Part shown: positions 1 to 64,000 of the stretch, piece by piece
Layout of the letters: every line of letters starts with the position of its first letter
Position numbering within the stretch: position 1 is the first letter of the stretch
Assembly (NCBI RefSeq): GCF_017875275.1
Contig: NZ_JAGGML010000001.1
Span: 1,738,501 to 1,802,500, forward strand
DNA from: Xanthobacter flavus
GTDB lineage: Bacteria > Pseudomonadota > Alphaproteobacteria > Rhizobiales > Xanthobacteraceae
Length of the DNA stretch: 64,000 nt
Direction of reading: 5' to 3'
The notes under the pieces: generated by a model
Database searches by the model: none
Told to the model about the DNA's origin: nothing
What the model saw: only the letters and a program-made list of their open reading frames with translations
Made by a program: the position numbers and the translations under genes

Positions 1-81
1 GCGGAAAAGTTCCCAACGCTCGCGTTGAAGCTTGCCGAAAGGGAGGCGGGGCCCCTTCCGGTCGAATGGCGGGCGCGAGGC

Positions 82-651
82 TCAGTCCTTCGCGCGTTCG
101 ACGTAGGAAGCGTCGGCGGTCATGACGACGACGCGAGTTCCGGACGCGATGTGCGGCGGCACCATGGTGCGCACACCGTTGGAAAGCATGGCGGGCTTGT
201 AGGACGAAGAGGCCGTCTGGCCCTTCACGGTCGGCTCGGTGTCCACGATCTCCAGCACCACGCGGGCCGGAAGCTCGATGGCGATCGGCACGCCATTATG
301 GGTGGAGAGCATGCACTCCATGCCTTCCTGCAGATAAACCGCGGAATCGCCCATCACGTCCTTCGTCACCGTCACCTGATCGTAGGTTTCCGGGTTCATG
401 AAGGTGTAGCCGTCGGAATCCTCGTAGAGGAAGGTATGCGGGCGGTCTTCCACGAAGGCGCGCTCCACCTGCTCGGTGGTGCGGTAGCGCTCGGAGATCT
501 TCACGCCGTCGGAGATGCGGCGCATGTCGAGCTGCGTCACCGGCGTGCCCTTGCCGGGATGAATGTTCTCGGCGGTGAGCACCACATACAGCTTGTCGTC
601 GATGTCGACCACGTTGCCCTTGCGCAGGGTGCTGGCAATAACCTTGACCAC
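82..651 (-). CDS. efp: Translation elongation factor P
   Basis: EF-P binds ribosomes stalled on polyproline stretches and stimulates peptide bond formation. The 189-aa product has the usual three-domain length and the typical block [21 protein letters not shown] chose the GTG start at 651 because AAGGAAG lies seven bases upstream and because it places the loop lysine (HPGKG) at residue 34, the position modified in E. coli EF-P. A longer open frame to 759 has no such support. The divergent neighbour is epmA, whose product lysylates this lysine, so the pair is functionally coherent. The partner aminomutase epmB is not in view. Confidence 0.96.
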
Positions 652-839
652 GTCGGCTCTTCCTTGACCTGATGCGCGGCACCCGCGCCGATTGGAAAAT
701 GGGGGACGGCGGCACCGTCTGGCTGGTTCGGCGCGCACCATAGCGATAATGGCGCGCAACGCCAGTCTTCACCCGCCTTTCCGGCCCCAGGGCCGGCGAC
801 GGGGCGCGTGCCGCCAGCGGCAGCGAGGATCCAAGCAGC

Positions 840-1916
840 ATGACGGTACCCAGCGCCTCGCCCCCTCCGCCCTCGCCCGCCTGGTGGCGGCCCGACATCC
901 ACGCCGACCGCCGCCCCTTCCTCCTCGCGCGCGCCCGCGTCGCCTCCGCCGTGCGGGCCTTCTTCGCCGAGGACGGCTTCGTCGAGGTGGAGACACCCGT
1001 GCTGCAGGTCTCACCCGGCAACGAGACCCACCTCCACGCCTTTGGCACCGACCTCGTCGGCCCGGACGGAACGACGCGCCGGCTCTACCTGCGCACCTCG
1101 CCCGAGTTCGCCGCCAAGAAGCTGCTCGCCGCCGGCGAGCCGAGGATCTTCGAGTTCGCCCGTGTGTTCCGCAATCGCGAGCGGGGCATGGCGCACCATC
1201 CCGAATTCACCATGCTGGAGTGGTATCGCACTGGCGTGCCCTATACGGCGATGATGGCGGATTGCACGTCGCTCCTCGCCGGCGCCGCGCAGGCGGGCGG
1301 AGTTGCGGCCTTCCAGTATCGCGGCAAGTCCTGTGATCCGTTCGCCGCGCCGGAGCGCCTGACCCTGGTCGCGGCCTTTGATCGCCATGCTTCGATGGAT
1401 CTTGAAGCCCTTTTGCCCGCCGCGGGCGAAGCGCCCGATGCCGCCCACTTCGCCCGTGCCGCGTCCGAGGCCGGCATCCGAACCGCGCCCGACGACACCT
1501 GGGCCGACGTGTTCGCGCGCGTCCTCGTGGAGAAGATCGAGCCGCACCTGGGGGTCGGCCGGCCCACCATCCTTACCGACTATCCGGTGAGCGAGGCAGC
1601 GCTGGCCCGGCCGAAGCCGGAGGACCCGCGCTTTGCCGAGCGGTTCGAGCTTTATTGCTGCGGGCTGGAACTGGCCAACGCCTTCGGCGAGCTGACGGAC
1701 GCGGAGGAACAGCGCCGGCGCTTCGCGAAGGACATGGACGAGAAGGAGCGGCTCTATGGCGAGCGCTATCCCCTCGACGAGGACTTCCTCGCGGCGCTGG
1801 CCCTGATGCCCCCGGCGAGCGGCTGCGCCCTCGGCTTCGACCGGCTCGCTCTGCTGGCGAGCGGCGCGCGGCGGATCGAGGACGTGCTGTGGGCGCCGGT
1901 CGCCGGTCCGGCCTGA
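840..1916 (+). CDS. epmA: EF-P lysine ligase EpmA (GenX/PoxA)
   Basis: This is a truncated lysyl-tRNA synthetase paralogue (358 aa) consisting only of a class II catalytic core, without the anticodon-binding domain. It activates (beta-)lysine and attaches it to the conserved lysine of EF-P. Class II motif 2 is visible as RVFRNRERGMAHHPEFTMLE, followed by WYRTGVPY; the motif 3 region is near the C-terminus (GCALGFDRLALLASG). It is somewhat longer than the E. coli protein (about 325 aa), mainly by a proline-rich N-terminus. It is divergent from efp across a 188-bp gap that must hold both promoters. Confidence 0.94.
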   Translation: MTVPSASPPPPSPAWWRPDIHADRRPFLLARARVASAVRAFFAEDGFVEVETPVLQVSPGNETHLHAFGTDLVGPDGTTRRLYLRTSPEFAAKKLLAAGEPRIFEFARVFRNRERGMAHHPEFTMLEWYRTGVPYTAMMADCTSLLAGAAQAGGVAAFQYRGKSCDPFAAPERLTLVAAFDRHASMDLEALLPAAGEAPDAAHFARAASEAGIRTAPDDTWADVFARVLVEKIEPHLGVGRPTILTDYPVSEAALARPKPEDPRFAERFELYCCGLELANAFGELTDAEEQRRRFAKDMDEKERLYGERYPLDEDFLAALALMPPASGCALGFDRLALLASGARRIEDVLWAPVAGPA

Positions 1917-1953
1917 GGGGCCGGACAATCCCCGGGGTCCGCCGCCCCTGCGG

Positions 1954-2118
1954 TCACGGATCGGACCGTAGCAGCCACAGAACCAGAACGATGCCGCCCG
2001 CAAGTGCAAGAAAGAAGAGCACGGAGACGATGGCCCCGCCCACGCTTTCCGCGCCGGTGAGGTCACCGAGAAAACGAAGCAGTCCCAGGATGCCCTGCGT
2101 CCCGCTGGCGCCCGGCAC
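1954..2118 (-). CDS. Small one-TM membrane protein at the end of the signalling operon
   Basis: This short open frame encodes 54 residues from a GTG at 2118. It has a polar N-terminal half (about residues 1-25) followed by one hydrophobic helix (AIVSVLFFLALAGGIVLVLW) and a short charged tail ending RSDP. It begins 11 bases after the stop of the STAS gene and runs in the same direction, which suggests it is the last gene of the leftward operon. No strong ribosome-binding site is seen before the GTG. I recognise no family. The clean transmembrane segment is the main argument that it is coding. Confidence 0.4.
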   Translation of the reverse strand: MPGASGTQGILGLLRFLGDLTGAESVGGAIVSVLFFLALAGGIVLVLWLLRSDP

Positions 2119-2129
2119 GGCCGCCGGCG

Positions 2130-2432
2130 TCAGTTGATCTCGAACAGGGTCGAGAAACCGGAGATGTCGAACACCTCGCGGATCTGCGGCTGGAGCGAGG
2201 ACAGCGCAAGCTTGCGCTTCGCCCCGCGCATGGCCTTGCCGGCGACGAGAAGCGCGCGCAGGCCGGAGGAGGACACGTAGTCCACGCCGGCAAGGTTCAC
2301 GACGATTCCCCCATCGGTCATGGAGACGACCTCCATGAGGCTCGCCTCGAACGGCTTGGCATTGGGCGTGTCGAGGCGCCCCGCCACCTTCAGCACCACG
2401 TCGCTTCCGACCTGCTCACGCTCGATGTGCAT
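2130..2432 (-). CDS. STAS-domain anti-sigma factor antagonist (RsbV/SpoIIAA-like)
   Basis: The product is a 100-aa single STAS domain. Proteins of this family bind an RsbW-type kinase when unphosphorylated and release its client; phosphorylation of a conserved serine switches this off. The switch segment reads DYVSSSGLRALL, aligning with the DSSG motif of SpoIIAA, with the phosphoacceptor serine kept and the preceding Asp replaced by Ser. The gene overlaps the end of the upstream transporter gene by 17 bases, so the two are probably translationally coupled. The kinase partner is probably the ATPase encoded at 4184-4627, and the opposing phosphatase the SpoIIE-type protein at 11303-13354. Confidence 0.88.
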   Translation of the reverse strand: MHIEREQVGSDVVLKVAGRLDTPNAKPFEASLMEVVSMTDGGIVVNLAGVDYVSSSGLRALLVAGKAMRGAKRKLALSSLQPQIREVFDISGFSTLFEIN

Positions 2433-4137
2433 CGGCCTCTACTCGCTTGATGTCCGCCCCGGAGGCGGCCGGACGATCCCGATTATCCTCATTCTCGGGC
2501 GCACGCAACGCAATCGCGCTGCGGCGCACCAGCCAGATCGCCCGCTCGAACAGGCTGGTCGCCAGCAGCAGCTGCCGCGCGTCCGAGCCGGCGTCGAGTG
2601 CCGTTGCGGCAAGCTGCCGGCGGATGCGATTGAGCATCTCCGATCGATCGCCCGCGAGCGCGATGATCAGGTCGAGGTCTTCCCCGGGCCCGTCGGTGGC
2701 GTCGGCGAGGGAGAGCGTGATGGCGCGCAGCGATTCGGACAGGGCGAAAGCGAGCGGCGGCACCTCGTCGAAGCCCTCCACCACTTCGGTGAAATCGTGC
2801 AGCGTGTCCTGCAGGATGCGCACGTTCTCCACCAGCGACTGATGATGCAGCGCCACCTCCAGGCTGTCCCGGGCGAGGCCGGCCGCGATCAGCTCGGCCA
2901 CGAACTGGTCCACCGCCAGTCCCACGGAGGCCGCACCGCGCCACAGGGCCAAGCGTTCGTCGGCAGCGTCGGTTTCTGTCTGGTCGAGGTCCGGCAGCAG
3001 CGTCGGCAACAGCTTCACCAGGCGCAGGGTCTCGCTGATCGCAAGGTCGAGCGCGGTGATCGGGTCGGCCAGCGCCTCGTCGTGGATGAAGCGTGGCCGC
3101 GCTGCGCCATCCTCCACCGTGGGCGGGCTAAGCGCCGCGACGATCCGCTCCGTGAGGCCCCGGGCGAAGGCGACCGGTAGCGCGCCTGCCACCTGCAGAG
3201 TCAGAAACAGGAGCGAAAGCGAAAGCGACGCCTCGCCCCGGCCCAATTGGTCGAGGGCCGCAAGCGCGTCGCGGCCGAACAGGGGCGCAAGCAGCACGGC
3301 CCCGCCCACGACCGCGCAGCCCACCATCTTCACCAGCACATGCACGTAGCACAGCTGGCGGCCGGTGCCCCTCAAGGCTCCGGCGGAGATGACCGCCGCG
3401 AAACCGGAGCCGAGATTGGCGCCCAGAACGATGCACAGCGCGTCGTCGAGCCCCAGCAGTCCGGTCTGCATCAGCGCGAGCACAAGGATGGTCGGCGTCG
3501 AGGAGGACTGGCTGATGGTGGACGCCACCAGGCCCAGGATGAACCCAACGAGCGGCGTGACCCCTGAATCGAGATTGAGCGCCAGAGCGGCGACGTCGAG
3601 CGCCCGCGGCGCCTGCTTGATGAAATCCAGCCCCAGCAGCACGAGGACGAGGCCCAGGGCGACGCCCATCCATTCGCCCATGCCCTGGCGGCGATCGAGG
3701 CGGAAATGGAACCCGATACCGACGACGCCGACGAGATAGAGCACCAGCAGGCGGAAATCGATCGCCGCCACGAACACCAAAGCGGAAGTGCCGATGTTGC
3801 CGCCCGCCACGATGGGGATGGCATCGCGCGTGGTGAAGGCATTGCCCCGCACGAGATTGCCGCTGATCACGGCAACGGCGTTGGACGATTGGGTCGCTGC
3901 TCCCGCCAGCGTGCCGCACAGAAGGCCCGTGACAGGCGAGCGCGTGGCCCGGCGCAACAGCCCGCGCACCTTGCGGCCGGTCGCCTGCTGAAGGTGGGTC
4001 GACATGGCCTTGAGGCCAACAAAAAGAAGGCCAAGACCGGCCATCAGCTCGGCAATGACGAGCATCGAAGGAAAAATCTCCGCGGTACCTGGGAACGCCG
4101 CGGGCACGCTCAAGGTTCCCGGCTCCGGCTCTCTCAT
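2416..4137 (-). CDS. Na/Pi cotransporter family membrane protein with PhoU-like C-terminus
   Basis: The 573-aa protein belongs to the NptA/YjbB family of sodium-phosphate symporters. The N-terminal half contains the two inverted repeats with the QSS signatures (GAATQSSNAV and STISQSSSTPT) and about eight membrane helices. From about residue 330 it continues as a soluble helical region resembling PhoU. The open frame begins at 4137; a second ATG at about 4065 just before the first helix is an alternative start. Its position between an RsbW-like kinase and a STAS protein is unusual and suggests that it is a target or a sensor of the switch. That link is inference. Confidence 0.85.
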   Translation of the reverse strand: MREPEPGTLSVPAAFPGTAEIFPSMLVIAELMAGLGLLFVGLKAMSTHLQQATGRKVRGLLRRATRSPVTGLLCGTLAGAATQSSNAVAVISGNLVRGNAFTTRDAIPIVAGGNIGTSALVFVAAIDFRLLVLYLVGVVGIGFHFRLDRRQGMGEWMGVALGLVLVLLGLDFIKQAPRALDVAALALNLDSGVTPLVGFILGLVASTISQSSSTPTILVLALMQTGLLGLDDALCIVLGANLGSGFAAVISAGALRGTGRQLCYVHVLVKMVGCAVVGGAVLLAPLFGRDALAALDQLGRGEASLSLSLLFLTLQVAGALPVAFARGLTERIVAALSPPTVEDGAARPRFIHDEALADPITALDLAISETLRLVKLLPTLLPDLDQTETDAADERLALWRGAASVGLAVDQFVAELIAAGLARDSLEVALHHQSLVENVRILQDTLHDFTEVVEGFDEVPPLAFALSESLRAITLSLADATDGPGEDLDLIIALAGDRSEMLNRIRRQLAATALDAGSDARQLLLATSLFERAIWLVRRSAIALRAPENEDNRDRPAASGADIKRVEADAHRA

Positions 4138-4183
4138 CCCAGCCGGCTACCATACTCCCGGACTACGACACTCTCGTGAGGGG

Positions 4184-4627
4184 TCACACGGCCGCGTTGG
4201 CGACCAGCGTCAGCTGGTTTTCCTCGCCCTCGCGGCTGTAGTCGAGGGCTTCCAGGAAATGGCGCATCAGCTGCACCCCGTGGCCGCCGATCTTGGCATC
4301 CTCGATGCTGTCGGGCACCTCCGGCTCGGCGATGCCGGTGGGATCGAAGGGCACGCCATTGTCGATCAGACGCACAGCGACCCGCCCTTCGGGCAGCTGC
4401 CAGCACTCGATGCGGATGTGCGGCGGCCGTTCGCTGCCCACGAAGCCATAGGACACGACATTGGTGAGCGCCTCCTCGAGGCTTAGCTCCAGCGCGAAGC
4501 GTGTCGCGTCCGGCCAGCCGTGTTCCTCGGCCAGCGCGCCGAGCCACCCGGTGGCTTCGGTGATGTCGTCGATGCGCGCGCCCACATCGATGGTCGAGAC
4601 AAGGGTTCCGGCCGCGGGCGTCGCCAT
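4184..4627 (-). CDS. RsbW-like serine kinase / anti-sigma factor (HATPase_c_2)
   Basis: The product is a 147-aa GHKL-fold ATPase of the RsbW/SpoIIAB type. The N box is visible as EEALTNVVSYGF, the G1 box as DNGVPFDP and the G2 box as GGHGVQLMRHF. Such proteins phosphorylate STAS antagonists and sequester a partner, classically a sigma factor. A STAS gene lies 11 bases upstream (4639-4989) and another downstream (2130-2432), giving one kinase with two candidate antagonists. No sigma factor is encoded in the window, so the protein it holds is unknown. Confidence 0.9.
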   Translation of the reverse strand: MATPAAGTLVSTIDVGARIDDITEATGWLGALAEEHGWPDATRFALELSLEEALTNVVSYGFVGSERPPHIRIECWQLPEGRVAVRLIDNGVPFDPTGIAEPEVPDSIEDAKIGGHGVQLMRHFLEALDYSREGEENQLTLVANAAV

Positions 4628-4638
4628 GGGATCCGCCG

Positions 4639-4989
4639 TCAGGTTGCCGGGGAGACGCCCGCCGCCGCGAGCGCCTCGTCCCGCGTGGCGTGGATGCCGA
4701 CCAGTTGGTCGACGCCGGTGGCCCGAAGCACCTTCTCCACCTGGGGATCGCAGGCGAACAGCCCCATGGTGCCGCCCTTGCGATGCAGTCCCTTGGCGCC
4801 CGCCAGCAGAAGGCGGATGCCGATGGAGGCCATGAACGGCGTGCCGGAGAGGTCGACCACAAGTACGCGGGCGGCCTGGCAGGACGACTTGAATTCCGGC
4901 TCCACCGCCGCCGCGCCGGCAATGTCGAGGCGGCCCTCGAGGCGCACGAGGATGATGTCGGGGCCGAGCGGGGTCCTCTCGATCTTCAT
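4639..4989 (-). CDS. STAS-domain protein, second antagonist with altered switch site
   Basis: From the ATG at 4989 this is a 116-aa single STAS domain; a longer frame to 5178 has no support as coding. The switch loop reads TPFMASIGIRLLL, which keeps the central serine but replaces the usual Asp before it by Ala and the Ser after it by Ile. It may therefore be phosphorylated differently from its operon partner. It is followed 11 bases later by the RsbW-like kinase and is separated by about 100 bases from the upstream acetyltransferase gene, so an internal promoter is possible. Confidence 0.86.
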   Translation of the reverse strand: MKIERTPLGPDIILVRLEGRLDIAGAAAVEPEFKSSCQAARVLVVDLSGTPFMASIGIRLLLAGAKGLHRKGGTMGLFACDPQVEKVLRATGVDQLVGIHATRDEALAAAGVSPAT

Positions 4990-5092
4990 GGGCCAGTTTC
5001 TCTCTGGATCGGGACGCCCGCGCGATGCGGGCACAGATTCAGCAAACCATACGACAGTTTCGTGACGCGGAGCAGAGGCCGAAAGTGCCCTC

Positions 5093-5767
5093 TCAGGCGC
5101 TCCGGGGACGGGCGTAAAGCACGCCGGCAGCGCCGGAATCGGTGCGGCAACGGGCGTAGCCGTGCCAGCCCTCGGCAAACAGCTCCTTCTGACGCGGCGT
5201 GTCCAGAGGATCGACCAGCAGCGTCTCCTGCGGATCGAAGGTGGTGAAGTCGCGCACCATCACATAACGCGCATAGCCGCCGAAGAAGAGCTGGATGTCA
5301 TAGATGGGAAAGCCTTCGGCAAGCAGGCTCGCCCAGCTCGGCGTGTTCACCGGCGCGGCGGTGGAGAACAGCACCATGTCGGACGGCGCGGCCATGACGC
5401 GAGCGGCGATCAGCACCCGCTGCAGCCCGCGCCCGCGATAGGCCGGATGCACCGAGGCGCCCGCGAGACGTCCCACCGCACGGGCGGGATCGAGCCCAAG
5501 CAGCCGGTGCGGCCCGTCCTTGGGCGAATGGTCGTGCTGAAGGATGCCGTAGGCGACCAGCAGCGCGTCGTCATACAGCCCGATGATGTGGCCGCGGCCG
5601 CCGAGGATGCTTTCGAAATAGGACCGGTTCTCCGGCTTCACCACTTCGGGCCGCACCAGGGGGCCGATGGCAAGATGATGAAGGGTGTCGATCGCGTCGA
5701 GATCGTCTGGCCCGAGCATGCGCTGCGTCAGCGTAGAGGTCGGTACGGCCTCGCGCAGGGCGTTCAT
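5093..5767 (-). CDS. GNAT-fold acetyltransferase
   Basis: The product is about 224 aa. The acetyl-CoA-binding motif A is visible as ASVHPAYRGRGLQRVLI at roughly residues 105-121, which identifies the GNAT fold; the substrate is not predictable. The ATG at 5767 overlaps the stop of the upstream binding-protein gene in a TGATG arrangement, so it is translationally coupled to it. A GTG three bases earlier in frame is an alternative. Its place in a sensing operon suggests a regulatory or small-molecule-modifying role, but nothing in the sequence proves this. Confidence 0.82.
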   Translation of the reverse strand: MNALREAVPTSTLTQRMLGPDDLDAIDTLHHLAIGPLVRPEVVKPENRSYFESILGGRGHIIGLYDDALLVAYGILQHDHSPKDGPHRLLGLDPARAVGRLAGASVHPAYRGRGLQRVLIAARVMAAPSDMVLFSTAAPVNTPSWASLLAEGFPIYDIQLFFGGYARYVMVRDFTTFDPQETLLVDPLDTPRQKELFAEGWHGYARCRTDSGAAGVLYARPRSA

Positions 5768-6840
5768 CACGTGATTACTTCCGCATAATTGAGCATGGCG
5801 ATGGGCGGATAGACACCGAGCTGCTTGGCCACGTTCATGTTGATGATGAGCGCGAAGCGCTTGAGCGTCTCGATGGGGATGTCTCGTGGCGGCACGTGCT
5901 GGACGAGGATCTCAACCGCCTTGGAGGCGGCGAGCTGGCCCACGGAATAATAGCGGCTGACCAGCCCGACAAGCCCCAGCCCCTCGCGCAGGAAGAACTC
6001 CGTAGCCCCGAACGTGGGCAGCCCCGCGGCGAGCGCGGCCGGGCCGACCCGATCGAAGATGGTGGCGAGGAAGGTATCTGCGGGCAGGTAGAGCCATTCG
6101 GCGCCCTGCGCCTTCAGGTTCCTCACGAATTCCTCCACCCCGTCGCCGGTCGGCTTGTTGCCGACCATGGTGAGGGGCTGCGTCAGCACCTCGGCGCCGA
6201 TGGTGGCGGAGAAGGCCTTCATCTCGTTGATGATCGCGACGGAGTTGCTCTCGTTCGGCGAATAGATGACGCCGACCTTCCTGAACGCCTTGTAGCTCTG
6301 CATGGCGCGCATCTGCACGTCGGTCGGCACCACATGCACCGCGCCGGTCACATTGCGCCCCGAGGAGGCGAGAGAAGGGGCGATCTTCACCTGCACCGGC
6401 GCCGCGACCAGCGCGAAGACCACCGGAATGTCCCGCACGAAGCCGGCGGTTGGCGGTGCGTCATACGGACCGGCGACGCCCAGCGTCAGCGGCGTGCCGT
6501 AGGTATAGATGAGGTTGGGCCGGAAGCTGGGCAGCACCTCCGCGAGGATGGGCTTCACGCGGCTCGCGTCCCGCTCCACGTCGCGGGTCATGAACTCGAC
6601 CTTGACGTCATTGGCGGCGAAATAATCCCGGAAGCCGCGCTCCACGTCGGTATCGCCGCGGAAGGTCAGCATCAGCACGCGGAACGGTTCGCCATTGGCC
6701 GCGGCAACGGGCGCAGGCGCCCCGGCGGGACGGGGCTGGCCATTGCCGCCATTGGTCTGCGCGAAGGCGCCGGGGACGGTACCCACCAGCCCCGCGGCAC
6801 CCGCGCCGAGGCCGAGTGCGAGGAGGGAACGGCGATCCAT
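5767..6840 (-). CDS. Periplasmic substrate-binding protein, ABC_sub_bind (TrpX-like) family, orphan
   Basis: The 357-aa protein has an N-terminal signal of twin-arginine appearance (MDRRSLLALGLGAGAAGL, then AFAQ) and a mature part of the family found with TrpXYZ-type importers (IYTYGTPLTLGV, VVFALVAAPVQV, VGVIYSPNESNS). No permease or ATPase gene is adjacent. The start overlaps the stop of the sensor-MFS gene (TGATG) and its own stop overlaps the next gene in the same manner. Without transport partners it most likely delivers a ligand to one of the periplasmic sensor domains of this locus, which is inference. Confidence 0.87.
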   Translation of the reverse strand: MDRRSLLALGLGAGAAGLVGTVPGAFAQTNGGNGQPRPAGAPAPVAAANGEPFRVLMLTFRGDTDVERGFRDYFAANDVKVEFMTRDVERDASRVKPILAEVLPSFRPNLIYTYGTPLTLGVAGPYDAPPTAGFVRDIPVVFALVAAPVQVKIAPSLASSGRNVTGAVHVVPTDVQMRAMQSYKAFRKVGVIYSPNESNSVAIINEMKAFSATIGAEVLTQPLTMVGNKPTGDGVEEFVRNLKAQGAEWLYLPADTFLATIFDRVGPAALAAGLPTFGATEFFLREGLGLVGLVSRYYSVGQLAASKAVEILVQHVPPRDIPIETLKRFALIINMNVAKQLGVYPPIAMLNYAEVIT

Positions 6841-8825
6841 CAGGCGGAACTCCCTTCCGAGGCGGCCGCGGAGGACGCGCGCCGCGAATGATGGACGAAG
6901 ATTCTGCGTCCGGATAGCGCAAATAGCATAGCCCCGGCTACCGCCACAGCACCGAGAAAACCCGTAGCCGACGCAAAGCCGAGGGTCGAAAGCAGGAAGC
7001 CGGCGCTCGCCGGACCGGCGGCGTTTCCGGAGCGCTCCACCAGCCGGAAAAGGCCGAGAACGCCGGCCGCGCGGCCGGCGCCCATGCTGGTCGCGGTATC
7101 GGCTACCAGCGCCGACTGGGAGGCGATGGACATGGCTTGCCCCCACCCCAGCGCGACCAGAGCCACCACGATCAGCGCCACGGAGGGGTGGAGCAGCACC
7201 GCCATGGCGCCGATGCCCGATACCAGCCCGCCCGCCACCACGAAGCCCGCGCGGGCGCTGAAGCGGTCCGCGAGGGCGGCGAAGAAGGGCACGCCGATCA
7301 CCATCAGCACCGGATAGATCATCTGGAAACGGCCGATGGCCGCAGAGGAAAAGCCCTCGCGCTGCAGTTCCAGCGGCACGAGCAGGAAGCACAGGGCGGC
7401 GAACAGGAACTTGGCCGGGAAGGCGCAGCCGAGCAGCAGGGACATCAGCCCCGGTGCGCGGGCGGCCGCCTTGAGATCGGCCAGTCCCACGTTGGCGACT
7501 GCGCGATGACGCGCCGCGGCGGGGAGCGTCAGGCGGGCCACGAGAAGCGCCACGAGGGCAAGGCCGGCGGAGGTGCCGAAGGCGACGCCCGGCCCCAGCC
7601 GGTCGGCGATGACGCCGCCGATCGGCGGGCCGCACAGGCTCGCCACCATGATGGCGCGCACGAACACGGCCAGCGCCGCACTGCGGGCGGCGCCGGAGGA
7701 GAGGTCCACCACATGTCCCTGCGCGGACACGAACACCAGCGCATAGCCGACCGCCGTGGTGACGCGGGCGGCGAGGAAAACGTCGTAATGCGGGCTGATC
7801 GCCGAGACCACGTAGCCCGCCGCCGCCAGCGCCGCGCCCGCGATGAAGCCGGGGCGGCGGCCGAGCCGCTCGGACAGGGAGGCGAAAGGTACCTGGCACA
7901 GCGCGACGACCGCCATGAAGGCGACGATGGGCAGGCTCGCCGCCATGTCGGGACCGTAGCCGGCCGGAACGCCCAGCGCCTGGGCCGCGCGCGGCAGGAA
8001 GGGCCGGGTAAGTTCCTCCGCCAGCATGAAGAGGAACAGCGCCGGGCGCACCGCGATGGCGGCCTCGCTCTCGGCCGCCTGGACCCGGCCGAGCCCGGTG
8101 CGGACCTCGATTTCATCCAGCCGCGCGATCGCCTTGGCATCGCCTCGGTGCTCCGCCTCGGCGCGCAACGCGAGATGGCGCTCCGCGAGGGTTTCCACGT
8201 GGCGGTCGATGGGCAGGATCAGGTCGCCGGCCGCGCCGCCGCCGCCATCTTGCCGGGAGAGCACGCCGCGCTTCAGCGCCTTCAGCCGCCGCTCCACCGC
8301 CACCAGCGATTCGAGACCGCGGGTGCCGACGACCAGGGCGACGAGCTCCAGCGCCACAAGCAGCGCGACGATGCCGATGAAGGCCACGTCCACCAGCACG
8401 GCGCCGACCTGCTGGGAGACGACGCCGGGATCGACCACGATCATCACGTCGCCGAGGCGGCGGCCCTCGGAATCCTGAACAGGGACCATCACCCGGGGGG
8501 CATCGCCGCCGGCCGGCGCGTCGCCCGACCGCGCCAGTTCCTTGCCGCCGGCCGCGTTGAGGCTGATCTGGGTGAACTCGACGTTGGCGGCGCGCAGCTC
8601 ATCGAAATAGCGGTTCACCCCCACCAGGCGGTCGAACGGCACCCCCACGGAGGCGGCGCGCTGCACCAGGTCGGCGGCGGCGCGACCCACGGAATTGGCT
8701 TTGGCGACGATCTCCGGCGCGATGGTGCGCTGGGCCGCCTGCTCGGAGCCCCAGCCGATCACCGCCAGCGCCGAGCACAGGATGATGACGATGGCGATGG
8801 AGATGCCGCCGCGCAGGCCGATCAT
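6840..8825 (-). CDS. Fusion of a periplasmic sensor module to an MFS transporter
   Basis: From the ATG at 8825 the protein has 661 residues. Residues 8-25 form a first membrane helix, about 26-140 a periplasmic domain related to the other sensors here (QRAASVGVPFDRLVGVNRYF), and 143-167 a second helix. A charged, probably coiled-coil cytoplasmic linker spans about 170-255. From about 258 to 645 it is a major facilitator superfamily transporter, with SERLGRRPGFIAG as the loop 2-3 signature. The start overlaps the upstream stop (ATGA). A frame continuing to 9008 is only the shadow of the preceding gene. A sensor joined to a transporter is an uncommon architecture. Confidence 0.87.
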   Translation of the reverse strand: MIGLRGGISIAIVIILCSALAVIGWGSEQAAQRTIAPEIVAKANSVGRAAADLVQRAASVGVPFDRLVGVNRYFDELRAANVEFTQISLNAAGGKELARSGDAPAGGDAPRVMVPVQDSEGRRLGDVMIVVDPGVVSQQVGAVLVDVAFIGIVALLVALELVALVVGTRGLESLVAVERRLKALKRGVLSRQDGGGGAAGDLILPIDRHVETLAERHLALRAEAEHRGDAKAIARLDEIEVRTGLGRVQAAESEAAIAVRPALFLFMLAEELTRPFLPRAAQALGVPAGYGPDMAASLPIVAFMAVVALCQVPFASLSERLGRRPGFIAGAALAAAGYVVSAISPHYDVFLAARVTTAVGYALVFVSAQGHVVDLSSGAARSAALAVFVRAIMVASLCGPPIGGVIADRLGPGVAFGTSAGLALVALLVARLTLPAAARHRAVANVGLADLKAAARAPGLMSLLLGCAFPAKFLFAALCFLLVPLELQREGFSSAAIGRFQMIYPVLMVIGVPFFAALADRFSARAGFVVAGGLVSGIGAMAVLLHPSVALIVVALVALGWGQAMSIASQSALVADTATSMGAGRAAGVLGLFRLVERSGNAAGPASAGFLLSTLGFASATGFLGAVAVAGAMLFALSGRRIFVHHSRRASSAAASEGSSA

Positions 8826-9490
8826 GCGGCGCCCCCATCCGGAAGGCCCGCGCCAGGCGACCGCGTGTTCCGGTGCGCTTCCTCCACGGAGGCGAGCGCG
8901 GCGCGGGCGGCCGGCGGCCACAGGCGCGGCTCGGCGGCCCGGCGCACGGCCCGCTGCAGCAGCGCGGCGAGGAGCAGGCCGATGACGAGGGTTGCCGCGC
9001 CGGCCCACAGCAGGGTCGGAAGCGCGATGCGCCGGAGGTCCGCCGCGAGCGCCGCCGAACCGTTGGTCAGGATCGCGCTGTCATAGCGCACCACCACGCG
9101 GCCGAGGCTCTGGCCGATGTCGTTGCGCACCGGACGTGACAGGCCGCGCTCGTGGTCCCGGGCCGTATCGAGGCCGACGCGCCCGGGCTCGCTGGAGAAC
9201 AGCACGATGCCTTGCTCGTCCGTCAGGTCCATGGAGCGAATCGCATCCTCGACGCGGGATTCGCGCTCCAGCACAGCCGTCAGTGTCTGCTGCGCAGGAA
9301 GAGCAATGCCCAGCGAGGCCGCCTTTTCCACCACGTCCACCACCCGCTGCGCGGCGATGCCGCATCGGGCCTCGATGACACTGCGATGGGCGTTGATGAG
9401 GGTGACATAGGAGAAATAGGCGCCGAAGGCGACGCACGCGGCCGCGATCAGCGCGAACACGATGATGAGCCCCAGTGTGGTCCGCCTCAT
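8822..9490 (-). CDS. Two-TM periplasmic sensor protein without output domain
   Basis: The 222-aa product has a membrane helix at about residues 7-29, a periplasmic domain of about 125 residues and a second helix at about 160-180, then a short cytoplasmic tail of some 40 residues. The periplasmic part contains EKAASLGIALPAQQTLTAVL and DLTDEQGIVLFSS, matching the equivalent segments of the neighbouring sensors. There is no kinase, cyclase or phosphatase domain. It is the first gene of the leftward operon and overlaps the sensor-MFS gene by four bases. It probably assembles with another sensor or with the phosphatase; this is inference. Confidence 0.78.
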   Translation of the reverse strand: MRRTTLGLIIVFALIAAACVAFGAYFSYVTLINAHRSVIEARCGIAAQRVVDVVEKAASLGIALPAQQTLTAVLERESRVEDAIRSMDLTDEQGIVLFSSEPGRVGLDTARDHERGLSRPVRNDIGQSLGRVVVRYDSAILTNGSAALAADLRRIALPTLLWAGAATLVIGLLLAALLQRAVRRAAEPRLWPPAARAALASVEEAHRNTRSPGAGLPDGGAA

Positions 9491-9733
9491 GACCCTTCGC
9501 GCTCGACCTTTCGCGCCGCCCCTCGCGCCGGCAGCCGCGCCCCCGGCGCACGGTCCGATCCAGCGCTGGAAATCTGCGCCTTAACCTTGGGGCGTGCCCC
9601 GACCGCCCGACCTTCATGCCACGAAAACAAAGCTGACAATGCAGGTTTTTTTGGTCGCAGTGGAGTTTTTTGTCTGGTTTGGCCGCGAGCGCGCGGTTAA
9701 CGTCCGGCCGTCCACGCCACCGAAGTTCCCCGC
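9491..9733. promoter_or_regulatory. Divergent promoter region of the signalling locus
   Basis: This 243-bp gap separates the two arms of the sensor locus and must contain both start sites. Part of it (9647-9675) is T-rich, with two T-runs (7 and 6 bases) each followed by a GT-rich segment about 19 bases apart. I see no clear sigma-factor consensus. The arrangement implies coordinated expression of both arms. Confidence 0.45.
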
Positions 9734-10480
9734 ATGACTTTCGTAAGCCGGCTCATCCTGGTCGCCGTCGTGTCCGTGACCGCTGCGGTGGTGGCGGTCG
9801 CGGGGATCGCGTTCTCGGCGAGCGACCGGGTGGGCGAGGAGATCGAGCGTGCGCGCGTCGCTAACCTGCTCGGAACGCTGCGCGCCTCCACCGAGGCGAA
9901 CCTCTCCATCGGCCTGCAGCTCGACCAGGTTTCCCTGCTGCAACCGCGCATCGAGCGCGAGAAGGCGGGCGACCCCTCCATCCTCGCCATCGACATCTTC
10001 AATTCCGCCGGCCGCGCCATCTATTCGACCGACCGCAGCGTGATCGGCGAGGAGGTCAGCCCGGACTGGGTGAAGCGGCTGGGCGACGACAACCAGTGGG
10101 CGACGGCAGAGCGCGGCGACACGGTATTCGGCACGCGATTCGAGAACGATCTCGGGGTGGCGGGCGGCATCTCCGTTACCGTGTCGGACGAAGCGCGCAG
10201 CGCCCGCGCCGACCGGCTGGGCCTTGATCTCCTGATCCGCACCGGAGTTCTTTCGCTTGCCGCCTCCATCGCCGCGATCATCGCCGCATTTGCGTTCGTC
10301 CACATGCTGACCCGCCCATTCGACCGGGTGACGCGGGTGCTGCGCGGCGAGGGCGGGCCTCCCGCCGACGACGGCGGCCTCACCCCCCTCGCCGAGGCTA
10401 CCGTGAAGAGCTGGCGGGAGGCCGAGGCGCGGGTGGATCGCGGCCTCGGCCAGTTGGGAGCACTCGACGATGCGGCCTGA
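9734..10480 (+). CDS. Two-TM periplasmic sensor protein, first gene of rightward arm
   Basis: The 248-aa protein has a membrane helix at about residues 5-28, a periplasmic domain to about 160 and a second helix at about 168-192, followed by a short HAMP-like tail. The periplasmic part has GLQLDQVSLLQPRIEREKAG and AIDIFNSAGRAIYSTD, comparable with the other sensors of the locus. No output domain follows. Its last 11 bases overlap the next gene. I infer a role as ligand-sensing subunit for the phosphatase two genes downstream. Confidence 0.78.
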   Translation: MTFVSRLILVAVVSVTAAVVAVAGIAFSASDRVGEEIERARVANLLGTLRASTEANLSIGLQLDQVSLLQPRIEREKAGDPSILAIDIFNSAGRAIYSTDRSVIGEEVSPDWVKRLGDDNQWATAERGDTVFGTRFENDLGVAGGISVTVSDEARSARADRLGLDLLIRTGVLSLAASIAAIIAAFAFVHMLTRPFDRVTRVLRGEGGPPADDGGLTPLAEATVKSWREAEARVDRGLGQLGALDDAA

Positions 10481-11303
10481 GATCGCCGAGAGCGGCCGCG
10501 CCCGCCTCATGACGGGTCTGTTCGCGCTCATCCTCACCCTCGTCCTCGGCGGCATCGCCGCCGCCGTGCTCATCAACGGGTACCGCGCCCGCGTCGAGGA
10601 GAGCGCCCGCCGCGACGCGCTGGTGATCGGCACGTCGGTGGCCCGCACCCTCGCCCAGCAGTTCGAGAAGGCGGCCCGCTTCGGCATCCCCCTGAAGCTC
10701 CTGCCGGGCGTGGAGCAGCATCTCTCCGAGACCCTGACGCGCACCCCCGGCCTCACCCAGATCGTGCTGCGTGGATCGGACGGGCGCGAGATCCGCAGCG
10801 CCATCGGCGAGCATTCCGGCGCTGATTCGGTGAGCGCGCCGGTGGTGGTGGACAACAACACGGTGGCCTCGGTGGAAGTCACCACCAATCCCGCCGCCCT
10901 CGCCGCCTCCTTCGCCGATATCGGCCTCAAGGCGGCGGTGGTGGTCACGGTTTGCGCCGCTCTGGCGGCCCTGGTCGCCGGCCTTCTGGTGGGCAACGCG
11001 CTGGAGGGCGCCCGCGCCCGCCTCGCCAAGGGCCTCGCCGAGGCGGTGAACGGCCATTTCGGCGAGCGCGATGCGATGCACCCGCACGGCCGTCGCCAGG
11101 GCACCCGCGGCGCGGTGGGCCGGGCCTTCCGGGAGCTTGAGCACGGCAACCGCAGGGTCGCCGAGCGTCGCTCCGTCTTCGAGGCCTATGCGGAGGAACT
11201 GCTGGCGGTGGATTTCGACGGCGGGCTCAGACCCGATGTGGAACGCGTCCGGCGCGAGGTGCTGGCGCCGCCCGGCCGCGCCGACAAGGTGCGGGGGTCG
11301 TGA
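10470..11303 (+). CDS. Two-TM periplasmic sensor protein, second gene of rightward arm
   Basis: The 277-aa protein has helices at about residues 15-36 and 148-172 around a periplasmic domain containing EKAARFGIPLKLLPGVEQHL and IVLRGSDGREIRS. These segments closely resemble those of the leftward-arm sensors. The cytoplasmic tail of about 100 residues is charged and may form a coiled coil, but shows no enzymatic motif. The start overlaps the previous gene and the stop overlaps the phosphatase start (TGATG), so the three rightward genes are one coupled operon. Confidence 0.8.
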   Translation: MRPEIAESGRARLMTGLFALILTLVLGGIAAAVLINGYRARVEESARRDALVIGTSVARTLAQQFEKAARFGIPLKLLPGVEQHLSETLTRTPGLTQIVLRGSDGREIRSAIGEHSGADSVSAPVVVDNNTVASVEVTTNPAALAASFADIGLKAAVVVTVCAALAALVAGLLVGNALEGARARLAKGLAEAVNGHFGERDAMHPHGRRQGTRGAVGRAFRELEHGNRRVAERRSVFEAYAEELLAVDFDGGLRPDVERVRREVLAPPGRADKVRGS

Positions 11304-13354
11304 TGCTGCTGCGCACCCGCATCACCCTCATCGTCGCCACCGGCTTCACCTTGCTCATGCTGGGCATCTGGGGCGCTACGGTGCTGCGCGACCGCGTCGC
11401 CCAGGCCCGCGAGGGCGAGCTGGCCATCGAGGGACAGACCGTCCTCTGGCGGGAGATCGTCGCCTTCCAGACCGCCAATCTCGCCCGCATCCTGGAGCGC
11501 ATCGACAGTTCCTCGCCGTTCCGGATCGCGCTGGGCTTCTCGGATCGGTCGGGCATCGCCGCGGCCATCCGCGAGGTGGGCATCGATATCGACGATCCCG
11601 CCACCTATTTCGAGGTGGTGGCCGCCGACCGCGAGGTGGTGTTCAGCGACAGCTCCACCAATGCCCGCTACATCCTGGACGCGGGCAGCCTCGACCGTGC
11701 CCTCAAGGGCGAGATTCTCTCCGGACTGCGCCAGATCAGCGGCTCGCAGGTGATCGTCATCACCACCCGCACCGTCGATCTGCCCGGTCTCGGACGGGCG
11801 GTGCTCGTGCTCGGCCGCGATGCGGCGCTCGGGATGGACCGCTTCGCGCGCGGCATCAGCGCCGCCACCACCCTCATCACCCTGCGCGGGCGGGTGGTCG
11901 CCAGCAGCGATTTCCGCCTGTGGGAACGGGCGAAGGTGTCCATCACACCGCGCCGGCCCACCGCCGAGCAGCTGATGCTGGACGGGCGCAACTACAACGT
12001 GACCTCCATCCCCATCGCCGACGTGAGCGGCAGCGCCGTGGGCGCGCTGGTGAGCCTCGAGGACACGACGCAGACGGTGCAGGCCACCGCCCTCATTCGC
12101 CAGTCCGCGGTCGCAGGCGCGATCGTCCTCGTCCTGCTCGGCGTCGTCGGCCTCAATGTCTTCCTCTGGTACAGCTTCCGGCCGCTGGAATCGGCCATCG
12201 ACGTGCTGCAGGCTCTCTCCCGCGGCGACACCTCGGTGACGGTGGGTCATGCCGGCAATGACGAGATCGGCCGCATCGCCGCGGCCGTCGTCGCGCTGCG
12301 CGGCAATGTGCAGGCCCTCGCCGAGAGCCGGCGCCAGCGCGAGCGCGTGCGGCGGCGGCAGGAGGTGGTGATCTCCGGCGAGTTGCAGGCGCTGGCCGAC
12401 GCCATCGATCCGACCGACCGCGAGGAGGTTCTGGCCCTGCTTGCAAAGGGCGAGGAGAGCGAGAACGACGACGAGCTGAAGCGCGTCGCCCGCGTGCTCC
12501 ACGACCTCTCGCGGCGGATCGTCGAACAGCATACCCGCCTCTCGTCCATGGTGGTGGAGCTGCGCGAGGCCCTCATCACCAAGACCAAGCTCGCCGGTCT
12601 CCAGCAGGAACTGGAGATCGCCCGGCAGGTGCAGCTCGCCATCCTGCCCAAGGAATTTCCGCCGGATGCGCGCGTCGCCGTGCACGGCCAGATGACCCCC
12701 GCGCGCGAGGTGGGCGGCGACTTCTACGATTACTTCATGATCGACGACACCACGCTCGGCTTCGTGGTGGCGGACGTCTCCGGCAAGGGCGTGCCGGCGG
12801 CTCTGTTCATGGCCATCTCCCGCACCCTGCTGCGCTCCACCGCGCTGTTCGAGCGCTCACCGGCGGGCTGCATCCGCCGCCTCAACGACCTGCTCGCGGT
12901 GGAAAACGAGCAGATGCTGTTCGTCACCGTGCTCTATGGCGTGGTCGACCTCTCCTCGGGGAAGGTCACCTATGTGAATGCCGGTCACAATCTGCCCTAC
13001 CGCATCGCCCGCTCCGGCGAAGTGACGACCGTTCCCTCCACCGGCGGCATGGCGGTGGCCGTGCTGGAAGGCTTCGTCTACCAGCAGCACGAATTGCACC
13101 TCGCGCCCGGCGACGCGCTCTTCCTCTATACGGACGGCGTGACGGAAGCCTTCGACATCGACGAGCAGCCCTACGGCGAGGAGCGCGTGGAGGAGCTGCT
13201 GCGCAGCGGCGCTGCCGACTGGTCGGTGGAGGAGCTGAACGAGCGGGTGCTGGCAGCGGTGCATCTCTTCGAGCGCGGCGCGCCCCAGGCCGACGATATC
13301 ACCTGCCTGACCCTGCGCTATTTCGGCGGCCACGGCCCCCGCCGGACACGCTGA
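11303..13354 (+). CDS. Membrane-bound SpoIIE/RsbU-type serine phosphatase with sensor and HAMP domains
   Basis: The product is about 683 aa: a membrane helix at 5-27, a large periplasmic region (about 30-265), a second helix at about 272-292, HAMP at about 293-340, a linker and a PP2C-type SpoIIE phosphatase domain from about 432 to the end. The metal-binding motifs are visible: REVGGDFYDYF, VADVSGKGVPAALFMA, LYTDGVTEA and ADDITCLTLRY. Such enzymes dephosphorylate STAS antagonists, so its substrates are likely the STAS proteins of the opposite arm. The ATG overlaps the upstream TGA; a GTG one codon earlier is an alternative. Confidence 0.92.
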   Translation: MLLRTRITLIVATGFTLLMLGIWGATVLRDRVAQAREGELAIEGQTVLWREIVAFQTANLARILERIDSSSPFRIALGFSDRSGIAAAIREVGIDIDDPATYFEVVAADREVVFSDSSTNARYILDAGSLDRALKGEILSGLRQISGSQVIVITTRTVDLPGLGRAVLVLGRDAALGMDRFARGISAATTLITLRGRVVASSDFRLWERAKVSITPRRPTAEQLMLDGRNYNVTSIPIADVSGSAVGALVSLEDTTQTVQATALIRQSAVAGAIVLVLLGVVGLNVFLWYSFRPLESAIDVLQALSRGDTSVTVGHAGNDEIGRIAAAVVALRGNVQALAESRRQRERVRRRQEVVISGELQALADAIDPTDREEVLALLAKGEESENDDELKRVARVLHDLSRRIVEQHTRLSSMVVELREALITKTKLAGLQQELEIARQVQLAILPKEFPPDARVAVHGQMTPAREVGGDFYDYFMIDDTTLGFVVADVSGKGVPAALFMAISRTLLRSTALFERSPAGCIRRLNDLLAVENEQMLFVTVLYGVVDLSSGKVTYVNAGHNLPYRIARSGEVTTVPSTGGMAVAVLEGFVYQQHELHLAPGDALFLYTDGVTEAFDIDEQPYGEERVEELLRSGAADWSVEELNERVLAAVHLFERGAPQADDITCLTLRYFGGHGPRRTR

Positions 13355-13595
13355 CGGCCGCGTGCGCCCAAGCTGGCGAGAATAAGCGTGCGTCCCTCGC
13401 GGGGAAACGGTAAGCGTGCCCTGCACGGTCCTGGACAATCGAGGGAGCCAACCCTCGCCCGAAGCGTGAGCCGGCGCGTGGGGCGCGCGGGCGGGGCGGC
13501 ATCGAGCCGGCCGAAGAGGGGGAGACGCAGCATCCGGAACGGCGCAGCCGGACCGGCCTGATCCCGGTGCCCCGCCGGGGACGGAGTGGCAAGTC

Positions 13596-14804
13596 ATGTC
13601 CATAGACGCACGCGCGGCCGGCTGGCCCGCGGCCGAGGTTTCCTCCATCGGCGCCGTCTGTAGCGCCCACTTTTGCAGCCATTTCCTCCAGCTCGCCCTC
13701 ACCCCGCTGTTCATCATGATGCGGGCCGACCTCCAGGTCTCCTTCATCGAGCTGGGGCTGTTGCTCTCCGTCTTCTATCTGTTCTCGGGCGCCGGGCAGG
13801 TGGCCGCCGGCGTGCTGGTGGACCGCTTCGGCGCTGACCGCCTGCTGCTCGCCGGCATCCTCACCCAGGGCGCCGCGACGGCGGCCATGGGCATCGCGCC
13901 GAGCTATGTGCTGCTGCTGCCCCTCGCCGCGCTCGCGGGCCTCGGCAATTCGGTCTACCACCCGGCCGACCTCTCCATCCTCAGCCACAAGGTGGCGGCG
14001 CCCCGGCTCGGGCGGGCCTTCGCCGCCCATGTGATTGCCGGAAGCATCGGCTTCGGCCTGTCGCCGATCGTGTCGGGCGCCATCGGCGCGCATTTCGGCT
14101 GGCGCACGGCGCTCATCGCCATGGGGCTGCTGGTGGTGCTGATCGGGCTTCTGCTCGCGGTCTTCCGGGGCCCCTTGCGCGCGCCAGCTGGACGCGCGGC
14201 CCATGCGGCGGCGGGGGGCACACCGCACTCCTTCCTCGATGTGCTGGCCATGCCCGTGGTGCTGATGGCCTTTCTCTATTTCACCCTCACCGCGGTCGCC
14301 CTCTCGGGCATCCAGAGCTTCTCCATCGTCGCTCTGCAGGAAGGCTTTGGCGCGGCGGTGGCGCTGGCGACGCTGGCGGTGGCGCTGTTCCAGGTGGGCA
14401 ACACGGCGGGCGTCGCCATCGGCGGGCATGTGGCGGACCGCTCCACCCAGCACCACCAGATCGCCATGAGCGGCCTTGCTGCCGCTGCCGCCTTCGGTTT
14501 TCTCGCCGCCTGGCTTCAGGCGGCACCTGAAGTGACGGTTGGTCTCATCGCCTTGGTGGGTTTTTGCATGGGCCTCACCACCCCCTCGCGCGACGTGCTG
14601 GTGCGCAGCGCGGCGCCGGCGGGCGCCACCGGCAAGGTCTTCGGCATCGTCTATTCGGGCTACGACATCGGCTCGCTGGTGGGACCGCTGATGTTCGGCC
14701 TGATGCTCGACCATCACCACCCGCGCATGGTGTTCGTGGGCGCCGCCGCCGCATTGGCCCTCGCGGTCGGAACCGCCTTCGCAGTGCGCCGCCGGCCAAC
14801 CTAG
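13596..14804 (+). CDS. MFS transporter, fosmidomycin-resistance (Fsr)-like
   Basis: The 402-aa protein has twelve predicted membrane helices and a major facilitator signature (GVLVDRFGADRLLLAG). The segment GLGNSVYHPADLSILSHKVA is typical of the Fsr/YbfB-like drug exporter group, in which an H-P-A-D/N motif is conserved. The substrate cannot be told. It lies alone between the signalling locus and a convergent dehydrogenase gene, with a strong terminator hairpin downstream. Confidence 0.85.
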   Translation: MSIDARAAGWPAAEVSSIGAVCSAHFCSHFLQLALTPLFIMMRADLQVSFIELGLLLSVFYLFSGAGQVAAGVLVDRFGADRLLLAGILTQGAATAAMGIAPSYVLLLPLAALAGLGNSVYHPADLSILSHKVAAPRLGRAFAAHVIAGSIGFGLSPIVSGAIGAHFGWRTALIAMGLLVVLIGLLLAVFRGPLRAPAGRAAHAAAGGTPHSFLDVLAMPVVLMAFLYFTLTAVALSGIQSFSIVALQEGFGAAVALATLAVALFQVGNTAGVAIGGHVADRSTQHHQIAMSGLAAAAAFGFLAAWLQAAPEVTVGLIALVGFCMGLTTPSRDVLVRSAAPAGATGKVFGIVYSGYDIGSLVGPLMFGLMLDHHHPRMVFVGAAAALALAVGTAFAVRRRPT

Positions 14805-14870
14805 GGGCTCCGCCGCGCATGACCCCGCGCGGCGTTTGAGCGAAGGCCCCCTTAAGCCCGCGCGGCGCCT

Positions 14871-14930
14871 GAGCGAAGACAAGCGAAGACAAGCGAAGAC
14901 AAGCGAAGACAAGCGAAGACAAGCGAAAAC
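14871..14930. repeat. 10-bp tandem repeat, six copies
   Basis: Four perfect copies of AAGCGAAGAC (14881-14920) are flanked by one near copy on each side (GAGCGAAGAC and AAGCGAAAAC). The array abuts the terminator hairpin between two convergent genes. The upstream sequence TGAGCGAAG also occurs at 14838, next to a partial copy of the CGCGCGGCG motif, so the array probably grew by slippage from it. Confidence 0.95.
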
Positions 14931-14957
14931 CGCGCGGCTCCAGAAGCCGCGCGGTTT
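14927..14957. terminator. Bidirectional hairpin between convergent genes
   Basis: A perfect 13-bp inverted repeat (AAACCGCGCGGCT and its complement) surrounds a 5-base loop. The A3/T3 ends give short U-tracts on both strands. It sits between the MFS gene (+) and the dehydrogenase gene (-). Confidence 0.85.
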
Positions 14958-14965
14958 GGTCTACC

Positions 14966-16414
14966 TCAGTCCATCAGCACCTTGCCGGGATTGGCGAGGC
15001 CGCGCGGATCGATGGCGCGCTTGATGGCGGCCATCACGTCCAGCGCCACCTTGTCCTTGTACATGGGCAGTTCCTCGCGCTTGAGGATGCCGATGCCGTG
15101 CTCCGCCGAGATGGAACCGCCCAGCGAGGCCACGAGATCGTGGACGATGCGGTTGAACTCCTCCCAGGTGGCGAGGTAGGCGGCCTTGTCCATGCCCTCG
15201 GGCTGGCTGAGATTGTAGTGGATGTTGCCGTCGCCCATGTGGCCGAAGGCGCAGATGCGGATGCCCGGCATGTGCGCCTCGCACAGCCGGTTCGCCTCGG
15301 CGATGAAGTACGGCACCTTGGACACCGGCACGGACACGTCGTGCTTGATGGAGCCGCCTTCGAACTTCTGCGCGTCGGACATGTCCTCGCGCAGCTTCCA
15401 CAGGGCGTCGCACTGGGCTTCCGAGGAGCCCACCACCGCATCCTCGATCTCGCCCGCCTCGAACGCTGCCTCGAACGTGTCGAGGGCGAGCTGGGAGAGG
15501 TCGTCGTTGGGGCGGGTGGAGGTGAGCTCCGCGAGCACGTACCAGGGATGCCGCTCCGCCAGCGGGCGCACCGAGCCGGGCATGTGCTTGAGCACGATCT
15601 CCAGGCCGAAGTCCGGCATGATCTCGAAGCCGGTCAGGCTGTCGCCGGCGGCGTTGCGCAGGCGGCGGAACAGGGAGAGCGCGGTCTCGGGATCGGCAAT
15701 GCCGAGCAGCGCCGTCGCCCGGGCGCGGGGCGCCGGGAACAGGCGCAGCACAGCGGCGGTGATGATGCCGAGCGTGCCCTCCGCGCCGATGAAGAGGTCC
15801 TTCAGCGCGTAGCCCGTATTATCCTTGCGCAGGCGCGACAGACCGTTCCAGATCCGGCCGTCCGGCAGCACGACTTCCAGGCCGAAGGCGAGTTCGCGCA
15901 TGTTGCCATAGCGCAGCACGGCGGTCCCGCCGGCATTGGTGGAGAGATTGCCGCCGATCTGGCAGGAACCTTCCGAGCCGATGGAGAGCGGGAACAGGCA
16001 GCCCGCCGCCTCCGCCGCCTGCTGCACCTGGTGCAGCGTGCAGCCGGCCTCGGCGATGACTGTGAGGTCCACCGGATCGAGGTCGCGGATGCGGTTCAGC
16101 CGGCGCAGCGAAATCAGCAGCGCGCCGAACGGCACCTGACCGCCCACGAGGCCGGTATTGCCGCCCTGCGGCACCACCGGCACGCCGGCTTCGGCACAGG
16201 CGGCGACCACGAAGGCGACTTCCTCGGTATTGGCCGGCTCGACCAGCGCCGGGGTCGTTCCCTGGTAGAGGCCCCGCCCCTCCACCAGATGGGGGGCGAG
16301 GTCGTGAGCGTCGGTGCGCACGTAGGACGCACCAATGCGGGCGGCGATGCGGTCCAGAAGCCCGGAGAGGCGGACGGCATCGAGAAGGATGGGTTGGGGG
16401 GCATGGCTCGACAT
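14966..16414 (-). CDS. FAD-linked 2-hydroxyacid dehydrogenase (D-2-hydroxyglutarate / D-lactate / glycolate oxidase GlcD family)
   Basis: From the ATG at 16414 the protein has 482 residues. The N-terminal half is a PCMH-type FAD-binding domain (VVPQGGNTGLVGGQVP and GGNLSTNAGGTAVLRYGNMR). The C-terminal half is the FAD-oxidase C domain with the metal-site motif FGHMGDGNIHYN and the end motif SAEHGIGILKREELP. This family oxidises D-2-hydroxyacids and passes electrons to the respiratory chain or ETF; the segments fit D-2-hydroxyglutarate or D-lactate enzymes best, but the substrate is uncertain. A longer open frame to 16522 is low-complexity and unlikely to be coding. Confidence 0.88.
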   Translation of the reverse strand: MSSHAPQPILLDAVRLSGLLDRIAARIGASYVRTDAHDLAPHLVEGRGLYQGTTPALVEPANTEEVAFVVAACAEAGVPVVPQGGNTGLVGGQVPFGALLISLRRLNRIRDLDPVDLTVIAEAGCTLHQVQQAAEAAGCLFPLSIGSEGSCQIGGNLSTNAGGTAVLRYGNMRELAFGLEVVLPDGRIWNGLSRLRKDNTGYALKDLFIGAEGTLGIITAAVLRLFPAPRARATALLGIADPETALSLFRRLRNAAGDSLTGFEIMPDFGLEIVLKHMPGSVRPLAERHPWYVLAELTSTRPNDDLSQLALDTFEAAFEAGEIEDAVVGSSEAQCDALWKLREDMSDAQKFEGGSIKHDVSVPVSKVPYFIAEANRLCEAHMPGIRICAFGHMGDGNIHYNLSQPEGMDKAAYLATWEEFNRIVHDLVASLGGSISAEHGIGILKREELPMYKDKVALDVMAAIKRAIDPRGLANPGKVLMD

Positions 16415-16586
16415 GGGGGCGCAAGGTGCATCAGCCGCCGCCGCCGGGCAAGCATCCGATGGGCCGCACGGGAGCGCGAAAGCGCCGCGCGGCGGAGGAC
16501 GGCGCGGCCTTCCGCTTGGCAAAGGCAGACATAAGGTCTAGAGCCGCCGCCGCGCCCCATTGAAGGCGCCCAGCACCGGAGTTGAG

Positions 16587-17141
16587 ATGACCGACCGCGT
16601 CCTCGTCGCCCGTATCGGCGCCCCCCATGGCGTGAAGGGCGAGGTGCGGCTGTTCGTCTTCACCGAGGATCCGGCCGCGATCCTCGACTACGACCCGCTC
16701 ACCGATGCCTCGGGGCGCACCCGCTACCGCATCACGGCGCTGCGCGCGGCCAAGGACCATTTCGTCGCGCGCCTCGCCAACGTCGCCGACCGTACAGCCG
16801 CCGAGGCGCTGACCAACGTGGACCTCTATGTCCCCCGCGAAGCTCTGCCGCCGCCGGAGGACGAAGATACCTTCTATCATGCGGACCTGATCGGCCTTGC
16901 CGTGGAGGACGAGGCCGGCGCGCGCATCGGCACCGTCACCGCCCTGCACGATTTCGGCGCCGGCGACATCCTTGAATATGCCCCTGCCCTCCCCGGCATC
17001 CGGGCGAAGACGCTGATGGTGCCCTTCACCCGCGATGCCGTGCCGGTGGTGGACGTGAAGGGCGGCCGGGTGGTCATCGCCGAGGCCTTCGTCGAGCGCC
17101 GCGACCCCGAACCCGAGGCGGGTGAGGACAAGGAGGGCTGA
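16587..17141 (+). CDS. rimM: Ribosome maturation factor RimM
   Basis: RimM assists assembly of the 30S head domain by binding ribosomal protein S19. The 184-aa product has the N-terminal RimM motif (RIGAPHGVKGEVRL) and the C-terminal PRC-barrel with FYHADLIGLAV and LMVPFT. The ATG at 16587 was chosen over the open frame at 16560 because it begins directly at the conserved domain. It heads the rimM-trmD-rplS cluster. The usual upstream genes ffh and rpsP are absent; a divergent dehydrogenase gene lies there instead. Confidence 0.96.
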   Translation: MTDRVLVARIGAPHGVKGEVRLFVFTEDPAAILDYDPLTDASGRTRYRITALRAAKDHFVARLANVADRTAAEALTNVDLYVPREALPPPEDEDTFYHADLIGLAVEDEAGARIGTVTALHDFGAGDILEYAPALPGIRAKTLMVPFTRDAVPVVDVKGGRVVIAEAFVERRDPEPEAGEDKEG

Positions 17142-17189
17142 GGCGCCCACGGATTTGACACCATCCCCGCCCCGCGCCCATTTCTCCCC

Positions 17190-17903
17190 ATGACCTTCCG
17201 CGCCAGCGTCCTCACCCTCTATCCGGAGATGTTTCCGGGTCCCCTCGGCCATGCCCTCGCCGGCCGCGCGCTGGCGAACGGGCTGTGGGGGCTGGAGGCC
17301 GTGCAGATCCGCGAACACGCCCTCGACCGCCATCGCTCGGTGGACGACACCCCGGCCGGCGGCGGGCCGGGCATGGTGATGCGGGCCGACGTGCTCGCCC
17401 GCGCCATCGACGCCGTTTCCCCGGCGGACGATCCCCGCCCCCGCCTGCTGATGACCCCACGCGGCCGCCCGCTGACGCAGGCGCGCGTGCGAGAACTGGC
17501 GGCGGGGCCGGGCGCGGTCATCCTCTGCGGGCGGTTCGAGGGCGTGGATGAGCGCATCGTCGCGGCGCGCGGCCTCGAGGAGGTCTGCGTGGGCGACGTG
17601 GTACTCTCCGGCGGCGAAGCGGCCGCGCTTTTGCTGCTCGACGCGTGCGTCCGGCTCATTCCCGGCGTCATGGGCAAGGCGGAGAGCGGCACGGACGAGA
17701 GCTTTTCTCACGGCCTGCTGGAGTATCCGCAATACACGCGGCCGCAGCTGTTCGAGGGACAGGGCATCCCCGAGGTGCTCACCTCCGGCGATCACGCCCG
17801 CATCGCCCACTGGCGGCAGGCGGAGGCGGAGGCGGTCACGCGCGCGCGGCGACCGGACCTTCTTTCGCCCGCGCGTGACGGATCCAAGACGGAAAGGGAA
17901 TGA
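17190..17903 (+). CDS. trmD: tRNA (guanine-N1)-methyltransferase
   Basis: TrmD methylates G37 next to the anticodon, preventing frameshifts. The 237-aa protein has the SPOUT trefoil-knot motifs: LILYP-type start (TLYPEMFPG), [25 protein letters not shown] and [12 protein letters not shown]. The C-terminus contains the conserved YPQYTRP segment. It follows rimM by 48 bases and precedes rplS by about 105. Confidence 0.97.
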
Positions 17904-18007
17904 CAGCGCCCCTTTTCTCCTGTATGGAGCCGCGTCCCTTAACTTAAAACGACACGACGTGGCGCCGGGGCGACATGCTCCGAAGCGGCACCAAGAGGTT
18001 GGCGACA

Positions 18008-18427
18008 ATGAACATTATCCAGACGCTCGAAGCCGAGCAGGCGACGAAGCTCGCCGAGAAGCGGGCCATTCCCGAGTTCCAGCCCGGCGATACCGTGACT
18101 GTGAACGTGAAGGTGGTCGAAGGCGAGCGCACCCGCGTGCAGGCCTACGAGGGCGTGGTGATCGCCCGTTCCGGCGGTGGCCTGAACGAGAGCTTCACCG
18201 TCCGCAAGATTTCCTACGGCGAAGGCGTGGAGCGCGTGTTCCCGGTCTATTCGCCGCTGATCGATTCCATCAAGGTGGTTCGTCGCGGCAAGGTGCGTCG
18301 CGCCAAGCTCTATTACCTGCGCGACCGCCGCGGCAAGTCCGCCCGTATCGCCGAGCGTCAGGACCGCACGGCCGACGGCAAGGTCAAGAAGGCCAAGGGC
18401 GCCAAGGCTCCTGCCGCCGCCGAGTGA
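18008..18427 (+). CDS. rplS: 50S ribosomal protein L19
   Basis: The 139-aa product matches L19 over its full conserved length ([59 protein letters not shown]). It has a Lys/Ala-rich tail beyond the usual end, as in other alphaproteobacteria. The ATG at 18008 starts directly at the conserved N-terminus. A strong terminator follows 26 bases after the stop. Confidence 0.98.
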
Positions 18428-18453
18428 GGCGCGACCTTCTTCCTGAGTGACAC

Positions 18454-18484
18454 GCGCCGTCGGCCCAGCCGGCGGCGCTTTTTT
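18454..18484 (+). terminator. Rho-independent terminator of rplS
   Basis: An 11-bp GC stem (GCGCCGTCGGC paired with GCCGGCGGCGC, one mismatch) with a CCA loop is followed by six T residues. Its T-run overlaps the stop codon of the convergent glycosyltransferase gene. Confidence 0.92.
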
Positions 18485-19397
18485 ATGGGCTGAGCCGCTC
18501 CGGGCTTGCCCTGAGGCGCGCGATCAGCCCAACCGGATCGGCCTCATAGGCCTGCCGCACCCGCTCGAGAGCGCCCGCGCCACCGCCGCGATGGCCAGCG
18601 CCCCCCACATGCAGCCAGCCGTCCGCCAGCAGGAATGGCTCCATCTCCCCGGTTTCGGGATCGGCGAGATGCACCCGCCGCCGGCTGGACATGCGGAGCG
18701 CCGCAAGGTCAAGGTGACGGTAGAGCACGCCCCAGTTCTGCCCGCCGGTGTCGAGGGTGAGCGGCGTGTCGGTGCCGAAATCGAGCGGCAACGCCTTCAC
18801 CGCCGCGAAATCGAACACGCAATAGCCCGGCCACAGGTACCAGGCGCCGTTGCCCTCGCCGTGCCGCACCATGCCGTAGCAGGGCTGTCCCGCGAGCCGC
18901 GCAGCGAGGTCGGTCGGCTCCAGCGGGATCAGATCGTGGTCCAGCAACGCAAAGGCGCGCGGCGCGGCAGGGCGGATGAGGTTGGCGTAGATCCAGTTCA
19001 GCGCCACGCCATGGGAGCGCGAGCCGTTGCGCGCGCCCCGATAGGGCGTCGGCGGCAGAGGGCAATAGGTGAGACCGCGCAGCACGCACAGCGCCGCGAT
19101 GGCCGTGCGGGCCGCCGGGTCCGTGGAATTGTCGCAGACCACCAGCGGCGTCCCTGGCAGGAATCGCGCCATGGCATCGGCCAAGAAATCCACCGCCTGC
19201 GGCAGGTTGAAGGCCACCGTGAAGGCGACGACCGGCGCCCTCTCGGCGGCGATCCGCGCCACAACCTCGGCCTGCTCCCGCGTCCGACGGCGGGCGTAGA
19301 TGCGATCCACCACCACATTGCGGGCGCGCCGCAGCCGCTGGGCGAGCGGGGTCAGCGCGAGCCATTCGGCGGGAGCGTAATCGGCAAGGTCGCGCAT
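18483..19397 (-). CDS. Glycosyltransferase, GT-A fold (family 2-like)
   Basis: The 304-aa protein contains VVAFTVAFN, the nucleotide-binding-like stretch TPLVVCDNSTDP and a DxD-like metal site (ALLDHDLIPL) in the order expected for a GT-A glycosyltransferase. There is no membrane helix or signal peptide. Acceptor and sugar are unknown and no cell-envelope cluster surrounds it. It converges with rplS and is divergent from nasT. Confidence 0.7.
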   Translation of the reverse strand: MRDLADYAPAEWLALTPLAQRLRRARNVVVDRIYARRRTREQAEVVARIAAERAPVVAFTVAFNLPQAVDFLADAMARFLPGTPLVVCDNSTDPAARTAIAALCVLRGLTYCPLPPTPYRGARNGSRSHGVALNWIYANLIRPAAPRAFALLDHDLIPLEPTDLAARLAGQPCYGMVRHGEGNGAWYLWPGYCVFDFAAVKALPLDFGTDTPLTLDTGGQNWGVLYRHLDLAALRMSSRRRVHLADPETGEMEPFLLADGWLHVGGAGHRGGGAGALERVRQAYEADPVGLIARLRASPERLSP

Positions 19398-19645
19398 GGA
19401 CGCCTTCGATGAACCCGGCAGAGTGCCGGGCCGGGACAGAAACGAACTGGCGCGGATCGCCGCAGGCCGGCCTGGCGCCGCGCTCCGCCGCGGGCGTTCT
19501 AGAAGGACTTGGCGGGAAGGTCCATGCCGCCGGCCTGCTTCACGCCAAAGCGTGGCGCGCCGGGAGACTTGACCGCACCGGCTCCGGAAGGTGAGGTATC
19601 ATCCGAGTCCGCCAGCCCCAGCGGACAGCCCCACCCCGGACCCCC

Positions 19646-20236
19646 ATGGCGAACGACCTTACCCTCAGGATCGTGATCGTCGACGAGAGCGACGTGCGCG
19701 CCGCCATCCTGGAGGAGGGCCTCAAGGAGGCGGGCTTCGAAACGGTGCTGCGCATCACCGGCCGCAACAACCTGCTGGAGCGCATTTACGCCATCGACCC
19801 CGATGTGATCCTCATCGACCTCGAAGATCCCTCGCGCGACACCATCGAGCAGATGTTCCAGGTGAGCCGCGAGGTAAAGCGGCCGGTCGCCATGTTCGTG
19901 GACCAGACCGATTCGAAGACCATCGAGGACGCCATCGAGGCCGGCGTCGCCTCCTATGTGGTGGACGGGCTTCGGAAGGAGCGGGTGAAGCCGATCCTCG
20001 AGACCACCATCTCCCGCTTCCGCGCCTTCGCCCGCCTCAAGGCGGAGCTGGAGGAGGCAAAAACCCAGCTCGAAGAGCGCAAAGCAATCGACCGGGCCAA
20101 GATGCTGCTCATGAAGATGAAGGGCATCGACGAGGAGGCCGCCTACCACCTCCTGCGCCGCACCGCCATGAACGAGAAGAAGCGCATCGTCGACATCGCC
20201 CAGTCCATCATCACCGCCGCGGAGCTTCTGCGATGA
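19646..20236 (+). CDS. nasT: ANTAR-domain response regulator NasT
   Basis: The 196-aa protein has an N-terminal receiver domain (LRIVIVDESDVR, DVILIDLEDPSRD) and a C-terminal ANTAR RNA-binding domain (IDRAKMLLMKMKGIDEEAAY). NasT promotes read-through of leader terminators of nitrate/nitrite assimilation operons by binding a two-hairpin RNA; NasS holds it when nitrate is absent. The stop overlaps the nasS start (ATGA), as expected for a stoichiometric pair. No nitrate assimilation operon is adjacent, so its targets lie elsewhere. Confidence 0.93.
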   Translation: MANDLTLRIVIVDESDVRAAILEEGLKEAGFETVLRITGRNNLLERIYAIDPDVILIDLEDPSRDTIEQMFQVSREVKRPVAMFVDQTDSKTIEDAIEAGVASYVVDGLRKERVKPILETTISRFRAFARLKAELEEAKTQLEERKAIDRAKMLLMKMKGIDEEAAYHLLRRTAMNEKKRIVDIAQSIITAAELLR

Positions 20237-21360
20237 GACGCCTCGCCATCGGCTTCATTCCCCTGACGGACGCCGCCGTGCTGATCGCCGCGGCGGAGCG
20301 CGGCTTCGCCATGGCCGAGGGCATCGAGATCGACCTGCACAAGGAGGTCTCGTGGGCCAACATCCGTGACAAGGTGAACATCGGGCTTCTGGATGGCGCC
20401 CACATGCTGGGGCCGCTCGCCATCGCCTCCTCCCTCGGCCTCGGCCATGTGCGGGTGCCGCTGGTGGTGCCGTTCGCGCTCAATCTCAACGGCAGCGCCA
20501 TCACCATCGACAAGCATGTTTACGCGGCCATGGGCGAGGTGGGGGAGGATCTCTCCACCGCGCCCGGCGCGGCGCTGGCACTGGGCAAGGTGGTGCGGCA
20601 GCGGAAGGCCGAGGGGCGTGACCCGCTGGTGTTCGCCGCGGTCTATTCCTTCTCCACCCACACCTATCTGATCCGCCATTTCCTGAAGGCGGGCGGCGTG
20701 GACCCGGACCGCGACGTGCGGCTCGTGGTGGTGCCCCCGCCTTTCATGGCGGAAAGCCTGCGGGGCGGGCTGATCCACGGCTTCTCGGTGGGCTCGCCCT
20801 GGAACTCGGTGGCGGTGGATGCGGACGTGGGGCGCATCGCGGTGCTCGGGGCTGAGCTGTTCGGCTGGGTGCCGGAGAAGGTGCTGGGCGTCCATGCCCG
20901 CTTCGCCAATGCCGAGCCGGAGGTGCTGCACCGCCTCGTGCGTGCGCTCTATGCCGCCGCCCGCTGGTGCGAGGACCCAGCCAATCACGAGGACCTCGCC
21001 AAGCTGCTGGGCGAGCCGCGCCACCTCAATCTGCCCGCCGACATCCTGCGCCGCACGCTGGACGGGCGGCTGCACACCGCGCCGGGCGGCGCGCTGAGAT
21101 CGCATCCCGACTATCTGATCCTGAACCGCGACGGCGCCAACCGGCCATCACCCGACCATGCGCTCTGGATGTACGCCCAGATCGTCGCCGCCGGCCAGGG
21201 CGAATTCGCCCCCGACGCCGCGCGCGAGGCCATGGGGGTCTACCGGCCGGACATCTTCGATGCGGCGGTCGGACCGGTGCCGGTGATGCATCCCGAGCCG
21301 GATTGCGTCGGCACCCAGTTCGGCGAGATCTTCGATCAGGCCGCCTTTCTGAGGGGCTGA
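20233..21360 (+). CDS. nasS: Nitrate-sensing protein NasS (NrtA-like, cytoplasmic)
   Basis: From the ATG at 20233 the protein has 375 residues of the NrtA/CmpA nitrate-binding family (GFIPLTDAAVLIAAAERGF, GLLDGAHMLGPLAIASSLGL, FSVGSPWNSVAV). It has no signal peptide, which distinguishes the sensor NasS from the transporter component NrtA. It binds NasT and releases it when nitrate or nitrite binds. It is coupled to nasT and ends before the convergent der gene. Confidence 0.92.
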   Translation: MRRLAIGFIPLTDAAVLIAAAERGFAMAEGIEIDLHKEVSWANIRDKVNIGLLDGAHMLGPLAIASSLGLGHVRVPLVVPFALNLNGSAITIDKHVYAAMGEVGEDLSTAPGAALALGKVVRQRKAEGRDPLVFAAVYSFSTHTYLIRHFLKAGGVDPDRDVRLVVVPPPFMAESLRGGLIHGFSVGSPWNSVAVDADVGRIAVLGAELFGWVPEKVLGVHARFANAEPEVLHRLVRALYAAARWCEDPANHEDLAKLLGEPRHLNLPADILRRTLDGRLHTAPGGALRSHPDYLILNRDGANRPSPDHALWMYAQIVAAGQGEFAPDAAREAMGVYRPDIFDAAVGPVPVMHPEPDCVGTQFGEIFDQAAFLRG

Positions 21361-21437
21361 GGGCACGATATCTAGCCAGCTTAACAACGTCCTGGCCATA
21401 AATTTAGCCGACTTCAACACCTTTGGACCGCGGCCAC

Positions 21438-22826
21438 TTAGTCCGCGTAGGGGTTGTCCTTCTCGCGCAGCGTCAGCCGGATCGGCACGCCGGGCAGGTC
21501 GAACGTCTCGCGGATGCCGTTCACCAGATAGCGGATGTAGCTCTCCGGCACCGCATCGGTGCGCGAGCAGAACAGCACGAAGGAAGGCGGGCGCGCCTTG
21601 GGCTGCGTCATGTAGCGCAGCTTGATGCGCCGCCCGGACACCGCCGGCGGGGGGTGGTTTTCCGTCACCTGCTGGAGGAAGCGGTTGAGCGGGTTGGTGG
21701 CGACACGCTTGTTCCACACCTTGTGGGCGCTCACGATGGCCGCGACCAGCTTGTCGAGCCCGTGGCCCATGAGGCCCGAGACGGGCACGATGGGCACACC
21801 CTTCACCTGCGGCAGGAGATGGTCGATCTCCTCGCGCAGCCGGGTGGCGAGGCCACCGCGCGCCACGAGGTCCGCCTTGTTGTAGCCGATGACCAGCGCC
21901 CGGCCCTCGCGCGCCACCAGGTCCGCGATGCGCAGGTCCTGTTCCTCGAACGGGCGGGTGGCGTCGATGAGGATAACCACCACCTCGGCGAACTTCATGG
22001 CGCGCAGCCCATCTGCGGCGGAGAGCTTCTCCAGCTTGTCGTCGATGCGCGAGCGCTTGCGCAGCCCGGCGGTGTCGAACACCTCCAGCGGGATGCCGGC
22101 ATAGGTGACGTTCACGGAGATCGAATCGCGTGTGATGCCGGCTTCCGGGCCGGTCAGCAGGCGATCCTCGCCCAGCAGCTTGTTGATGAGGGTGGACTTG
22201 CCGGCATTGGGCCGTCCGAGTACGGCCACCTTGATGGGCCGGCGTGGCTTCTCGGGCGCGACCTCGCCCTCGACGGGAGCTTCGTCCTCGGCGTCCTCGT
22301 CGTCCTCGTCTTCCTCTTCGAGCCGCGTCTGCTCCGGCAGGGCATCGCAGATGGCGTCGTAGAGCTCGGAGAGGCCCTCGCCATGCTCGGCGGAGAGCGG
22401 CACGGGATCGCCGAGGCCGAGGCCGAAGGCTTCCAGCGTCCCGGCCTCGCCGCCCCGCCCCTCGCTCTTGTTCGCAACGAGGATGACAGGCTTGCCGGCC
22501 TTGCGCACGAGATCAGCAAATGCGCGGTCGGTCGGGGTCAGTCCGATGCGCGCGTCGATCATGAACAGGATGGCGTCGCAATCGCCGATGGCCGCCTCGG
22601 TCTGGGCGCGCATGCGCCCCTCCAGGCTCGCAGGGGTCGCCTCCTCGAGGCCAGCGGTGTCGACGATGCGAAAAGTGAGGTCGCCGAGGCGTCCCTCCCC
22701 TTCGCGCCGGTCGCGGGTGACACCGGGACGGTCGTCCACCAGCGCAAGCTTCTTGCCCACGAGGCGGTTGAACAAAGTGGACTTGCCGACGTTCGGGCGC
22801 CCGACGATGGCCAGGGAAAAGGTCAT
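21438..22826 (-). CDS. der: Ribosome-associated GTPase Der (EngA)
   Basis: Der is an essential double GTPase in 50S assembly. Both G domains are visible in the 462-aa protein: G1 motifs [12 protein letters not shown] near residue 10 and [12 protein letters not shown] near 205, with G3 DTAGLEE and DTAGLRKR, and a C-terminal KH-like domain ending in [13 protein letters not shown]. The linker between the G domains is rich in Glu and Asp. It lies downstream of a small lipoprotein and a YfgM-like gene in the same direction, resembling the yfgM-bamB-der order of other bacteria. Confidence 0.97.
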
Positions 22827-22867
22827 GAAATGGGCTCGCAGCCGGCGGTCGGCTTCAGTCTGAGGAA

Positions 22868-23128
22868 TTATTGCTGCGGCTGGCCGCGCTGGGGCGTGGC
22901 CGGCAGATTGTCGATGGGGGCGTTGGCGTTGCTCGGCTGGCCGAGGCCGGTCGAATAGTCGACCCCCGGCACGCCGTTCGGGAACACGGGGGTGCGGGTG
23001 CCCGGCACCGGCGGCTTCTTCTGGTCGAACGGGTTCAGATTCTCCAGCGTCTCGCAGCCGGCCGCCGTTAAGGCGAGACCGAGCACGAGCGCGAGGCGCA
23101 GGCTGCGGGTGACAGGGCGTGCCATCAT
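22868..23128 (-). CDS. Small lipoprotein between yfgM-like gene and der
   Basis: The 86-aa product has a hydrophobic signal and a lipobox (LALTAAGC), then a proline-rich mature part with [20 protein letters not shown] and no predicted fold. AGGAGG lies nine bases before the ATG at 23128. In many proteobacteria this slot holds bamB, and the segment after the lipobox resembles the start of alphaproteobacterial BamB proteins. It may be a shortened relative or a replacement; similar short lipoproteins occur, as I recall, beside der in Bradyrhizobium. Confidence 0.8.
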
Positions 23129-23178
23129 CAAGCTTGTCCTCCTCATGCGCGTCGCGGTCATGCGGATCCTCTCGCGGT

Positions 23179-23868
23179 TCACTGGGTCGGCGCGGTGCCG
23201 GCGGGTGCCTCGCCCGCCGGGGCGGTGGCCGATGCGGTGAGCCGGCGGATGAGCTCGGCCCGCGAGCGCACGCCGGGCGGGGTTTCGCTGTCGTTGGTGA
23301 TGTCGGTGGCGGTCTTGTTGGCGGCTGCGAGATCGCCGGCCTTCAGCTCAGCCAGCGCGAGCGTCTCCCGCGCGGAGTGGCGCAGGGGGCCGGTGCCGTT
23401 GGCGATGCCGCCGATGCGCTGCTTCACTTCCGGCAGGCCCGCCGTATCCACCACGAGCAAGGCCGCGCGCACAAGGGCGAGGTCACGGGCGAGCGGCGGC
23501 ACGGAATTGTTGGCGGCGATGGCATCGAAGGCGGCGATGCCTGCCGCCTTGTCGCGCGCCGTAGTGGCGGCGGCCGCGCGGAAGAGGGCGAGGGTCCGGT
23601 AGCCGGACGGGCCGCTCTTGGCGATGGCGTCGAAGGCGGCCTCGGCCTCCTGCATCTTGCCGGCATCGAACAAAGCGACGGCGCTCTCATAGGCCTCGCT
23701 GGCCTTCACCGCCTGCTGGTGACGCCAATACTGGTATCCGCTCCATCCCGCGGCGGCCAGGATCACCAGCACGCAGGCGGCGATGATCACGCCGCCGAAA
23801 CGGTCCCAGATCTTGCGCAGGCGATCGCGCCGGAGGTCTTCCTCGATCTCGTGGAAAATGTCGGTCAT
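23179..23868 (-). CDS. YfgM-like membrane-anchored TPR protein
   Basis: The 229-aa protein begins with a short cytoplasmic segment ([20 protein letters not shown]), one membrane helix (about residues 26-47) and a periplasmic region with tetratricopeptide-like helices ([20 protein letters not shown]). This matches the YfgM/DUF2133-like ancillary SecYEG factor family. It is the first gene of the run leading to der. An open frame extending upstream to 25008 is the shadow of the opposite-strand rcoM-like gene. Confidence 0.85.
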
Positions 23869-24084
23869 GAGTTGAGAGCTTCGGGATCCAGGACTTGGGG
23901 ATGGCCCGCCGAGGCAGGGCCGTGCCGACGCCGCCGCGCCGGGATGAGGGCGCGTAAAGTATCCATGCGGCCTCTTCGTGGCAAACGGGCGTTTTTGAGG
24001 CGGCTCAGCCTTGGCTTCGCGCCCGTCCGGCGTAGGATACCGGCGCCCCACGGGGCATCGGGCACGGAAGCCAGATCGGGAGTT

Positions 24085-24885
24085 ATGGCCGTCACATCCC
24101 CTGAAAGGACGGCTCTCGCCGCCCCGCAGTCGTTTGAATACCGCCTTCAGCGCACGCCGGTGGGGGTGGTGCTGCTCGATGCGGAGCTGCGCATCCGCTC
24201 CGTCAATCCCGTGGCCATGCGGCTGCTGGCGCCGCCGGGCCAGCGCCTCGCGGGTGTGGATATCCTCTCGCTCCATCCGGGAGAGGCGCGGGACAAGGTG
24301 GCTTTCCTCATCGAGCGCGCCCGCGCGTCCGAAGATGGCACCGCCTCGCTGGTGGTCACCACCGCCATGGGCACGCTGATCGCCAAGGTCAGCCGGCTCG
24401 AAACAACGCCGGATGGCCCGCCCGATGGTTTCGTGATGATGATCCACGCCTTGGTGGAGGTGCCGGTGATGGGCCGCACCGGCGGGGCGGATGTGGAGGT
24501 GGACGGACTGGCGGTTGCGGGCACCAAGGCCGTGGCCGCGCTGTGTCCCCTCATGAAACTGCCGCTGGTGCGGGGCAAGGGAGACCTCATCAGCCTCATC
24601 GACGTCACCGAGGTCGCCTTTCTGGTGGCGCAGGGCCATTACGCGGAGGCCCGCACCGCCACCTTCTCCGCCTTCTGCCCGCGGCCGCTGGCCGATCTGG
24701 AGCGCCGGCTTGATCCGGTGCAGTTCGTGCGCGTGCACCGGCGCTATCTCGTCAACATGCGCCACGTCCGCGCCGCCGCCCGCGAGGACGGCGGGTGGCA
24801 CCTCGTGATGGCCGATGCCGGCGAGACGCGGGTGCCGGTGAGCCGGAGCAAGGTGGAGGATATTCGCCGGCGCCTCGCCGTCTGA
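24085..24885 (+). CDS. rcoM: PAS-LytTR transcription regulator, RcoM-like CO sensor candidate
   Basis: The 266-aa protein has an N-terminal PAS domain (about 20-125; TPVGVVLLDAELRIRSVNP) and a C-terminal LytTR DNA-binding domain (about 160-265; VQFVRVHRRYLVNMRHV). This is the architecture of RcoM, a heme CO sensor. RcoM uses His74 and Met104 as heme ligands; here His64 (LSLHPGEARD) and Met95 (TTAMGTLIA) sit 31 residues apart. The Cys that RcoM uses in the ferric state is not evident. GGGAG precedes the ATG. The next gene is cowN, known to be CO-controlled, which strongly supports the call. Confidence 0.78.
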   Translation: MAVTSPERTALAAPQSFEYRLQRTPVGVVLLDAELRIRSVNPVAMRLLAPPGQRLAGVDILSLHPGEARDKVAFLIERARASEDGTASLVVTTAMGTLIAKVSRLETTPDGPPDGFVMMIHALVEVPVMGRTGGADVEVDGLAVAGTKAVAALCPLMKLPLVRGKGDLISLIDVTEVAFLVAQGHYAEARTATFSAFCPRPLADLERRLDPVQFVRVHRRYLVNMRHVRAAAREDGGWHLVMADAGETRVPVSRSKVEDIRRRLAV

Positions 24886-24902
24886 GGCACCGCGCCCGAC
24901 TA

Positions 24903-24934
24903 CCGTTCGTGCAGCCCTGATGCCATTGGTGCAG
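24903..24934 (+). promoter_or_regulatory. Direct repeat, candidate RcoM/LytTR binding site upstream of cowN
   Basis: Two 12-bp direct repeats, CCGTTCGTGCAG (24903) and CCATTGGTGCAG (24923), match at 10 of 12 positions and start 20 bp apart, about two helical turns. LytTR proteins bind such phased direct repeats. The site lies about 95 bp upstream of the cowN start, between the PAS-LytTR gene and cowN. Confidence 0.6.
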
Positions 24935-25028
24935 GACGCGCGTGGATCGCGCCTTCTGCTTTGAAGCCGGCTCCCTGCCCGGCCCATGGTCCGTCCGACA
25001 CGCCACACGTGCCGTTGGAGACCCCGAG

Positions 25029-25358
25029 ATGACGCAAGCTGCCGCCGGCTTCCCCCCTCTGCCCTTCGCGCTCGAAACGCCGGACCGCTACCTGACCTTT
25101 CAGGGCATCGATTTCGAGGGAAACATGAAGACGGTGCTTCAGCACCTGTCCCGCTATATCGACGACCCCGCCCACGACAATGCCTTCTGGGACCGTTTCA
25201 AGGCTCGGCTCGCCGCTGCCGAGGCGGACAGCGCCACCATCTGCGACAAGCTGCTGCTGCTCCATTCCCATGTCTATTACATGGTCGAGCTGTTCGAGGA
25301 GCATGACGACGAAGCGGCTCTCACCGACCTGAAGCGGCTGGAAGAAGAGTGCTTCTGA
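25029..25358 (+). CDS. cowN: CowN, protects N2 fixation from carbon monoxide
   Basis: CowN sustains nitrogenase activity in the presence of CO, an inhibitor of the enzyme. The 109-aa protein carries the family pattern: [13 protein letters not shown], then [37 protein letters not shown] and the C-terminal LEEECF. It has about 15 extra N-terminal residues compared with the short family members. The ATG at 25029 is preceded by GGAGACCCCGAG. An upstream frame to 24942 would run through the likely promoter. No nif genes are in the window. Confidence 0.92.
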
Positions 25359-25361
25359 CGC

Positions 25362-25862
25362 CTATCTGGCTTCCGGAGGCACAGCGTGAAACCCGGCGCG
25401 CTTCAACCGCACGATCGCGAGATCGAGGGCGGAGAGGAATTCCGAGCGGGCGCGCGGCGAGAACGGCTTCGGCCCGCCGGTGACGGCGCCGGCCGAGCGC
25501 AGCTCTTCCATCAAATTGCGGGTGGCGAGTTGCATGCCGATGGAATTGGCGGTGAAGGGTCGCCCGTCCGGCGCGATCACGGCAGCACCGGCAGCCACGC
25601 AGCGGGAGGCGAGGGGCACATCGGCGGTCACCACCACGTCGCCGCGCGAGACACGGGCGGCGATGAAATCATCCGCCACATCCGGGCCGGCGGGCACGAT
25701 CACCCGCTCCACCAGCGGATGGCGCGGCACCATGAGCGGCGCGTTGGCGACGACCAGCACGCGGATGGCGTGGCGGAAGGCGACCTTGTAGGCCTCCTCC
25801 TTCACCGGGCAGGCATCGGCGTCGATATAAAGGGCGATGGGCTCTTCGCGGGGGGCGGTCAT
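25362..25862 (-). CDS. YaiI/YqxD family protein (UPF0178, DUF188)
   Basis: The 166-aa protein shows the family start [17 protein letters not shown], then [13 protein letters not shown] and [21 protein letters not shown]. The fold is PIN-like/NYN-related with conserved aspartates, and the function is not established. It converges with cowN; only three bases separate the two stops. Confidence 0.92.
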
Positions 25863-25912
25863 GGCGGACCCATGGCAGGCCGGCGGCCCGGGAGCAAGCC
25901 GATGCGCGGGCC

Positions 25913-26578
25913 TCAGGCGGCGGGCACCGTCTCTTCCGCCGGCACTTCAGCGCTTTGGGCCGAGGCGCGGCGCTTGCGCCAGGGCATGGCGATGTAGGCG
26001 AGATCATCCAGCATCCCGAGCAGCTTGCCGCCCTGCTCCAGCTCGCGATCCAGAGCGGCCATGGTGGGCGCGAGGCCGGGATCCTCGTCCTTCAGCCACG
26101 TGTCGAGCACGCGGGCGAACAGGACCGCCAGCCCCTTGGCCCTGACGCTGCCAGACAGCCCGGCGCAATCGAGGCCCGCCGCCGCCAGCATCCAGCGCTG
26201 GGAGCCTTCCGAGAGACGCAGCAGCGTGAGCGCGAGCGCCGGGTCGCGGCGGGCGGAGCGGGTGAGGCCGCGCACCGCCTCCCGGTGGGGCTCCAGCGCA
26301 TCGAGGCGCCGCATCAGCACCTCGAACAGGCGCTCGCGCGGCCCCTCCCCCGCCAGATCGTCACTGTCCGGGCCGCCTTCGGCCAGCACCTGCCGGTCGG
26401 TGGCGCGGAAAAAGGCGGCGAGGAGGTCGTCGGTGGAGGCGAAGGAGGCGCGCATCTGCGCCAGCGGCACGCCGCAATGCTCCGCCACCTCGGACAGGGA
26501 GATGGCCCGAAACGGCTTTTCGGCCAGGAGGGCGAGGAAGCTGCGCAGGCAGGCCTCGCGCGTGGTCTCCGCAGTCAT
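25913..26578 (-). CDS. TetR-family transcriptional regulator
   Basis: The 221-aa protein has an N-terminal helix-turn-helix of TetR type ([21 protein letters not shown]) and an all-helical ligand domain. The ligand is unknown. It lies 29 bases downstream of proC in the same direction, so co-transcription is likely. The C-terminal part ([18 protein letters not shown]) is typical of alphaproteobacterial members found beside proC. Confidence 0.85.
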
Positions 26579-26607
26579 CGCCCGTCTCCTCGTTAAAGCC
26601 TGGATCC

Positions 26608-27444
26608 TCAGCCGGCGAGTTCCTTGCCGCGCCGCGTGGCGGCGGCGACCGCCTCCACCATCAATAGCGGAAAGCCGCGGCCCTCATCCATGAGAACGGC
26701 CAGCGCCGCCGCCGTAGTGCCGCCCGGCGAGGTCACGTTCTGGCGAAGGGTGGCGGCGGGAAGGTCGGATTGATCCATCAATGCCCCCGCCCCAGCTACA
26801 GTGGCGCGGGCGATGCGGGCGGAGAGGTCCGCCGGGAGGCCGGCGGCCGCGCCAGCCTGCGCCATCACCTCAGCCAGGAGAAAGGCATAGGCGGGACCGG
26901 AGCCGGAAACGGCGGTCGCCGCGTCCATCAGCGCCTCGTCCTCGATCCATTCGACGATGCCGATGGCCCCGAGCAGCGCGGCGGTCAGATCCCGCTGCGC
27001 CGTCGTCACGGCCGGCGAGGCCACGGCGACGCTCACGCCGCGGCCGATGGCGGCCGGAGTATTGGGAATGGAGCGCACGATCGCGGCATCCGGGCCGAAG
27101 ATGTCGCCCATGAACGCGATGGTCCGCCCAGCCATTACGGAGACGACAAGCGTGCCCGCCTTCACCAGCGGGGCGACCGCAGGCAGCGCCTCCGGAGCCA
27201 CCTGAGGCTTCACGGCGAGCAGCAGGACGGAGGGCGCGGCGATGGCGTCCTTTGCGGGATTGACCGAGACGCCCTTGGCCGCGAACGCTGCTGCCGCTTC
27301 GGCGGGCAGGTTGGGATCGAGCACGACGGCCTTGTCCGCCGGCAGGCCAAGCTTGAGCCAGCCTTCCAGCATGGCCGAACCCATTTTGCCGCAACCGAGC
27401 AGCACCACCGGACCAGACAGGGAATTCAGAACGCTCTCGCTCAT
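26608..27444 (-). CDS. proC: Pyrroline-5-carboxylate reductase
   Basis: ProC catalyses the last step of proline synthesis, NAD(P)H-dependent reduction of 1-pyrroline-5-carboxylate. The 278-aa protein has the dinucleotide-binding start VVLLGCGKMGSAMLEGWL, the segment RSIPNTPAAIGRGV and the C-terminal signature with VTSPGGTTAAALAVL. Length is normal. It is followed closely by the TetR gene. Confidence 0.96.
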   Translation of the reverse strand: MSESVLNSLSGPVVLLGCGKMGSAMLEGWLKLGLPADKAVVLDPNLPAEAAAAFAAKGVSVNPAKDAIAAPSVLLLAVKPQVAPEALPAVAPLVKAGTLVVSVMAGRTIAFMGDIFGPDAAIVRSIPNTPAAIGRGVSVAVASPAVTTAQRDLTAALLGAIGIVEWIEDEALMDAATAVSGSGPAYAFLLAEVMAQAGAAAGLPADLSARIARATVAGAGALMDQSDLPAATLRQNVTSPGGTTAAALAVLMDEGRGFPLLMVEAVAAATRRGKELAG

Positions 27445-27623
27445 GACCGCCTCTTGAACCGCACCGCCCCGCGCGCACGCCCGCGCCCGCAGGTCCGCAT
27501 ACGCAGGTCTTCTCGCAGAGGACTCACATAGAGGAGGCGCACGCCCCGCGCCACATCGGCATCGGGGATCTCGTCATCGGCACGAAGACGACGGACCGTC
27601 CGGGACCGGCCCGATGGCGAGGC

Positions 27624-28124
27624 TCAGGCCTCGCCGACCGTCTCGAACATGGCGGTGTCCATGGCCTCGCGGGCGGTCTTGCCGGCCCACACCACGAACT
27701 GGAAGGCGGGATAGTAGCGCTCGACCGCATCGAGGGCGGCATCGAGGATGGCCTCGCACTGCCGGTCCGAGGCGGTGGCGCCGCCCGCCAGCACCAGAGC
27801 ATGGCGGAACATGATCACCCCTTCCTGCGACCACATGTCGAAATGGCCCAGCCACATCTGCTCGTTCACGAGGGCGAGGAGCTTGAGCACCTCAGGACGG
27901 CGCGCCTCCGGCACCTTGAAGTCGAAGGCGCAGGCCACGTGAAGCGCTTCCAGCTCGTCCATCCACTGGAACGAGACATGGCAGTCCGTCCAGCGGCTGG
28001 CGAGCGAGAGGGTGATCTCGTCCTCGTCGGAGCGCTCGAACGACCAGTCGCGCAGGGCAGCGAGCTGCTCCACGAGATCAACGGGGTTCGCCGGCGCATC
28101 GGCTTCGATGTCGATGAGGGACAT
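27624..28124 (-). CDS. YbjN-domain protein
   Basis: The 166-aa soluble protein contains the alphaproteobacterial YbjN-type pattern (DWSFERSDEDEITLSL, YHVSF-like DCHVSFQWMDELEALH, VNEQMWLGHFDMW). YbjN-like proteins share a fold with type III secretion chaperones; the role here is unknown. The ATG at 28124 follows a GAGG motif and starts the conserved region; a longer frame to 28190 is not supported. It lies upstream of proC in the same direction, about 180 bases away. Confidence 0.85.
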   Translation of the reverse strand: MSLIDIEADAPANPVDLVEQLAALRDWSFERSDEDEITLSLASRWTDCHVSFQWMDELEALHVACAFDFKVPEARRPEVLKLLALVNEQMWLGHFDMWSQEGVIMFRHALVLAGGATASDRQCEAILDAALDAVERYYPAFQFVVWAGKTAREAMDTAMFETVGEA

Positions 28125-28466
28125 GGCCTCGACCTCGCGGTTTGAGGAACGCGGAGAGGGTCGAAAGCGGCACTCCGTGTGACAGGCCACGGGCAGACAG
28201 GAGCCAGGGCATGCGTATGCGGCGTGCCGTTCGGAGGCTCGCCGTCAGGACATGTCCCGAAAGAGCGTGTCCTTCAAGAGAGCATCCTGGCGAGGCTGCG
28301 CCCCGTCGTATTCGAGCGCTACGACGAACCGGCTCCGAATCGCCACGAAAATCAGTATATCGCGGGTAAAGTTTACCCCGCTACGACAGATTGTGGGTAT
28401 GCCATCCGCTCAGTGCCCTTTTGTCGCAGGGGCGGGATGCCACCCTGTATTCAGCTACAGAATACC
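28125..28466. other. Non-coding gap with three palindromes
   Basis: No credible gene is seen in these 342 bases between ybjN-like and ubiK. Three palindromic sites stand out: GGACATGTCC at about 28248, GCGGGTAAA/GTTTACCCCGC at about 28363-28382, and GTATTC-7-GAATAC at 28448-28466, the last directly after the ubiK stop. Local GC is lower than in flanking genes. These could be operators or a weak terminator. Confidence 0.5.
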
Positions 28467-28778
28467 TCAGGCCGGACCCGGCACTTCGGTTTCAGGGCCG
28501 GTGGGGCCGGAAGCCGTCGGATGGGTGTGGATGCGCATGTTCGCCTCCAGCACGGCGATGCGGGCAGCGAGCCGCTCGTTCTCCATGCGGGCCTCGGCCG
28601 CCATGTCCTTGACCGCCTCGAACTCCTCGCGCTTCACGAGGTCCATGTCGCGCAGGAAGCGCTCCATCTGCGCGCGCATGACCGTCTCCGCCTCGCGGCG
28701 CACACCCTGGGCCACGCCAGCGGCATCGTTCACGAGACGCGCCATCTCGTCGAAAAGGCGGCCGGTGGTCTGGGTCAT
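28467..28778 (-). CDS. ubiK: Ubiquinone biosynthesis accessory factor UbiK
   Basis: UbiK (BMFP/DUF526 family) is a small trimeric coiled-coil protein that supports the late ubiquinone-synthesis complex and interacts with membranes. The 103-aa product shows the amphipathic N-terminus (RLFDEMARLVNDAAGVAQGV) and the coiled coil with VKREEFEAVKDMAAEARMEN. The divergent-side neighbour DUF1579 gene and lgt follow the order seen in many alphaproteobacteria, where ubiK lies opposite lgt. Confidence 0.88.
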   Translation of the reverse strand: MTQTTGRLFDEMARLVNDAAGVAQGVRREAETVMRAQMERFLRDMDLVKREEFEAVKDMAAEARMENERLAARIAVLEANMRIHTHPTASGPTGPETEVPGPA

Positions 28779-28913
28779 GAAAGCCTCCTGAGGCCATGCA
28801 GCCGCGTCGTGCGCGGGAATAATCGGTCGGGCGAGCCCGTTTCGCGAACATGGCGAGAGAGCGGGCGCGACGCAAGGGTGCAGCGCAACACCACACAGCC
28901 GCGTCGCCGCCGG

Positions 28914-29393
28914 TCAGCCCTCGCGGCTATAGCGCACGCAGAACAGATCGCGCCATGTCCCGTCCGGCTGGCGCTGGCGCGAGGTGAGGAGGCGCGTGTC
29001 CTCGCCCTCGAATGTGATGATGTCCTCATAGTCGGCGGTACCGCCGCTGCCATCCATCACGGGGCCATGGGTCGCGAGGGTCAGGGTGTCCCCCGCCGCA
29101 TCGAGCCCGCCCTCATAGACCCACAGATGGCTCATCATGGAGCCGACCCAGCTTCCCACCACCTTGCCGCGGGCCGGATCATAGCCCAGCGTCATGAGGC
29201 TCGAATGGACGCTGGCATCGGGCATCTGGGACGCGCCTTCCAGCACCACCCAATTGCCGAACAGGCGGCCCGTCTCGCGGCCCTTGATGGTGCCCTCGCC
29301 GTCCGGCGCCGGGGACTCCACGCTCCATTCACCCGCGAGTCGCCTGAGCCACACGTCCTCCCGGACCGGTTCCCGCTCCGTCTGTGCTTCCAT
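28914..29393 (-). CDS. DUF1579-family protein
   Basis: From the ATG at 29393 the protein has 159 residues; GGAGG lies eight bases upstream, which decides against the longer frame to 29450. It shows the family pattern LRRLAGEWSVE, GRLFGNWVVLEGAS, MTLGYDPARGKVVGSWVGSM and ends with a DLFCVRY segment. The fold is a lipocalin-like barrel; the function is unknown. It is divergent from lgt. Confidence 0.82.
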   Translation of the reverse strand: MEAQTEREPVREDVWLRRLAGEWSVESPAPDGEGTIKGRETGRLFGNWVVLEGASQMPDASVHSSLMTLGYDPARGKVVGSWVGSMMSHLWVYEGGLDAAGDTLTLATHGPVMDGSGGTADYEDIITFEGEDTRLLTSRQRQPDGTWRDLFCVRYSREG

Positions 29394-29546
29394 GGCGTCG
29401 TCCTCCGTTTCCGCCTCAAATACCATCTGACCCAAGGGGAATTGTGGCACCTGGGACCTGGCCGGCGGGGCCGGCTTGACGCGCCGCGGCGGGTCGCGGC
29501 AGATGACCCCGCATCGGCGGCACCGGTGCTGTTATACGGGGAAACG

Positions 29547-30365
29547 ATGCCCACACTCGCTTTGCCCTTCCCCGCCATCGATCCGGTTCTGATCCAGGTC
29601 GGCCCGCTGGCCATCCGCTGGTACGCGCTCGCCTATATCGCCGGTCTCGTCATCGGCTGGCTGCTGGCGCGGCGGCTGGTGTCGCGCCCTGCGCTGTGGG
29701 GCGGTACATCGCCCATGACGCCGCAGGACCTCGACGACGCTCTGTTCTGGGCGACGCTGGGCGTGATCCTCGGCGGCCGGCTGGGCTATGTGCTGTTCTA
29801 CAATCCCGCTTACTTCGCCCAGAACCCGGCGGATATCTTCGCCGTGTGGAAGGGCGGCATGTCGTTCCACGGCGGGCTCGCGGGAACGCTCCTCGCCCTC
29901 GTTCTGTTCGCTCGCTCCCGTCGCATCCCCGTGTTTTCGATGCTGGACGTCGCCGCCGTGGTGGCGCCCATCGGGTTGTTCTTCGGGCGCCTCGCCAACT
30001 TCATCAATGGCGAATTGTGGGGGCGGCCGGCGGATGTGCCCTGGGCCATCGTGTTCCCCCATGGCGGGCCGCTTCCGCGCCATCCGAGCCAGCTCTACGA
30101 GGCGGGGCTCGAAGGCATCATCCTCTTTCTCATCATGCTGCTCGTGGTGCGCCGCGGCGAGCTGAAGCGCCCCGGCGTCGCCGCTGGCATCTTCGGTATG
30201 GGGTACGGCATCGGCCGCATCATCGGCGAATTCTTCCGCGAGCCGGACGTGCAGCTCGGCTATCTCGCCTTCGGCACCACCATGGGCATGTGGCTGTCCG
30301 TGCCCTTGGTGCTGGCCGGGCTCGGGCTCCTTATCTACGCGCTCAAGCGCAAGCCGGCGCCGTGA
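29547..30365 (+). CDS. lgt: Prolipoprotein diacylglyceryl transferase
   Basis: Lgt moves a diacylglyceryl group from phosphatidylglycerol to the lipobox cysteine of prolipoproteins in the inner membrane. The 272-aa protein has about seven helices and the signature GRLANFINGELWGRP, with GGMSFHGGLAG and RHPSQLYEAGLEG. It starts the operon lgt-midA-pgeF-hydrolase; its stop overlaps the next GTG start. Several lipoproteins in this window are its substrates. Confidence 0.97.
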   Translation: MPTLALPFPAIDPVLIQVGPLAIRWYALAYIAGLVIGWLLARRLVSRPALWGGTSPMTPQDLDDALFWATLGVILGGRLGYVLFYNPAYFAQNPADIFAVWKGGMSFHGGLAGTLLALVLFARSRRIPVFSMLDVAAVVAPIGLFFGRLANFINGELWGRPADVPWAIVFPHGGPLPRHPSQLYEAGLEGIILFLIMLLVVRRGELKRPGVAAGIFGMGYGIGRIIGEFFREPDVQLGYLAFGTTMGMWLSVPLVLAGLGLLIYALKRKPAP

Positions 30366-31480
30366 CGACGCCGCTCGCCGAGGAGATACGGCTGCTGATC
30401 GCGGCCGAAGGCCCCATGCCGGTCAGCCGCTACATGGCACTGTGCCTCGGCCACCCGCGCCACGGCTACTACATTACCCGCGACCCGCTCGGCGCGCGGG
30501 GCGACTTCACCACCGCGCCCGAGATCAGCCAGATGTTCGGCGAGTTGATCGGCCTGTGGGCGGTCGCCGCCTGGCAGCAGATGGGCATGCCCGACCCGGT
30601 TCGGGTGGTGGAGCTTGGACCCGGGCGCGGCACCCTCATGGCCGACGCTCTGCGCGCGGCGCGGCTGGTGCCGGCATTCGGCGCGGCGGCGCGCGTCCAT
30701 CTGGTGGAGACGAGCCCGGTGCTGCGGCAGGCGCAGGCGCGGACCTTGGCGGTGCATGAGGATCGCGTCTCGGATCGCGTTTCCTGGCACGTCCGCATTG
30801 AGGACGTGCCAGCCGGCCCGGCCATCGTGCTCGCCAACGAGTTTTTCGATGCCCTACCGGTCGACCAATATGTGTGGACCGTGACCGGCTGGCACGAGCG
30901 CAGGGTGGGGCTCGGCCCCGACGGCCGGCTCAGCTTCGGGCTCGATCCCGCCCCTTCCCGCGCGGCCCCTGCCCTTGCCGCCCACCTGCCGCCTCCGGCC
31001 CCCGGTGCCGTGCTGGAAGTGATGGAGAGCGGGCCCGCCCGCGCCCTGTCCGCCCGGCTCGCGGCGGAGGGAGGCATCGCGCTCGCCATCGATTACGGCC
31101 ATGCCGGCGGCCATGGCGACACGTTGCAGGCGCTGAAGGCACACCGCTTCGCCGATCCCCTCGCCGATCCCGGCGCGGCCGACCTCACCGCCCATGTGGA
31201 TTTCGCCCGCCTCGCCTTGCTTGGGCGGGAAGCCGGGCTGACGGCGTTCGGACCGCTGCAGCAGGGCGATTTCCTCGCGCGCCTCGGCCTCGCCGCCCGC
31301 GCCGAGCGGCTGATGCGCGACGCCGCGCCGGAGGCCGCCGACGCCATCGCCACGGCGGCGCGCCGCCTTGCCGGAACCGGGGATGGCGAGATGGGGCGGC
31401 TGTTCAAGGTGCTCGCGCTCGCCCATCCTCAGCTTGGACCGCCGCCAGCGTTCGACCCCTCCGAGGAGTTCACGAGATGA
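30362..31480 (+). CDS. MidA/NDUFAF7-family SAM-dependent protein methyltransferase (DUF185)
   Basis: Mitochondrial NDUFAF7 dimethylates an arginine of a complex I subunit; the bacterial relatives are presumed to act similarly. The 372-aa protein starts at GTG 30362, overlapping the lgt stop. Family segments are HPRHGYYITRDPLGARGDFTT, EISQMFGELIG, the SAM site VVELGPGRGTLMAD, and ANEFFDALPVDQYV. The lgt-midA-pgeF order is common in alphaproteobacteria. The stop overlaps the next start (ATGA). Confidence 0.92.
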   Translation: MTTPLAEEIRLLIAAEGPMPVSRYMALCLGHPRHGYYITRDPLGARGDFTTAPEISQMFGELIGLWAVAAWQQMGMPDPVRVVELGPGRGTLMADALRAARLVPAFGAAARVHLVETSPVLRQAQARTLAVHEDRVSDRVSWHVRIEDVPAGPAIVLANEFFDALPVDQYVWTVTGWHERRVGLGPDGRLSFGLDPAPSRAAPALAAHLPPPAPGAVLEVMESGPARALSARLAAEGGIALAIDYGHAGGHGDTLQALKAHRFADPLADPGAADLTAHVDFARLALLGREAGLTAFGPLQQGDFLARLGLAARAERLMRDAAPEAADAIATAARRLAGTGDGEMGRLFKVLALAHPQLGPPPAFDPSEEFTR

Positions 31481-32244
31481 AGATCGAGGCGCCCCTGCTC
31501 AGCGCCCTGCCCGGCATCCGCCATGCCTTCTTCACCCGGCGGGGTGGGGTCTCGCAGGGCATCTATGCCAGCCTCAACGGCGGCACCGGTTCCAATGACG
31601 CTCCCGCCGCCGTGGCGGAGAACCGGGCGCGCATGGCGGACACGCTGGGCGTCGCGCCCTCCCATTTCCTCGCCTGCTGGCAGGTGCATTCCGCCGATGC
31701 CGTGGTGGCGACCGCGCCGTGGACCCGCGAGACGGCGCCCAAGGCCGATGCGGTGGTGACCGCGACGCCCAGCATCGCCGCTGCCGTCTCCATCGCCGAT
31801 TGCGGGCCGATCCTGTTCGCCGATCCCGGCGCCCGGGTGGTGGCCGCCGCCCATTCCGGCTGGAAAGGAGCCGTGGGCGGCATCGTGGCCGCGACCGTCG
31901 CCCGCATGGAGGAACTCGGTGCCCGCCGCGCCGACATCCGCGCCGTCATCGGGCCGCTGATCCGCCAGCCGAGCTACGAGGTGGGCGAGGACTTCGTCGG
32001 ACGCTTCCTCGCCGAGGACAAGGGCTTCGCCCGTTTCTTCGCCCCCGCCGACCGGGCCCACCATTCGCTGTTCGACCTGCCGGGCTTCATCCGCCTCAGG
32101 CTGGAGCAGGCGGGCGTGGGGCAAGTGGAAGACCTCGGTCTCGACACCTATACCGATGAGGAGCGATTCTACTCCTATCGCCGCACGACCCACCGCAAGG
32201 AACCGGACTACGGCCGGCTGATGGCCGCGATCACCCTCGCCTGA
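31477..32244 (+). CDS. pgeF: PgeF/YfiH peptidoglycan-editing (multicopper-like) protein
   Basis: YfiH proteins (former laccase-domain DUF152) correct wrongly incorporated serine in peptidoglycan precursors in E. coli; some members have purine nucleoside activity. The 255-aa protein has the three metal-site motifs: CWQVHSADAV, IADCGPILFAD and AAAHSGWKGA. C-terminal RFYSYRRTTH is also conserved. It is the third gene of the lgt operon. Confidence 0.92.
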   Translation: MKIEAPLLSALPGIRHAFFTRRGGVSQGIYASLNGGTGSNDAPAAVAENRARMADTLGVAPSHFLACWQVHSADAVVATAPWTRETAPKADAVVTATPSIAAAVSIADCGPILFADPGARVVAAAHSGWKGAVGGIVAATVARMEELGARRADIRAVIGPLIRQPSYEVGEDFVGRFLAEDKGFARFFAPADRAHHSLFDLPGFIRLRLEQAGVGQVEDLGLDTYTDEERFYSYRRTTHRKEPDYGRLMAAITLA

Positions 32245-32254
32245 CGTTTCGGAC

Positions 32255-32812
32255 ATGCCGATGAAATCCTCCGACGCCGTTCTGCTCATCGTCCCCGGCT
32301 GGCAGGGCTCCGGTCCCGACCATTGGCAGAGCCGGTGGGAGCGCAGCCTCTCCGCCGCCCGGCGCGTGATGCAGGCCGACTGGGACCGGCCCGATCCCGT
32401 CGAGTGGCCGCGGCGGCTCGCAGATGCGGTGGCGGCGGCGGAGAAGCCGGTGGTGGTCATCGCCCATTCCCTCGGCGTGCCGACGCTGGTCCACGCGGTG
32501 CCACTGCTGCCCGCCGGCAAGGTGCGGGCGGCCTTCCTCGTCGCTCCGCCCGACCTCGATCGGGCGGATATCGCCCCCGTCATCGCCGGCTTCGCCCCGG
32601 TGCCGACCGCGCCACTTCCCTTCCCGTCCGTGTTGATCGCGAGCCGCACGGACCCATACTGCGACTACCGCCGGGCCGAAGGCTTCGCGCTCGACTGGGG
32701 CGCGGCCATCGTCGATGCGGGGGACGCCGGGCACCTCAATGCCGAGGCGGGCTATGGGCCGTGGCCGGAGGGCTCGGTGCGCCTGCTCGGCCTTCTCCAG
32801 TCGCTGGATTGA
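32255..32812 (+). CDS. RBBP9/YdeN-type alpha/beta hydrolase
   Basis: The 185-aa protein begins with LLIVPGWQGSGPDHWQSRWE, the family hallmark. The serine nucleophile is in AHSLGV, the Asp in SRTDPYC and the His in AGHLN. Members are small serine hydrolases of mostly unknown substrate. It follows pgeF by 10 bases and closes the operon. Confidence 0.9.
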   Translation: MPMKSSDAVLLIVPGWQGSGPDHWQSRWERSLSAARRVMQADWDRPDPVEWPRRLADAVAAAEKPVVVIAHSLGVPTLVHAVPLLPAGKVRAAFLVAPPDLDRADIAPVIAGFAPVPTAPLPFPSVLIASRTDPYCDYRRAEGFALDWGAAIVDAGDAGHLNAEAGYGPWPEGSVRLLGLLQSLD

Positions 32813-32886
32813 GGTGGACGCGCGTTTAACGAGGCATCAACCACGCCGTGCGCCCGGCCCTGGCCTCGCGCAAATTCCTGCAACCG

Positions 32887-32901
32887 TTAACCGCACCTTA
32901 A
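32887..32901 (+). promoter_or_regulatory. CtrA-type box upstream of a lipoprotein gene
   Basis: TTAA-N7-TTAA is perfect here (TTAACCGCACCTTAACC), with GTTAACC and CTTAACC half-sites. It lies 70 bases before the start at 32972. CtrA is the cell-cycle master regulator of alphaproteobacteria, and this spacing is its full consensus. Confidence 0.55.
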
Positions 32902-32971
32902 CCGTTTTTCTGGACCCGACCGCCATTTCCCGCTACCCCATTGGGCAACAAGCTCAACGCCGGGAACCGTC

Positions 32972-33664
32972 ATGCGGGTATCAGAGGCAGGGGTCGCGGA
33001 CGCAGCAGCCGAACGCGCGGAGGTTTCCCGCGCCGAACGCCGCTTCATCTCACCGCTGCGCCTTGCCGGGCTCGCTTTGTGCCTCGCCCTCGGCGCCTGC
33101 CAGACTGATGGCTCGGGCATGGCCAGCGCGGGCGGTGGCGGCGCGGTCGCCTTCGACAGCATCGATGGCCCGCCCCAGGCCACCTTCGAGAAGCTGGTGG
33201 GCCAGCTCAATTCCGAGGCCGAGACCCGGCGGGTGGCGGTTGCCTCCCGGTCCAGCGGCGCTGCCTACCGGGTGAAGGGCTATCTCGCCATGCACGTCCA
33301 GAAGGGCACCGCCACGGTGGCCTATGCCTGGGATGTCTACGACCGCAACCAGAACCGCGTTGCCAGGCTTTCCGGCGAGGAGCCGGCCGGACGGGTGAAA
33401 GGCAAGGTCTCGGACGGCTGGGCCGCGTGCGACGACAAGGTGCTCGCCCGCATCGCCGACAAGTCCATGGCCAGCCTCGCCGAAACCCTCGGCGTCGGCG
33501 GAACGGCGCCCGCGCCCGCCCCTGCAGTGGCAGCTGCCGCCGCGCCCGTCGCGCAGGAGGAGAAACCGGCCCCGGCCGAGCCCGCCGTCCGGCCCGATCC
33601 CGCCGGCGTTCCGGTTGCCGCGCTTCAAGCGCCGGGCCAGGCCCTCAGCTACGCCGCGAACTGA
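32972..33664 (+). CDS. Predicted lipoprotein, unknown function
   Basis: The 230-aa product has a charged N-terminal extension, a hydrophobic segment and a lipobox (LCLALGAC) at about residues 36-43. The body (about 55-170) contains an apparent globular domain (TRRVAVASRSSGAAYRVKGY, VAYAWDVYDRNQNRV), and the C-terminus is a Pro/Ala-rich low-complexity tail. I recognise no named family. It stands alone with a CtrA-type box upstream. An internal start closer to the lipobox is possible. Confidence 0.75.
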   Translation: MRVSEAGVADAAAERAEVSRAERRFISPLRLAGLALCLALGACQTDGSGMASAGGGGAVAFDSIDGPPQATFEKLVGQLNSEAETRRVAVASRSSGAAYRVKGYLAMHVQKGTATVAYAWDVYDRNQNRVARLSGEEPAGRVKGKVSDGWAACDDKVLARIADKSMASLAETLGVGGTAPAPAPAVAAAAAPVAQEEKPAPAEPAVRPDPAGVPVAALQAPGQALSYAAN

Positions 33665-33847
33665 CCGGCGGCGCGACTTCCCGGCAACAGCCCCGCGGGA
33701 CGCACCGTGGCCCCGACTTCCTCCGCGCCGTGGCCCTTTACAACATTGTGACGGCCCGCCTATCAGAGCCGGAACAAGTCTTGTTCCAGACCCTTCGATC
33801 AGGCCCGGTGCCGGGCGGAGCGTCCAATGTCAGCGGAGAACGGTCCC

Positions 33848-34780
33848 ATGAAGCTCGTCGCGGGCAATTCCAACCGCGCGCTCGCGGAAGCCATCGCCGC
33901 GTATCTGGCGACGCCGCTGACCAAGGCCGTGGTGCGCCGCTTCGCGGATATGGAGATTTTCGTCGAGATCCAGGAGAACGTGCGCGGGCAGGACGTGTTC
34001 GTGCTGCAGTCCACCTCGTTCCCGACCAACGACCACCTGATGGAGCTGCTGATCATCATCGACGCGCTGCGCCGGGCCTCGGCCAAGCGCATCACGGCGG
34101 TGCTCCCCTATTTCGGCTACGCCCGGCAGGATCGCAAACCCGGCCCGCGCACGCCCATCTCGGCGAAGCTGGTGGCCAACCTCATCACCCACGCCGGCGC
34201 CGACCGCGTGATGACGCTGGACCTGCACGCCGGGCAGATCCAGGGCTTCTTCGATATCCCCACCGACAACCTCTATTCCGCCCCGGTGATGGTGCGGGAC
34301 ATCAAGGAACGGTTCGACACCTCCAACGTCATGGTTGTGTCGCCGGACGTGGGCGGCGTGGTGCGCGCCCGCGCGCTCGCCAAGCGCATCGACGCTCAGC
34401 TCGCCATCGTCGACAAGCGCCGCGAGCGCCCCGGCGAGAGCGAGGTGATGAACGTCATCGGCAATGTGGAAGGCCGCTCCTGCATCCTCGTCGACGACAT
34501 CGTCGATTCGGGCGGAACCCTGGTGAACGCCGCCGATGCACTGCTCGCCCGCGGCGCCAAGGAAGTCACCGCCTACATCACCCATGGCGTGCTCTCCGGC
34601 GGCGCCGTGGCGCGCGTTACCGCCTCCAAGCTCAAGGAACTGGTGATCACCGATTCCATCCTGCCGACCGAGGCCGTGCGGGTGGCGCGCAATATCCGCG
34701 TCGTCTCCATCGCCACCCTGATCGGCGAGGCCATCGCCCGCACGGCGCACGAGGAATCGGTCTCCAGCCTGTTCGACTGA
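33848..34780 (+). CDS. prs: Ribose-phosphate pyrophosphokinase
   Basis: Prs makes PRPP from ribose-5-phosphate and ATP, feeding nucleotide, histidine and NAD synthesis. The 310-aa protein has the ATP-site region [18 protein letters not shown], the metal-binding [12 protein letters not shown] and the PRPP loop [13 protein letters not shown] chose the ATG at 33848 because it gives the usual start MKLVAGNSN; an in-frame ATG at 33827 is also preceded by GGAG and cannot be excluded. Confidence 0.95.
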
Positions 34781-34843
34781 GGCGAATCCTTTTCAGCTGA
34801 TCGCAAAAGTTGTATTTTGCCCCTCCGAACCGTTGGGGGCAGA

Positions 34844-35275
34844 ATGGATCGTCTTTTCAAGATTCTGGATCTGCCGGCGAAGATCATAGGCGTCGCAACG
34901 GTCGTCTATATCGCCTTGTTGTATCTCGCGCCCGGCGTGGTCGCGGCGGGGCTTGCCCGCTGGGCGGCCTACACGCAGCAAGCGGTCTATGCCTATTACG
35001 AGGTGGGGACGGACGACAGCGTGACCAATCAAGATGGCCGGCTCTATCTCACGCGGACCGGGCCGCGCGGCTATGTCGACCTGCATCCGGGCGACCGCCT
35101 CCTGGCGGCAGATCAGGTGAATCTGCGCCTCGAGCCCACAGCCTCCAGCGCCGTTTTCCGCCTTCTCAACGGCGGCGAATGCGTCATGGTGATCGGGGCG
35201 CCGGTCAATTCCGTCCCTGTCACCAATGCAAAATCGGGCGGCTATCTCAAAGTCGCACCGGTACGCTGTAACTGA
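34844..35275 (+). CDS. Hypothetical membrane-anchored protein
   Basis: The 143-aa product from the ATG at 34844 (GGGGG just upstream) has one membrane helix at about residues 15-35 and an extracytoplasmic domain ending with LKVAPVRCN. Two cysteines (in NGGECVMV and VRCN) could form a disulfide. Base composition is less GC-rich than its neighbours. I recognise no family. Confidence 0.65.
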   Translation: MDRLFKILDLPAKIIGVATVVYIALLYLAPGVVAAGLARWAAYTQQAVYAYYEVGTDDSVTNQDGRLYLTRTGPRGYVDLHPGDRLLAADQVNLRLEPTASSAVFRLLNGGECVMVIGAPVNSVPVTNAKSGGYLKVAPVRCN

Positions 35276-35288
35276 CGATTGGCGAGGG

Positions 35289-36071
35289 TCAGGCGCCTCC
35301 GCCGCTGCTCGTCTCGCCCTCAACCTCGCCCTTGCGCTGTAACCAGAGCATCGTGAGCCAGCAGGTGGAGGCCCAGGCGGCCCCGAGCGCCCAGCCGCCG
35401 ACCACGTCGGTGGGCCAGTGCACGCCGAGATAGATGCGGCTGATGCCGACGATGACGGTGACGAAGGTCGCCCCGCCCAGCAGGAACAGCTTCACCCGCG
35501 TGCGCTTCTGCGTGCGGGCAAGGAGGGCGGCGAGGGTCAGGTAGACCACCGCTGCCAGCATGGCGTGGCCGGAGGGAAAGCTCTGGGAATAGACAGACAT
35601 GCCGTGGGGCACGAGGTCGGGGCGCGGCCGGTCGAAGCCCCATTTCAAGCCTTGCGACAGCAGGGTGCCGCCCGCAACCGACACCGCGACGAGTAGCGCC
35701 GCATGGCGCTTGCGGGTGAGGATGAGAAAAAAGATCACCGCCAGCGTCAGCAAAGTGAGCACGCTGGTGCCGCCCATCGCGGTGATGTCCCGCATCATCT
35801 CCTCCACCCACGGCGGACCGAGGGGATCGGACGGATCGGCAGGATTGCGCAGCGCAATGAGGATGCCCCGGTCGAGACTGCCGGGCGGGCCTTCCGTCAC
35901 CTCGTCCGCGACGACGAGAAACAGATAGAAGGCAAAGGCGATGAAGCCGACCACGACCAGGGTCGCCCGCTCCATGGTGCTCACCGAGGCGAGCAGCGGA
36001 CCGACGACGGGAAGGGCTTCGAGACGCCGAAGGCCGCGCTTCAGCAAAGAGGGTGGGGCTATGTCGCTCAC
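35289..36071 (-). CDS. PAP2-family phosphatase
   Basis: The protein has about 260 residues and five to six helices. The three PAP2 acid-phosphatase motifs are clear: KWGFDRPRP, FPSGHAM and SRIYLGVHWPTD. Such enzymes dephosphorylate undecaprenyl pyrophosphate, phosphatidic acid or related lipids at the periplasmic face. I chose the GTG at 36071; a TTG at 36107 and an ATG at the first helix are alternatives. It follows ilvE but a terminator separates them. Confidence 0.88.
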   Translation of the reverse strand: MSDIAPPSLLKRGLRRLEALPVVGPLLASVSTMERATLVVVGFIAFAFYLFLVVADEVTEGPPGSLDRGILIALRNPADPSDPLGPPWVEEMMRDITAMGGTSVLTLLTLAVIFFLILTRKRHAALLVAVSVAGGTLLSQGLKWGFDRPRPDLVPHGMSVYSQSFPSGHAMLAAVVYLTLAALLARTQKRTRVKLFLLGGATFVTVIVGISRIYLGVHWPTDVVGGWALGAAWASTCWLTMLWLQRKGEVEGETSSGGGA

Positions 36072-36109
36072 CGGGCAAGGTTTGGCCGGAGCGGGCGCGG
36101 GCGTCAACT

Positions 36110-36148
36110 CCCCTAAAGGAAAGGGCGGCGCCGATGCCAGCGCCGCCC
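36110..36148 (-). terminator. Rho-independent terminator of ilvE
   Basis: On the minus strand a 9-bp GC stem (GGGCGGCGC with GCGCCGCCC, 8-base loop) is followed by TTTCCTTT. It begins about 29 bases after the ilvE stop. Confidence 0.75.
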
Positions 36149-36176
36149 CTTTGTCACATTCAAGCTCTCAGGCCGC

Positions 36177-37070
36177 TCAGGCCGCCTGCTGCTTTGGGCG
36201 CACCTCGGCGGAATAAGAATCCATCAGCTGATGCGTGATGCCCGAGGGGGCGAAGGTCCAGTCGGCGATGGCGCCGACCGGGGTCACCTCGGCCGCCGTG
36301 CCGGTGATGAAGCATTCCGAGAAATCGGCCAGCTCTTCCGGCTTGATGTGGCGCTCGATCACCTCGATGCCGTGGCGACGGGCGATGTCGATCACCGTGC
36401 GGCGGGTGATGCCGTCGAGGAAGCAGTCCGGGGTCGGGGTGTAGATCACGCCGTCCTTGACGAAGAACACGTTGGCGCCGGTGCACTCGGCCACGAAGCC
36501 GCGATAGTCCAGCATCAGCGCATCGGCGTAGCCGCGACGCTCGGCCCGGTGCTTGGAGATGGTGCAGATCATGTACAGGCCGGCAGCCTTGGCCCGGCAG
36601 GGGATCGTCGCCGGGTCGGGGCGACGCCACTCGGACAGGTCGAGGCGCAGGCCCTTGATGCGCTGCTCGGGATCGAAATAGCTCGGCCACTCCCACACGC
36701 CGATGGCGAGGTGGATGGTGTTCTTCTGGGCGGCGACGCCCATCATCTCGCTGCCACGCCAGGCGACGGGACGGACGTAGGCGTCGATGAGGCCGTTCTT
36801 CTCGAGCGTCGCCTTCTTGGCGGCGTCGATCTCGCCGATGGTGTAGGGGATGGTGAAGTCCAGCATCTCGGCCGACAGGCGCAGCCGCTCGGAATGCTCG
36901 GAGGTCTTGAAGATTTCGCCGCCATAGGCGCGCTCACCCTCGAACACCGTGCTGCCGTAGTGCAGGCCGTGCGAGAGCACGTGCAGCTTGGCATCGGCCC
37001 ACGGCACGAAGACGCCGTCGTACCAGATCCAGCCGTCGCGTTGGTCGAAGGGGACACCCTGAGCGCTCAT
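36177..37070 (-). CDS. ilvE: Branched-chain amino acid aminotransferase
   Basis: IlvE performs the last transamination in leucine, isoleucine and valine synthesis using PLP. The 297-aa protein has fold-type IV features: HVLSHGLHYGSTVFEGERAY, VRPVAWRGSEMMGV, the PLP lysine region AAGLYMICTISKHRAERRGY and ECTGANVFFVKDG. It is divergent from a MarR regulator across about 210 bases, which contain the palindrome CGATCGATCG. Confidence 0.95.
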   Translation of the reverse strand: MSAQGVPFDQRDGWIWYDGVFVPWADAKLHVLSHGLHYGSTVFEGERAYGGEIFKTSEHSERLRLSAEMLDFTIPYTIGEIDAAKKATLEKNGLIDAYVRPVAWRGSEMMGVAAQKNTIHLAIGVWEWPSYFDPEQRIKGLRLDLSEWRRPDPATIPCRAKAAGLYMICTISKHRAERRGYADALMLDYRGFVAECTGANVFFVKDGVIYTPTPDCFLDGITRRTVIDIARRHGIEVIERHIKPEELADFSECFITGTAAEVTPVGAIADWTFAPSGITHQLMDSYSAEVRPKQQAA

Positions 37071-37278
37071 CTTCTCAACTCCTGTTCAGACCGCGTCGTG
37101 CGCGCGGCTTCCCCCCTGCATGACCGCAGCTTTCCAGCGGTCCCGCATGGGGATATCTTTACGCCTGCTTGGAAAGCCGGCAAAGCCGCGAAACGATCGA
37201 TCGGGCGGGGCAACACTCGCGACCGATCCTTTCGTGGAACACGCTCTTTGGGTAACGATCAAAACGAAAAAAGTCAAC

Positions 37279-37839
37279 ATGACTGACATAAATTCCGCAC
37301 TCGCCCTGACGGACGCCCCCAAGACCACCGCCGACGCCTCCTCTCCCGCCGTGGCCGAGGCCGCGCCGCTGGTGGATTTCGTCGAGCTCCTGTTCTTCGC
37401 CTATCGCGACTTCGTGGCCGACCCGGACGAGATCCTCGCGCCCATCGGCTTCGGGCGCGCGCACCATCGCGTGGTGCATTTCGTGAACCGGCATCCCGGG
37501 ATGAGGGTCACTGACCTGCTCGACATCCTGCGCATCACCAAGCAGAGCCTCGGCCGGGTGTTGCGGGAACTGGTGGACGAAGGCTTCGTGGAGAGCCGGG
37601 CGGGCGCCTCCGATCGCCGCCAGCGGCTGCTCTTTCCCACCCCCAAGGGCGAGGCACTGGCGCGACAGTTCGTGGCGCTGCAGAGCCGGCGCATCGAGGC
37701 CGCGCTGGAGGCCGGCGGACCGGAGGGGCGTGATACCGTGCGGCGCTTTCTTCTCGCCATGATCGACCCGGAGGATCGCATGCCCGTGGAGCGACTGATC
37801 GAGCGGGCGGACCGCGCGGCGCGGGCGCGGCGCGGGTGA
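37279..37839 (+). CDS. MarR-family transcriptional regulator
   Basis: From the ATG at 37279 the protein has 186 residues. The winged helix is visible as GMRVTDLLDILRITKQSLGR followed by LVDEGFVESRAGASDRRQRL, the wing motif D-R-R typical of MarR. The first 30 residues are low-complexity. It is divergent from ilvE and precedes a two-component pair in the same direction, an order I recall from other Hyphomicrobiales. Ligand unknown. Confidence 0.87.
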   Translation: MTDINSALALTDAPKTTADASSPAVAEAAPLVDFVELLFFAYRDFVADPDEILAPIGFGRAHHRVVHFVNRHPGMRVTDLLDILRITKQSLGRVLRELVDEGFVESRAGASDRRQRLLFPTPKGEALARQFVALQSRRIEAALEAGGPEGRDTVRRFLLAMIDPEDRMPVERLIERADRAARARRG

Positions 37840-37929
37840 GCGCATTCGGCTCCGCTCCCTCAATGCCCGCACGGCCGCCGGAGAACGAGACCCAGATGAC
37901 CCTTCGCGCTTTCCGGGAGGCCCCGCGCC

Positions 37930-38643
37930 ATGGCTGAGGCCGCGCCCGTATCCGTCGCCGTCGCCGACGACGCCCCCCACCTGCTGGTGGTGGACGATGA
38001 CAACCGCATCCGCACGCTCCTGTCGCGCTTCCTCACGGAGAACGGCTATCGCGTCAGCACCGCCGCCTCCGCCGCCGAGGCGCGGGCCCGGCTGGAGGGG
38101 CTCGCCTTCGACCTTCTGGTGCTCGACGTGATGATGCCAGGCGAGAGCGGGCTCGACCTCGCCCGCGACATCAGGCGCGGCTCGGCCGTGCCCATCCTCA
38201 TGCTGACCGCCCGCTCGGAGACCGCCGACCGCATCACCGGCTTGGAGGCCGGGGTGGACGACTATCTCGCCAAGCCCTTCGAGCCGCGCGAGTTGCTGCT
38301 GCGCATCGGCTCCATCCTCAAGCGCGCCCTGCAGCCGCCGCAGAAGGCCATCGAGAGCGTGCGTTTCGGTGAGTTCGCCTTCCATCTGGAGCGCGGCGAG
38401 CTGACCCGAAACGGCGAGATCGTGCGGATCACCGAGCGCGAGCGCGACATGTTGCGGGCGCTGGCCGAGGCGCCGGGCGATACCGTGCAGCGCCTCGCCC
38501 TCGCCGGCGGCGGGGCGGCGAGCGAGCGCGCCGTGGACGTGCAGGTGAACCGCCTGCGCCGCAAGCTGGAGCGCGACCCCGCCAATCCCGTCTACCTGCA
38601 GACCGTGCGCGGCATCGGCTATCGGCTGGTGGTGACGCCTTGA
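37930..38643 (+). CDS. OmpR-type response regulator
   Basis: The 237-aa protein has a receiver domain (LLVVDDDNRIRTLLSRFL; phosphoacceptor Asp66 in LLVLDVMMPGESG; Lys in YLAKPFEPREL) and a C-terminal winged helix (VDVQVNRLRRKLERDP, TVRGIGYRLV). It resembles PetR-type regulators. Its stop overlaps the TTG start of the kinase gene, marking an obligate pair. Confidence 0.94.
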   Translation: MAEAAPVSVAVADDAPHLLVVDDDNRIRTLLSRFLTENGYRVSTAASAAEARARLEGLAFDLLVLDVMMPGESGLDLARDIRRGSAVPILMLTARSETADRITGLEAGVDDYLAKPFEPRELLLRIGSILKRALQPPQKAIESVRFGEFAFHLERGELTRNGEIVRITERERDMLRALAEAPGDTVQRLALAGGGAASERAVDVQVNRLRRKLERDPANPVYLQTVRGIGYRLVVTP

Positions 38644-40034
38644 GCGTGGCGGAGAGCCCTTCCGGCGCACGGCACTGGGCGAAGATGGTGCTCGTCCGGC
38701 TGCGCGACAGCACGAACGGCTTCGCCGCCTGGTTCAACCGGGTGACGCCCAAGGGGCTCTATCCGCGCTCGCTGCTCATCATCGTGACGCCGATGGTGAT
38801 CCTCCAATCGGTGCTGGCCTTCGTGTTCATGGAGCGCCACTACAATGTGGTGACGCGCCGCCTCTCGGCCGCCGTCAGCCAGGACATTTCGGCCGTCGTA
38901 TCGCTCTACGATCTCCTGCCCAGGACCAACGACCACATCGCCCTGCGCACCTTCGCCTCGCGCAACCTCTCGCTGAACGTGGCAGTCCTGCCGCCCACCG
39001 ACCTGCCGCCGCCGGGGCCGAAGCCCTTCTTCTCGGTGCTGGACGCCGCGCTCTCCCGCGAGATCGGCCTCAGGCTGAAGCAGCCCTTCTGGCTCGACAC
39101 CGTGGGCCGCTCCATGCTCATCGAGGTGCGGGTGAAGATGGATGACGCGGTGCTGCGCATCTTTGCGCCGCGCAATGCCGCCTATGCCTCCAATTCGCAC
39201 ATCTTCCTCTTGTGGATGGTGGGCACTTCGCTGGTGCTGCTGGCCGTCGCCATCCTGTTCCTGCGCAACCAGATCCGCCCCATCGAGAACCTCGCCGACG
39301 CCGCCGAGGCCTTCGGCAAGGGGCGGGACGTGGAAAATTTCCGGCCCCGCGGCGCCCGCGAGGTGCGGAGGGCGGCCATCGCCTTCCTGGAGATGAAGCG
39401 GCGCATCGAGCGGCAGATCGAACAGCGCACCACCATGCTCGCCGGCGTCTCCCACGACATGCGCACCATCCTCACCCGTTTCAAGCTGGAGCTGGCCTTC
39501 CTGCCCGAGGGTGAAAGCGAGGCCCTGAAGAAGGACGTGGACGAGCTTCAGGGCATGCTGGAAGCCTACCTCGCATTCGCCCGGGGCGACCCGGGCGAGC
39601 AGGCGGCGCTCACCGACATGGGCGAGTTGATCGAGGACCTGCGCCTCAACGCCGAGCGCGATGGCGCCACCGCCACTGCGAGCTTCATGGGGCCTCCGCT
39701 GGTGGAGGTGAAGGCCGACCAGCTCAAGCGCTGCATCGGCAACCTCGTGAACAACGCCGTGCGCCATGCCCGCTGCGTCGCCATCGCCGGGACGCGGGAC
39801 GCGCGCTATCTCATCGTGACCGTGGACGACGACGGGCCCGGCATTCCCGAGGAGAAGCGCGAGGAGGTGTTCCGCCCCTTCCTGCGGCTGGATGATGCAC
39901 GCAACCAGGATGCCGGCGGCTCGGGGCTTGGCCTCTCCATCGCCCGCGACATCGCCCGCGCCCATGGCGGCGACATCCAGCTTTCCGACAGCCCCATGGG
40001 CGGCCTCCGGGCGATTGTGCGCATCCCGGTCTAG
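38640..40034 (+). CDS. EnvZ-like sensor histidine kinase
   Basis: The 464-aa protein has two helices (about 45-66 and 183-205) around a periplasmic domain, a HAMP region, a DHp domain and a GHKL ATPase. The H box reads SHDMRTILTRFKLEL, with Ile where most EnvZ-type kinases have Pro after HDxRT. The N box (NLVNNAVRHA), G1 (DDGPGIPEE) and G2 (GSGLGLSIARD) are intact. The TTG start overlaps the TGA of the regulator gene; ATG at 38685 is an alternative. Confidence 0.93.
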   Translation: MSVAESPSGARHWAKMVLVRLRDSTNGFAAWFNRVTPKGLYPRSLLIIVTPMVILQSVLAFVFMERHYNVVTRRLSAAVSQDISAVVSLYDLLPRTNDHIALRTFASRNLSLNVAVLPPTDLPPPGPKPFFSVLDAALSREIGLRLKQPFWLDTVGRSMLIEVRVKMDDAVLRIFAPRNAAYASNSHIFLLWMVGTSLVLLAVAILFLRNQIRPIENLADAAEAFGKGRDVENFRPRGAREVRRAAIAFLEMKRRIERQIEQRTTMLAGVSHDMRTILTRFKLELAFLPEGESEALKKDVDELQGMLEAYLAFARGDPGEQAALTDMGELIEDLRLNAERDGATATASFMGPPLVEVKADQLKRCIGNLVNNAVRHARCVAIAGTRDARYLIVTVDDDGPGIPEEKREEVFRPFLRLDDARNQDAGGSGLGLSIARDIARAHGGDIQLSDSPMGGLRAIVRIPV

Positions 40035-40101
40035 CCCATTATTTATGCATGCCCGAAGCTTAGGCTTGCCCCTTTTCGCCGGCTGATGATCCACTGACGG
40101 G

Positions 40102-40953
40102 ATGGACAAGCTGCCCCCGTCTTCGCCCTTCCAGCCCTCGGATTTCGCCGAAACCCATCCGGGCCTCTCGCTGCTCCGGCTCGCCGCGCTTCTGGCGGAA
40201 GGGAGCGAGGCGGATGAGGAGACGCTCGACATGATGTTCGAGCAGATGGAGGTGGGCGCGCTCGACGGGCTCGCCCCCGCCGACATCTGGGCGGAATTCT
40301 CCCGCGGGCTGATGGGCCCGCGGCCGGGCACCATGGTGAAAGCGCTGCGCGAATGCGGCGTGCTGGAACAGATCTTCCCCGAAATATCCGCGGTCTTCGG
40401 CGTGCCGCAGATCACCGACAGCACCGACGAGATCGACCTCGGGGCGCTCCTCGTCGCGGCGCTGGACGAAGCCGGCCGCCGGGCGGCGCCGCTGGAGGTG
40501 CGCGCGGCCCTGCTGCTGATGCACGCGGGAAAATCGGATTCCCCGCGCGAGCACCTGCCCGTCCACTATCGCCACATCGAGCGCGCCATCCCGCGCATCG
40601 CGGCCGCCTGCGACCGCTACGACGTGCCCGAGCGCTGCCGCGACCTCGCGCTGCTTGCGCTCCACGAATGCGAGCGGGTGCAGCGCGCCTCGCCGGTCCG
40701 CGCCGGACCGCTCGCCGCCATGCTCGACCGCACCGGTGCCTTCCGCGATCCCGATCTGTTCGAGGCGCTGATGCTGGTGGCCACCTGCAATTACTTCGGC
40801 CACGGCGGCCGCGCGGGCGAGACCCACCCCAAGGTGGACCTGCTGCGCGCCGCCCGCGACGCCTGCGCCGGCATCGAGGGAGACGACATCGCCGTCGCCC
40901 GCGCGCAAGCCATTGCGTCCGCATTCAAATCCGAGCGGTGGGCGGACGCCTGA
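40102..40953 (+). CDS. tRNA nucleotidyltransferase C-terminal/HD-domain-like protein lacking the catalytic head
   Basis: The 283-aa protein resembles the part of E. coli-type CCA-adding enzymes that follows the catalytic head: DIWAEFSRGLMGPRPGTMVK and LRECGVLEQIFPEISAVFGV, then an HD-domain-like region with VPERCRDLALLALHEC. The nucleotidyltransferase head is absent. The HD motif is degenerate (LLLMHAGKSDSP in place of an H-D-x-G-K pattern). It therefore probably lacks phosphohydrolase activity as well. Function unknown; it could be a tRNA-binding protein. It converges with csaA, three bases apart. Confidence 0.65.
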   Translation: MDKLPPSSPFQPSDFAETHPGLSLLRLAALLAEGSEADEETLDMMFEQMEVGALDGLAPADIWAEFSRGLMGPRPGTMVKALRECGVLEQIFPEISAVFGVPQITDSTDEIDLGALLVAALDEAGRRAAPLEVRAALLLMHAGKSDSPREHLPVHYRHIERAIPRIAAACDRYDVPERCRDLALLALHECERVQRASPVRAGPLAAMLDRTGAFRDPDLFEALMLVATCNYFGHGGRAGETHPKVDLLRAARDACAGIEGDDIAVARAQAIASAFKSERWADA

Positions 40954-40956
40954 GGC

Positions 40957-41316
40957 TCAGAACAGGCGGCCGCCGTCCGGCACCTTGAGGCTCGGCGAGA
41001 TCAGCACCACCGCGCCGTTCTCGTCCGGGAAACCGAGGGTCAGCACCTGCGACATGAAGGGGCCGATCTGGCGGGGCGGGAAATTCACCACCGCCGCCAC
41101 CTGCCGCCCCACCAGATCCTCCGGCGTGTAATGCACGGTGATCTGGGCCGACGACTTCTTCACGCCGATCTCCGGGCCGAAATCGATGGTCAGCTTGAAG
41201 GCGGGTTTCCGCGCCTGTGGAAAGGGTTCGGCGGACAGGATGGTGCCGACGCGGATGTCGACCTTCAGGAAATCGTCGAAAGTGATGAGGGGGGTGGCGG
41301 GGCTCTGGTCGGACAT
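40957..41316 (-). CDS. csaA: CsaA-type tRNA-binding protein
   Basis: The 119-aa protein is a single tRNA_bind (EMAP/Trbp111-like OB-fold) domain: [57 protein letters not shown]. CsaA binds tRNA and has been described as having chaperone activity linked to protein export. The ATG at 41316 matches the family start; an upstream frame to 41385 is not needed. Interestingly its convergent neighbour is another tRNA-enzyme-like protein. Confidence 0.9.
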
Positions 41317-41459
41317 GGCGGCCTGCTGCTGTGGAGACCTGCTTATAGGCCATGGCCGGCCGCCCTCGCGAGCCCTGAAATACATGCGTCAGCTTGACAG
41401 TCGAGGGGTCGCAAAATAGGAAAACAGCGTTAACCATACCGGGGTGAGGGAGCGGACAA

Positions 41460-42269
41460 GTGACTTTCAGGACAGGATTTTTTGCCGGCTTCCTCGCCCT
41501 CTCGGCGCTCGGCGCCGCCCTGCCCGCCATGGCGCAGCAGGAGACGGCCTACGACCGGGTGGGGCGCTGGTCCATCACCGTCGTCAATGACGGCAACCGC
41601 TTCGGCTATTGCGCCGCCGACGTGGACAATGGGAAGGTGCAATTCCGCATCGGGACGGACGGAAAGTCTTGGCAGATCGGCGTGCCTTACTATGGCAACG
41701 TCTCTGGTCCCCTCGATGTCTATTACGGCTTCGGCGGCGCGGCGGAGATGGGCACCTTCCATGCGGAAGGGGACGGCTGGGCCTCCATGATGATCAACAA
41801 TGATCAGCTCAACGCCTTCAGAACATTGCCAGAATTCTCGGTGAACCTGGACCGCGGGGAGCAGACCTTCAAGCTCGCCGGAGCCGCACAGGCCATCGAC
41901 AAGGCCCGCGAGTGCGCGCGCAACAAGGGCCAGAAGGCCTCCCCGCCCCCGCCGGCCCCGCAGCAGAACGCGACCAACGGCAAGAATTGCCCGCCCTTCG
42001 GCACCGTCCGCTCGCAGAACAGCAAGGCACCGGTGAAGGTGATGTTCGTGAATCTCTCGAAGGTTCCGCTGAACATCATGTGGATCGACTTCAACGGCGA
42101 GTGGAAGAAATACCACACGCTGGCGCCCAATTCCAACGTCACCCAGTCCACCTTCGGCACCCATCCCTGGATTGCCGTGGACTCCCGCGGCACCTGCCAC
42201 GGCGGCGTCATGTACGGCAACCCCGCCTCCCGCACGGAGGGGGATAACATGTTCCAGATCTGGGACTGA
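41460..42269 (+). CDS. Secreted protein with C-terminal VHL-beta-like domain
   Basis: The 269-aa protein has a clear signal peptide ending AMAQQ. The first mature domain (about 28-155) has WSITVVNDGNRFGYCAADV and is of unknown type. After a proline-rich linker (about 160-175), residues 195-262 read like the beta domain of the von Hippel-Lindau protein: VKVMFVNLSKVPLNIMWIDF, then a YHTLAPNSN turn and FGTHPWIAVDSRGTC. GTG 41460 is preceded by GGGAG. A hairpin follows the gene. Target or ligand of the VHL-like domain is unknown. Confidence 0.75.
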   Translation: MTFRTGFFAGFLALSALGAALPAMAQQETAYDRVGRWSITVVNDGNRFGYCAADVDNGKVQFRIGTDGKSWQIGVPYYGNVSGPLDVYYGFGGAAEMGTFHAEGDGWASMMINNDQLNAFRTLPEFSVNLDRGEQTFKLAGAAQAIDKARECARNKGQKASPPPPAPQQNATNGKNCPPFGTVRSQNSKAPVKVMFVNLSKVPLNIMWIDFNGEWKKYHTLAPNSNVTQSTFGTHPWIAVDSRGTCHGGVMYGNPASRTEGDNMFQIWD

Positions 42270-42288
42270 GGAGAGGCCGACGCGACCG

Positions 42289-42320
42289 CCCCGGCATGGC
42301 CTGACCGGCCCATGCCGGGG
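42289..42320 (+). terminator. Hairpin after the VHL-like gene
   Basis: A 14-bp GC-rich inverted repeat (CCCCGGCATGG... with ...CCATGCCGGGG, short TGAC loop) begins 20 bases after the stop. It lacks a proper T-run, so it may be a weak terminator or a palindromic repeat. Confidence 0.5.
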
Positions 42321-42440
42321 GTGTTTCACCGGGTTTCCGGTGGGGATATCGGCGGGGTTCGGGAGGCGGTTCGGGTGGGAGTCAGGGGAATGGGTGGCTG
42401 CGGCGGCCATTCTGCATTATAATACCATCAAAATCTCCGT

Positions 42441-42705
42441 GTGGCCTACGACGAGATCCGCTTCGATCCGGCGGTGCTGAGCGGCAACGAGACCCTGCTG
42501 CTGATAGCGGCGCGAGAGGGCATGGGCCTCGCCTTCCTGCCGCGGGTGATCGTGGAGGACGACCTCGCCGCCGGCACGCTGGAGCATCTCCTGCCCACCG
42601 CCCCCACCCCCTCCGCCCCCTCTACGCCATCTACCCCAACCGCACCCACCTGCCCGCCAAGGTGCGGACGTTCTGGATTTTCTGGTGGAGGAGGGGTGGT
42701 GAGGG
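42441..42705 (+). pseudogene. Remnant of a LysR-family regulator (C-terminal part, frameshifted)
   Basis: The fragment encodes the end of a LysR effector-binding domain. One frame gives GNETLLLIAAREGMGLAFLP and IVEDDLAAGTLEHLLP; after a C-rich stretch near 42600 a second frame continues with LYAIYPNRTHLPAKVRTF; near 42672 a third gives LDFLVEEGW and a stop. So two frameshifts are needed and the DNA-binding half is missing. It borders the AT-rich island, whose insertion may have removed the rest. Confidence 0.75.
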
Positions 42706-42750
42706 ACTCACGCCAAGAGGCCACGCCCGCACGACGGGAAAACCCGCCCC

Positions 42751-43776
42751 CTAAACAACAGATGTATTTGATATAATACTGTATAGATAGTTTTCGGCAT
42801 CCCTAAAACTACCAAATCTGCGGGTATATATAGCCTTTTTTCGACCTGAACGCGTATATGTAACCTCAAAAGCATTCTTGAGAACCGAAATTGCGATAAC
42901 CTCCTCGGCCCCATCGTATTCACACGCCCATGTAGATGGGTTTATGTATTTCCAGTCGCGAATGAGGCGAACTGCCTCAAGTGCATCCCTAAAATCCAGC
43001 GCGGAGGCATACCTTTTTATTGGATCCGGATTACAGGCTCTATTTATAATTTTCCTTATCTTATCCGGGACTCGTGGATGATATCCAATTTTCTTAATAA
43101 GTCCCCCGGACACCATCTTGGCTTGCCAATTAGATACCCCGCGAACTTGAGATCGCCAATCTCTAATCAGGCTCATTGCCCTGAAAAGAGTAAGCCCCGC
43201 CGCAAAAACGTCGGTCTTCGCATCAAATAAATACCTCGGCGCATAACACTCCGGTGCCAAATTGAAATTATAATTCAGTCCACTCGCCATATCTCCTGTA
43301 GACACGGCCATTGCGATTCCAAAATCTGTCAATTTTCCTCCGCCCCCCATCAAAATATTGGCAGGCTTAATATCTCTGTGAACGACATCGGAATGAACAT
43401 GAGCTATGGCAAACAGTACATTTTTAATCGTAGAGAGCACATCCCCAATGGAGACGTTCAGCTTTATCGCATCCTCAAGACTTCCCCCATCCACATATTC
43501 CATTTCTATGATGAAATAATTATTACCAATCCCATCGTCCCAGAAAGATGCAGAGCGGACATTCACAATATGACCATGCTGAGAGATGGCCAATAACTTA
43601 GCCTCTATCGCAGCAGAGTCTTTATTCTTTCCGCTGATTGGAATGATTTTTACCGCGGAATTATACCCTAGTATCTTATTTTTACATAAATATACCGATC
43701 CAAAATGCCCCTTCCCTATCCTCTTTGACGCCTCGAACTGGCCAGCAACTACCGATCCCGTAAAATCTGACGTCAT
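42751..43776 (-). CDS. Serine/threonine protein kinase (Hanks-type) in AT-rich island
   Basis: From the ATG at 43776 the protein has 341 residues. Kinase motifs are complete: glycine loop GKGHFGSVY (21-29), Lys43 in AVKII, catalytic HRDIKPAN (133-140) and DFG (151-153). Activation-segment and substrate-binding regions follow (APECYAPRYLFDAKTDVFAAG). About 80 C-terminal residues form an extra domain rather than a membrane anchor. The start overlaps the upstream stop (TGATG), so it is coupled to the preceding small gene. Composition (37% GC over 42781-42840) contrasts sharply with the host and indicates recent transfer. Confidence 0.9.
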   Translation of the reverse strand: MTSDFTGSVVAGQFEASKRIGKGHFGSVYLCKNKILGYNSAVKIIPISGKNKDSAAIEAKLLAISQHGHIVNVRSASFWDDGIGNNYFIIEMEYVDGGSLEDAIKLNVSIGDVLSTIKNVLFAIAHVHSDVVHRDIKPANILMGGGGKLTDFGIAMAVSTGDMASGLNYNFNLAPECYAPRYLFDAKTDVFAAGLTLFRAMSLIRDWRSQVRGVSNWQAKMVSGGLIKKIGYHPRVPDKIRKIINRACNPDPIKRYASALDFRDALEAVRLIRDWKYINPSTWACEYDGAEEVIAISVLKNAFEVTYTRSGRKKAIYTRRFGSFRDAENYLYSIISNTSVV

Positions 43777-44237
43777 CACATAGCGCTCCACGCAGCAAGA
43801 GCAGCCGACCGCTCACTATTTGTCCAATTCGGAGCATGTACCCCAAAGACCAGATCAGCCGAGCTGTACTTGTCTCCATCCCAGACCGCACTTCTATTTT
43901 GGAAAAATTTCTTCGAGAAATTGGCGATTATAGCCTCCGAACACTTTCGGCCTGAGCTGATCGAAAGCAAGTTAAGAGCGCCGTACGGCATTATTAATCC
44001 AGCTATTTGATCTTGACTATTAGCATTCATTGTGAGCAGATATGCAACACTGTCAGGATTGTATAAATTTAATATACTTTCAAATAAATTATATGCGTTC
44101 CTCACAAATTGGGGCCGATCATCCAGCAACTGAAGCGGACGTCTGTCATGGGTAAAAACAGTCGGCGCGCTGCGGCTACCGTCAAGAACCACAAATCGCA
44201 GAATGCCCTTAGAGGAATGGAACCCGATTGAACGCAT
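43776..44237 (-). CDS. Small RNase H/RuvC-fold-like protein, partner of the kinase
   Basis: The 153-aa protein is AT-rich and coupled to the kinase gene. Its beginning (IGFHSSKGILRFVVLDG) looks like the first strand pair of an RNase H/RuvC-like fold, and the tail (DLVFGVHAPNWTNSERSAALAAW) resembles the closing helix of small RuvC-like families such as DUF3010. The usual acidic catalytic residues are not convincingly present, so it may be a binding rather than a nuclease protein. I do not recognise a named family with confidence. The weak AGG before the ATG is the only ribosome-binding hint. Confidence 0.7.
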   Translation of the reverse strand: MRSIGFHSSKGILRFVVLDGSRSAPTVFTHDRRPLQLLDDRPQFVRNAYNLFESILNLYNPDSVAYLLTMNANSQDQIAGLIMPYGALNLLSISSGRKCSEAIIANFSKKFFQNRSAVWDGDKYSSADLVFGVHAPNWTNSERSAALAAWSAM

Positions 44238-44323
44238 CGACGAATACCTGATTTTTCGCTGAGTGGGTAATCATGCCCCGATTCAACGTATGCGGGCAAG
44301 ATGCCATACTCTTAGTGTCCCCC

Positions 44324-45622
44324 TCACCCCTCAAACCGCTCCACAAACTCCGCGACCCGTCGATCCACCCGCACATCCCGCCCGGTGATCGCCCGCACCA
44401 GCGAGAGCCCCTCCAGCGTCCGCGCGCGGGAGAGGGCCACATAGGCCTGTCCGGGGGCGAAGGCGCCGTCGGCGAAGTCGATGCGGACGTCGGTGAGGGT
44501 GAGGCCTTGGGCCTTGTGCATGGTGAGGGCCCAGGCGGGGGCCAGCGGAAGCTGGGTGTAGGTGCCCACCACCTGCGCCTCCAGCCGGCCGCCCGGCTCG
44601 TCCCAGCCGTAGCGGATGCGCTCCCAGGTGAAGGCCTCGATCTCCACGCTGGGGCCGGAATCGAGCTTCACCAACGCCGAATGGGGGCCGAGGCCGGTCA
44701 CCGTGCCCACCGAGCCGTTCACCCAGCGGCGGGCGGGATCGTTGCGCAGGGCCATGACGCGGGCGCCGCGCTTCAGCACCAGCTTTTCCGCCACCGGCAG
44801 GCGGTCGCCCTCCAGCCCGAACTCGCCCTTGAGCAGGCCGGAGAATTCGCGCCCCTCATCGGAAAGGGAAGCAAGGCCGCGCGCGTTGTAGGCGTCGGCG
44901 CGGGCGTTGGTGGGGGTGAGGAGCACGGGGAGCGCGCCGTCGCGGTGGGGGCGCACGCAGGCGTCGTTCAGCGCCTCCGCCGCCTCGCGGGCGCCACGGC
45001 CCCGGCGCAGGGCGTCGAGCATGGCGATGAAGGCGCGGTCGGTCTGGCGGTGGACGAAGGTGAAGGGCACGCCCGTCACCTCCCGCCCGTCCAGCGCCTT
45101 GGCATGGAAGGCGAATGGCCCCTCGTAGCCCATGCGGCCGAGCATCTCCTGCTCGGCATAGGGCACCACGGGGGGCAGCTGGAGGAAATCGCCCACCAGC
45201 ACCATCTGCACCCCGCCGAAGGGCTCGGACGTGTCGCGGGCGATGCGGAGCGAGATGTCCACCGCGTCGAGCAGGTCCGCCCGCACCATGGAAATCTCGT
45301 CGATCACCACCCGGTCGAGCTTCTTCAAGAGGCGCCGCACCTGCGCGCGGGGCTTCACCTCGTCCGGGTTCATGAGACGCGGCGGAATGCCGAAGAAGGA
45401 ATGGATGGTCTGGCCGCCCGCCTGCAGCGCCGCGACGCCGGTGGGCGCCAGCACCACCTGCCGGCCGCGTGGGGCTTTCCTCAATTCGTGCAGGAAGGTG
45501 GTCTTGCCCGTGCCCGCGCCGCCCAGAACCATGATGAGCGGGGCCTTCGCCTCGATGGCGGCAAGCGCCCGCCCGGCGGCATCCGCGCCGGGGGCTTCGG
45601 TTGGCGCGGGCAGATCGCTCAC
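44324..45622 (-). CDS. PIF1/RecD-like superfamily 1 DNA helicase
   Basis: The 432-aa protein has the SF1B helicase motifs: Walker A VLGGAGTGKTTFLHEL, motif II VVIDEISMVRADLLD, motif III VGDFLQLPPVVP, motif IV-like LLTPTNARADAYNARGL, and the RecD-type motifs V/VI LTMHKAQGLTLTDVRID and QAYVALSRARTLEGL. It acts as a 5'-3' helicase by family knowledge. High-GC composition shows that the AT-rich island ends before it. It lies downstream of the adenosine kinase gene by 30 bases in the same direction. Confidence 0.92.
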   Translation of the reverse strand: MSDLPAPTEAPGADAAGRALAAIEAKAPLIMVLGGAGTGKTTFLHELRKAPRGRQVVLAPTGVAALQAGGQTIHSFFGIPPRLMNPDEVKPRAQVRRLLKKLDRVVIDEISMVRADLLDAVDISLRIARDTSEPFGGVQMVLVGDFLQLPPVVPYAEQEMLGRMGYEGPFAFHAKALDGREVTGVPFTFVHRQTDRAFIAMLDALRRGRGAREAAEALNDACVRPHRDGALPVLLTPTNARADAYNARGLASLSDEGREFSGLLKGEFGLEGDRLPVAEKLVLKRGARVMALRNDPARRWVNGSVGTVTGLGPHSALVKLDSGPSVEIEAFTWERIRYGWDEPGGRLEAQVVGTYTQLPLAPAWALTMHKAQGLTLTDVRIDFADGAFAPGQAYVALSRARTLEGLSLVRAITGRDVRVDRRVAEFVERFEG

Positions 45623-45652
45623 GAAAGGAGACCGCTCACGAAAGGAGGCCTT

Positions 45653-46654
45653 TCAAGAGATAAGGCCTGCCTCGCGGGCGAGGTCGATAAGGGGGCGCTG
45701 GGGCCGCGCGCCCATCTGGCCGATGATCTCCCCCGCCGCCAGCGCGCCGAGGCGCAGGCTGGTGGCCGGGTCGAGCCCTCGGGTAGTGCCGGTGAGGAAG
45801 CCGGCGGCGAAGAGGTCGCCCGCGCCGGTGGTGTCCAGCACCCGCTCCACCGGATGGGCCGGCACGCTCACCACCGCCTCGCGGGTGACGAAGGAGGCGC
45901 CCTTCTCCGAGCGCGTCACCACCGCCTCCTTGGCATCCTTGCGCAAGGCGACGAGGGCGGCGTCGAAATCGGAGGTCTCGTAGAGCGACTTCAGCTCGCC
46001 CTCGTTGCAGAACACGAGGTCCACCGTGCCGGAGACGATGAGGTTCCTGAACTCGGCGCGGTAGCGGTCCACGCAGAAGGTATCGGAGAGGGAGAGCGCC
46101 ACCTTGCGGCCGGCGCCATGGGCGATCTTCGCGGCGGCGAGGAAGGCCTCCTTCGCAGCCGGCGGGTCCCACAGATAGCCTTCGAGATAGGTGACGGAAG
46201 CGCTCTCCACCATGGCGGCGTCGATGTCGGCGGCGACGAGGTTCTGCGCGGCGCCGAGATAGGTGTTCATGGTGCGCTCGCCATCCGGCGTCACCAGGAT
46301 GAGGCAGCGCGCGGTGGCCGGGCCGTCGGCGGCGGCAGGCGTGCCATAGGCGACGCCGGCGGCGCGGATGTCGTGGCCGAACACGGTGCCGAGCACGTCG
46401 TCCCTCACCTTGCCGATGAAGCCGGCCCTGCCGCCCAGCGAGGCGACGCCCGCCGCCGTGTTGGCGGCCGAGCCGCCGGACGCCTCGGTGCCCGGACCCA
46501 TGGCGGCGTAGACGTCCTCCGCCCGTGTTTCGTCGATGAGCGCCATGCCGCCCTTGGCCATGCCGTTGGCGGAGAGGAAATCCTCCTCGGCGCGCGAGAG
46601 GACATCGACAATGGCGTTGCCGATGGCGAGGACGTCGAGGGCGCTGGTCGTCAC
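45653..46654 (-). CDS. PfkB-family sugar/nucleoside kinase, adenosine kinase type
   Basis: From GTG 46654 (GGAG eight bases upstream) the protein has 333 residues. PfkB signatures are seen: ALDVLAIGNAIVDVLS, GGSAANTAAGVASLGGRAGF and the catalytic DTTGAGDLFAAGFL. The segment GPGTEASGGSAANT and overall pattern fit the adenosine-kinase subgroup found in alphaproteobacteria. An open frame to 46690 is possible but less likely. It is divergent from glmM. Confidence 0.9.
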   Translation of the reverse strand: MTTSALDVLAIGNAIVDVLSRAEEDFLSANGMAKGGMALIDETRAEDVYAAMGPGTEASGGSAANTAAGVASLGGRAGFIGKVRDDVLGTVFGHDIRAAGVAYGTPAAADGPATARCLILVTPDGERTMNTYLGAAQNLVAADIDAAMVESASVTYLEGYLWDPPAAKEAFLAAAKIAHGAGRKVALSLSDTFCVDRYRAEFRNLIVSGTVDLVFCNEGELKSLYETSDFDAALVALRKDAKEAVVTRSEKGASFVTREAVVSVPAHPVERVLDTTGAGDLFAAGFLTGTTRGLDPATSLRLGALAAGEIIGQMGARPQRPLIDLAREAGLIS

Positions 46655-46994
46655 GGGAAGGTCTCCGGAAGGTTCGGCGAGGGGTAGCATCCGCCTTGGT
46701 GCGGTGCAATCGCCGGGCCACCCTCAGCCCGCCGCCCCTTAACCTTTCCGCAAGGAATGCCCACCGCCCCGCCCGGCCCCGCGCCTTCGCACTTGCAACG
46801 GGGGCGCCCTTCTGAACAATTCGGACACGTCTGCTCACAGGGGCCTGATCGACCCACGGACGGGACGTTGCGTTGCGGAGCGTCACGAGACGTGATGCCG
46901 CCCGGCGCCGCGCGGATGCTAAAGGCAGGTTCGGCGGCCGCCGGTCGGGGCACGGCGCGCCGGGATAAAAGAGCTTCAGGCGACGAGAGGGACC

Positions 46995-48338
46995 ATGTCG
47001 CGCAGGTATTTCGGAACGGACGGCGTGCGCGGGCGCGCCAATGCCTCGCTGACGGCGGATCTGGCGCTGCGGGTGGGCATGGCGGCCGGGCTGGTGTTCC
47101 AGCGCGGCGAGTACCGCCATCGCGTGGTGATCGGCAAGGATACGCGCCTGTCCGGCTACATGATCGAGAATGCGCTGGTGGCCGGCTTCACCTCGGTGGG
47201 CATGGACGTGCTGCTGCTCGGCCCCATGCCGACGCCGGCGGTGGGCATGCTCACCCGCTCCATGCGCGCCGACCTCGGGGTGATGATCTCGGCCTCGCAC
47301 AATCCGTTCGACGACAACGGCATCAAGCTGTTCGGCCCGGACGGCTTCAAGCTCTCCGACGAGGTGGAGCGCGAGATCGAGGAGCTGATCGACGAGGATC
47401 TCGCCAAGCGCCTCGCCAAGCCCGCCGAAATCGGCCGCGCCCGGCGGCTGGAGGGCGTGCACGCCCGCTACATCGAATATGCCAAGCGCACCCTGCCGCG
47501 GAACCAGTCGTTCGAGGGCATCCGCGTGGTAGTGGACTGCGCCCATGGCGCCGGCTACCGCGTTGCCCCGGAGGCGCTGTGGGAGCTTGGCGCGGAAGTC
47601 ATCGCCATCGGCGTCGAGCCGGACGGCATGAACATAAACCGGGACGTAGGCTCCACCTCCCCGGCAGCGCTGGCCGCCAAGGTGCGTGAAGTGCGCGCCG
47701 ACATCGGCATCGCCCTCGACGGCGACGCCGACCGGGTGATGATCGTGGACGAGAAGGGCCACACGGTGGACGGCGACCAGCTGATGGCCGTCATCGCCGA
47801 GAGCTTCAAGGAGGACGGCCGCCTCGCCCGCGACGGCGTGGTGGCGACCGTCATGTCCAACCTCGGGCTGGAGCGCCACCTCGCCAGCGAGGGCATCACC
47901 CTCGCCCGCACCGGGGTGGGCGACCGCTACGTGCTGGAGCGCATGCGGGCGGACGGCTTCAATGTGGGCGGCGAGCAGTCCGGCCACATCATCCTGTCGG
48001 ATTATTCCACCACCGGCGACGGCCTCGTCGCGGCGCTGCAGGTGCTGGCGGTGGTGGCGCGGCAGGGCAAGCCGGTGTCCGAGGTCTGCCACCGGTTCGA
48101 TCCGCTGCCGCAGATCCTCAAGAACGTGCGCTATCGCGACGGCGCGCCGCTCGAGAACGAGAAGGTGAAGGTCGCCATCGCCGATGCCGAGCGCCGCCTC
48201 TCCAACCACGGCCGCCTGCTCATCCGCCCCTCGGGCACCGAGCCGGTGATCCGCGTGATGGGCGAAGGCGACGACCGCGAGCTGGTGGAAACCGTGGTGG
48301 ACGAGGTGATCGACGCCCTCCAGCGCGCCGCCGCCTGA
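46995..48338 (+). CDS. glmM: Phosphoglucosamine mutase
   Basis: GlmM converts glucosamine-6-phosphate to glucosamine-1-phosphate for UDP-GlcNAc synthesis. The 447-aa protein has the N-terminal [14 protein letters not shown], the phosphoserine loop [15 protein letters not shown], the metal loop ALDGDADRV and the phosphate-binding [12 protein letters not shown]. Length is normal. ftsH and folP, often upstream, are absent. The coding end runs into the 233-bp repeat block. Confidence 0.97.
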
Positions 48339-49010
48339 GCGGGGCGCGGTCTTCCGCAGCCGTCGCGCCCTCTGGCCGGACCGGAGGGCCCGGACCGCAC
48401 CGTGACGCCGGTCCACCCCTCTCCTCCGTCATCGCCCGGCTCGTCCGGGCGATCCACGGTTGGGCCGGGATGGATTTGCAGACAGCCCGCAGGCCGATAG
48501 GTGGATCCCCCGGACAAGCCGGGGGATGACGGCACGAGTATGCGCTGCCACCTGAGCGGGGCGCGCTCTTCCGCAGCAGTCGTACTCCGGCCAGACCGGA
48601 GGGCCCCGGACCGCACCGCCCAGACAGCGTTACGACGCCGGAACACCCGCCCCCTCCTCCGTCATCGCCCGGCGCGTCCGGGCGATCCACGGTTGGGCCG
48701 GGATGGATTTGCAGACAGCCCGCAGGCCGAGGGGTGGATCCCCCGGACAAGCCGGGGGATGACGGCACGAGTATGCGCTGCCACCTGAGCGGGGCGCGCT
48801 CTTCCGCAGCAGTCGTACTCCGGCCAGACCGGAGGGCCCCGGACCGCACCGCCCAGACAGCGTTACGACGCCGGAACACCCGCCCCCTCCTCCGTCATCG
48901 CCCGGCTCGTCCGGGCGATCCACGGTCGGGCCGGGACGGATGTGCCGAAAGCGTGCTGGCCGAGGGGTGGATCCCCCGGACGCGCCGGATGACGGAACGA
49001 AGGCGCGCCG
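48339..49010. repeat. Tandem block of 233-bp units made of palindromic elements
   Basis: Two nearly identical units occupy 48541-48773 and 48774-49006; a more diverged unit precedes them from the end of glmM (about 48330-48540). Each unit holds two hairpins in mirror orientation: TCATCGCCCGG...CCGGGCGATCCAC and GGTGGATCCCCCGG...GGGGGATGAC, separated by about 60 bp. The second copy keeps the sequence of the first almost throughout; the third decays after its first hairpin. No gene is credible here. Confidence 0.9.
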
Positions 49011-49045
49011 CTGCCGCCCCCCGAATTCCCTTGCCGCGCCAGAGC

Positions 49046-49077
49046 TTAACCCTTCATCAGGGTTAATCCGGCCTTAA
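49046..49077 (+). promoter_or_regulatory. CtrA-type box and overlapping inverted repeat before an OMP gene
   Basis: A perfect TTAA-N7-TTAA box is at 49063-49077 (TTAATCCGGCCTTAA), 50 bases before the start at 49127. It overlaps an 8-bp inverted repeat, TTAACCCT-TCATC-AGGGTTAA, at 49046-49066. The combination suggests cell-cycle control plus a second operator. Confidence 0.55.
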
Positions 49078-49126
49078 GCCTCCCCGTGGCACACCTCGCT
49101 CCAGAGCATTTCTCGGGCGGGTCGTC

Positions 49127-49840
49127 ATGATGGGTGTGTTTGGTCGGGCCGGGCGTCTTCTTCTGGCCTCTCTCGCAATCGCCGCGCTGGCGGGCACGGC
49201 GCAGGCCGCCGACAAGGCGGATGCGGAGATGGAGGCCATGATGGCCTCCCTCGGCAAGCCGGGCGACTTCTCCCTCGCCGCCCCTGCGGTGAGCGAGGAC
49301 GCGGCCTCCGGCTGGTATTTCCGCGCGGACGTGGGCTACGTCGCCGCGAGCAGCGCGAGCCTCTCCTTCGGCGGGCTCCCCACCGGGCTCGATGTGTCGG
49401 GGTCGGGCTGGTCGCTGGGCGGCGGCATCGGCTATCGCTTCCTCCCCTTCCTGCGGGCCGAGGTGAGCCTCGATTATCTCGCCCTCGGCTCCGCCAGCCT
49501 CGCGCCGTTCGGGCCAGGCGTCGGCGCCAGTGCCACGGTGGGGCTCGCCAGCGTCTACTGGGACATCATCACGCTCGCCGGCTTCACGCCCTATCTCAGC
49601 GCCGGCGCGGGCTTCGCCATCGACACGCTCAGCGCCCCGGCGGCGCTCCAGCCGGCCGGCAATGCCTGGGAATTCGCCTGGACGGCGGGCGCGGGCATCT
49701 CCTTCGCGGTGTCGAGCAGCTTCAGCCTCGATCTCGGCTACCGCTATCTCGACCTCGGCAGCCCCTCTTATGCGGGCGGGCTGTCCCTCGGCAATTCCAC
49801 CGCCCAGCAGGTGCGCTTCGGCCTGCGCTACGCGCTGTAG
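49127..49840 (+). CDS. Outer-membrane beta-barrel protein (Omp25/OmpA-like 8-strand family)
   Basis: The 237-aa protein has a signal peptide (LAIAALAGTAQAAD) and alternating hydrophobic strands ending in an aromatic-rich C-terminal strand (QQVRFGLRYAL), typical of barrels. Segments WYFRADVGYV, GGGIGYRFLPFLRAEV and SLDLGYRYLDLG match the Omp_b-brl family of alphaproteobacteria. The region 30-60 is a periplasmic or plug-like stretch rich in Met and Ala. It stands alone behind a CtrA-type box. Confidence 0.87.
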   Translation: MMGVFGRAGRLLLASLAIAALAGTAQAADKADAEMEAMMASLGKPGDFSLAAPAVSEDAASGWYFRADVGYVAASSASLSFGGLPTGLDVSGSGWSLGGGIGYRFLPFLRAEVSLDYLALGSASLAPFGPGVGASATVGLASVYWDIITLAGFTPYLSAGAGFAIDTLSAPAALQPAGNAWEFAWTAGAGISFAVSSSFSLDLGYRYLDLGSPSYAGGLSLGNSTAQQVRFGLRYAL

Positions 49841-49861
49841 GCGGCGCGCCAACCGCCGTCG

Positions 49862-49957
49862 TCCTCCGACTTGATCGGAGGACCCATGACGCCATTGGCC
49901 CCGGTCATCGGACACTGGCACCGGCGGCTGGATGGGCCCTCCGGTCAGGCCGGAGGG
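49862..49957. repeat. Two palindromic repeats after the OMP gene
   Basis: TCCTCCGA-CTTGA-TCGGAGGA (49862-49882) and CCCTCCGGTCAGGCCGGAGGG (49937-49957) form stable hairpins. They resemble the palindromic elements of the 48.3-49.0 kb block in style, though with a different core. Confidence 0.65.
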
Positions 49958-50005
49958 CGACGATGGAGCAGGGAACCGCCCTAGCGCCCCGGACGTCCCC
50001 GGCAA

Positions 50006-50830
50006 GTGAAGGCACCAGAGCTGCCCGCCATCCCCCCGCGCTTTTCCCTTGCCGGGCGGGGCGGCGGCACCTATGTGCAGAGCGTGCTGAACCGCCCCAC
50101 CCATCCCGGCACGTCGCATCGGGAACCCGTCTTCAACGTGCCCGGCGCGGTGGCGGTGATGGCGCTTGGGCTGGTGGCGATCCACGCCATCCGCGTGCTG
50201 CTGCTCTCGCAGGACGCGGACATCGAAATCCTCACCTATTTCGCCTTCATCCCCGCGCGCTACACGCTGCCGGACAGCATGTTCTACCTGCCGGGCGGCC
50301 TCGGCCCGAAGGTGTGGACCGTGGTGAGCTACGCGCTGCTGCACGCCAACTGGATGCACCTCATCGTCAACCTCGTCTGGCTGCTGGCCTTCGGGACGCC
50401 TGTGGCGCGGCGGTTCGGCTCCACGCGCTTCTGGCTGTTCTGCGCGGTGACGGCGGCGGCGGGCGCGGGGGCGCATTATCTCGCCAATCGCGATGCCATC
50501 GCCCCGCTCATCGGCGCGTCGGCGGCCATCTCGGGCACCATGGCGGCGGCGGTGCGTTTCGCGTTCGGGCCGGGCGGCGCGCTCTCCGGCTACCGCACCA
50601 TCTTCGCCGACCACCAGCCGGCCGGGACGCTGCGGGAAAATTTCAGCGACAAAAGGGTGCTGATCTTCGTCGGCGCATGGTTCGCCTTCAACCTCCTGTT
50701 CGCCGTCGGCGTCTCGCTCCCCGGAACGGAGGATGCGGAGGTGGCCTGGCAGGCCCATATCGGCGGCTTCGTTGCCGGCCTGCTGCTGTTCCCCCTGTTC
50801 GACCCGGTGGGGCGCCGGCGCATGGCCTGA
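50006..50830 (+). CDS. Rhomboid-family intramembrane serine protease
   Basis: The 274-aa protein has six or so helices. The rhomboid features are HANWMHLIVNLVWLLAFG (His and Asn of the oxyanion region), the serine motif IGASAAISG and the catalytic His in AHIGGFVAGLLLFP. The first 45 residues are cytoplasmic and proline-rich. GTG 50006 is the upstream-most start; an internal start is possible. Substrates are unknown. Confidence 0.88.
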   Translation: MKAPELPAIPPRFSLAGRGGGTYVQSVLNRPTHPGTSHREPVFNVPGAVAVMALGLVAIHAIRVLLLSQDADIEILTYFAFIPARYTLPDSMFYLPGGLGPKVWTVVSYALLHANWMHLIVNLVWLLAFGTPVARRFGSTRFWLFCAVTAAAGAGAHYLANRDAIAPLIGASAAISGTMAAAVRFAFGPGGALSGYRTIFADHQPAGTLRENFSDKRVLIFVGAWFAFNLLFAVGVSLPGTEDAEVAWQAHIGGFVAGLLLFPLFDPVGRRRMA

Positions 50831-50986
50831 GGGCATTTTATAGGCCCAAGGTCGTGGTGCATGGAGCGCGCTGCGCGCTTGCGTCGCACCGCAATGCGAG
50901 TGATCATCCCTGTCCGGATCGTTTCCAGAGAAGGCCCCGCCGGCGGAGCGGGCCCCTGGATTTCACCAGCTAGGGAGATTACGCCA

Positions 50987-51418
50987 ATGTCCGTGACCGT
51001 CATCCTGAGCCGCAAGGGCAACGACATCGTCACCCTGTCGCCCGACGCCACGTTGGGCGATGCCGTGGCGAGCCTCGCGCGCAACCGCATCGGCGCCATC
51101 GTCGTCACCAATGCGGACATGGGGGTGGAGGGGATCATCTCCGAGCGCGACGTGGTGCGCCTCATCGGAGAACGCGGCGTGGACGTGCTCGCCGAGCCGA
51201 TCACCGGGCTGATGACCAAGGCGGTCGTGACCTGCGCCCCGGACGACACCGTGCCCCAGATCATGGAACGCATGACCCGCGGCCGCTTCCGCCACGTGCC
51301 CGTGGTTCAGGGCGGCAAGCTCGTGGGCATCATCTCCATCGGCGACGTGGTGAAGTATCGCGTGGAGGAAATGGAGCGCGAGAGCGCCCAGCTGCGCGAC
51401 TACATCATGTCGGCCTGA
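50987..51418 (+). CDS. CBS-domain pair protein
   Basis: The 143-aa protein consists of two CBS motifs (TLGDAVASLARNRIGAIVVT and TVPQIMERMTRGRFRHVPVV), each followed by the G-x-I-S segment (GIISERDVVR, GIISIGDVVK). CBS pairs bind adenosine nucleotides or NADH. Such stand-alone proteins are common in alphaproteobacteria, often near rhomboid genes, with no settled role. Confidence 0.92.
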   Translation: MSVTVILSRKGNDIVTLSPDATLGDAVASLARNRIGAIVVTNADMGVEGIISERDVVRLIGERGVDVLAEPITGLMTKAVVTCAPDDTVPQIMERMTRGRFRHVPVVQGGKLVGIISIGDVVKYRVEEMERESAQLRDYIMSA

Positions 51419-51440
51419 GGGGAGCGGATATCGGAACCCA

Positions 51441-51552
51441 CGTCATCCCCCGCCTGGTGCGGGGGATCCACGGTTCCGCCTGTCCGGCTCTCGTGTCGGC
51501 AAGAGCCGACCCGGTCGTCGGTGGATCGCCCGCACAAGGCGGGCGATGACGG
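51441..51552. repeat. Composite palindromic repeat with two mirrored hairpins
   Basis: It begins CGTCATCCCCCGCCTGGTGC and continues to GATCCACGGTTCC, then after about 50 bp runs GGTGGATCGCCCGCACAAGG to CGGGCGATGAC. The outer ends (GTCATC/GATGAC) and inner ends (GATCCAC/GTGGATC) mirror each other, the same plan as the units at 48.3-49.0 kb, with diverged stems and spacer. Confidence 0.85.
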
Positions 51553-51725
51553 CGGGGTCAATGGATAGCGCCGTGCTCCGTAAGCAGCCGCGATCAGGTT
51601 TTGCCCGCTGCGCGGCACTTGCGCGCTGGACCCCGGATCAGCGCTCCGGCTGCGACGTCGCTTGTCCGGGGAAAGGCTTCGCCCTCCGGGTGGGCCGGAG
51701 GGCGACAATCAAAGCAAGAAACGCC

Positions 51726-52364
51726 TCACGCGCCGGGCTGGCGCACCACGCGCAGATAGGGCTTCACGGTGGTCCAGCCGTCCGGAAACTTCTCCTTGGC
51801 GGCGTCGTCAGAGAGCGAGGGGACGATGATCACGTCATCGCCCTGCTTCCAGTCCACCGGGGTGGCCACCGAGTGCTTGGCGGTGAGCTGGAGGCTGTCC
51901 ACCACGCGCAGGATTTCCGCGAAGTTGCGGCCGGTGGAGGCGGGGTAGGTGAGCGACAGCTTCAGCTTCTTGTCCGGGCCGATGATGAACACCGAGCGCA
52001 CGGTGAGCGTGTCGTTCGCATTGGGGTGGATGAGGTCGTAGAGGTCGGAGACCTTCTTGTCGGAATCCGCGATCAGCGGGAAGTTCAGGGTGGCGCCGGT
52101 GGCGTCCTTGATGTCGCCGACCCAGGCCGGGTGATTGTCGATGGCATCCACCGACAGGCCGAGCAGCTTCACGCCGCGCTTGTCGAACTCGGGCTTGAGG
52201 TGGGACGCCTGCCCCAGCTCCGTGGTGCAGACGGGCGTGAAGTTCTTGGGGTGTGAAAACAGGATGCCCCAGCTGTCGCCGAGCCACTCATGAAACGTGA
52301 TGGGGCCTTCGGTGGTCACGGCCTCGAAATCCGGCACCACATCGCCCAGTCGCAGCGTCGCCAT
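51726..52364 (-). CDS. 1-Cys peroxiredoxin (Prx6 family)
   Basis: The 212-aa protein has the active-site region ILFSHPKNFTPVCTTELGQ with a single peroxidatic Cys and the C-terminal extension typical of Prx6 (HSVATPVDWKQGDDVIIVPS). It reduces peroxides in the cytoplasm. The ATG at 52364 starts the family N-terminus. The gap to the divergent gene contains an AT-rich stretch (about 52376-52440) that probably holds both promoters. Confidence 0.95.
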   Translation of the reverse strand: MATLRLGDVVPDFEAVTTEGPITFHEWLGDSWGILFSHPKNFTPVCTTELGQASHLKPEFDKRGVKLLGLSVDAIDNHPAWVGDIKDATGATLNFPLIADSDKKVSDLYDLIHPNANDTLTVRSVFIIGPDKKLKLSLTYPASTGRNFAEILRVVDSLQLTAKHSVATPVDWKQGDDVIIVPSLSDDAAKEKFPDGWTTVKPYLRVVRQPGA

Positions 52365-52578
52365 GGTCGTCTCCAATAAACATGTAAAAACTGTATATTG
52401 TTTTATTATACCAGAAGCTCGATGCATTTAAAGCGGATTCACGCCCCGTCGACCGCGCGCCCCGCGGCCGTATCGACGGCGCCATTCATCAGGCATCAGC
52501 CTTTGTGTGCTCAAGTCTCAGCCGGCCGGAGAGCCGATACGCTCCGCGATCCGCGGGACCTGGAGGGAGAAAATTCAC

Positions 52579-53685
52579 ATGAAACGCATCCTGGCGATGG
52601 CCCTCGCAGCCGTCCTTCCCCTCCAGAACGTCAGCCTCGCGGTGGCCTGCACGGCGGTGAACGTGGTCGCGGCGGACAAGACCGTGATCGCCGGGCGCAC
52701 GATGGAATGGGCGTTCGACATGAAGTGGACGCTCAAGAGCATCCCCAAGGGCACAACCCTCACCTTGACCGCCCCGGCGGACCTCGGCCTGCCCGAGAAG
52801 AAGGTGGCGACGCTCTATTCGGCTGTCGGCATCAGCGCCGAGGTCATCCCCGGCGGCGCCATCATCGAGGGGCAGAACGCGGCCGGGCTCGGCATGAGCG
52901 GCAATTTCCTGCCCGGCTTCACCACCTACCAGACGGTGACCAAGGCCGACACGGCCTACGTCTCCATCCTCGGCTTCGGCGCCTGGGCGCTGGGCATGCA
53001 CGGCACGGTGGCCGATGTCCGCGCCGCTTTGGAGAAGACCAAGGTGTGGGCCGATGCCTCGCTGCCGAGCGGGCCGACCCCGCCCACCATCCACATGGTC
53101 TTCACCGACCGCTCGGGCGCGAGCATCATCGTGGAATATGTGGGCGGCCAATTGCAGATCCACGACAATGTGGCGAGCGTCCTCACCAATTCGCCGCCCT
53201 ACGACTGGCATCTCCTGAACCTGCGCAACTATCTCAATCTCTCCACCATGGGCGTCGGCGACCGCCGTTTCGGCACGGCCAATGTCACGGCCATCGGCCA
53301 GGGCGGCGGCGCCACCGGGCTGCCGGGGGATTTCACCCCGCCCTCGCGCTTCGTGCGGGCGGCCTTCATGCGCCATTCCATGGCCCAGCCGAAGGACGCC
53401 GCCGACGCCGTCACCTCCATCGGCCACATCCTGAACACGGTGGACATCCCGCTGGGCGTCGCCCAGAGCCGGGACGGCAACGCGGTGGTCTCGGACTACA
53501 CCCAGTGGGTGGCCATCAAGGACCTCACCCACAACAAGCTGACGATCTCCGACTACGCCCACCGCACGACCTTCATCACCCTCGATCTCGACACCATCTT
53601 CGCGCAGGACAAGCCGAGCGCGCGGCTGGTCACCGACCTGCCCTTCCCGGCGGCGGTGGACGGGACGGCGGCGCTGAAGAACTGA
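52579..53685 (+). CDS. Secreted linear-amide C-N hydrolase (choloylglycine hydrolase/penicillin V acylase family)
   Basis: The 368-aa protein has a signal peptide ending SLAVA; cleavage would expose Cys24 (CTAVNVVAADKTVIAGRTME), the N-terminal nucleophile of this Ntn-hydrolase family. Later family motifs are EYVGGQL, the N-S-P-x-Y-D-W segment and GLPGDFTPPSRFVRAAF. Substrates may be N-acyl amides such as bile-salt-like, penicillin V-like or acyl-homoserine lactone compounds; the sequence does not decide. GGAGGGAG precedes the ATG. Confidence 0.92.
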   Translation: MKRILAMALAAVLPLQNVSLAVACTAVNVVAADKTVIAGRTMEWAFDMKWTLKSIPKGTTLTLTAPADLGLPEKKVATLYSAVGISAEVIPGGAIIEGQNAAGLGMSGNFLPGFTTYQTVTKADTAYVSILGFGAWALGMHGTVADVRAALEKTKVWADASLPSGPTPPTIHMVFTDRSGASIIVEYVGGQLQIHDNVASVLTNSPPYDWHLLNLRNYLNLSTMGVGDRRFGTANVTAIGQGGGATGLPGDFTPPSRFVRAAFMRHSMAQPKDAADAVTSIGHILNTVDIPLGVAQSRDGNAVVSDYTQWVAIKDLTHNKLTISDYAHRTTFITLDLDTIFAQDKPSARLVTDLPFPAAVDGTAALKN

Positions 53686-53736
53686 GCCGGCGGGACGGGC
53701 GGGTCGCCCTTACACCATGGCGACCCGCGCCTCTTT

Positions 53737-55029
53737 CTAGACCAGGGCGCTACGCGCCTCTTGCTCGCCCACCTCGAACACCCTCTTGTAGCGCTCGACC
53801 TCGCCGGCCGGGCCCATGGCCTTGGTGGGGTTGTCGGAGAGCTTCACCGCCGGGTGGCCGTTGGCGGCGATGACCTTGCAGACGATGGAGATGGGATCGA
53901 GCGCCCCATTCGGCGCGAGGCCCCGGAAATCATTGGTCAAAAGCGTGCCCCAGCCGAAGCCGAGGCGGATGCGGCCGGCGAACGTGCGGTGGATGCGGGC
54001 CACCTCCTCCACATCGAGCGCATCGGAGAAGATGGCGAGCTTGTCGCGCGGGTCCTGCCCGCGCGAGGCCCACCACGCGATGGCCTCCTCGCCGCCGGCG
54101 ATGGGGTCCTTGCTGTCGATGCGGATGCCGGTCCAGTGGGTCACCCAGTCGGGGGCCCGCTCCAGGAAGCCGGTGGTGCCGTAGGTGTCGGGCAGGATGA
54201 CGCGCAGGTTGCCGTCATAGTCGTCCTGCCAGTCGGCGAGCACCTGATAGGGGGCCCAGCGCAGTTCGTCGTCGTTGCGGGCGAGGGCCGCGTAGACCAT
54301 GGGCAGCTCGTGGGCGTTGGTGCCGGTGGCCTCCACCTCGCGGCGGAGCGCGATGAGGCAGTTGGAGGTGCCGAGGAAACCCTCGCCCAGCCCCTCGATC
54401 AGCGCCTGCACGCACCAGTCCTGCCACAGATAGCCGTGGCGGCGGCGGGTGCCGAAATCGGCGATGTTGATGCGGCCGAGGGATTTCAGGAACTGCACCT
54501 TCTCCCATACCCGCGCCATGGCCCGGGCATAGAGGATCTGCAATTCGAACTTGCCCATGCCCTTCAGCACGGCCCGCGAGCGCAATTCGTTGATGATGGA
54601 GAGGGCCGGGATCTCCCACATGGTGGTTTCCACCCACGGCCCCTCGAAGGTCAGCTCATACTGGCCGTCCACCTTCTCCAGATGATAGGCGGGGAAGCGG
54701 AAGCCCTCGAGCCAGGCCACATAGTCCGGCGAGAACATCTGCCGCTTGCCGTAGAACATGTTGCCGCGCAGCCAGGTGCTCTCGCCCCGCGTGAGGGAGA
54801 GCGAGCGCACATGGTCGAGCTGCTCGCGCAGGGCGCCCACGTCGATGATGTCGGCGAGCCGCACCGAGGTGGAGCGGTTGTGGATGCCGAAGGTGACGCG
54901 GGTGGCCCGGTGGCGGTTGAAGATCGTCTGCCCCATGAGCAGCTTGTAGAAGTCCGTGTCGAGCACGGACCGCACGATGGGGTCGATCTTCCAGGTGTGG
55001 TTGTAGACGCGCGTGGCGATGTCGGTCAT
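53737..55029 (-). CDS. pncB: Nicotinate phosphoribosyltransferase
   Basis: PncB makes nicotinate mononucleotide from nicotinate and PRPP with ATP, in NAD salvage. The 430-aa protein has [17 protein letters not shown] near the N-terminus, the phosphoribosyl site region [18 protein letters not shown] with GTSN, and [12 protein letters not shown] near residue 355. Length is normal. It converges with the Ntn-hydrolase gene. Confidence 0.96.
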
Positions 55030-55136
55030 GGGTGACCCCAGGGGCGGGACAGCACCTATACCATCGTCGCACAGGAATGGGAGGCTTCGCCCGCAGGCGA
55101 GACCCCGAATGGGCAGGCTGACCTCGGGAGGCGGAT

Positions 55137-55595
55137 ATGACGGAAGGGAAGCGTAGGCCGGGCGCGACGGGCGGGCGGGCCGAGGAACGTCCCGTGGTTC
55201 TCCTCGCGGGGGGCAATCCGCAGATCCCCAAGGGCGAGGGGGATGCCCCGATCGCGGCCTATATCGCCGCGATGCCGGGCTGGAAGCGCGACCTCGGCGC
55301 GCGGCTCGATGCGATCGTCGTCGGGACCGTGCCGGAGGTGCGCAAGGCGGTGAAGTGGAATTCGCCCTTCTACGGTGTGGAAGGGAAGGGGTGGTTCCTC
55401 TACTTTCACGTCTTCACGCGCTACGTGAAGGTGACATTCTTCAACGGCCTCGCGCTGGACCCCGTGCCGCCCGGCGGCACGCCCAGGAGCGGCGACGCGC
55501 GCTGGCTCGACATCCACGAGACCGACACGCTGGACGAAGCGCAACTGGTGTCCTGGGTGAAGCAGGCGTCCGCTCTGCCGGGCTGGACGCCCTAG
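55137..55595 (+). CDS. DUF1801-family protein
   Basis: The 152-aa protein shows the family core: [20 protein letters not shown], then [19 protein letters not shown] and YVKVTFFNG. Members have a YdhG-like fold and unknown function. It is divergent from pncB by about 107 bases. Confidence 0.85.
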
Positions 55596-55625
55596 AAGCC
55601 GCGCCCGTCAGCGGTCGGAATTCCC

Positions 55626-55913
55626 TCAGCGGCAGCCCTTGCGGGCCTCCCAGGCCTGCACCTCGTTCACGAAGCGCTGCTGGTCGGGGGTCAATTTGCC
55701 GAAGGGGGCGTAGCAGCGGGCGCCGAAGGTGGCGATGGCGTCCTTGGTCTTGAAGCAATAGCCCTGCTCGGCATAGACCGCATTGCGCTGGTACCACAGC
55801 GCCTTGCAGGACAGTTCGCTGAGCGCCTGCGCGCCCGCGCCCGTGACGAAAACCGTCGCCGCGCAGGCTCCGAGGGCGAGCGCCGCCAGCCCCCTCCCCT
55901 TGCCGTCTGCCAT
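55626..55913 (-). CDS. Small secreted YARHG-domain protein
   Basis: The 95-aa protein from the ATG at 55913 (GGAGG five bases upstream) has a signal peptide (ALALGACAATVFVTGAGAQA) and a mature part LSCKALWYQRNAVYAEQGYC with KTKDAIATFG. This is the YARHG motif of small extracytoplasmic proteins. Four mature cysteines may form two disulfides. It converges with the DUF1801 gene. Confidence 0.8.
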   Translation of the reverse strand: MADGKGRGLAALALGACAATVFVTGAGAQALSELSCKALWYQRNAVYAEQGYCFKTKDAIATFGARCYAPFGKLTPDQQRFVNEVQAWEARKGCR

Positions 55914-56132
55914 CCCTGCCTCCCCTTTGCTCCACACCCGGCCACCGCCTGACGCGGCCGGCGGGTGCGCCCCGCACCATTATTGCTCAGATGGCACGAA
56001 TGTCATTCCGTTTCTTCCCATAGAAGCGAAAACGGTGCGGGCGTATCCAATACGAAAGTCCAAAGCCGAGACGATCCGATCCGGATCGCGGCCCGCCAGG
56101 ACGAAGCAACAAGATTCAAAGGGAGGACTGCC

Positions 56133-57908
<1,776 letters not shown>

Positions 57909-57947
57909 GCCGGGCCAAAAGACTCATATCGATTTAAAAAAGCCTGG

Positions 57948-57970
57948 ATGCCCCGGCCCCGCCGGGGCAT
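57948..57970. repeat. Palindromic repeat between gcl and hyi
   Basis: ATGCCCCGG-CCCCG-CCGGGGCAT is a near-perfect palindrome flanked by GG and GAC, of the same dispersed intergenic style as other palindromes here. It may attenuate read-through from gcl. Confidence 0.7.
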
Positions 57971-58008
57971 GACAGTGCGCCACAACGGCTCAGCCCGCGG
58001 AGAGACGC

Positions 58009-58788
58009 ATGCCCAAGTTCGCCGCCAATCTCACCATGCTGTGGAACGAGATCGATTTCCTCGACCGCTTCGAGAAGGCCGCCAATGCCGGCTTCACGGG
58101 CGTCGAATATCTCTTCCCCTATCCCTTCGAGAAGGACGTGCTGGCCGAGAAGCTGGCGAAGCACAATCTCACCCAGGCGCTGCACAATCTGCCGGCCGGC
58201 GACTGGGCGGCGGGGGAGCGCGGCATCGCCTGCATTCCCGGCCGCGAAGGCGAGTTCCAGGACAGCGTGGGCAAGGGCATCGACTATGCGAAGGCCCTCG
58301 GCACCAAGGCCATCAACTGCCTCGCCGGCCTCACCCCCAAGGACGTGCCGGCGGAGAAGGTCCACGAGACCCTCATCAACAACCTGAAGTTCGCGGCGGC
58401 GGAGCTGAAGAAGGCGGGCATCCCGTTCGTCGTCGAGGCCATCAACACCCGCGACATCCCCGGCTTCCATTTGCACAACACCAAGCAGACGCTGGCCGTG
58501 CTGGATGAAGTCGGCGCGGACGACATCTTCTTCCAGTACGACATCTACCACATGCAGATCATGGAAGGGGATCTCACCCCGACCATCCGCACCAACATCG
58601 CCCGCATCAAGCACATCCAGCTGGCGGACAATCCGGGTCGCGGCGAGCCGGGCACGGGCGAGATCAACTATCCCTTCCTGTTCAAGGCCATCGACGACAC
58701 CGGCTACGACGGCTGGATCGGCTGCGAATACAAGCCGAAGACCACCACCGACGAAGGCATCGGCTGGTTCGCCCCCTACAAGGGCTGA
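58009..58788 (+). CDS. hyi: Hydroxypyruvate isomerase
   Basis: Hyi interconverts hydroxypyruvate and tartronate semialdehyde. The 259-aa TIM-barrel protein shows KFAANLTMLWNEIDFLDRFE, VEAINTRDIPGFHLHNTKQT and the metal-site HIQLADNPGRGEPGTGEINY. Length is typical. It follows gcl by 100 bases. Confidence 0.95.
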   Translation: MPKFAANLTMLWNEIDFLDRFEKAANAGFTGVEYLFPYPFEKDVLAEKLAKHNLTQALHNLPAGDWAAGERGIACIPGREGEFQDSVGKGIDYAKALGTKAINCLAGLTPKDVPAEKVHETLINNLKFAAAELKKAGIPFVVEAINTRDIPGFHLHNTKQTLAVLDEVGADDIFFQYDIYHMQIMEGDLTPTIRTNIARIKHIQLADNPGRGEPGTGEINYPFLFKAIDDTGYDGWIGCEYKPKTTTDEGIGWFAPYKG

Positions 58789-58798
58789 ACTGATTTTA

Positions 58799-58857
58799 CC
58801 CCTCTCCCCCTGCGGGAGAGGGTGGACCGCGGCATGGCCGCGGGACGGGTGAGGGGT
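58799..58857. repeat. Dispersed palindromic repeat between hyi and glxR
   Basis: The segment has CCCTCTCCCCCTGCGGGAGAGGG followed by ACCGCGGCATGGCCGCGGGA and GGTGAGGGG, i.e. nested hairpins. This class of repeat is common between genes in high-GC alphaproteobacteria. Confidence 0.75.
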
Positions 58858-58900
58858 TCGGCCCCGCGAGACACAAAAGCACTCTTCAGGAGAAACGCAC

Positions 58901-59788
58901 ATGAACGTGGGATTCATCGGCCTCGGCATCATGGGAGCCCCCATGGCCGGCCACCTCATCGACGCCGGGCACACGCTGTTCGTCTATGACGTGGTGAAGG
59001 TGCCGGAGGCGCTGACCGCCAAGGGCGCGACCGCCTGCGCCTCCTCCGCCGAGGTGGCGAAGCACGCCGACATCATCATCACCATGGTGCCGGACACCCC
59101 GCACGTGGAAGAGGCGCTGTTCGGCAAGGGCGGCGTCGCCGAAGGCCTGTCGGCCGGCAAGATCGTGGTGGACATGAGCTCCATCTCGCCGGTCGCCACC
59201 AAGGGCTTCGCGCAGAAGATCAACGCGCTTGGCTGCGACTATCTCGATGCCCCGGTCTCCGGCGGCGAGGTGGGCGCCAAGGCCGCCTCCCTCACCATCA
59301 TGGTGGGCGGGCCGGACGGCGCGTTCGACACCGTGAAGCCCCTGTTCGAGAAGATGGGCAAGAACATCACCCTCGTCGGCGGCAATGGCGACGGCCAGAC
59401 CACCAAGGTCGCCAACCAGATCATCGTCGCTTTGACCATCGAGGCGGTGGGCGAGGCCCTCCTGTTCGCCTCCAAGGCAGGCGCCAACCCGGCCAAGGTG
59501 CGCGAGGCGCTGATGGGCGGCTTCGCCTCGTCCAAGATCCTGGAGATCCACGGCGACCGCATGGTGAAGCGCACCTTCGATCCGGGCTTCCGCATCGAGC
59601 TGCACCAGAAGGACCTCAACCTCGCGCTCCAGAGCGCCAAGGCGCTGGGCGTGAGCCTGCCCAACACCGCCACCTGCCAGGAGCTGTTCAACGCCTGCGC
59701 CGCCCACGGCGGCTCCAAGTGGGACCACTCCGCCATGGTGAAGGCCCTCGAGCTGATGGCCAACCACACGGTGGCCCCGGACGCCTGA
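58901..59788 (+). CDS. glxR: 2-Hydroxy-3-oxopropionate (tartronate semialdehyde) reductase
   Basis: GlxR reduces tartronate semialdehyde to D-glycerate with NAD(P)H. The 295-aa beta-hydroxyacid dehydrogenase has the Rossmann start MNVGFIGLGIMGAPMAGHLI, the substrate motif YLDAPVSGGEVGAK and the catalytic lysine region TTKVANQIIVAL (Lys). It completes the glycerate pathway started by gcl. Confidence 0.95.
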   Translation: MNVGFIGLGIMGAPMAGHLIDAGHTLFVYDVVKVPEALTAKGATACASSAEVAKHADIIITMVPDTPHVEEALFGKGGVAEGLSAGKIVVDMSSISPVATKGFAQKINALGCDYLDAPVSGGEVGAKAASLTIMVGGPDGAFDTVKPLFEKMGKNITLVGGNGDGQTTKVANQIIVALTIEAVGEALLFASKAGANPAKVREALMGGFASSKILEIHGDRMVKRTFDPGFRIELHQKDLNLALQSAKALGVSLPNTATCQELFNACAAHGGSKWDHSAMVKALELMANHTVAPDA

Positions 59789-60137
59789 GCGCGCCTTACG
59801 GCACGCAGAGCCACGACAGCCTCGGCGACGCGCGGCACGTTCCCTGCCCTGCGCCGCCGGCACCCCGGACGGGTCCGCGCGGCCCCTCCGGAAGAGGCGC
59901 GCCGACAGCGTTCCCGGCGCGCCTCCGCCACTTCAGATCGCGCCCCCCAACCTCCGGCGCCGAAACGGGGGGCGATGCGCAGCCAGAATTGCCTGCACGG
60001 ACCTGCCTGCACGGACCTGCCTGCAACGGTCAGCCTTGCTGCCGTTTATGCGACTTTATGCGTACATCAAAGGCGCGCATGATGCCGCCTAAAACGCATT
60101 GAACCGAGCGCGAACGCGCCGAGCCGGAGGACGACAC
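59789..60137. promoter_or_regulatory. Long leader region of pyk with tandem and direct repeats
   Basis: No gene is seen in these 349 bases. A 14-bp unit (TGCCTGCACGGACC) occurs twice perfectly and once diverged at 59990-60031. Just downstream, TTTATGCG occurs twice, at 60045 and 60055, exactly 10 bp apart. This is followed by AT-richer sequence and the pyk ribosome-binding site. The 10-bp phasing suggests a regulator site or promoter. Confidence 0.5.
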
Positions 60138-61667
60138 ATGCCCAGCAAGCGCCACCCCACCTTCAAGCGCCAGCGCGCCACCAAGATCGTGGCCACCGTC
60201 GGCCCCGCCTCCAACAGCGAGGAGAAGCTGAAGGCGCTGTTCCTCGCCGGCGTGGACGTGTTCCGGCTCAATTTCTCGCACGGTACCCAGGCCGATCACG
60301 GCGAGGTGCTGGCCCGCATCCGGCGGCTGGAGAAGGAGATGAACCGGCCCATCGGCGTCATCGCCGACATGCAGGGCCCGAAGCTCCGCATCGGCCGCTT
60401 CAAGGACGGCTCCATCGCGCTGAAGGCCGGCGACGTGCTGCATTTCGACGCCGACGTGGACCGCCCCGGCGACGAGACCCGCGTGCCGATCCCGCATCCC
60501 GACATCCTCGAAGCCCTCACCGTCGGCTCCACCGTGCTGTGCGACGACGGCAAGGTGCGCCTGAAGGTGGTGAAGAAGGGCGCCGGCTTCCTGGAGGCCC
60601 AGGTGGTGGCGGGCACGAAGCTCTCCAACAACAAGGGCTTCAACATCCCGGACGTGGTGCTGCCGCTCTCGCCCCTCACGGAGAAGGACCGCCACGACCT
60701 CGAATTCGCCTGCGAGGCGGGGGTGGAGTGGATCGCCCTCTCCTTCGTGCAGCGTCCGGAGGACATCCACGAGGCGCGCGGCCTCATCAAGGATCGCGCC
60801 GCCATCATGCTGAAGATGGAGAAGCCCGCCGCGGTGGAGCATCTCACCGAGCTGGTGGAATTGTCCGACGCCATCATGGTGGCGCGCGGCGATCTGGGCG
60901 TGGAAATGTCGCTGGCCGAGGTGCCGGCGCTGCAGAAGCGCATGATCGCGGAATCCCGCAAGTATGGCCGCCCGGTGATCGTGGCGACGCAGATGCTGGA
61001 ATCCATGATCACCGCTCCGGTCCCCACCCGCGCCGAGGTGTCGGACGTGGCCACCGCCGTCTATGAGGGCGCGGACTGCGTGATGCTCTCCGCCGAGACC
61101 GCCGCCGGCCAGTTCCCGGTGGAGGCCGTGACCTTCATGGACGACATCATCCGCCACGTGGAGTGCGATCCCGGCTACCGTCAGGTGCTGGACGCCACCC
61201 AGGCGGAATGGGGCAAGACCATCGGCGATGCCGTGACCAAGGCCACCTACCAGGCGGCCATCGCGGTGGATGCCTCCGCCTTCGTCGCCTTCACCTTGTC
61301 GGGCACCACGGGCCTCCGCGCGGCGCGCGAGCGGCCTGCCATCCCGATCCTCGGCCTCACCCCGAAGGTGGAGACCGCGCGGCGCCTCGCCCTCTCCTAT
61401 GGCGTGCACGCCGTGCACATGAAGGAGGACATCCACTCCTTCGGGGAGATGGTGGACACCGCCGTGCGCACCGCCGTGGAGCACACCCTCGGCAAGCCGG
61501 GCGACCGCCTCGCCATCACGGCCGGCGTGCCCTTCGCCAAGCCCGGCACCACCAACATCATGCGCATCACCACCATCGGCACCACCAACCCGCCGTCGCG
61601 GGATGATCTGGACACCGGTGCGGCGCAGGACGCGCCGAAGGCGTCCAAGGGCAAGGTCCACGCCTGA
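60138..61667 (+). CDS. pyk: Pyruvate kinase
   Basis: Pyk makes pyruvate and ATP from PEP. The 509-aa protein has KIVATVGPASNSEEKLKALF, FRLNFSHGTQADH, the active-site MLKMEKPAAVEHL/MVARGDLGVEM segments and the VATQMLESMI signature. The ATG at 60138 follows GGAGG; 13 extra residues of an upstream frame are unneeded. Placement after gcl-hyi-glxR lets glycerate carbon flow to pyruvate; glycerate kinase is not in the window. Confidence 0.96.
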   Translation: MPSKRHPTFKRQRATKIVATVGPASNSEEKLKALFLAGVDVFRLNFSHGTQADHGEVLARIRRLEKEMNRPIGVIADMQGPKLRIGRFKDGSIALKAGDVLHFDADVDRPGDETRVPIPHPDILEALTVGSTVLCDDGKVRLKVVKKGAGFLEAQVVAGTKLSNNKGFNIPDVVLPLSPLTEKDRHDLEFACEAGVEWIALSFVQRPEDIHEARGLIKDRAAIMLKMEKPAAVEHLTELVELSDAIMVARGDLGVEMSLAEVPALQKRMIAESRKYGRPVIVATQMLESMITAPVPTRAEVSDVATAVYEGADCVMLSAETAAGQFPVEAVTFMDDIIRHVECDPGYRQVLDATQAEWGKTIGDAVTKATYQAAIAVDASAFVAFTLSGTTGLRAARERPAIPILGLTPKVETARRLALSYGVHAVHMKEDIHSFGEMVDTAVRTAVEHTLGKPGDRLAITAGVPFAKPGTTNIMRITTIGTTNPPSRDDLDTGAAQDAPKASKGKVHA

Positions 61668-61893
61668 TACGTGCATGGCTGAGGCAGTGCGCGCCTTGCG
61701 CGCGCAAGGCCCGGCCCTGAAACTGGAGCGTGGCCACAGGCGCCACGCCCCAATGTGCAGCGTGTTGACGCATGCGGTATCATGAAATCGTTTTCTGCGA
61801 TGTTTTAGGGTTTTAGCCCCGTTCTGCGGGCTGGACGAGTCCCGCCCCCTTCGGTCTATGGTGCGGATATCCACAGTCCCAGCCGGCCGAAAC

Positions 61894-62358
61894 ATGCCCG
61901 TCGAGATCGAGCGCAAGTTCCTCGTGACCTCCAACGCATGGCGGGCGGGCGCGCGCGCCACCCCCATCCGCCAGGGCTACCTCTCGCACGATGGCGCGAC
62001 GGTGCGCATCCGCATCGCGGACGGCGACGCCTTCATCACCGTGAAGGGCAAGACGCAGGGCCTCTCCCGCGCCGAGTTCGAATATGCGATCCCCATCGAG
62101 GACGCGCGTGTGATGCTGGAAACGCTCTGCGCCCGGCCGCTCATCGAGAAGACCCGCTACGCCGTGGAGCACGCCGGCCGCCTTTGGACCGTGGACGTCT
62201 TCGAGGGCGAGAATGACGGGCTCGTCATGGCCGAGGTGGAGTTGGACGGCATCGACCAGCAGGTGGACCTGCCCGAGTGGGTGGGCGAGGAAGTCACCTC
62301 CGACCCCCGCTACCGCAACTCCGCGCTGGTGAACGCCCCGCTGGGGTATGGGAAGTAG
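61894..62358 (+). CDS. CYTH-domain protein (class IV adenylate cyclase/triphosphatase-like)
   Basis: The 154-aa protein begins with the CYTH signature VEIERKFLV and continues with the tunnel residues VRIRIADGDAFITVKG, EFEYAIP, KTRYAV and GLVMAEVELD. Small members are often inorganic triphosphatases. The ATG at 61894 starts directly at the signature. It is separated from pyk by about 225 bases that include the palindrome GCCTTGCGCGCGCAAGGC (61693-61710). Confidence 0.93.
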   Translation: MPVEIERKFLVTSNAWRAGARATPIRQGYLSHDGATVRIRIADGDAFITVKGKTQGLSRAEFEYAIPIEDARVMLETLCARPLIEKTRYAVEHAGRLWTVDVFEGENDGLVMAEVELDGIDQQVDLPEWVGEEVTSDPRYRNSALVNAPLGYGK

Positions 62359-62361
62359 GGC

Positions 62362-62910
62362 TCACCTCGTTGGGCGGCGCCGGCCCGGACCGATGTTATT
62401 GCGCGACTGGACCCGGTTCACAGTCCCAAGCACAATCTGCCGAACCGTGGCGAAATCCTCCGAACCCAGCATGTTCTCGGCGATACGCACCTTGCCGCCC
62501 GTGTGAAACACGTCCAGCCAGTGATGGTTCGACATGCTGATATCGCGCAGGCCGGTAATGCTGTCCCAGGGGATGATTGCGTTGTTGGGGGAGAGAATAC
62601 CCCGCGGCACCGAGAGATGTGTCGACGTGATCTCGATGTTGCGGTTTGCGAACAGGGACAGCAGCAGAATCACGATGCCCATAAGACAGAGCACGACGCT
62701 TGCCGCGGCGAGCGCCAGATAGAAGAAGCTCGCATCGGAAGCACTCAGCTCAATGATGTGATTGAGAACCAGACCTCGCACATTGGTTTGGGACCTTAAA
62801 AACAGGACGTAGGCGCCTGCGCCGAATGCCAGGATTCCCAGCACCGTCATGATGGGGCGGGTCGTCCGGTAGGGGAAACTCAAATCCTGCATCACGGCCG
62901 GTTCCGACAC
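62362..62910 (-). CDS. Membrane protein with PH-like domain
   Basis: The 182-aa protein has two helices (about 20-38 and 62-88) and a C-terminal cytoplasmic part (ITSTHLSVPRGILSPNNAII to about 175) that resembles a bacterial PH domain. The reading frame starts at GTG 62910; ATG 62892 is an alternative. It ends three bases from the convergent CYTH stop. Function unknown. Confidence 0.7.
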   Translation of the reverse strand: MSEPAVMQDLSFPYRTTRPIMTVLGILAFGAGAYVLFLRSQTNVRGLVLNHIIELSASDASFFYLALAAASVVLCLMGIVILLLSLFANRNIEITSTHLSVPRGILSPNNAIIPWDSITGLRDISMSNHHWLDVFHTGGKVRIAENMLGSEDFATVRQIVLGTVNRVQSRNNIGPGRRRPTR

Positions 62911-62927
62911 ACGCTATGATAGCAACG

Positions 62928-63836
62928 TCATAGCGCCCCGCCTGCCTTCCCCGCAAGCAGCGCCTCCACCGCCAGCATGTCGCGCCAGGCGAAGCGCTTG
63001 CCGAGCGGGGTGCGCAGGAGATAGGCCGGGTGGAAGGTGGCGATGGCGCGGATGGTGCGCGTGCCGGTGTCGTAATCCATGAAGCGCCCGCGCAGCTTGG
63101 TGATGCCCTCGGTGGTGCCGAGCAGCGCCTGCGCCGAGGGGCCGCCCAGGCACACCAGGATATCCGGGTCGGCCAGCTCGATCTGCCGGGCGATGAAGGG
63201 CAGGCACACCGCCGTCTCCTGCGGCGTCGGCGTGCGGTTGCCGGGCGGGCGCCAGGGGATGACGTTGGCGATATAGGCGCTGGTGCGGTCGAGGCCGATG
63301 GCGGCCAGCATCAGATCGAGCAGCTTGCCGGAGCGCCCGACGAAGGGCAGGCCCTGCTGGTCCTCGTCGCGGCCCGGCGCCTCGCCGACGAACATGACCT
63401 TCGCGGCCGGATTGCCATCGGCGAACACCAGCCGGCTCGCGGTGCGCTTGAGCGCGCAGCCTTCGAAACCCTCAAGGATCGCCTTCAGCTCGTCGAGGCT
63501 CGCGGCCCCCCGTGCCGCCTCGCGCGCGCCCATCACCGCCTCGTCGGGCGGCTGGGTGACGAGAGTGGGCGTCGCCGGAGCGGCTGGCCGCGCGGGCTGG
63601 TTGCGGGAGGGCGCGGGACGGGAGGGCGCGACGCCCGCCAGGGCGCCGGAGGCCGGGCCGGCATCTGCGGCCCCGCGCGCCGCAGGCGCCGGTGGCCGGG
63701 GACGGCTCGGCTCGGCGGCGCTTTCGGCGAAGCGGTCCACCGGCACCTCGCCGATGGCCACGTCCACGCCCGCCTCCCAGTGGAAGGCGAGAATGTCGGC
63801 CCAGTCGTCGAAGTCCCGATCGGCGGTCACGTCCAT
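62928..63836 (-). CDS. Uracil-DNA glycosylase, type-4-like without full Fe-S ligand set
   Basis: The 302-aa protein removes uracil from DNA by family assignment. The first 110 residues are a Pro/Ala-rich extension; the glycosylase domain follows with [37 protein letters not shown] and [11 protein letters not shown]. Type-4 enzymes use four cysteines for a 4Fe-4S cluster; here the first CxxC has only one Cys (GCALK), and the Cys before RPPGNR is Trp, so only two ligands remain. I recall a Bradyrhizobium enzyme (BdiUng) of this kind. Confidence 0.88.
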
Positions 63837-63955
63837 CCCATCCTTTTAGACAGTCCGCCCGCCGGCGCGAAGCCCGCCCGGACGAAGCCCGCCCGAACAT
63901 GGCAACCATAGGCCAGCGCCCGCGCGTGCGTAACCACGGAACTATCGTCCCATAT

Positions 63956-63973
63956 AGGGCAAGATGTTGCCCT
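63956..63973. promoter_or_regulatory. Inverted repeat upstream of the glycosylase gene
   Basis: AGGGCAA-GATG-TTGCCCT is a perfect 7-bp inverted repeat about 120 bases upstream of the minus-strand uracil glycosylase start. It could be an operator of this gene or of a gene beyond the window end. Nothing else is seen between 63837 and 64000. Confidence 0.35.
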
Positions 63974-64000
63974 AAGCGGAAGTGCCCGGTTGTCTTTGCC

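Follow-up and report, generated by a model that had tools for sequence, protein, structure and literature searches.

A divergent Xanthobacter locus predicted to encode an RsbU/V/W-type partner switch, with a membrane sensor array and a Na/Pi-cotransporter protein as candidate target

Which protein does a partner switch control when no sigma factor is encoded beside it? Partner switching in Bacillus relies on RsbU-RsbV-RsbW and SpoIIE-SpoIIAA-SpoIIAB and, to our knowledge, the client of many proteobacterial RsbW-type kinases is not known. The question is raised by nt 2130–13354 of a 64,000-nucleotide stretch of the Xanthobacter flavus chromosome (the window), encoding an RsbW-like kinase, two STAS proteins and a HAMP-SpoIIE phosphatase. 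The same interval also encodes a Na/Pi-cotransporter whose C-terminal domain resembles PhoU, a GNAT-like protein, an orphan binding protein of PF04392 and, as membrane sensors, three two-TM proteins and a fusion of a sensor with an MFS domain. Pfam and NCBIfam profiles, together with TM prediction, bore out the genes that an earlier note had read in this place:

2130–2432, minus strand: STAS1, RsbV/SpoIIAA-like antagonist of 100 aa (PF01740, 1.5e-16)
2416–4137, minus strand (start at 4137 or 4065): Na/Pi-cotransporter protein with PhoU-like C-terminal domain (PF02690, Na_Pi_cotrans, 3.9e-36)
4184–4627, minus strand: RsbW/SpoIIAB-like HATPase kinase of 147 aa (PF13581, HATPase_c_2, 3.4e-20)
4639–4989, minus strand (start inferred at 4989; ORF 4639–5178): STAS2, second antagonist (PF01740, 7.8e-16)
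5093–5770, minus strand: GNAT-like acyltransferase (PF00583, 18.6 bits, below the cut-off of 20.7)
5767–6840, minus strand (start read at 6840): orphan periplasmic binding protein, PF04392 (ABC_sub_bind)/TrpX-like (PF04392, 1.4e-22)
6840–8825, minus strand: sensor-MFS fusion with a periplasmic PAS/Cache-like domain, a HAMP-like linker and an MFS domain (MFS_1, 2.5e-31)
8822–9490, minus strand: two-TM sensor without output domain (2 predicted TM segments)
9491–9733, no strand: intergenic region between the divergent arms, where a block upstream of 9734 is conserved (alignment of 12 sequences)
9734–10480, plus strand: two-TM sensor without output domain (predicted TM segments, sensor homology)
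10470–11303, plus strand: two-TM sensor homologous to the N-terminus of the sensor-MFS (hhalign 99.6)
11300–13354, plus strand: sensor-HAMP-SpoIIE phosphatase of 684 aa (PF07228, 5.2e-51; PF00672, 5.1e-7)
13596–14804, plus strand: separate MFS transporter, a conserved neighbour within the family (PF07690, 5.9e-46)

The last of these genes is preceded by a 241-bp gap and was found in 12 of the 14 Xanthobacteraceae loci and in none of the 46 others; it probably lies outside the switch. Overlaps, claimed in the note for most borders and at one to four bases, were indeed found at six of the nine within-arm borders, only four of them in that range (depending on the start codon) and the other two being of 11 and 17 bases. 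The remaining three, all in the left arm, are gapped (46 bases or more between the Na/Pi and kinase genes, 11 between kinase and STAS2, about 100 between STAS2 and GNAT), so the case for a single co-translated unit is weaker for the left arm than for the right one. As for the single divergent promoter proposed between two co-translated arms, the conserved block is consistent with it, but a promoter/terminator scan of the gap 9491–9733 gave no promoter-like match, with scores at the level of shuffled sequence.

The residues on which an RsbU/V/W module depends, i.e., the metal-binding Asp of the SpoIIE phosphatase, the phosphorylatable Ser/Thr of the STAS proteins and the ATP-binding motifs of the HATPase, are all present. 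Counting distinct sequences above score limits of 95 (STAS1), 140 (STAS2), 70 (kinase) and 250 bits (SpoIIE), with identical ones merged, Asp474 and Asp492 of SpoIIE were found in 71 of 73 (gaps in the other two), kinase Glu52, Asn56 and Asp89 in 60/60, and Gly114/115/117 in 59 of these, the last one having a gap. STAS1, 72–92% identical across nine loci of the family, keeps Ser54 in 46/46 sequences; Ser58 of STAS2 (TIGR00377, 58.2 bits against a cut-off of 53.45) was present in 9/9, every one from Xanthobacter loci. We take the phospho-site serine to be the equivalent of SpoIIAA Ser58. These conserved active sites predict a partner switch of the RsbU/V/W type. No second match to the kinase was found in its own genome at E 1e-6, a solved-structure search with the kinase gave no match, and Pfam was uninformative on a 118-aa neighbour of the second SpoIIE of the genome.

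With regard to the client, no sigma factor was found in the locus by profiles, and the SigB/F/G model TIGR02980 gave three matches in the whole genome, all under cut-off (best 135.8 vs 234.35 bits); the genome-wide search covered sigma factors of the SigB/F/G type. A SigB/F/G client of the classical Rsb kind was therefore rejected, in keeping with the absence of a sigma factor noted earlier. The locus resembles the Bacillus systems in its SpoIIE-type phosphatase, its STAS proteins with a phospho-site serine and its GHKL kinase with conserved ATP-binding residues, and differs from them in having no sigma factor in the locus and no SigB/F/G match over cut-off in the genome, in the presence of a Na/Pi protein and in an input made of a membrane sensor array, an exporter-like MFS and a binding protein.

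The Na/Pi protein, whose PhoU-like domain starts at about residue 335, scores 90.7 bits with NF037997 (cut-off 50) and 113 bits with TIGR00704, under its 210.1. The PhoU structures 1t72, 1t8b, 2i0m and 1sum align over about 200 columns to its AF2 model (pLDDT 85), with TM 0.62–0.68 by target, probability 0.93–1.00 and no match at E ≤ 0.001, so that the PhoU-like reading is drawn from the repeated PhoU chains, the high probability and the moderate TM, and not from E-values. These features are shared with the Na/Pi cotransporter II-related proteins that have a PhoU domain (YjbB type). Unlike those, the protein lies outside the branch of ordinary copies and is often near switch genes: in a tree of 31 of 45 sequences the ordinary paralogues (n = 6) split off at 100/100, and it was on this basis rejected as a housekeeping copy.

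The link to RsbW-like kinases was examined by a search independent of the sensors, covering 289 genomes of the class. Leaving aside the genome of the window itself, it returned 11 places, of which 10 were evaluable once a place at a contig end had been excluded. A kinase was found within 10 kb of the Na/Pi homologue in six of the ten, and in 4/4 evaluable families, where 0.06 is expected (tail 1.2e-11) under a model of random placement with a post-hoc limit and genomes partly of the same genera. At a limit of 2 kb the count is 4/10, two of the six linked kinases lying 9.4 and 5.8 kb away. The four other homologues had no switch gene near them, and the same held for two further places (L204 and L205), while one locus (L203) combines STAS-kinase, Na/Pi and RR-SpoIIE genes without a sensor-MFS. 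Ordinary Na/Pi paralogues were kinase-linked in 0/8 cases within 1.5 kb and 0/2 in wider flanks, flanks being mostly shorter. In the reverse direction, a Na/Pi gene was present in one of six other loci having a weaker kinase match. Nine Na/Pi-bearing regions of the family had been collected through the kinase itself, and therefore carry no independent weight for the link.

On the input side, each stand-alone sensor has two predicted TM segments, and the sensor-MFS N-terminus has one at residues 1–31 and one at 128–173, which a simple scan splits in two. These four modules, as the note had counted them, are mutually homologous by hhalign; since the phosphatase has a two-TM periplasmic region of its own, the sensor-like inputs extend to five. 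The sensors form two homologous pairs across the arms, 8822–9490 with 9734–10480 (hhalign 99.8) and 10470–11303 with the sensor-MFS N-terminus, and the arms therefore look like an inverted duplication. In many relatives the sensor 10470–11303 carries an MFS-like membrane domain: 29 long relatives were among the matches listed, and four that were checked have 11–13 TM segments, with hhalign 96.9 to MFS over 167 columns. The one Pfam match to any sensor, THDPS_N_2 for 10470–11303, was below its cut-off and discarded. The best 50 fold-search matches of the sensor-MFS model (AF2, pLDDT 88, pTM 0.82) were transporters, with VMAT2, MdfA, NorA and SotB among the top ones, and the sensor fold, one long helix and five strands, was for this reason read from secondary structure only. 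The binding protein has solved relatives in 3lkv, 3lft and 6hni; its sole NCBIfam match, over residues 120–354, is TrpX (NF041285), at 89.8 bits against a cut-off of 390, and neither ABC permease nor ATPase is encoded within 2130–13354. Six of ten homologues of the GNAT-like protein exceed the PF00583 cut-off that it misses itself, and a solved-structure search with it found no match.

Relatives (80 kept of 112) occur in alpha-, beta- and gammaproteobacteria, and of 23 related regions retrieved, 20 contain both divergent arms, across families; chance neighbourhood was dismissed on these grounds. The two-armed, multi-sensor organization described in the earlier note is thus conserved, and the separation of arms on which it would have foundered was mostly not seen. 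It was seen in part for the input genes: in 10/10 Azospirillum-type loci whose flanks were long enough, the genes for sensor, sensor-MFS, binding protein and GNAT are present, and profiles found neither SpoIIE nor kinase nor STAS in the surrounding 9.5 kb. A 735-aa minus-strand ORF in Azospirillum, on which Pfam was uninformative, is probably the shadow of an ATP-grasp gene on the opposite strand. Gene content was counted in 60 of 81 loci, those with at least 8 kb on both sides (21 were dropped, including the window's own): sensors were present in 59, binding protein in 59, GNAT in 52, SpoIIE in 46, kinase in 39, STAS in 33, Na/Pi in 16 and cyclase in 7. Racemase, cyclase and Na/Pi differ by lineage, and no lineage group has both of the latter two.

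Elsewhere, the sensor-MFS/binding-protein pair adjoins a PAS-GGDEF-EAL gene (L161) or a PAS histidine kinase (L162), or lies near T6SS genes (L166, L167, L169), often accompanied by amino-acid-type enzymes; because of this varied company we read the pair as an exchangeable input module. Four of six MFS-only matches were fetched in full (L161–L164; G024 and G036 were left out). A binding protein was recognised in L161, L162 and L172 and not in L163 or L164. Since GNAT accompanies the pair even without the switch, it was assigned to the input side.

Two further characterised switches are close to it. RbaV-RbaW-RbaY of Rhodobacter capsulatus is likewise alphaproteobacterial and, as far as its account goes, a sigma client was not found; MFS-fused sensor, binding protein and Na/Pi protein do not figure in what that account describes (PMC3999984). 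SiaABCD of Pseudomonas aeruginosa shares a phosphatase, a kinase and a STAS-like target and is reported to be linked with a diguanylate cyclase, SiaD, and not with a sigma factor (PMC7647112, PMC8457831). Its input differs, the profile search found no GGDEF domain encoded within 2130–13354, and our phosphatase reaches 67.2 bits with the SiaA model NF038263 against a cut-off of 700, so membership was rejected. In agreement with the earlier note, which knew of no such system, our literature search returned general partner-switch papers and no description of such a locus; the composition is new to the literature searched.

The reading we favour, to which we give about an even chance, is a periplasm-driven RsbU/V/W-type switch with the Na/Pi-PhoU protein as its most likely target. 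The binding protein and the sensor domains, among them the one joined to a DHA1-like exporter, would gauge a periplasmic amino-acid-like metabolite that is modified by GNAT and exported by the MFS. The two-TM sensors may form mixed assemblies with the HAMP-SpoIIE protein, and would set the activity of that protein via HAMP and coiled coil. To judge from the conserved active sites, the kinase would phosphorylate the serine of STAS1 and STAS2 and the active phosphatase would remove the phosphate, leaving free STAS to bind the kinase or the target. In the Xanthobacter lineage this target would most likely be the Na/Pi-PhoU protein, whose gene lies between those of kinase and STAS1, and the output would be membrane phosphate or anion transport; in some other lineages a class III cyclase next or fused to the kinase may fill an effector slot that varies while the switch stays constant. 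A broader version is rather unlikely in our estimate: a portable chemical-signalling cassette with exchangeable output, the Xanthobacter switch directly gating the transporter. GNAT, alanine racemase or ATP-grasp ligase, by lineage, would synthesise the signal, a small amino acid or a dipeptide, to be exported and gauged by the sensor-MFS and handed to the sensors by the orphan binding protein. A partner switch or a histidine kinase would then serve as output, and so could enzymes of c-di-GMP metabolism or T6SS loci.

Among the outputs proposed earlier (cotransporter, acetyltransferase or a distant protein), the first is favoured because Na/Pi homologues outside the cluster are linked to RsbW-like kinases, and the second has moved to the input side. 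The third, in which a distant sigma factor, cyclase or STAS target as in RbaVWY is the output and Na/Pi a co-regulated or co-inherited neighbour, is possible, if on the doubtful side. RbaVWY, without a sigma client found and with RbaV genetically dominant in the account cited above, offers a precedent; a cyclase gene, present in 7 of the 60 counted loci and, among the 80 named ones, adjacent or fused to the kinase in 8, offers a candidate; and Na/Pi is missing from 44 of the 60 sensor-MFS loci, hence dispensable for input. The kinase linkage in all four evaluable families of the Na/Pi search and the lack of a SigB/F/G-type match over cut-off argue against it.

It is improbable that the switch controls the sensor-MFS exporter and GNAT as a local feedback, Na/Pi only balancing ions or phosphate during export. 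The common locus, the overlapping genes and the homology of the sensors to the MFS-fused domain would suit such a circuit, but the set occurs without switch genes in all the Azospirillum-type loci and elsewhere beside other signalling genes, which makes it look upstream; GNAT and sensor-MFS were accordingly rejected as outputs. Hard to hold, and very improbable, is the view that these membrane and regulatory genes form a loose island without a common function: the three gapped borders and the lineage-dependent racemase, cyclase and Na/Pi genes would fit it, against the same divergent layout in 20 of 23 regions across families and relatives in three proteobacterial classes. We thus favour, from the repeated linkage, the Na/Pi protein and not a sigma factor as the output of the switch.

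With members of one kinase family recurring near those of one transporter family, an RsbW-type kinase acquires a named candidate client and, if the reading is true, such a kinase would exert phospho-switched control over an ion or phosphate transporter. The sensor-MFS/binding-protein pair, in turn, looks like an undescribed sensory input standing beside several types of signalling output, and the enzymes adjoining it point to an amino-acid-derived ligand.

The locus lies on the 5.35-Mb chromosome that contains the window (G000:C1:1738501-1802500), and a gene and domain search of the window confirmed at this locus the genes named in the earlier note. They form an RsbU/V/W-type partner switch with membrane sensors, in two divergent arms around the gap 9491-9733:

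82-1916, outside the locus, next to it: adjacent genes for EF-P and an EpmA-like protein (class II tRNA-synthetase-type)
2130-2432, minus strand: STAS1, RsbV-like antagonist; left arm, outermost
2416-4137 (alternative start 4065), minus strand: Na/Pi-cotransporter protein with PhoU-like C-terminal domain (Na/Pi); left arm, 7th from gap
4184-4627, minus strand: RsbW/SpoIIAB-like kinase; left arm, 6th
4639-4989, minus strand: STAS2, RsbV-like antagonist; left arm, 5th
5093-5770, minus strand: GNAT; left arm, 4th
5767-6840, minus strand: orphan PF04392 periplasmic binding protein; left arm, 3rd
6840-8825, minus strand: two-TM sensor fused to an MFS domain (sensor-MFS); left arm, 2nd
8822-9490, minus strand: sensor; left arm, 1st
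9734-10480, plus strand: sensor; right arm, 1st from gap
10470-11303, plus strand: sensor; right arm, 2nd
11300-13354, plus strand: HAMP-SpoIIE phosphatase; right arm, 3rd
13596-14804, outside the locus, after a 241-bp gap from the right arm: another MFS

Overlapping junctions, which had been claimed for most borders, were found at 6 of the 9 within-arm borders; overlap by only 1-4 bases, as originally described, held for 4 of these, and the other 3 borders have gaps. The EF-P/EpmA-like pair also adjoins the locus in other Xanthobacter loci. Elsewhere in the window, the step 42001-44000 has a GC content of 0.524, versus 0.66-0.72 in the other 2-kb steps, and is possibly a foreign insert.

Counting only distinct sequences over a score limit, the serine is kept in 46/46 STAS1 and 9/9 STAS2 sequences, kinase Glu52, Asn56 and Asp89 in 60/60, and SpoIIE Asp474 and Asp492 in 71/73, the remaining 2 being gaps. 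Judged by these residues the switch proteins appear intact, and the switch would work by phosphorylation chemistry. In a genome search the kinase protein was the sole match at E 1e-6, and one further SpoIIE gene, coding for a cNMP_binding-SpoIIE protein, lies 1.5 Mb off; this gene (L079:9478-10860; G000:C1 near 3315492) adjoins an Ion_trans_2 channel gene. At two loci (L146:13118 and L148:13118), SpoIIE and RsbW-like kinase profile matches fall in a single ORF beside the sensor-MFS and the binding protein.

In profile comparison two pairs, sensors 8822 and 9734 (99.8) and sensor 10470 together with the N-terminus of the sensor-MFS (99.6), stand above the cross pairs (97.5-98.1). The 10470 protein of many relatives joins a membrane domain to the sensor (29 long ORFs listed; 11-13 TM segments in the 4 checked), this long set scoring 96.9 against the MFS over 167 columns, and the right-arm copy is short in Xanthobacteraceae and in betaproteobacterial loci such as L100, L101 and L106. 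Because of these pairings and the long relatives, each arm can be read as a small sensor with a sensor-MFS or its remnant, and the two arms fit an inverted duplication. The AF2 model of the sensor-MFS (pLDDT 88, pTM 0.82) shows, besides a long helix, a periplasmic PAS/Cache-like domain with five strands, a linker resembling HAMP and an MFS domain made of helices; since its nearest solved folds include the exporters and vesicle transporters VMAT2, MdfA, NorA and SotB, the protein probably works in the export direction. The sensors would be coupled to the phosphatase.

The sensor-MFS shares 96% identity with its counterpart in Xanthobacter sp. YC-JY1 and 95% with the one in X. aminoxidans, and a search found it in 21/199 genomes of the order: our own, 12 in which the match spans both sensor and MFS, 2 partly covered and 6 with the MFS part only. 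Within the family the locus is patchy, as the kinase is matched in 15/61 genomes, strongly in 10 (the window's own counted). Conserved co-occurrence, proposed earlier as a check, was largely borne out: among 23 related regions, 14 fetched via the sensor-MFS and 9 via the kinase, both divergent arms (sensors and SpoIIE; sensor, sensor-MFS and binding protein) stand together in 20, the exceptions being one-direction clusters (L068, L069) and a region ending at its contig end (L073). Within the stretch examined, one two-arm region (L064) lacks matches to both kinase and STAS, and another (L060) lacks any to STAS. Alanine racemase occurs in 9/23 regions. Across the wider order, genes for the kinase and STAS1 come after the GNAT or racemase gene and point the opposite way.

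The sensor-MFS locus is thinly spread across the phylum, a phylum-level profile search giving a match in 12/398 genomes (the window's counted, some with the MFS part only). A genome_contigs scan (84,980 species by its description) returned 112 relatives, 80 of them kept, in Xanthobacter, Azorhizobium, Aquabacter, Mesorhizobium, Chelatococcus, Jiella, Albimonas and Acuticoccus, and also in Azospirillum, Thalassospira, Comamonas, Rhodocyclaceae, Competibacteraceae, Thiotrichales and others. Together with the window's, these make 81 loci, 60 of which have 8 kb on both sides; here small sensors (59), binding protein (59), GNAT (52), SpoIIE (46), kinase (39), STAS (33), alanine racemase (20), Na/Pi (16) and class III cyclase (7) were counted, and sensors, sensor-MFS, binding protein, GNAT, SpoIIE, kinase and STAS occur all together in 29.

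The front end also has other partners, a neighbouring position alone being no demonstration of an output role. Azospirillum-type loci carry sensor, sensor-MFS, binding protein, GNAT and then an ATP-grasp gene (the type carried by 13 loci); in 10/10 of them SpoIIE, kinase and STAS all went unmatched within 9.5 kb. In L161-L164 (open frames of 810-860 aa) and L172 (1066 aa) the sensor-MFS has tandem sensor-like regions and a D-Ala-D-Ala-ligase-like ATP-grasp gene as its neighbour, the binding protein being recognised in L161, L162 and L172 and not in L163 and L164; scanning L161-L163 for outputs found PAS-GGDEF-EAL proteins in L161 and L163 (truncated by the contig end in L163) and a PAS histidine kinase beside the tandem-sensor MFS in L162. 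The sensor-MFS/binding-protein pair directly precedes VgrG in L166 (8228-14925) and L167 (8339-14970), and adjoins TssH of type VI secretion in L169 (8297-14515). The cluster alanine racemase ORFs keep the lysine motif in 26/30 and the tyrosine motif in 28/30, counts from simple patterns that miss some variants, with one gene split in two and some genes in both locus sets. Substrates of racemases, ATP-grasp ligases and acyltransferases are commonly amino-acid-like and, because such genes adjoin the front end, we propose an amino-acid-like ligand.

As for the output, no sigma factor was found at the locus, in agreement with the earlier note; a genome search confined to the SigB/F/G model gave three matches, all under cut-off, whose frames (713, 339 and 275 aa) suggest by their length RpoD- and RpoH-like factors. 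A class III cyclase gene adjoins the kinase gene in four loci (L104, L108, L111, L113), and in four others an adenylate/guanylate cyclase domain of this class is fused N-terminally to the RsbW-like kinase (L056:4077-5729; L057:13763-15424; L058:13572-15287; L059:14037-15746). Na/Pi in Xanthobacteraceae sits where the cyclase sits in some relatives: among the 60 loci Na/Pi occurs in 13 Xanthobacteraceae and 3 betaproteobacterial loci and the cyclase in 7 other alphaproteobacterial ones, never both in one locus, and among the 23 regions Na/Pi is found in 9/9 of the family (L070-L078) and 0/14 others.

The Na/Pi link was tested independently of the sensors by searching the Na/Pi protein in 289 genomes of the class, which, leaving aside the window's genome, gave 11 places (10 evaluable); kinase places came from the mapping and from searching these 7 genomes separately with the kinase (9 kinase places). 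A kinase lies within 10 kb in 6/10 (nearest gaps 86, 86, 263, 1005, 5754 and 9386 bases), versus 0.06 expected by random placement (tail 1.2e-11), a statistic to be read with a limit set after the data were seen, genes that are not randomly placed and two genera giving several genomes; by family the linkage holds in 4/4 evaluable (7e-9), and at a 2-kb limit in 4/10 places. Two results speak against the link. No switch gene was seen near Na/Pi at four places (L227, L229, L230, L233), nor at L204/L205, and among six further loci where the kinase match is weaker, Na/Pi was present in L203 only. In L203 itself STAS-kinase, Na/Pi and an RR-SpoIIE gene follow one another without a sensor-MFS, a layout that supports the Na/Pi-switch link. 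In L225 (6158-12392) and L226 (6581-12787), 86 bases separate the Na/Pi and RsbW-like kinase genes; L225 further encodes dCache-HAMP-MCP and GPP34-domain proteins beside STAS1. Among ordinary paralogues of Na/Pi, counting the one in the window's genome, 0/8 had a switch gene within 1.5 kb, and wider flanks of two (L211, L212) had none; in the tree, six ordinary Na/Pi form a separate branch (100/100), the other 25 rows mixing 19 with switch genes nearby and 6 without. In the Na/Pi model the C-terminal domain is helical and matches PhoU structures at high probability but with weak E-values; it could plausibly serve as a cytoplasmic docking site.

The literature searched, mostly without subscription papers, yielded no description of a transporter as output or of a sensor input fused to an MFS. 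RbaVWY of Rhodobacter capsulatus is an alphaproteobacterial switch with RbaV dominant and no sigma client found (PMC3999984), and in Pseudomonas SiaABC acts with the diguanylate cyclase SiaD to control aggregation (PMC7647112; PMC8457831). Partner-switch outputs other than sigma factors are therefore already known, and at the present locus the Na/Pi protein would be the client of the switch.
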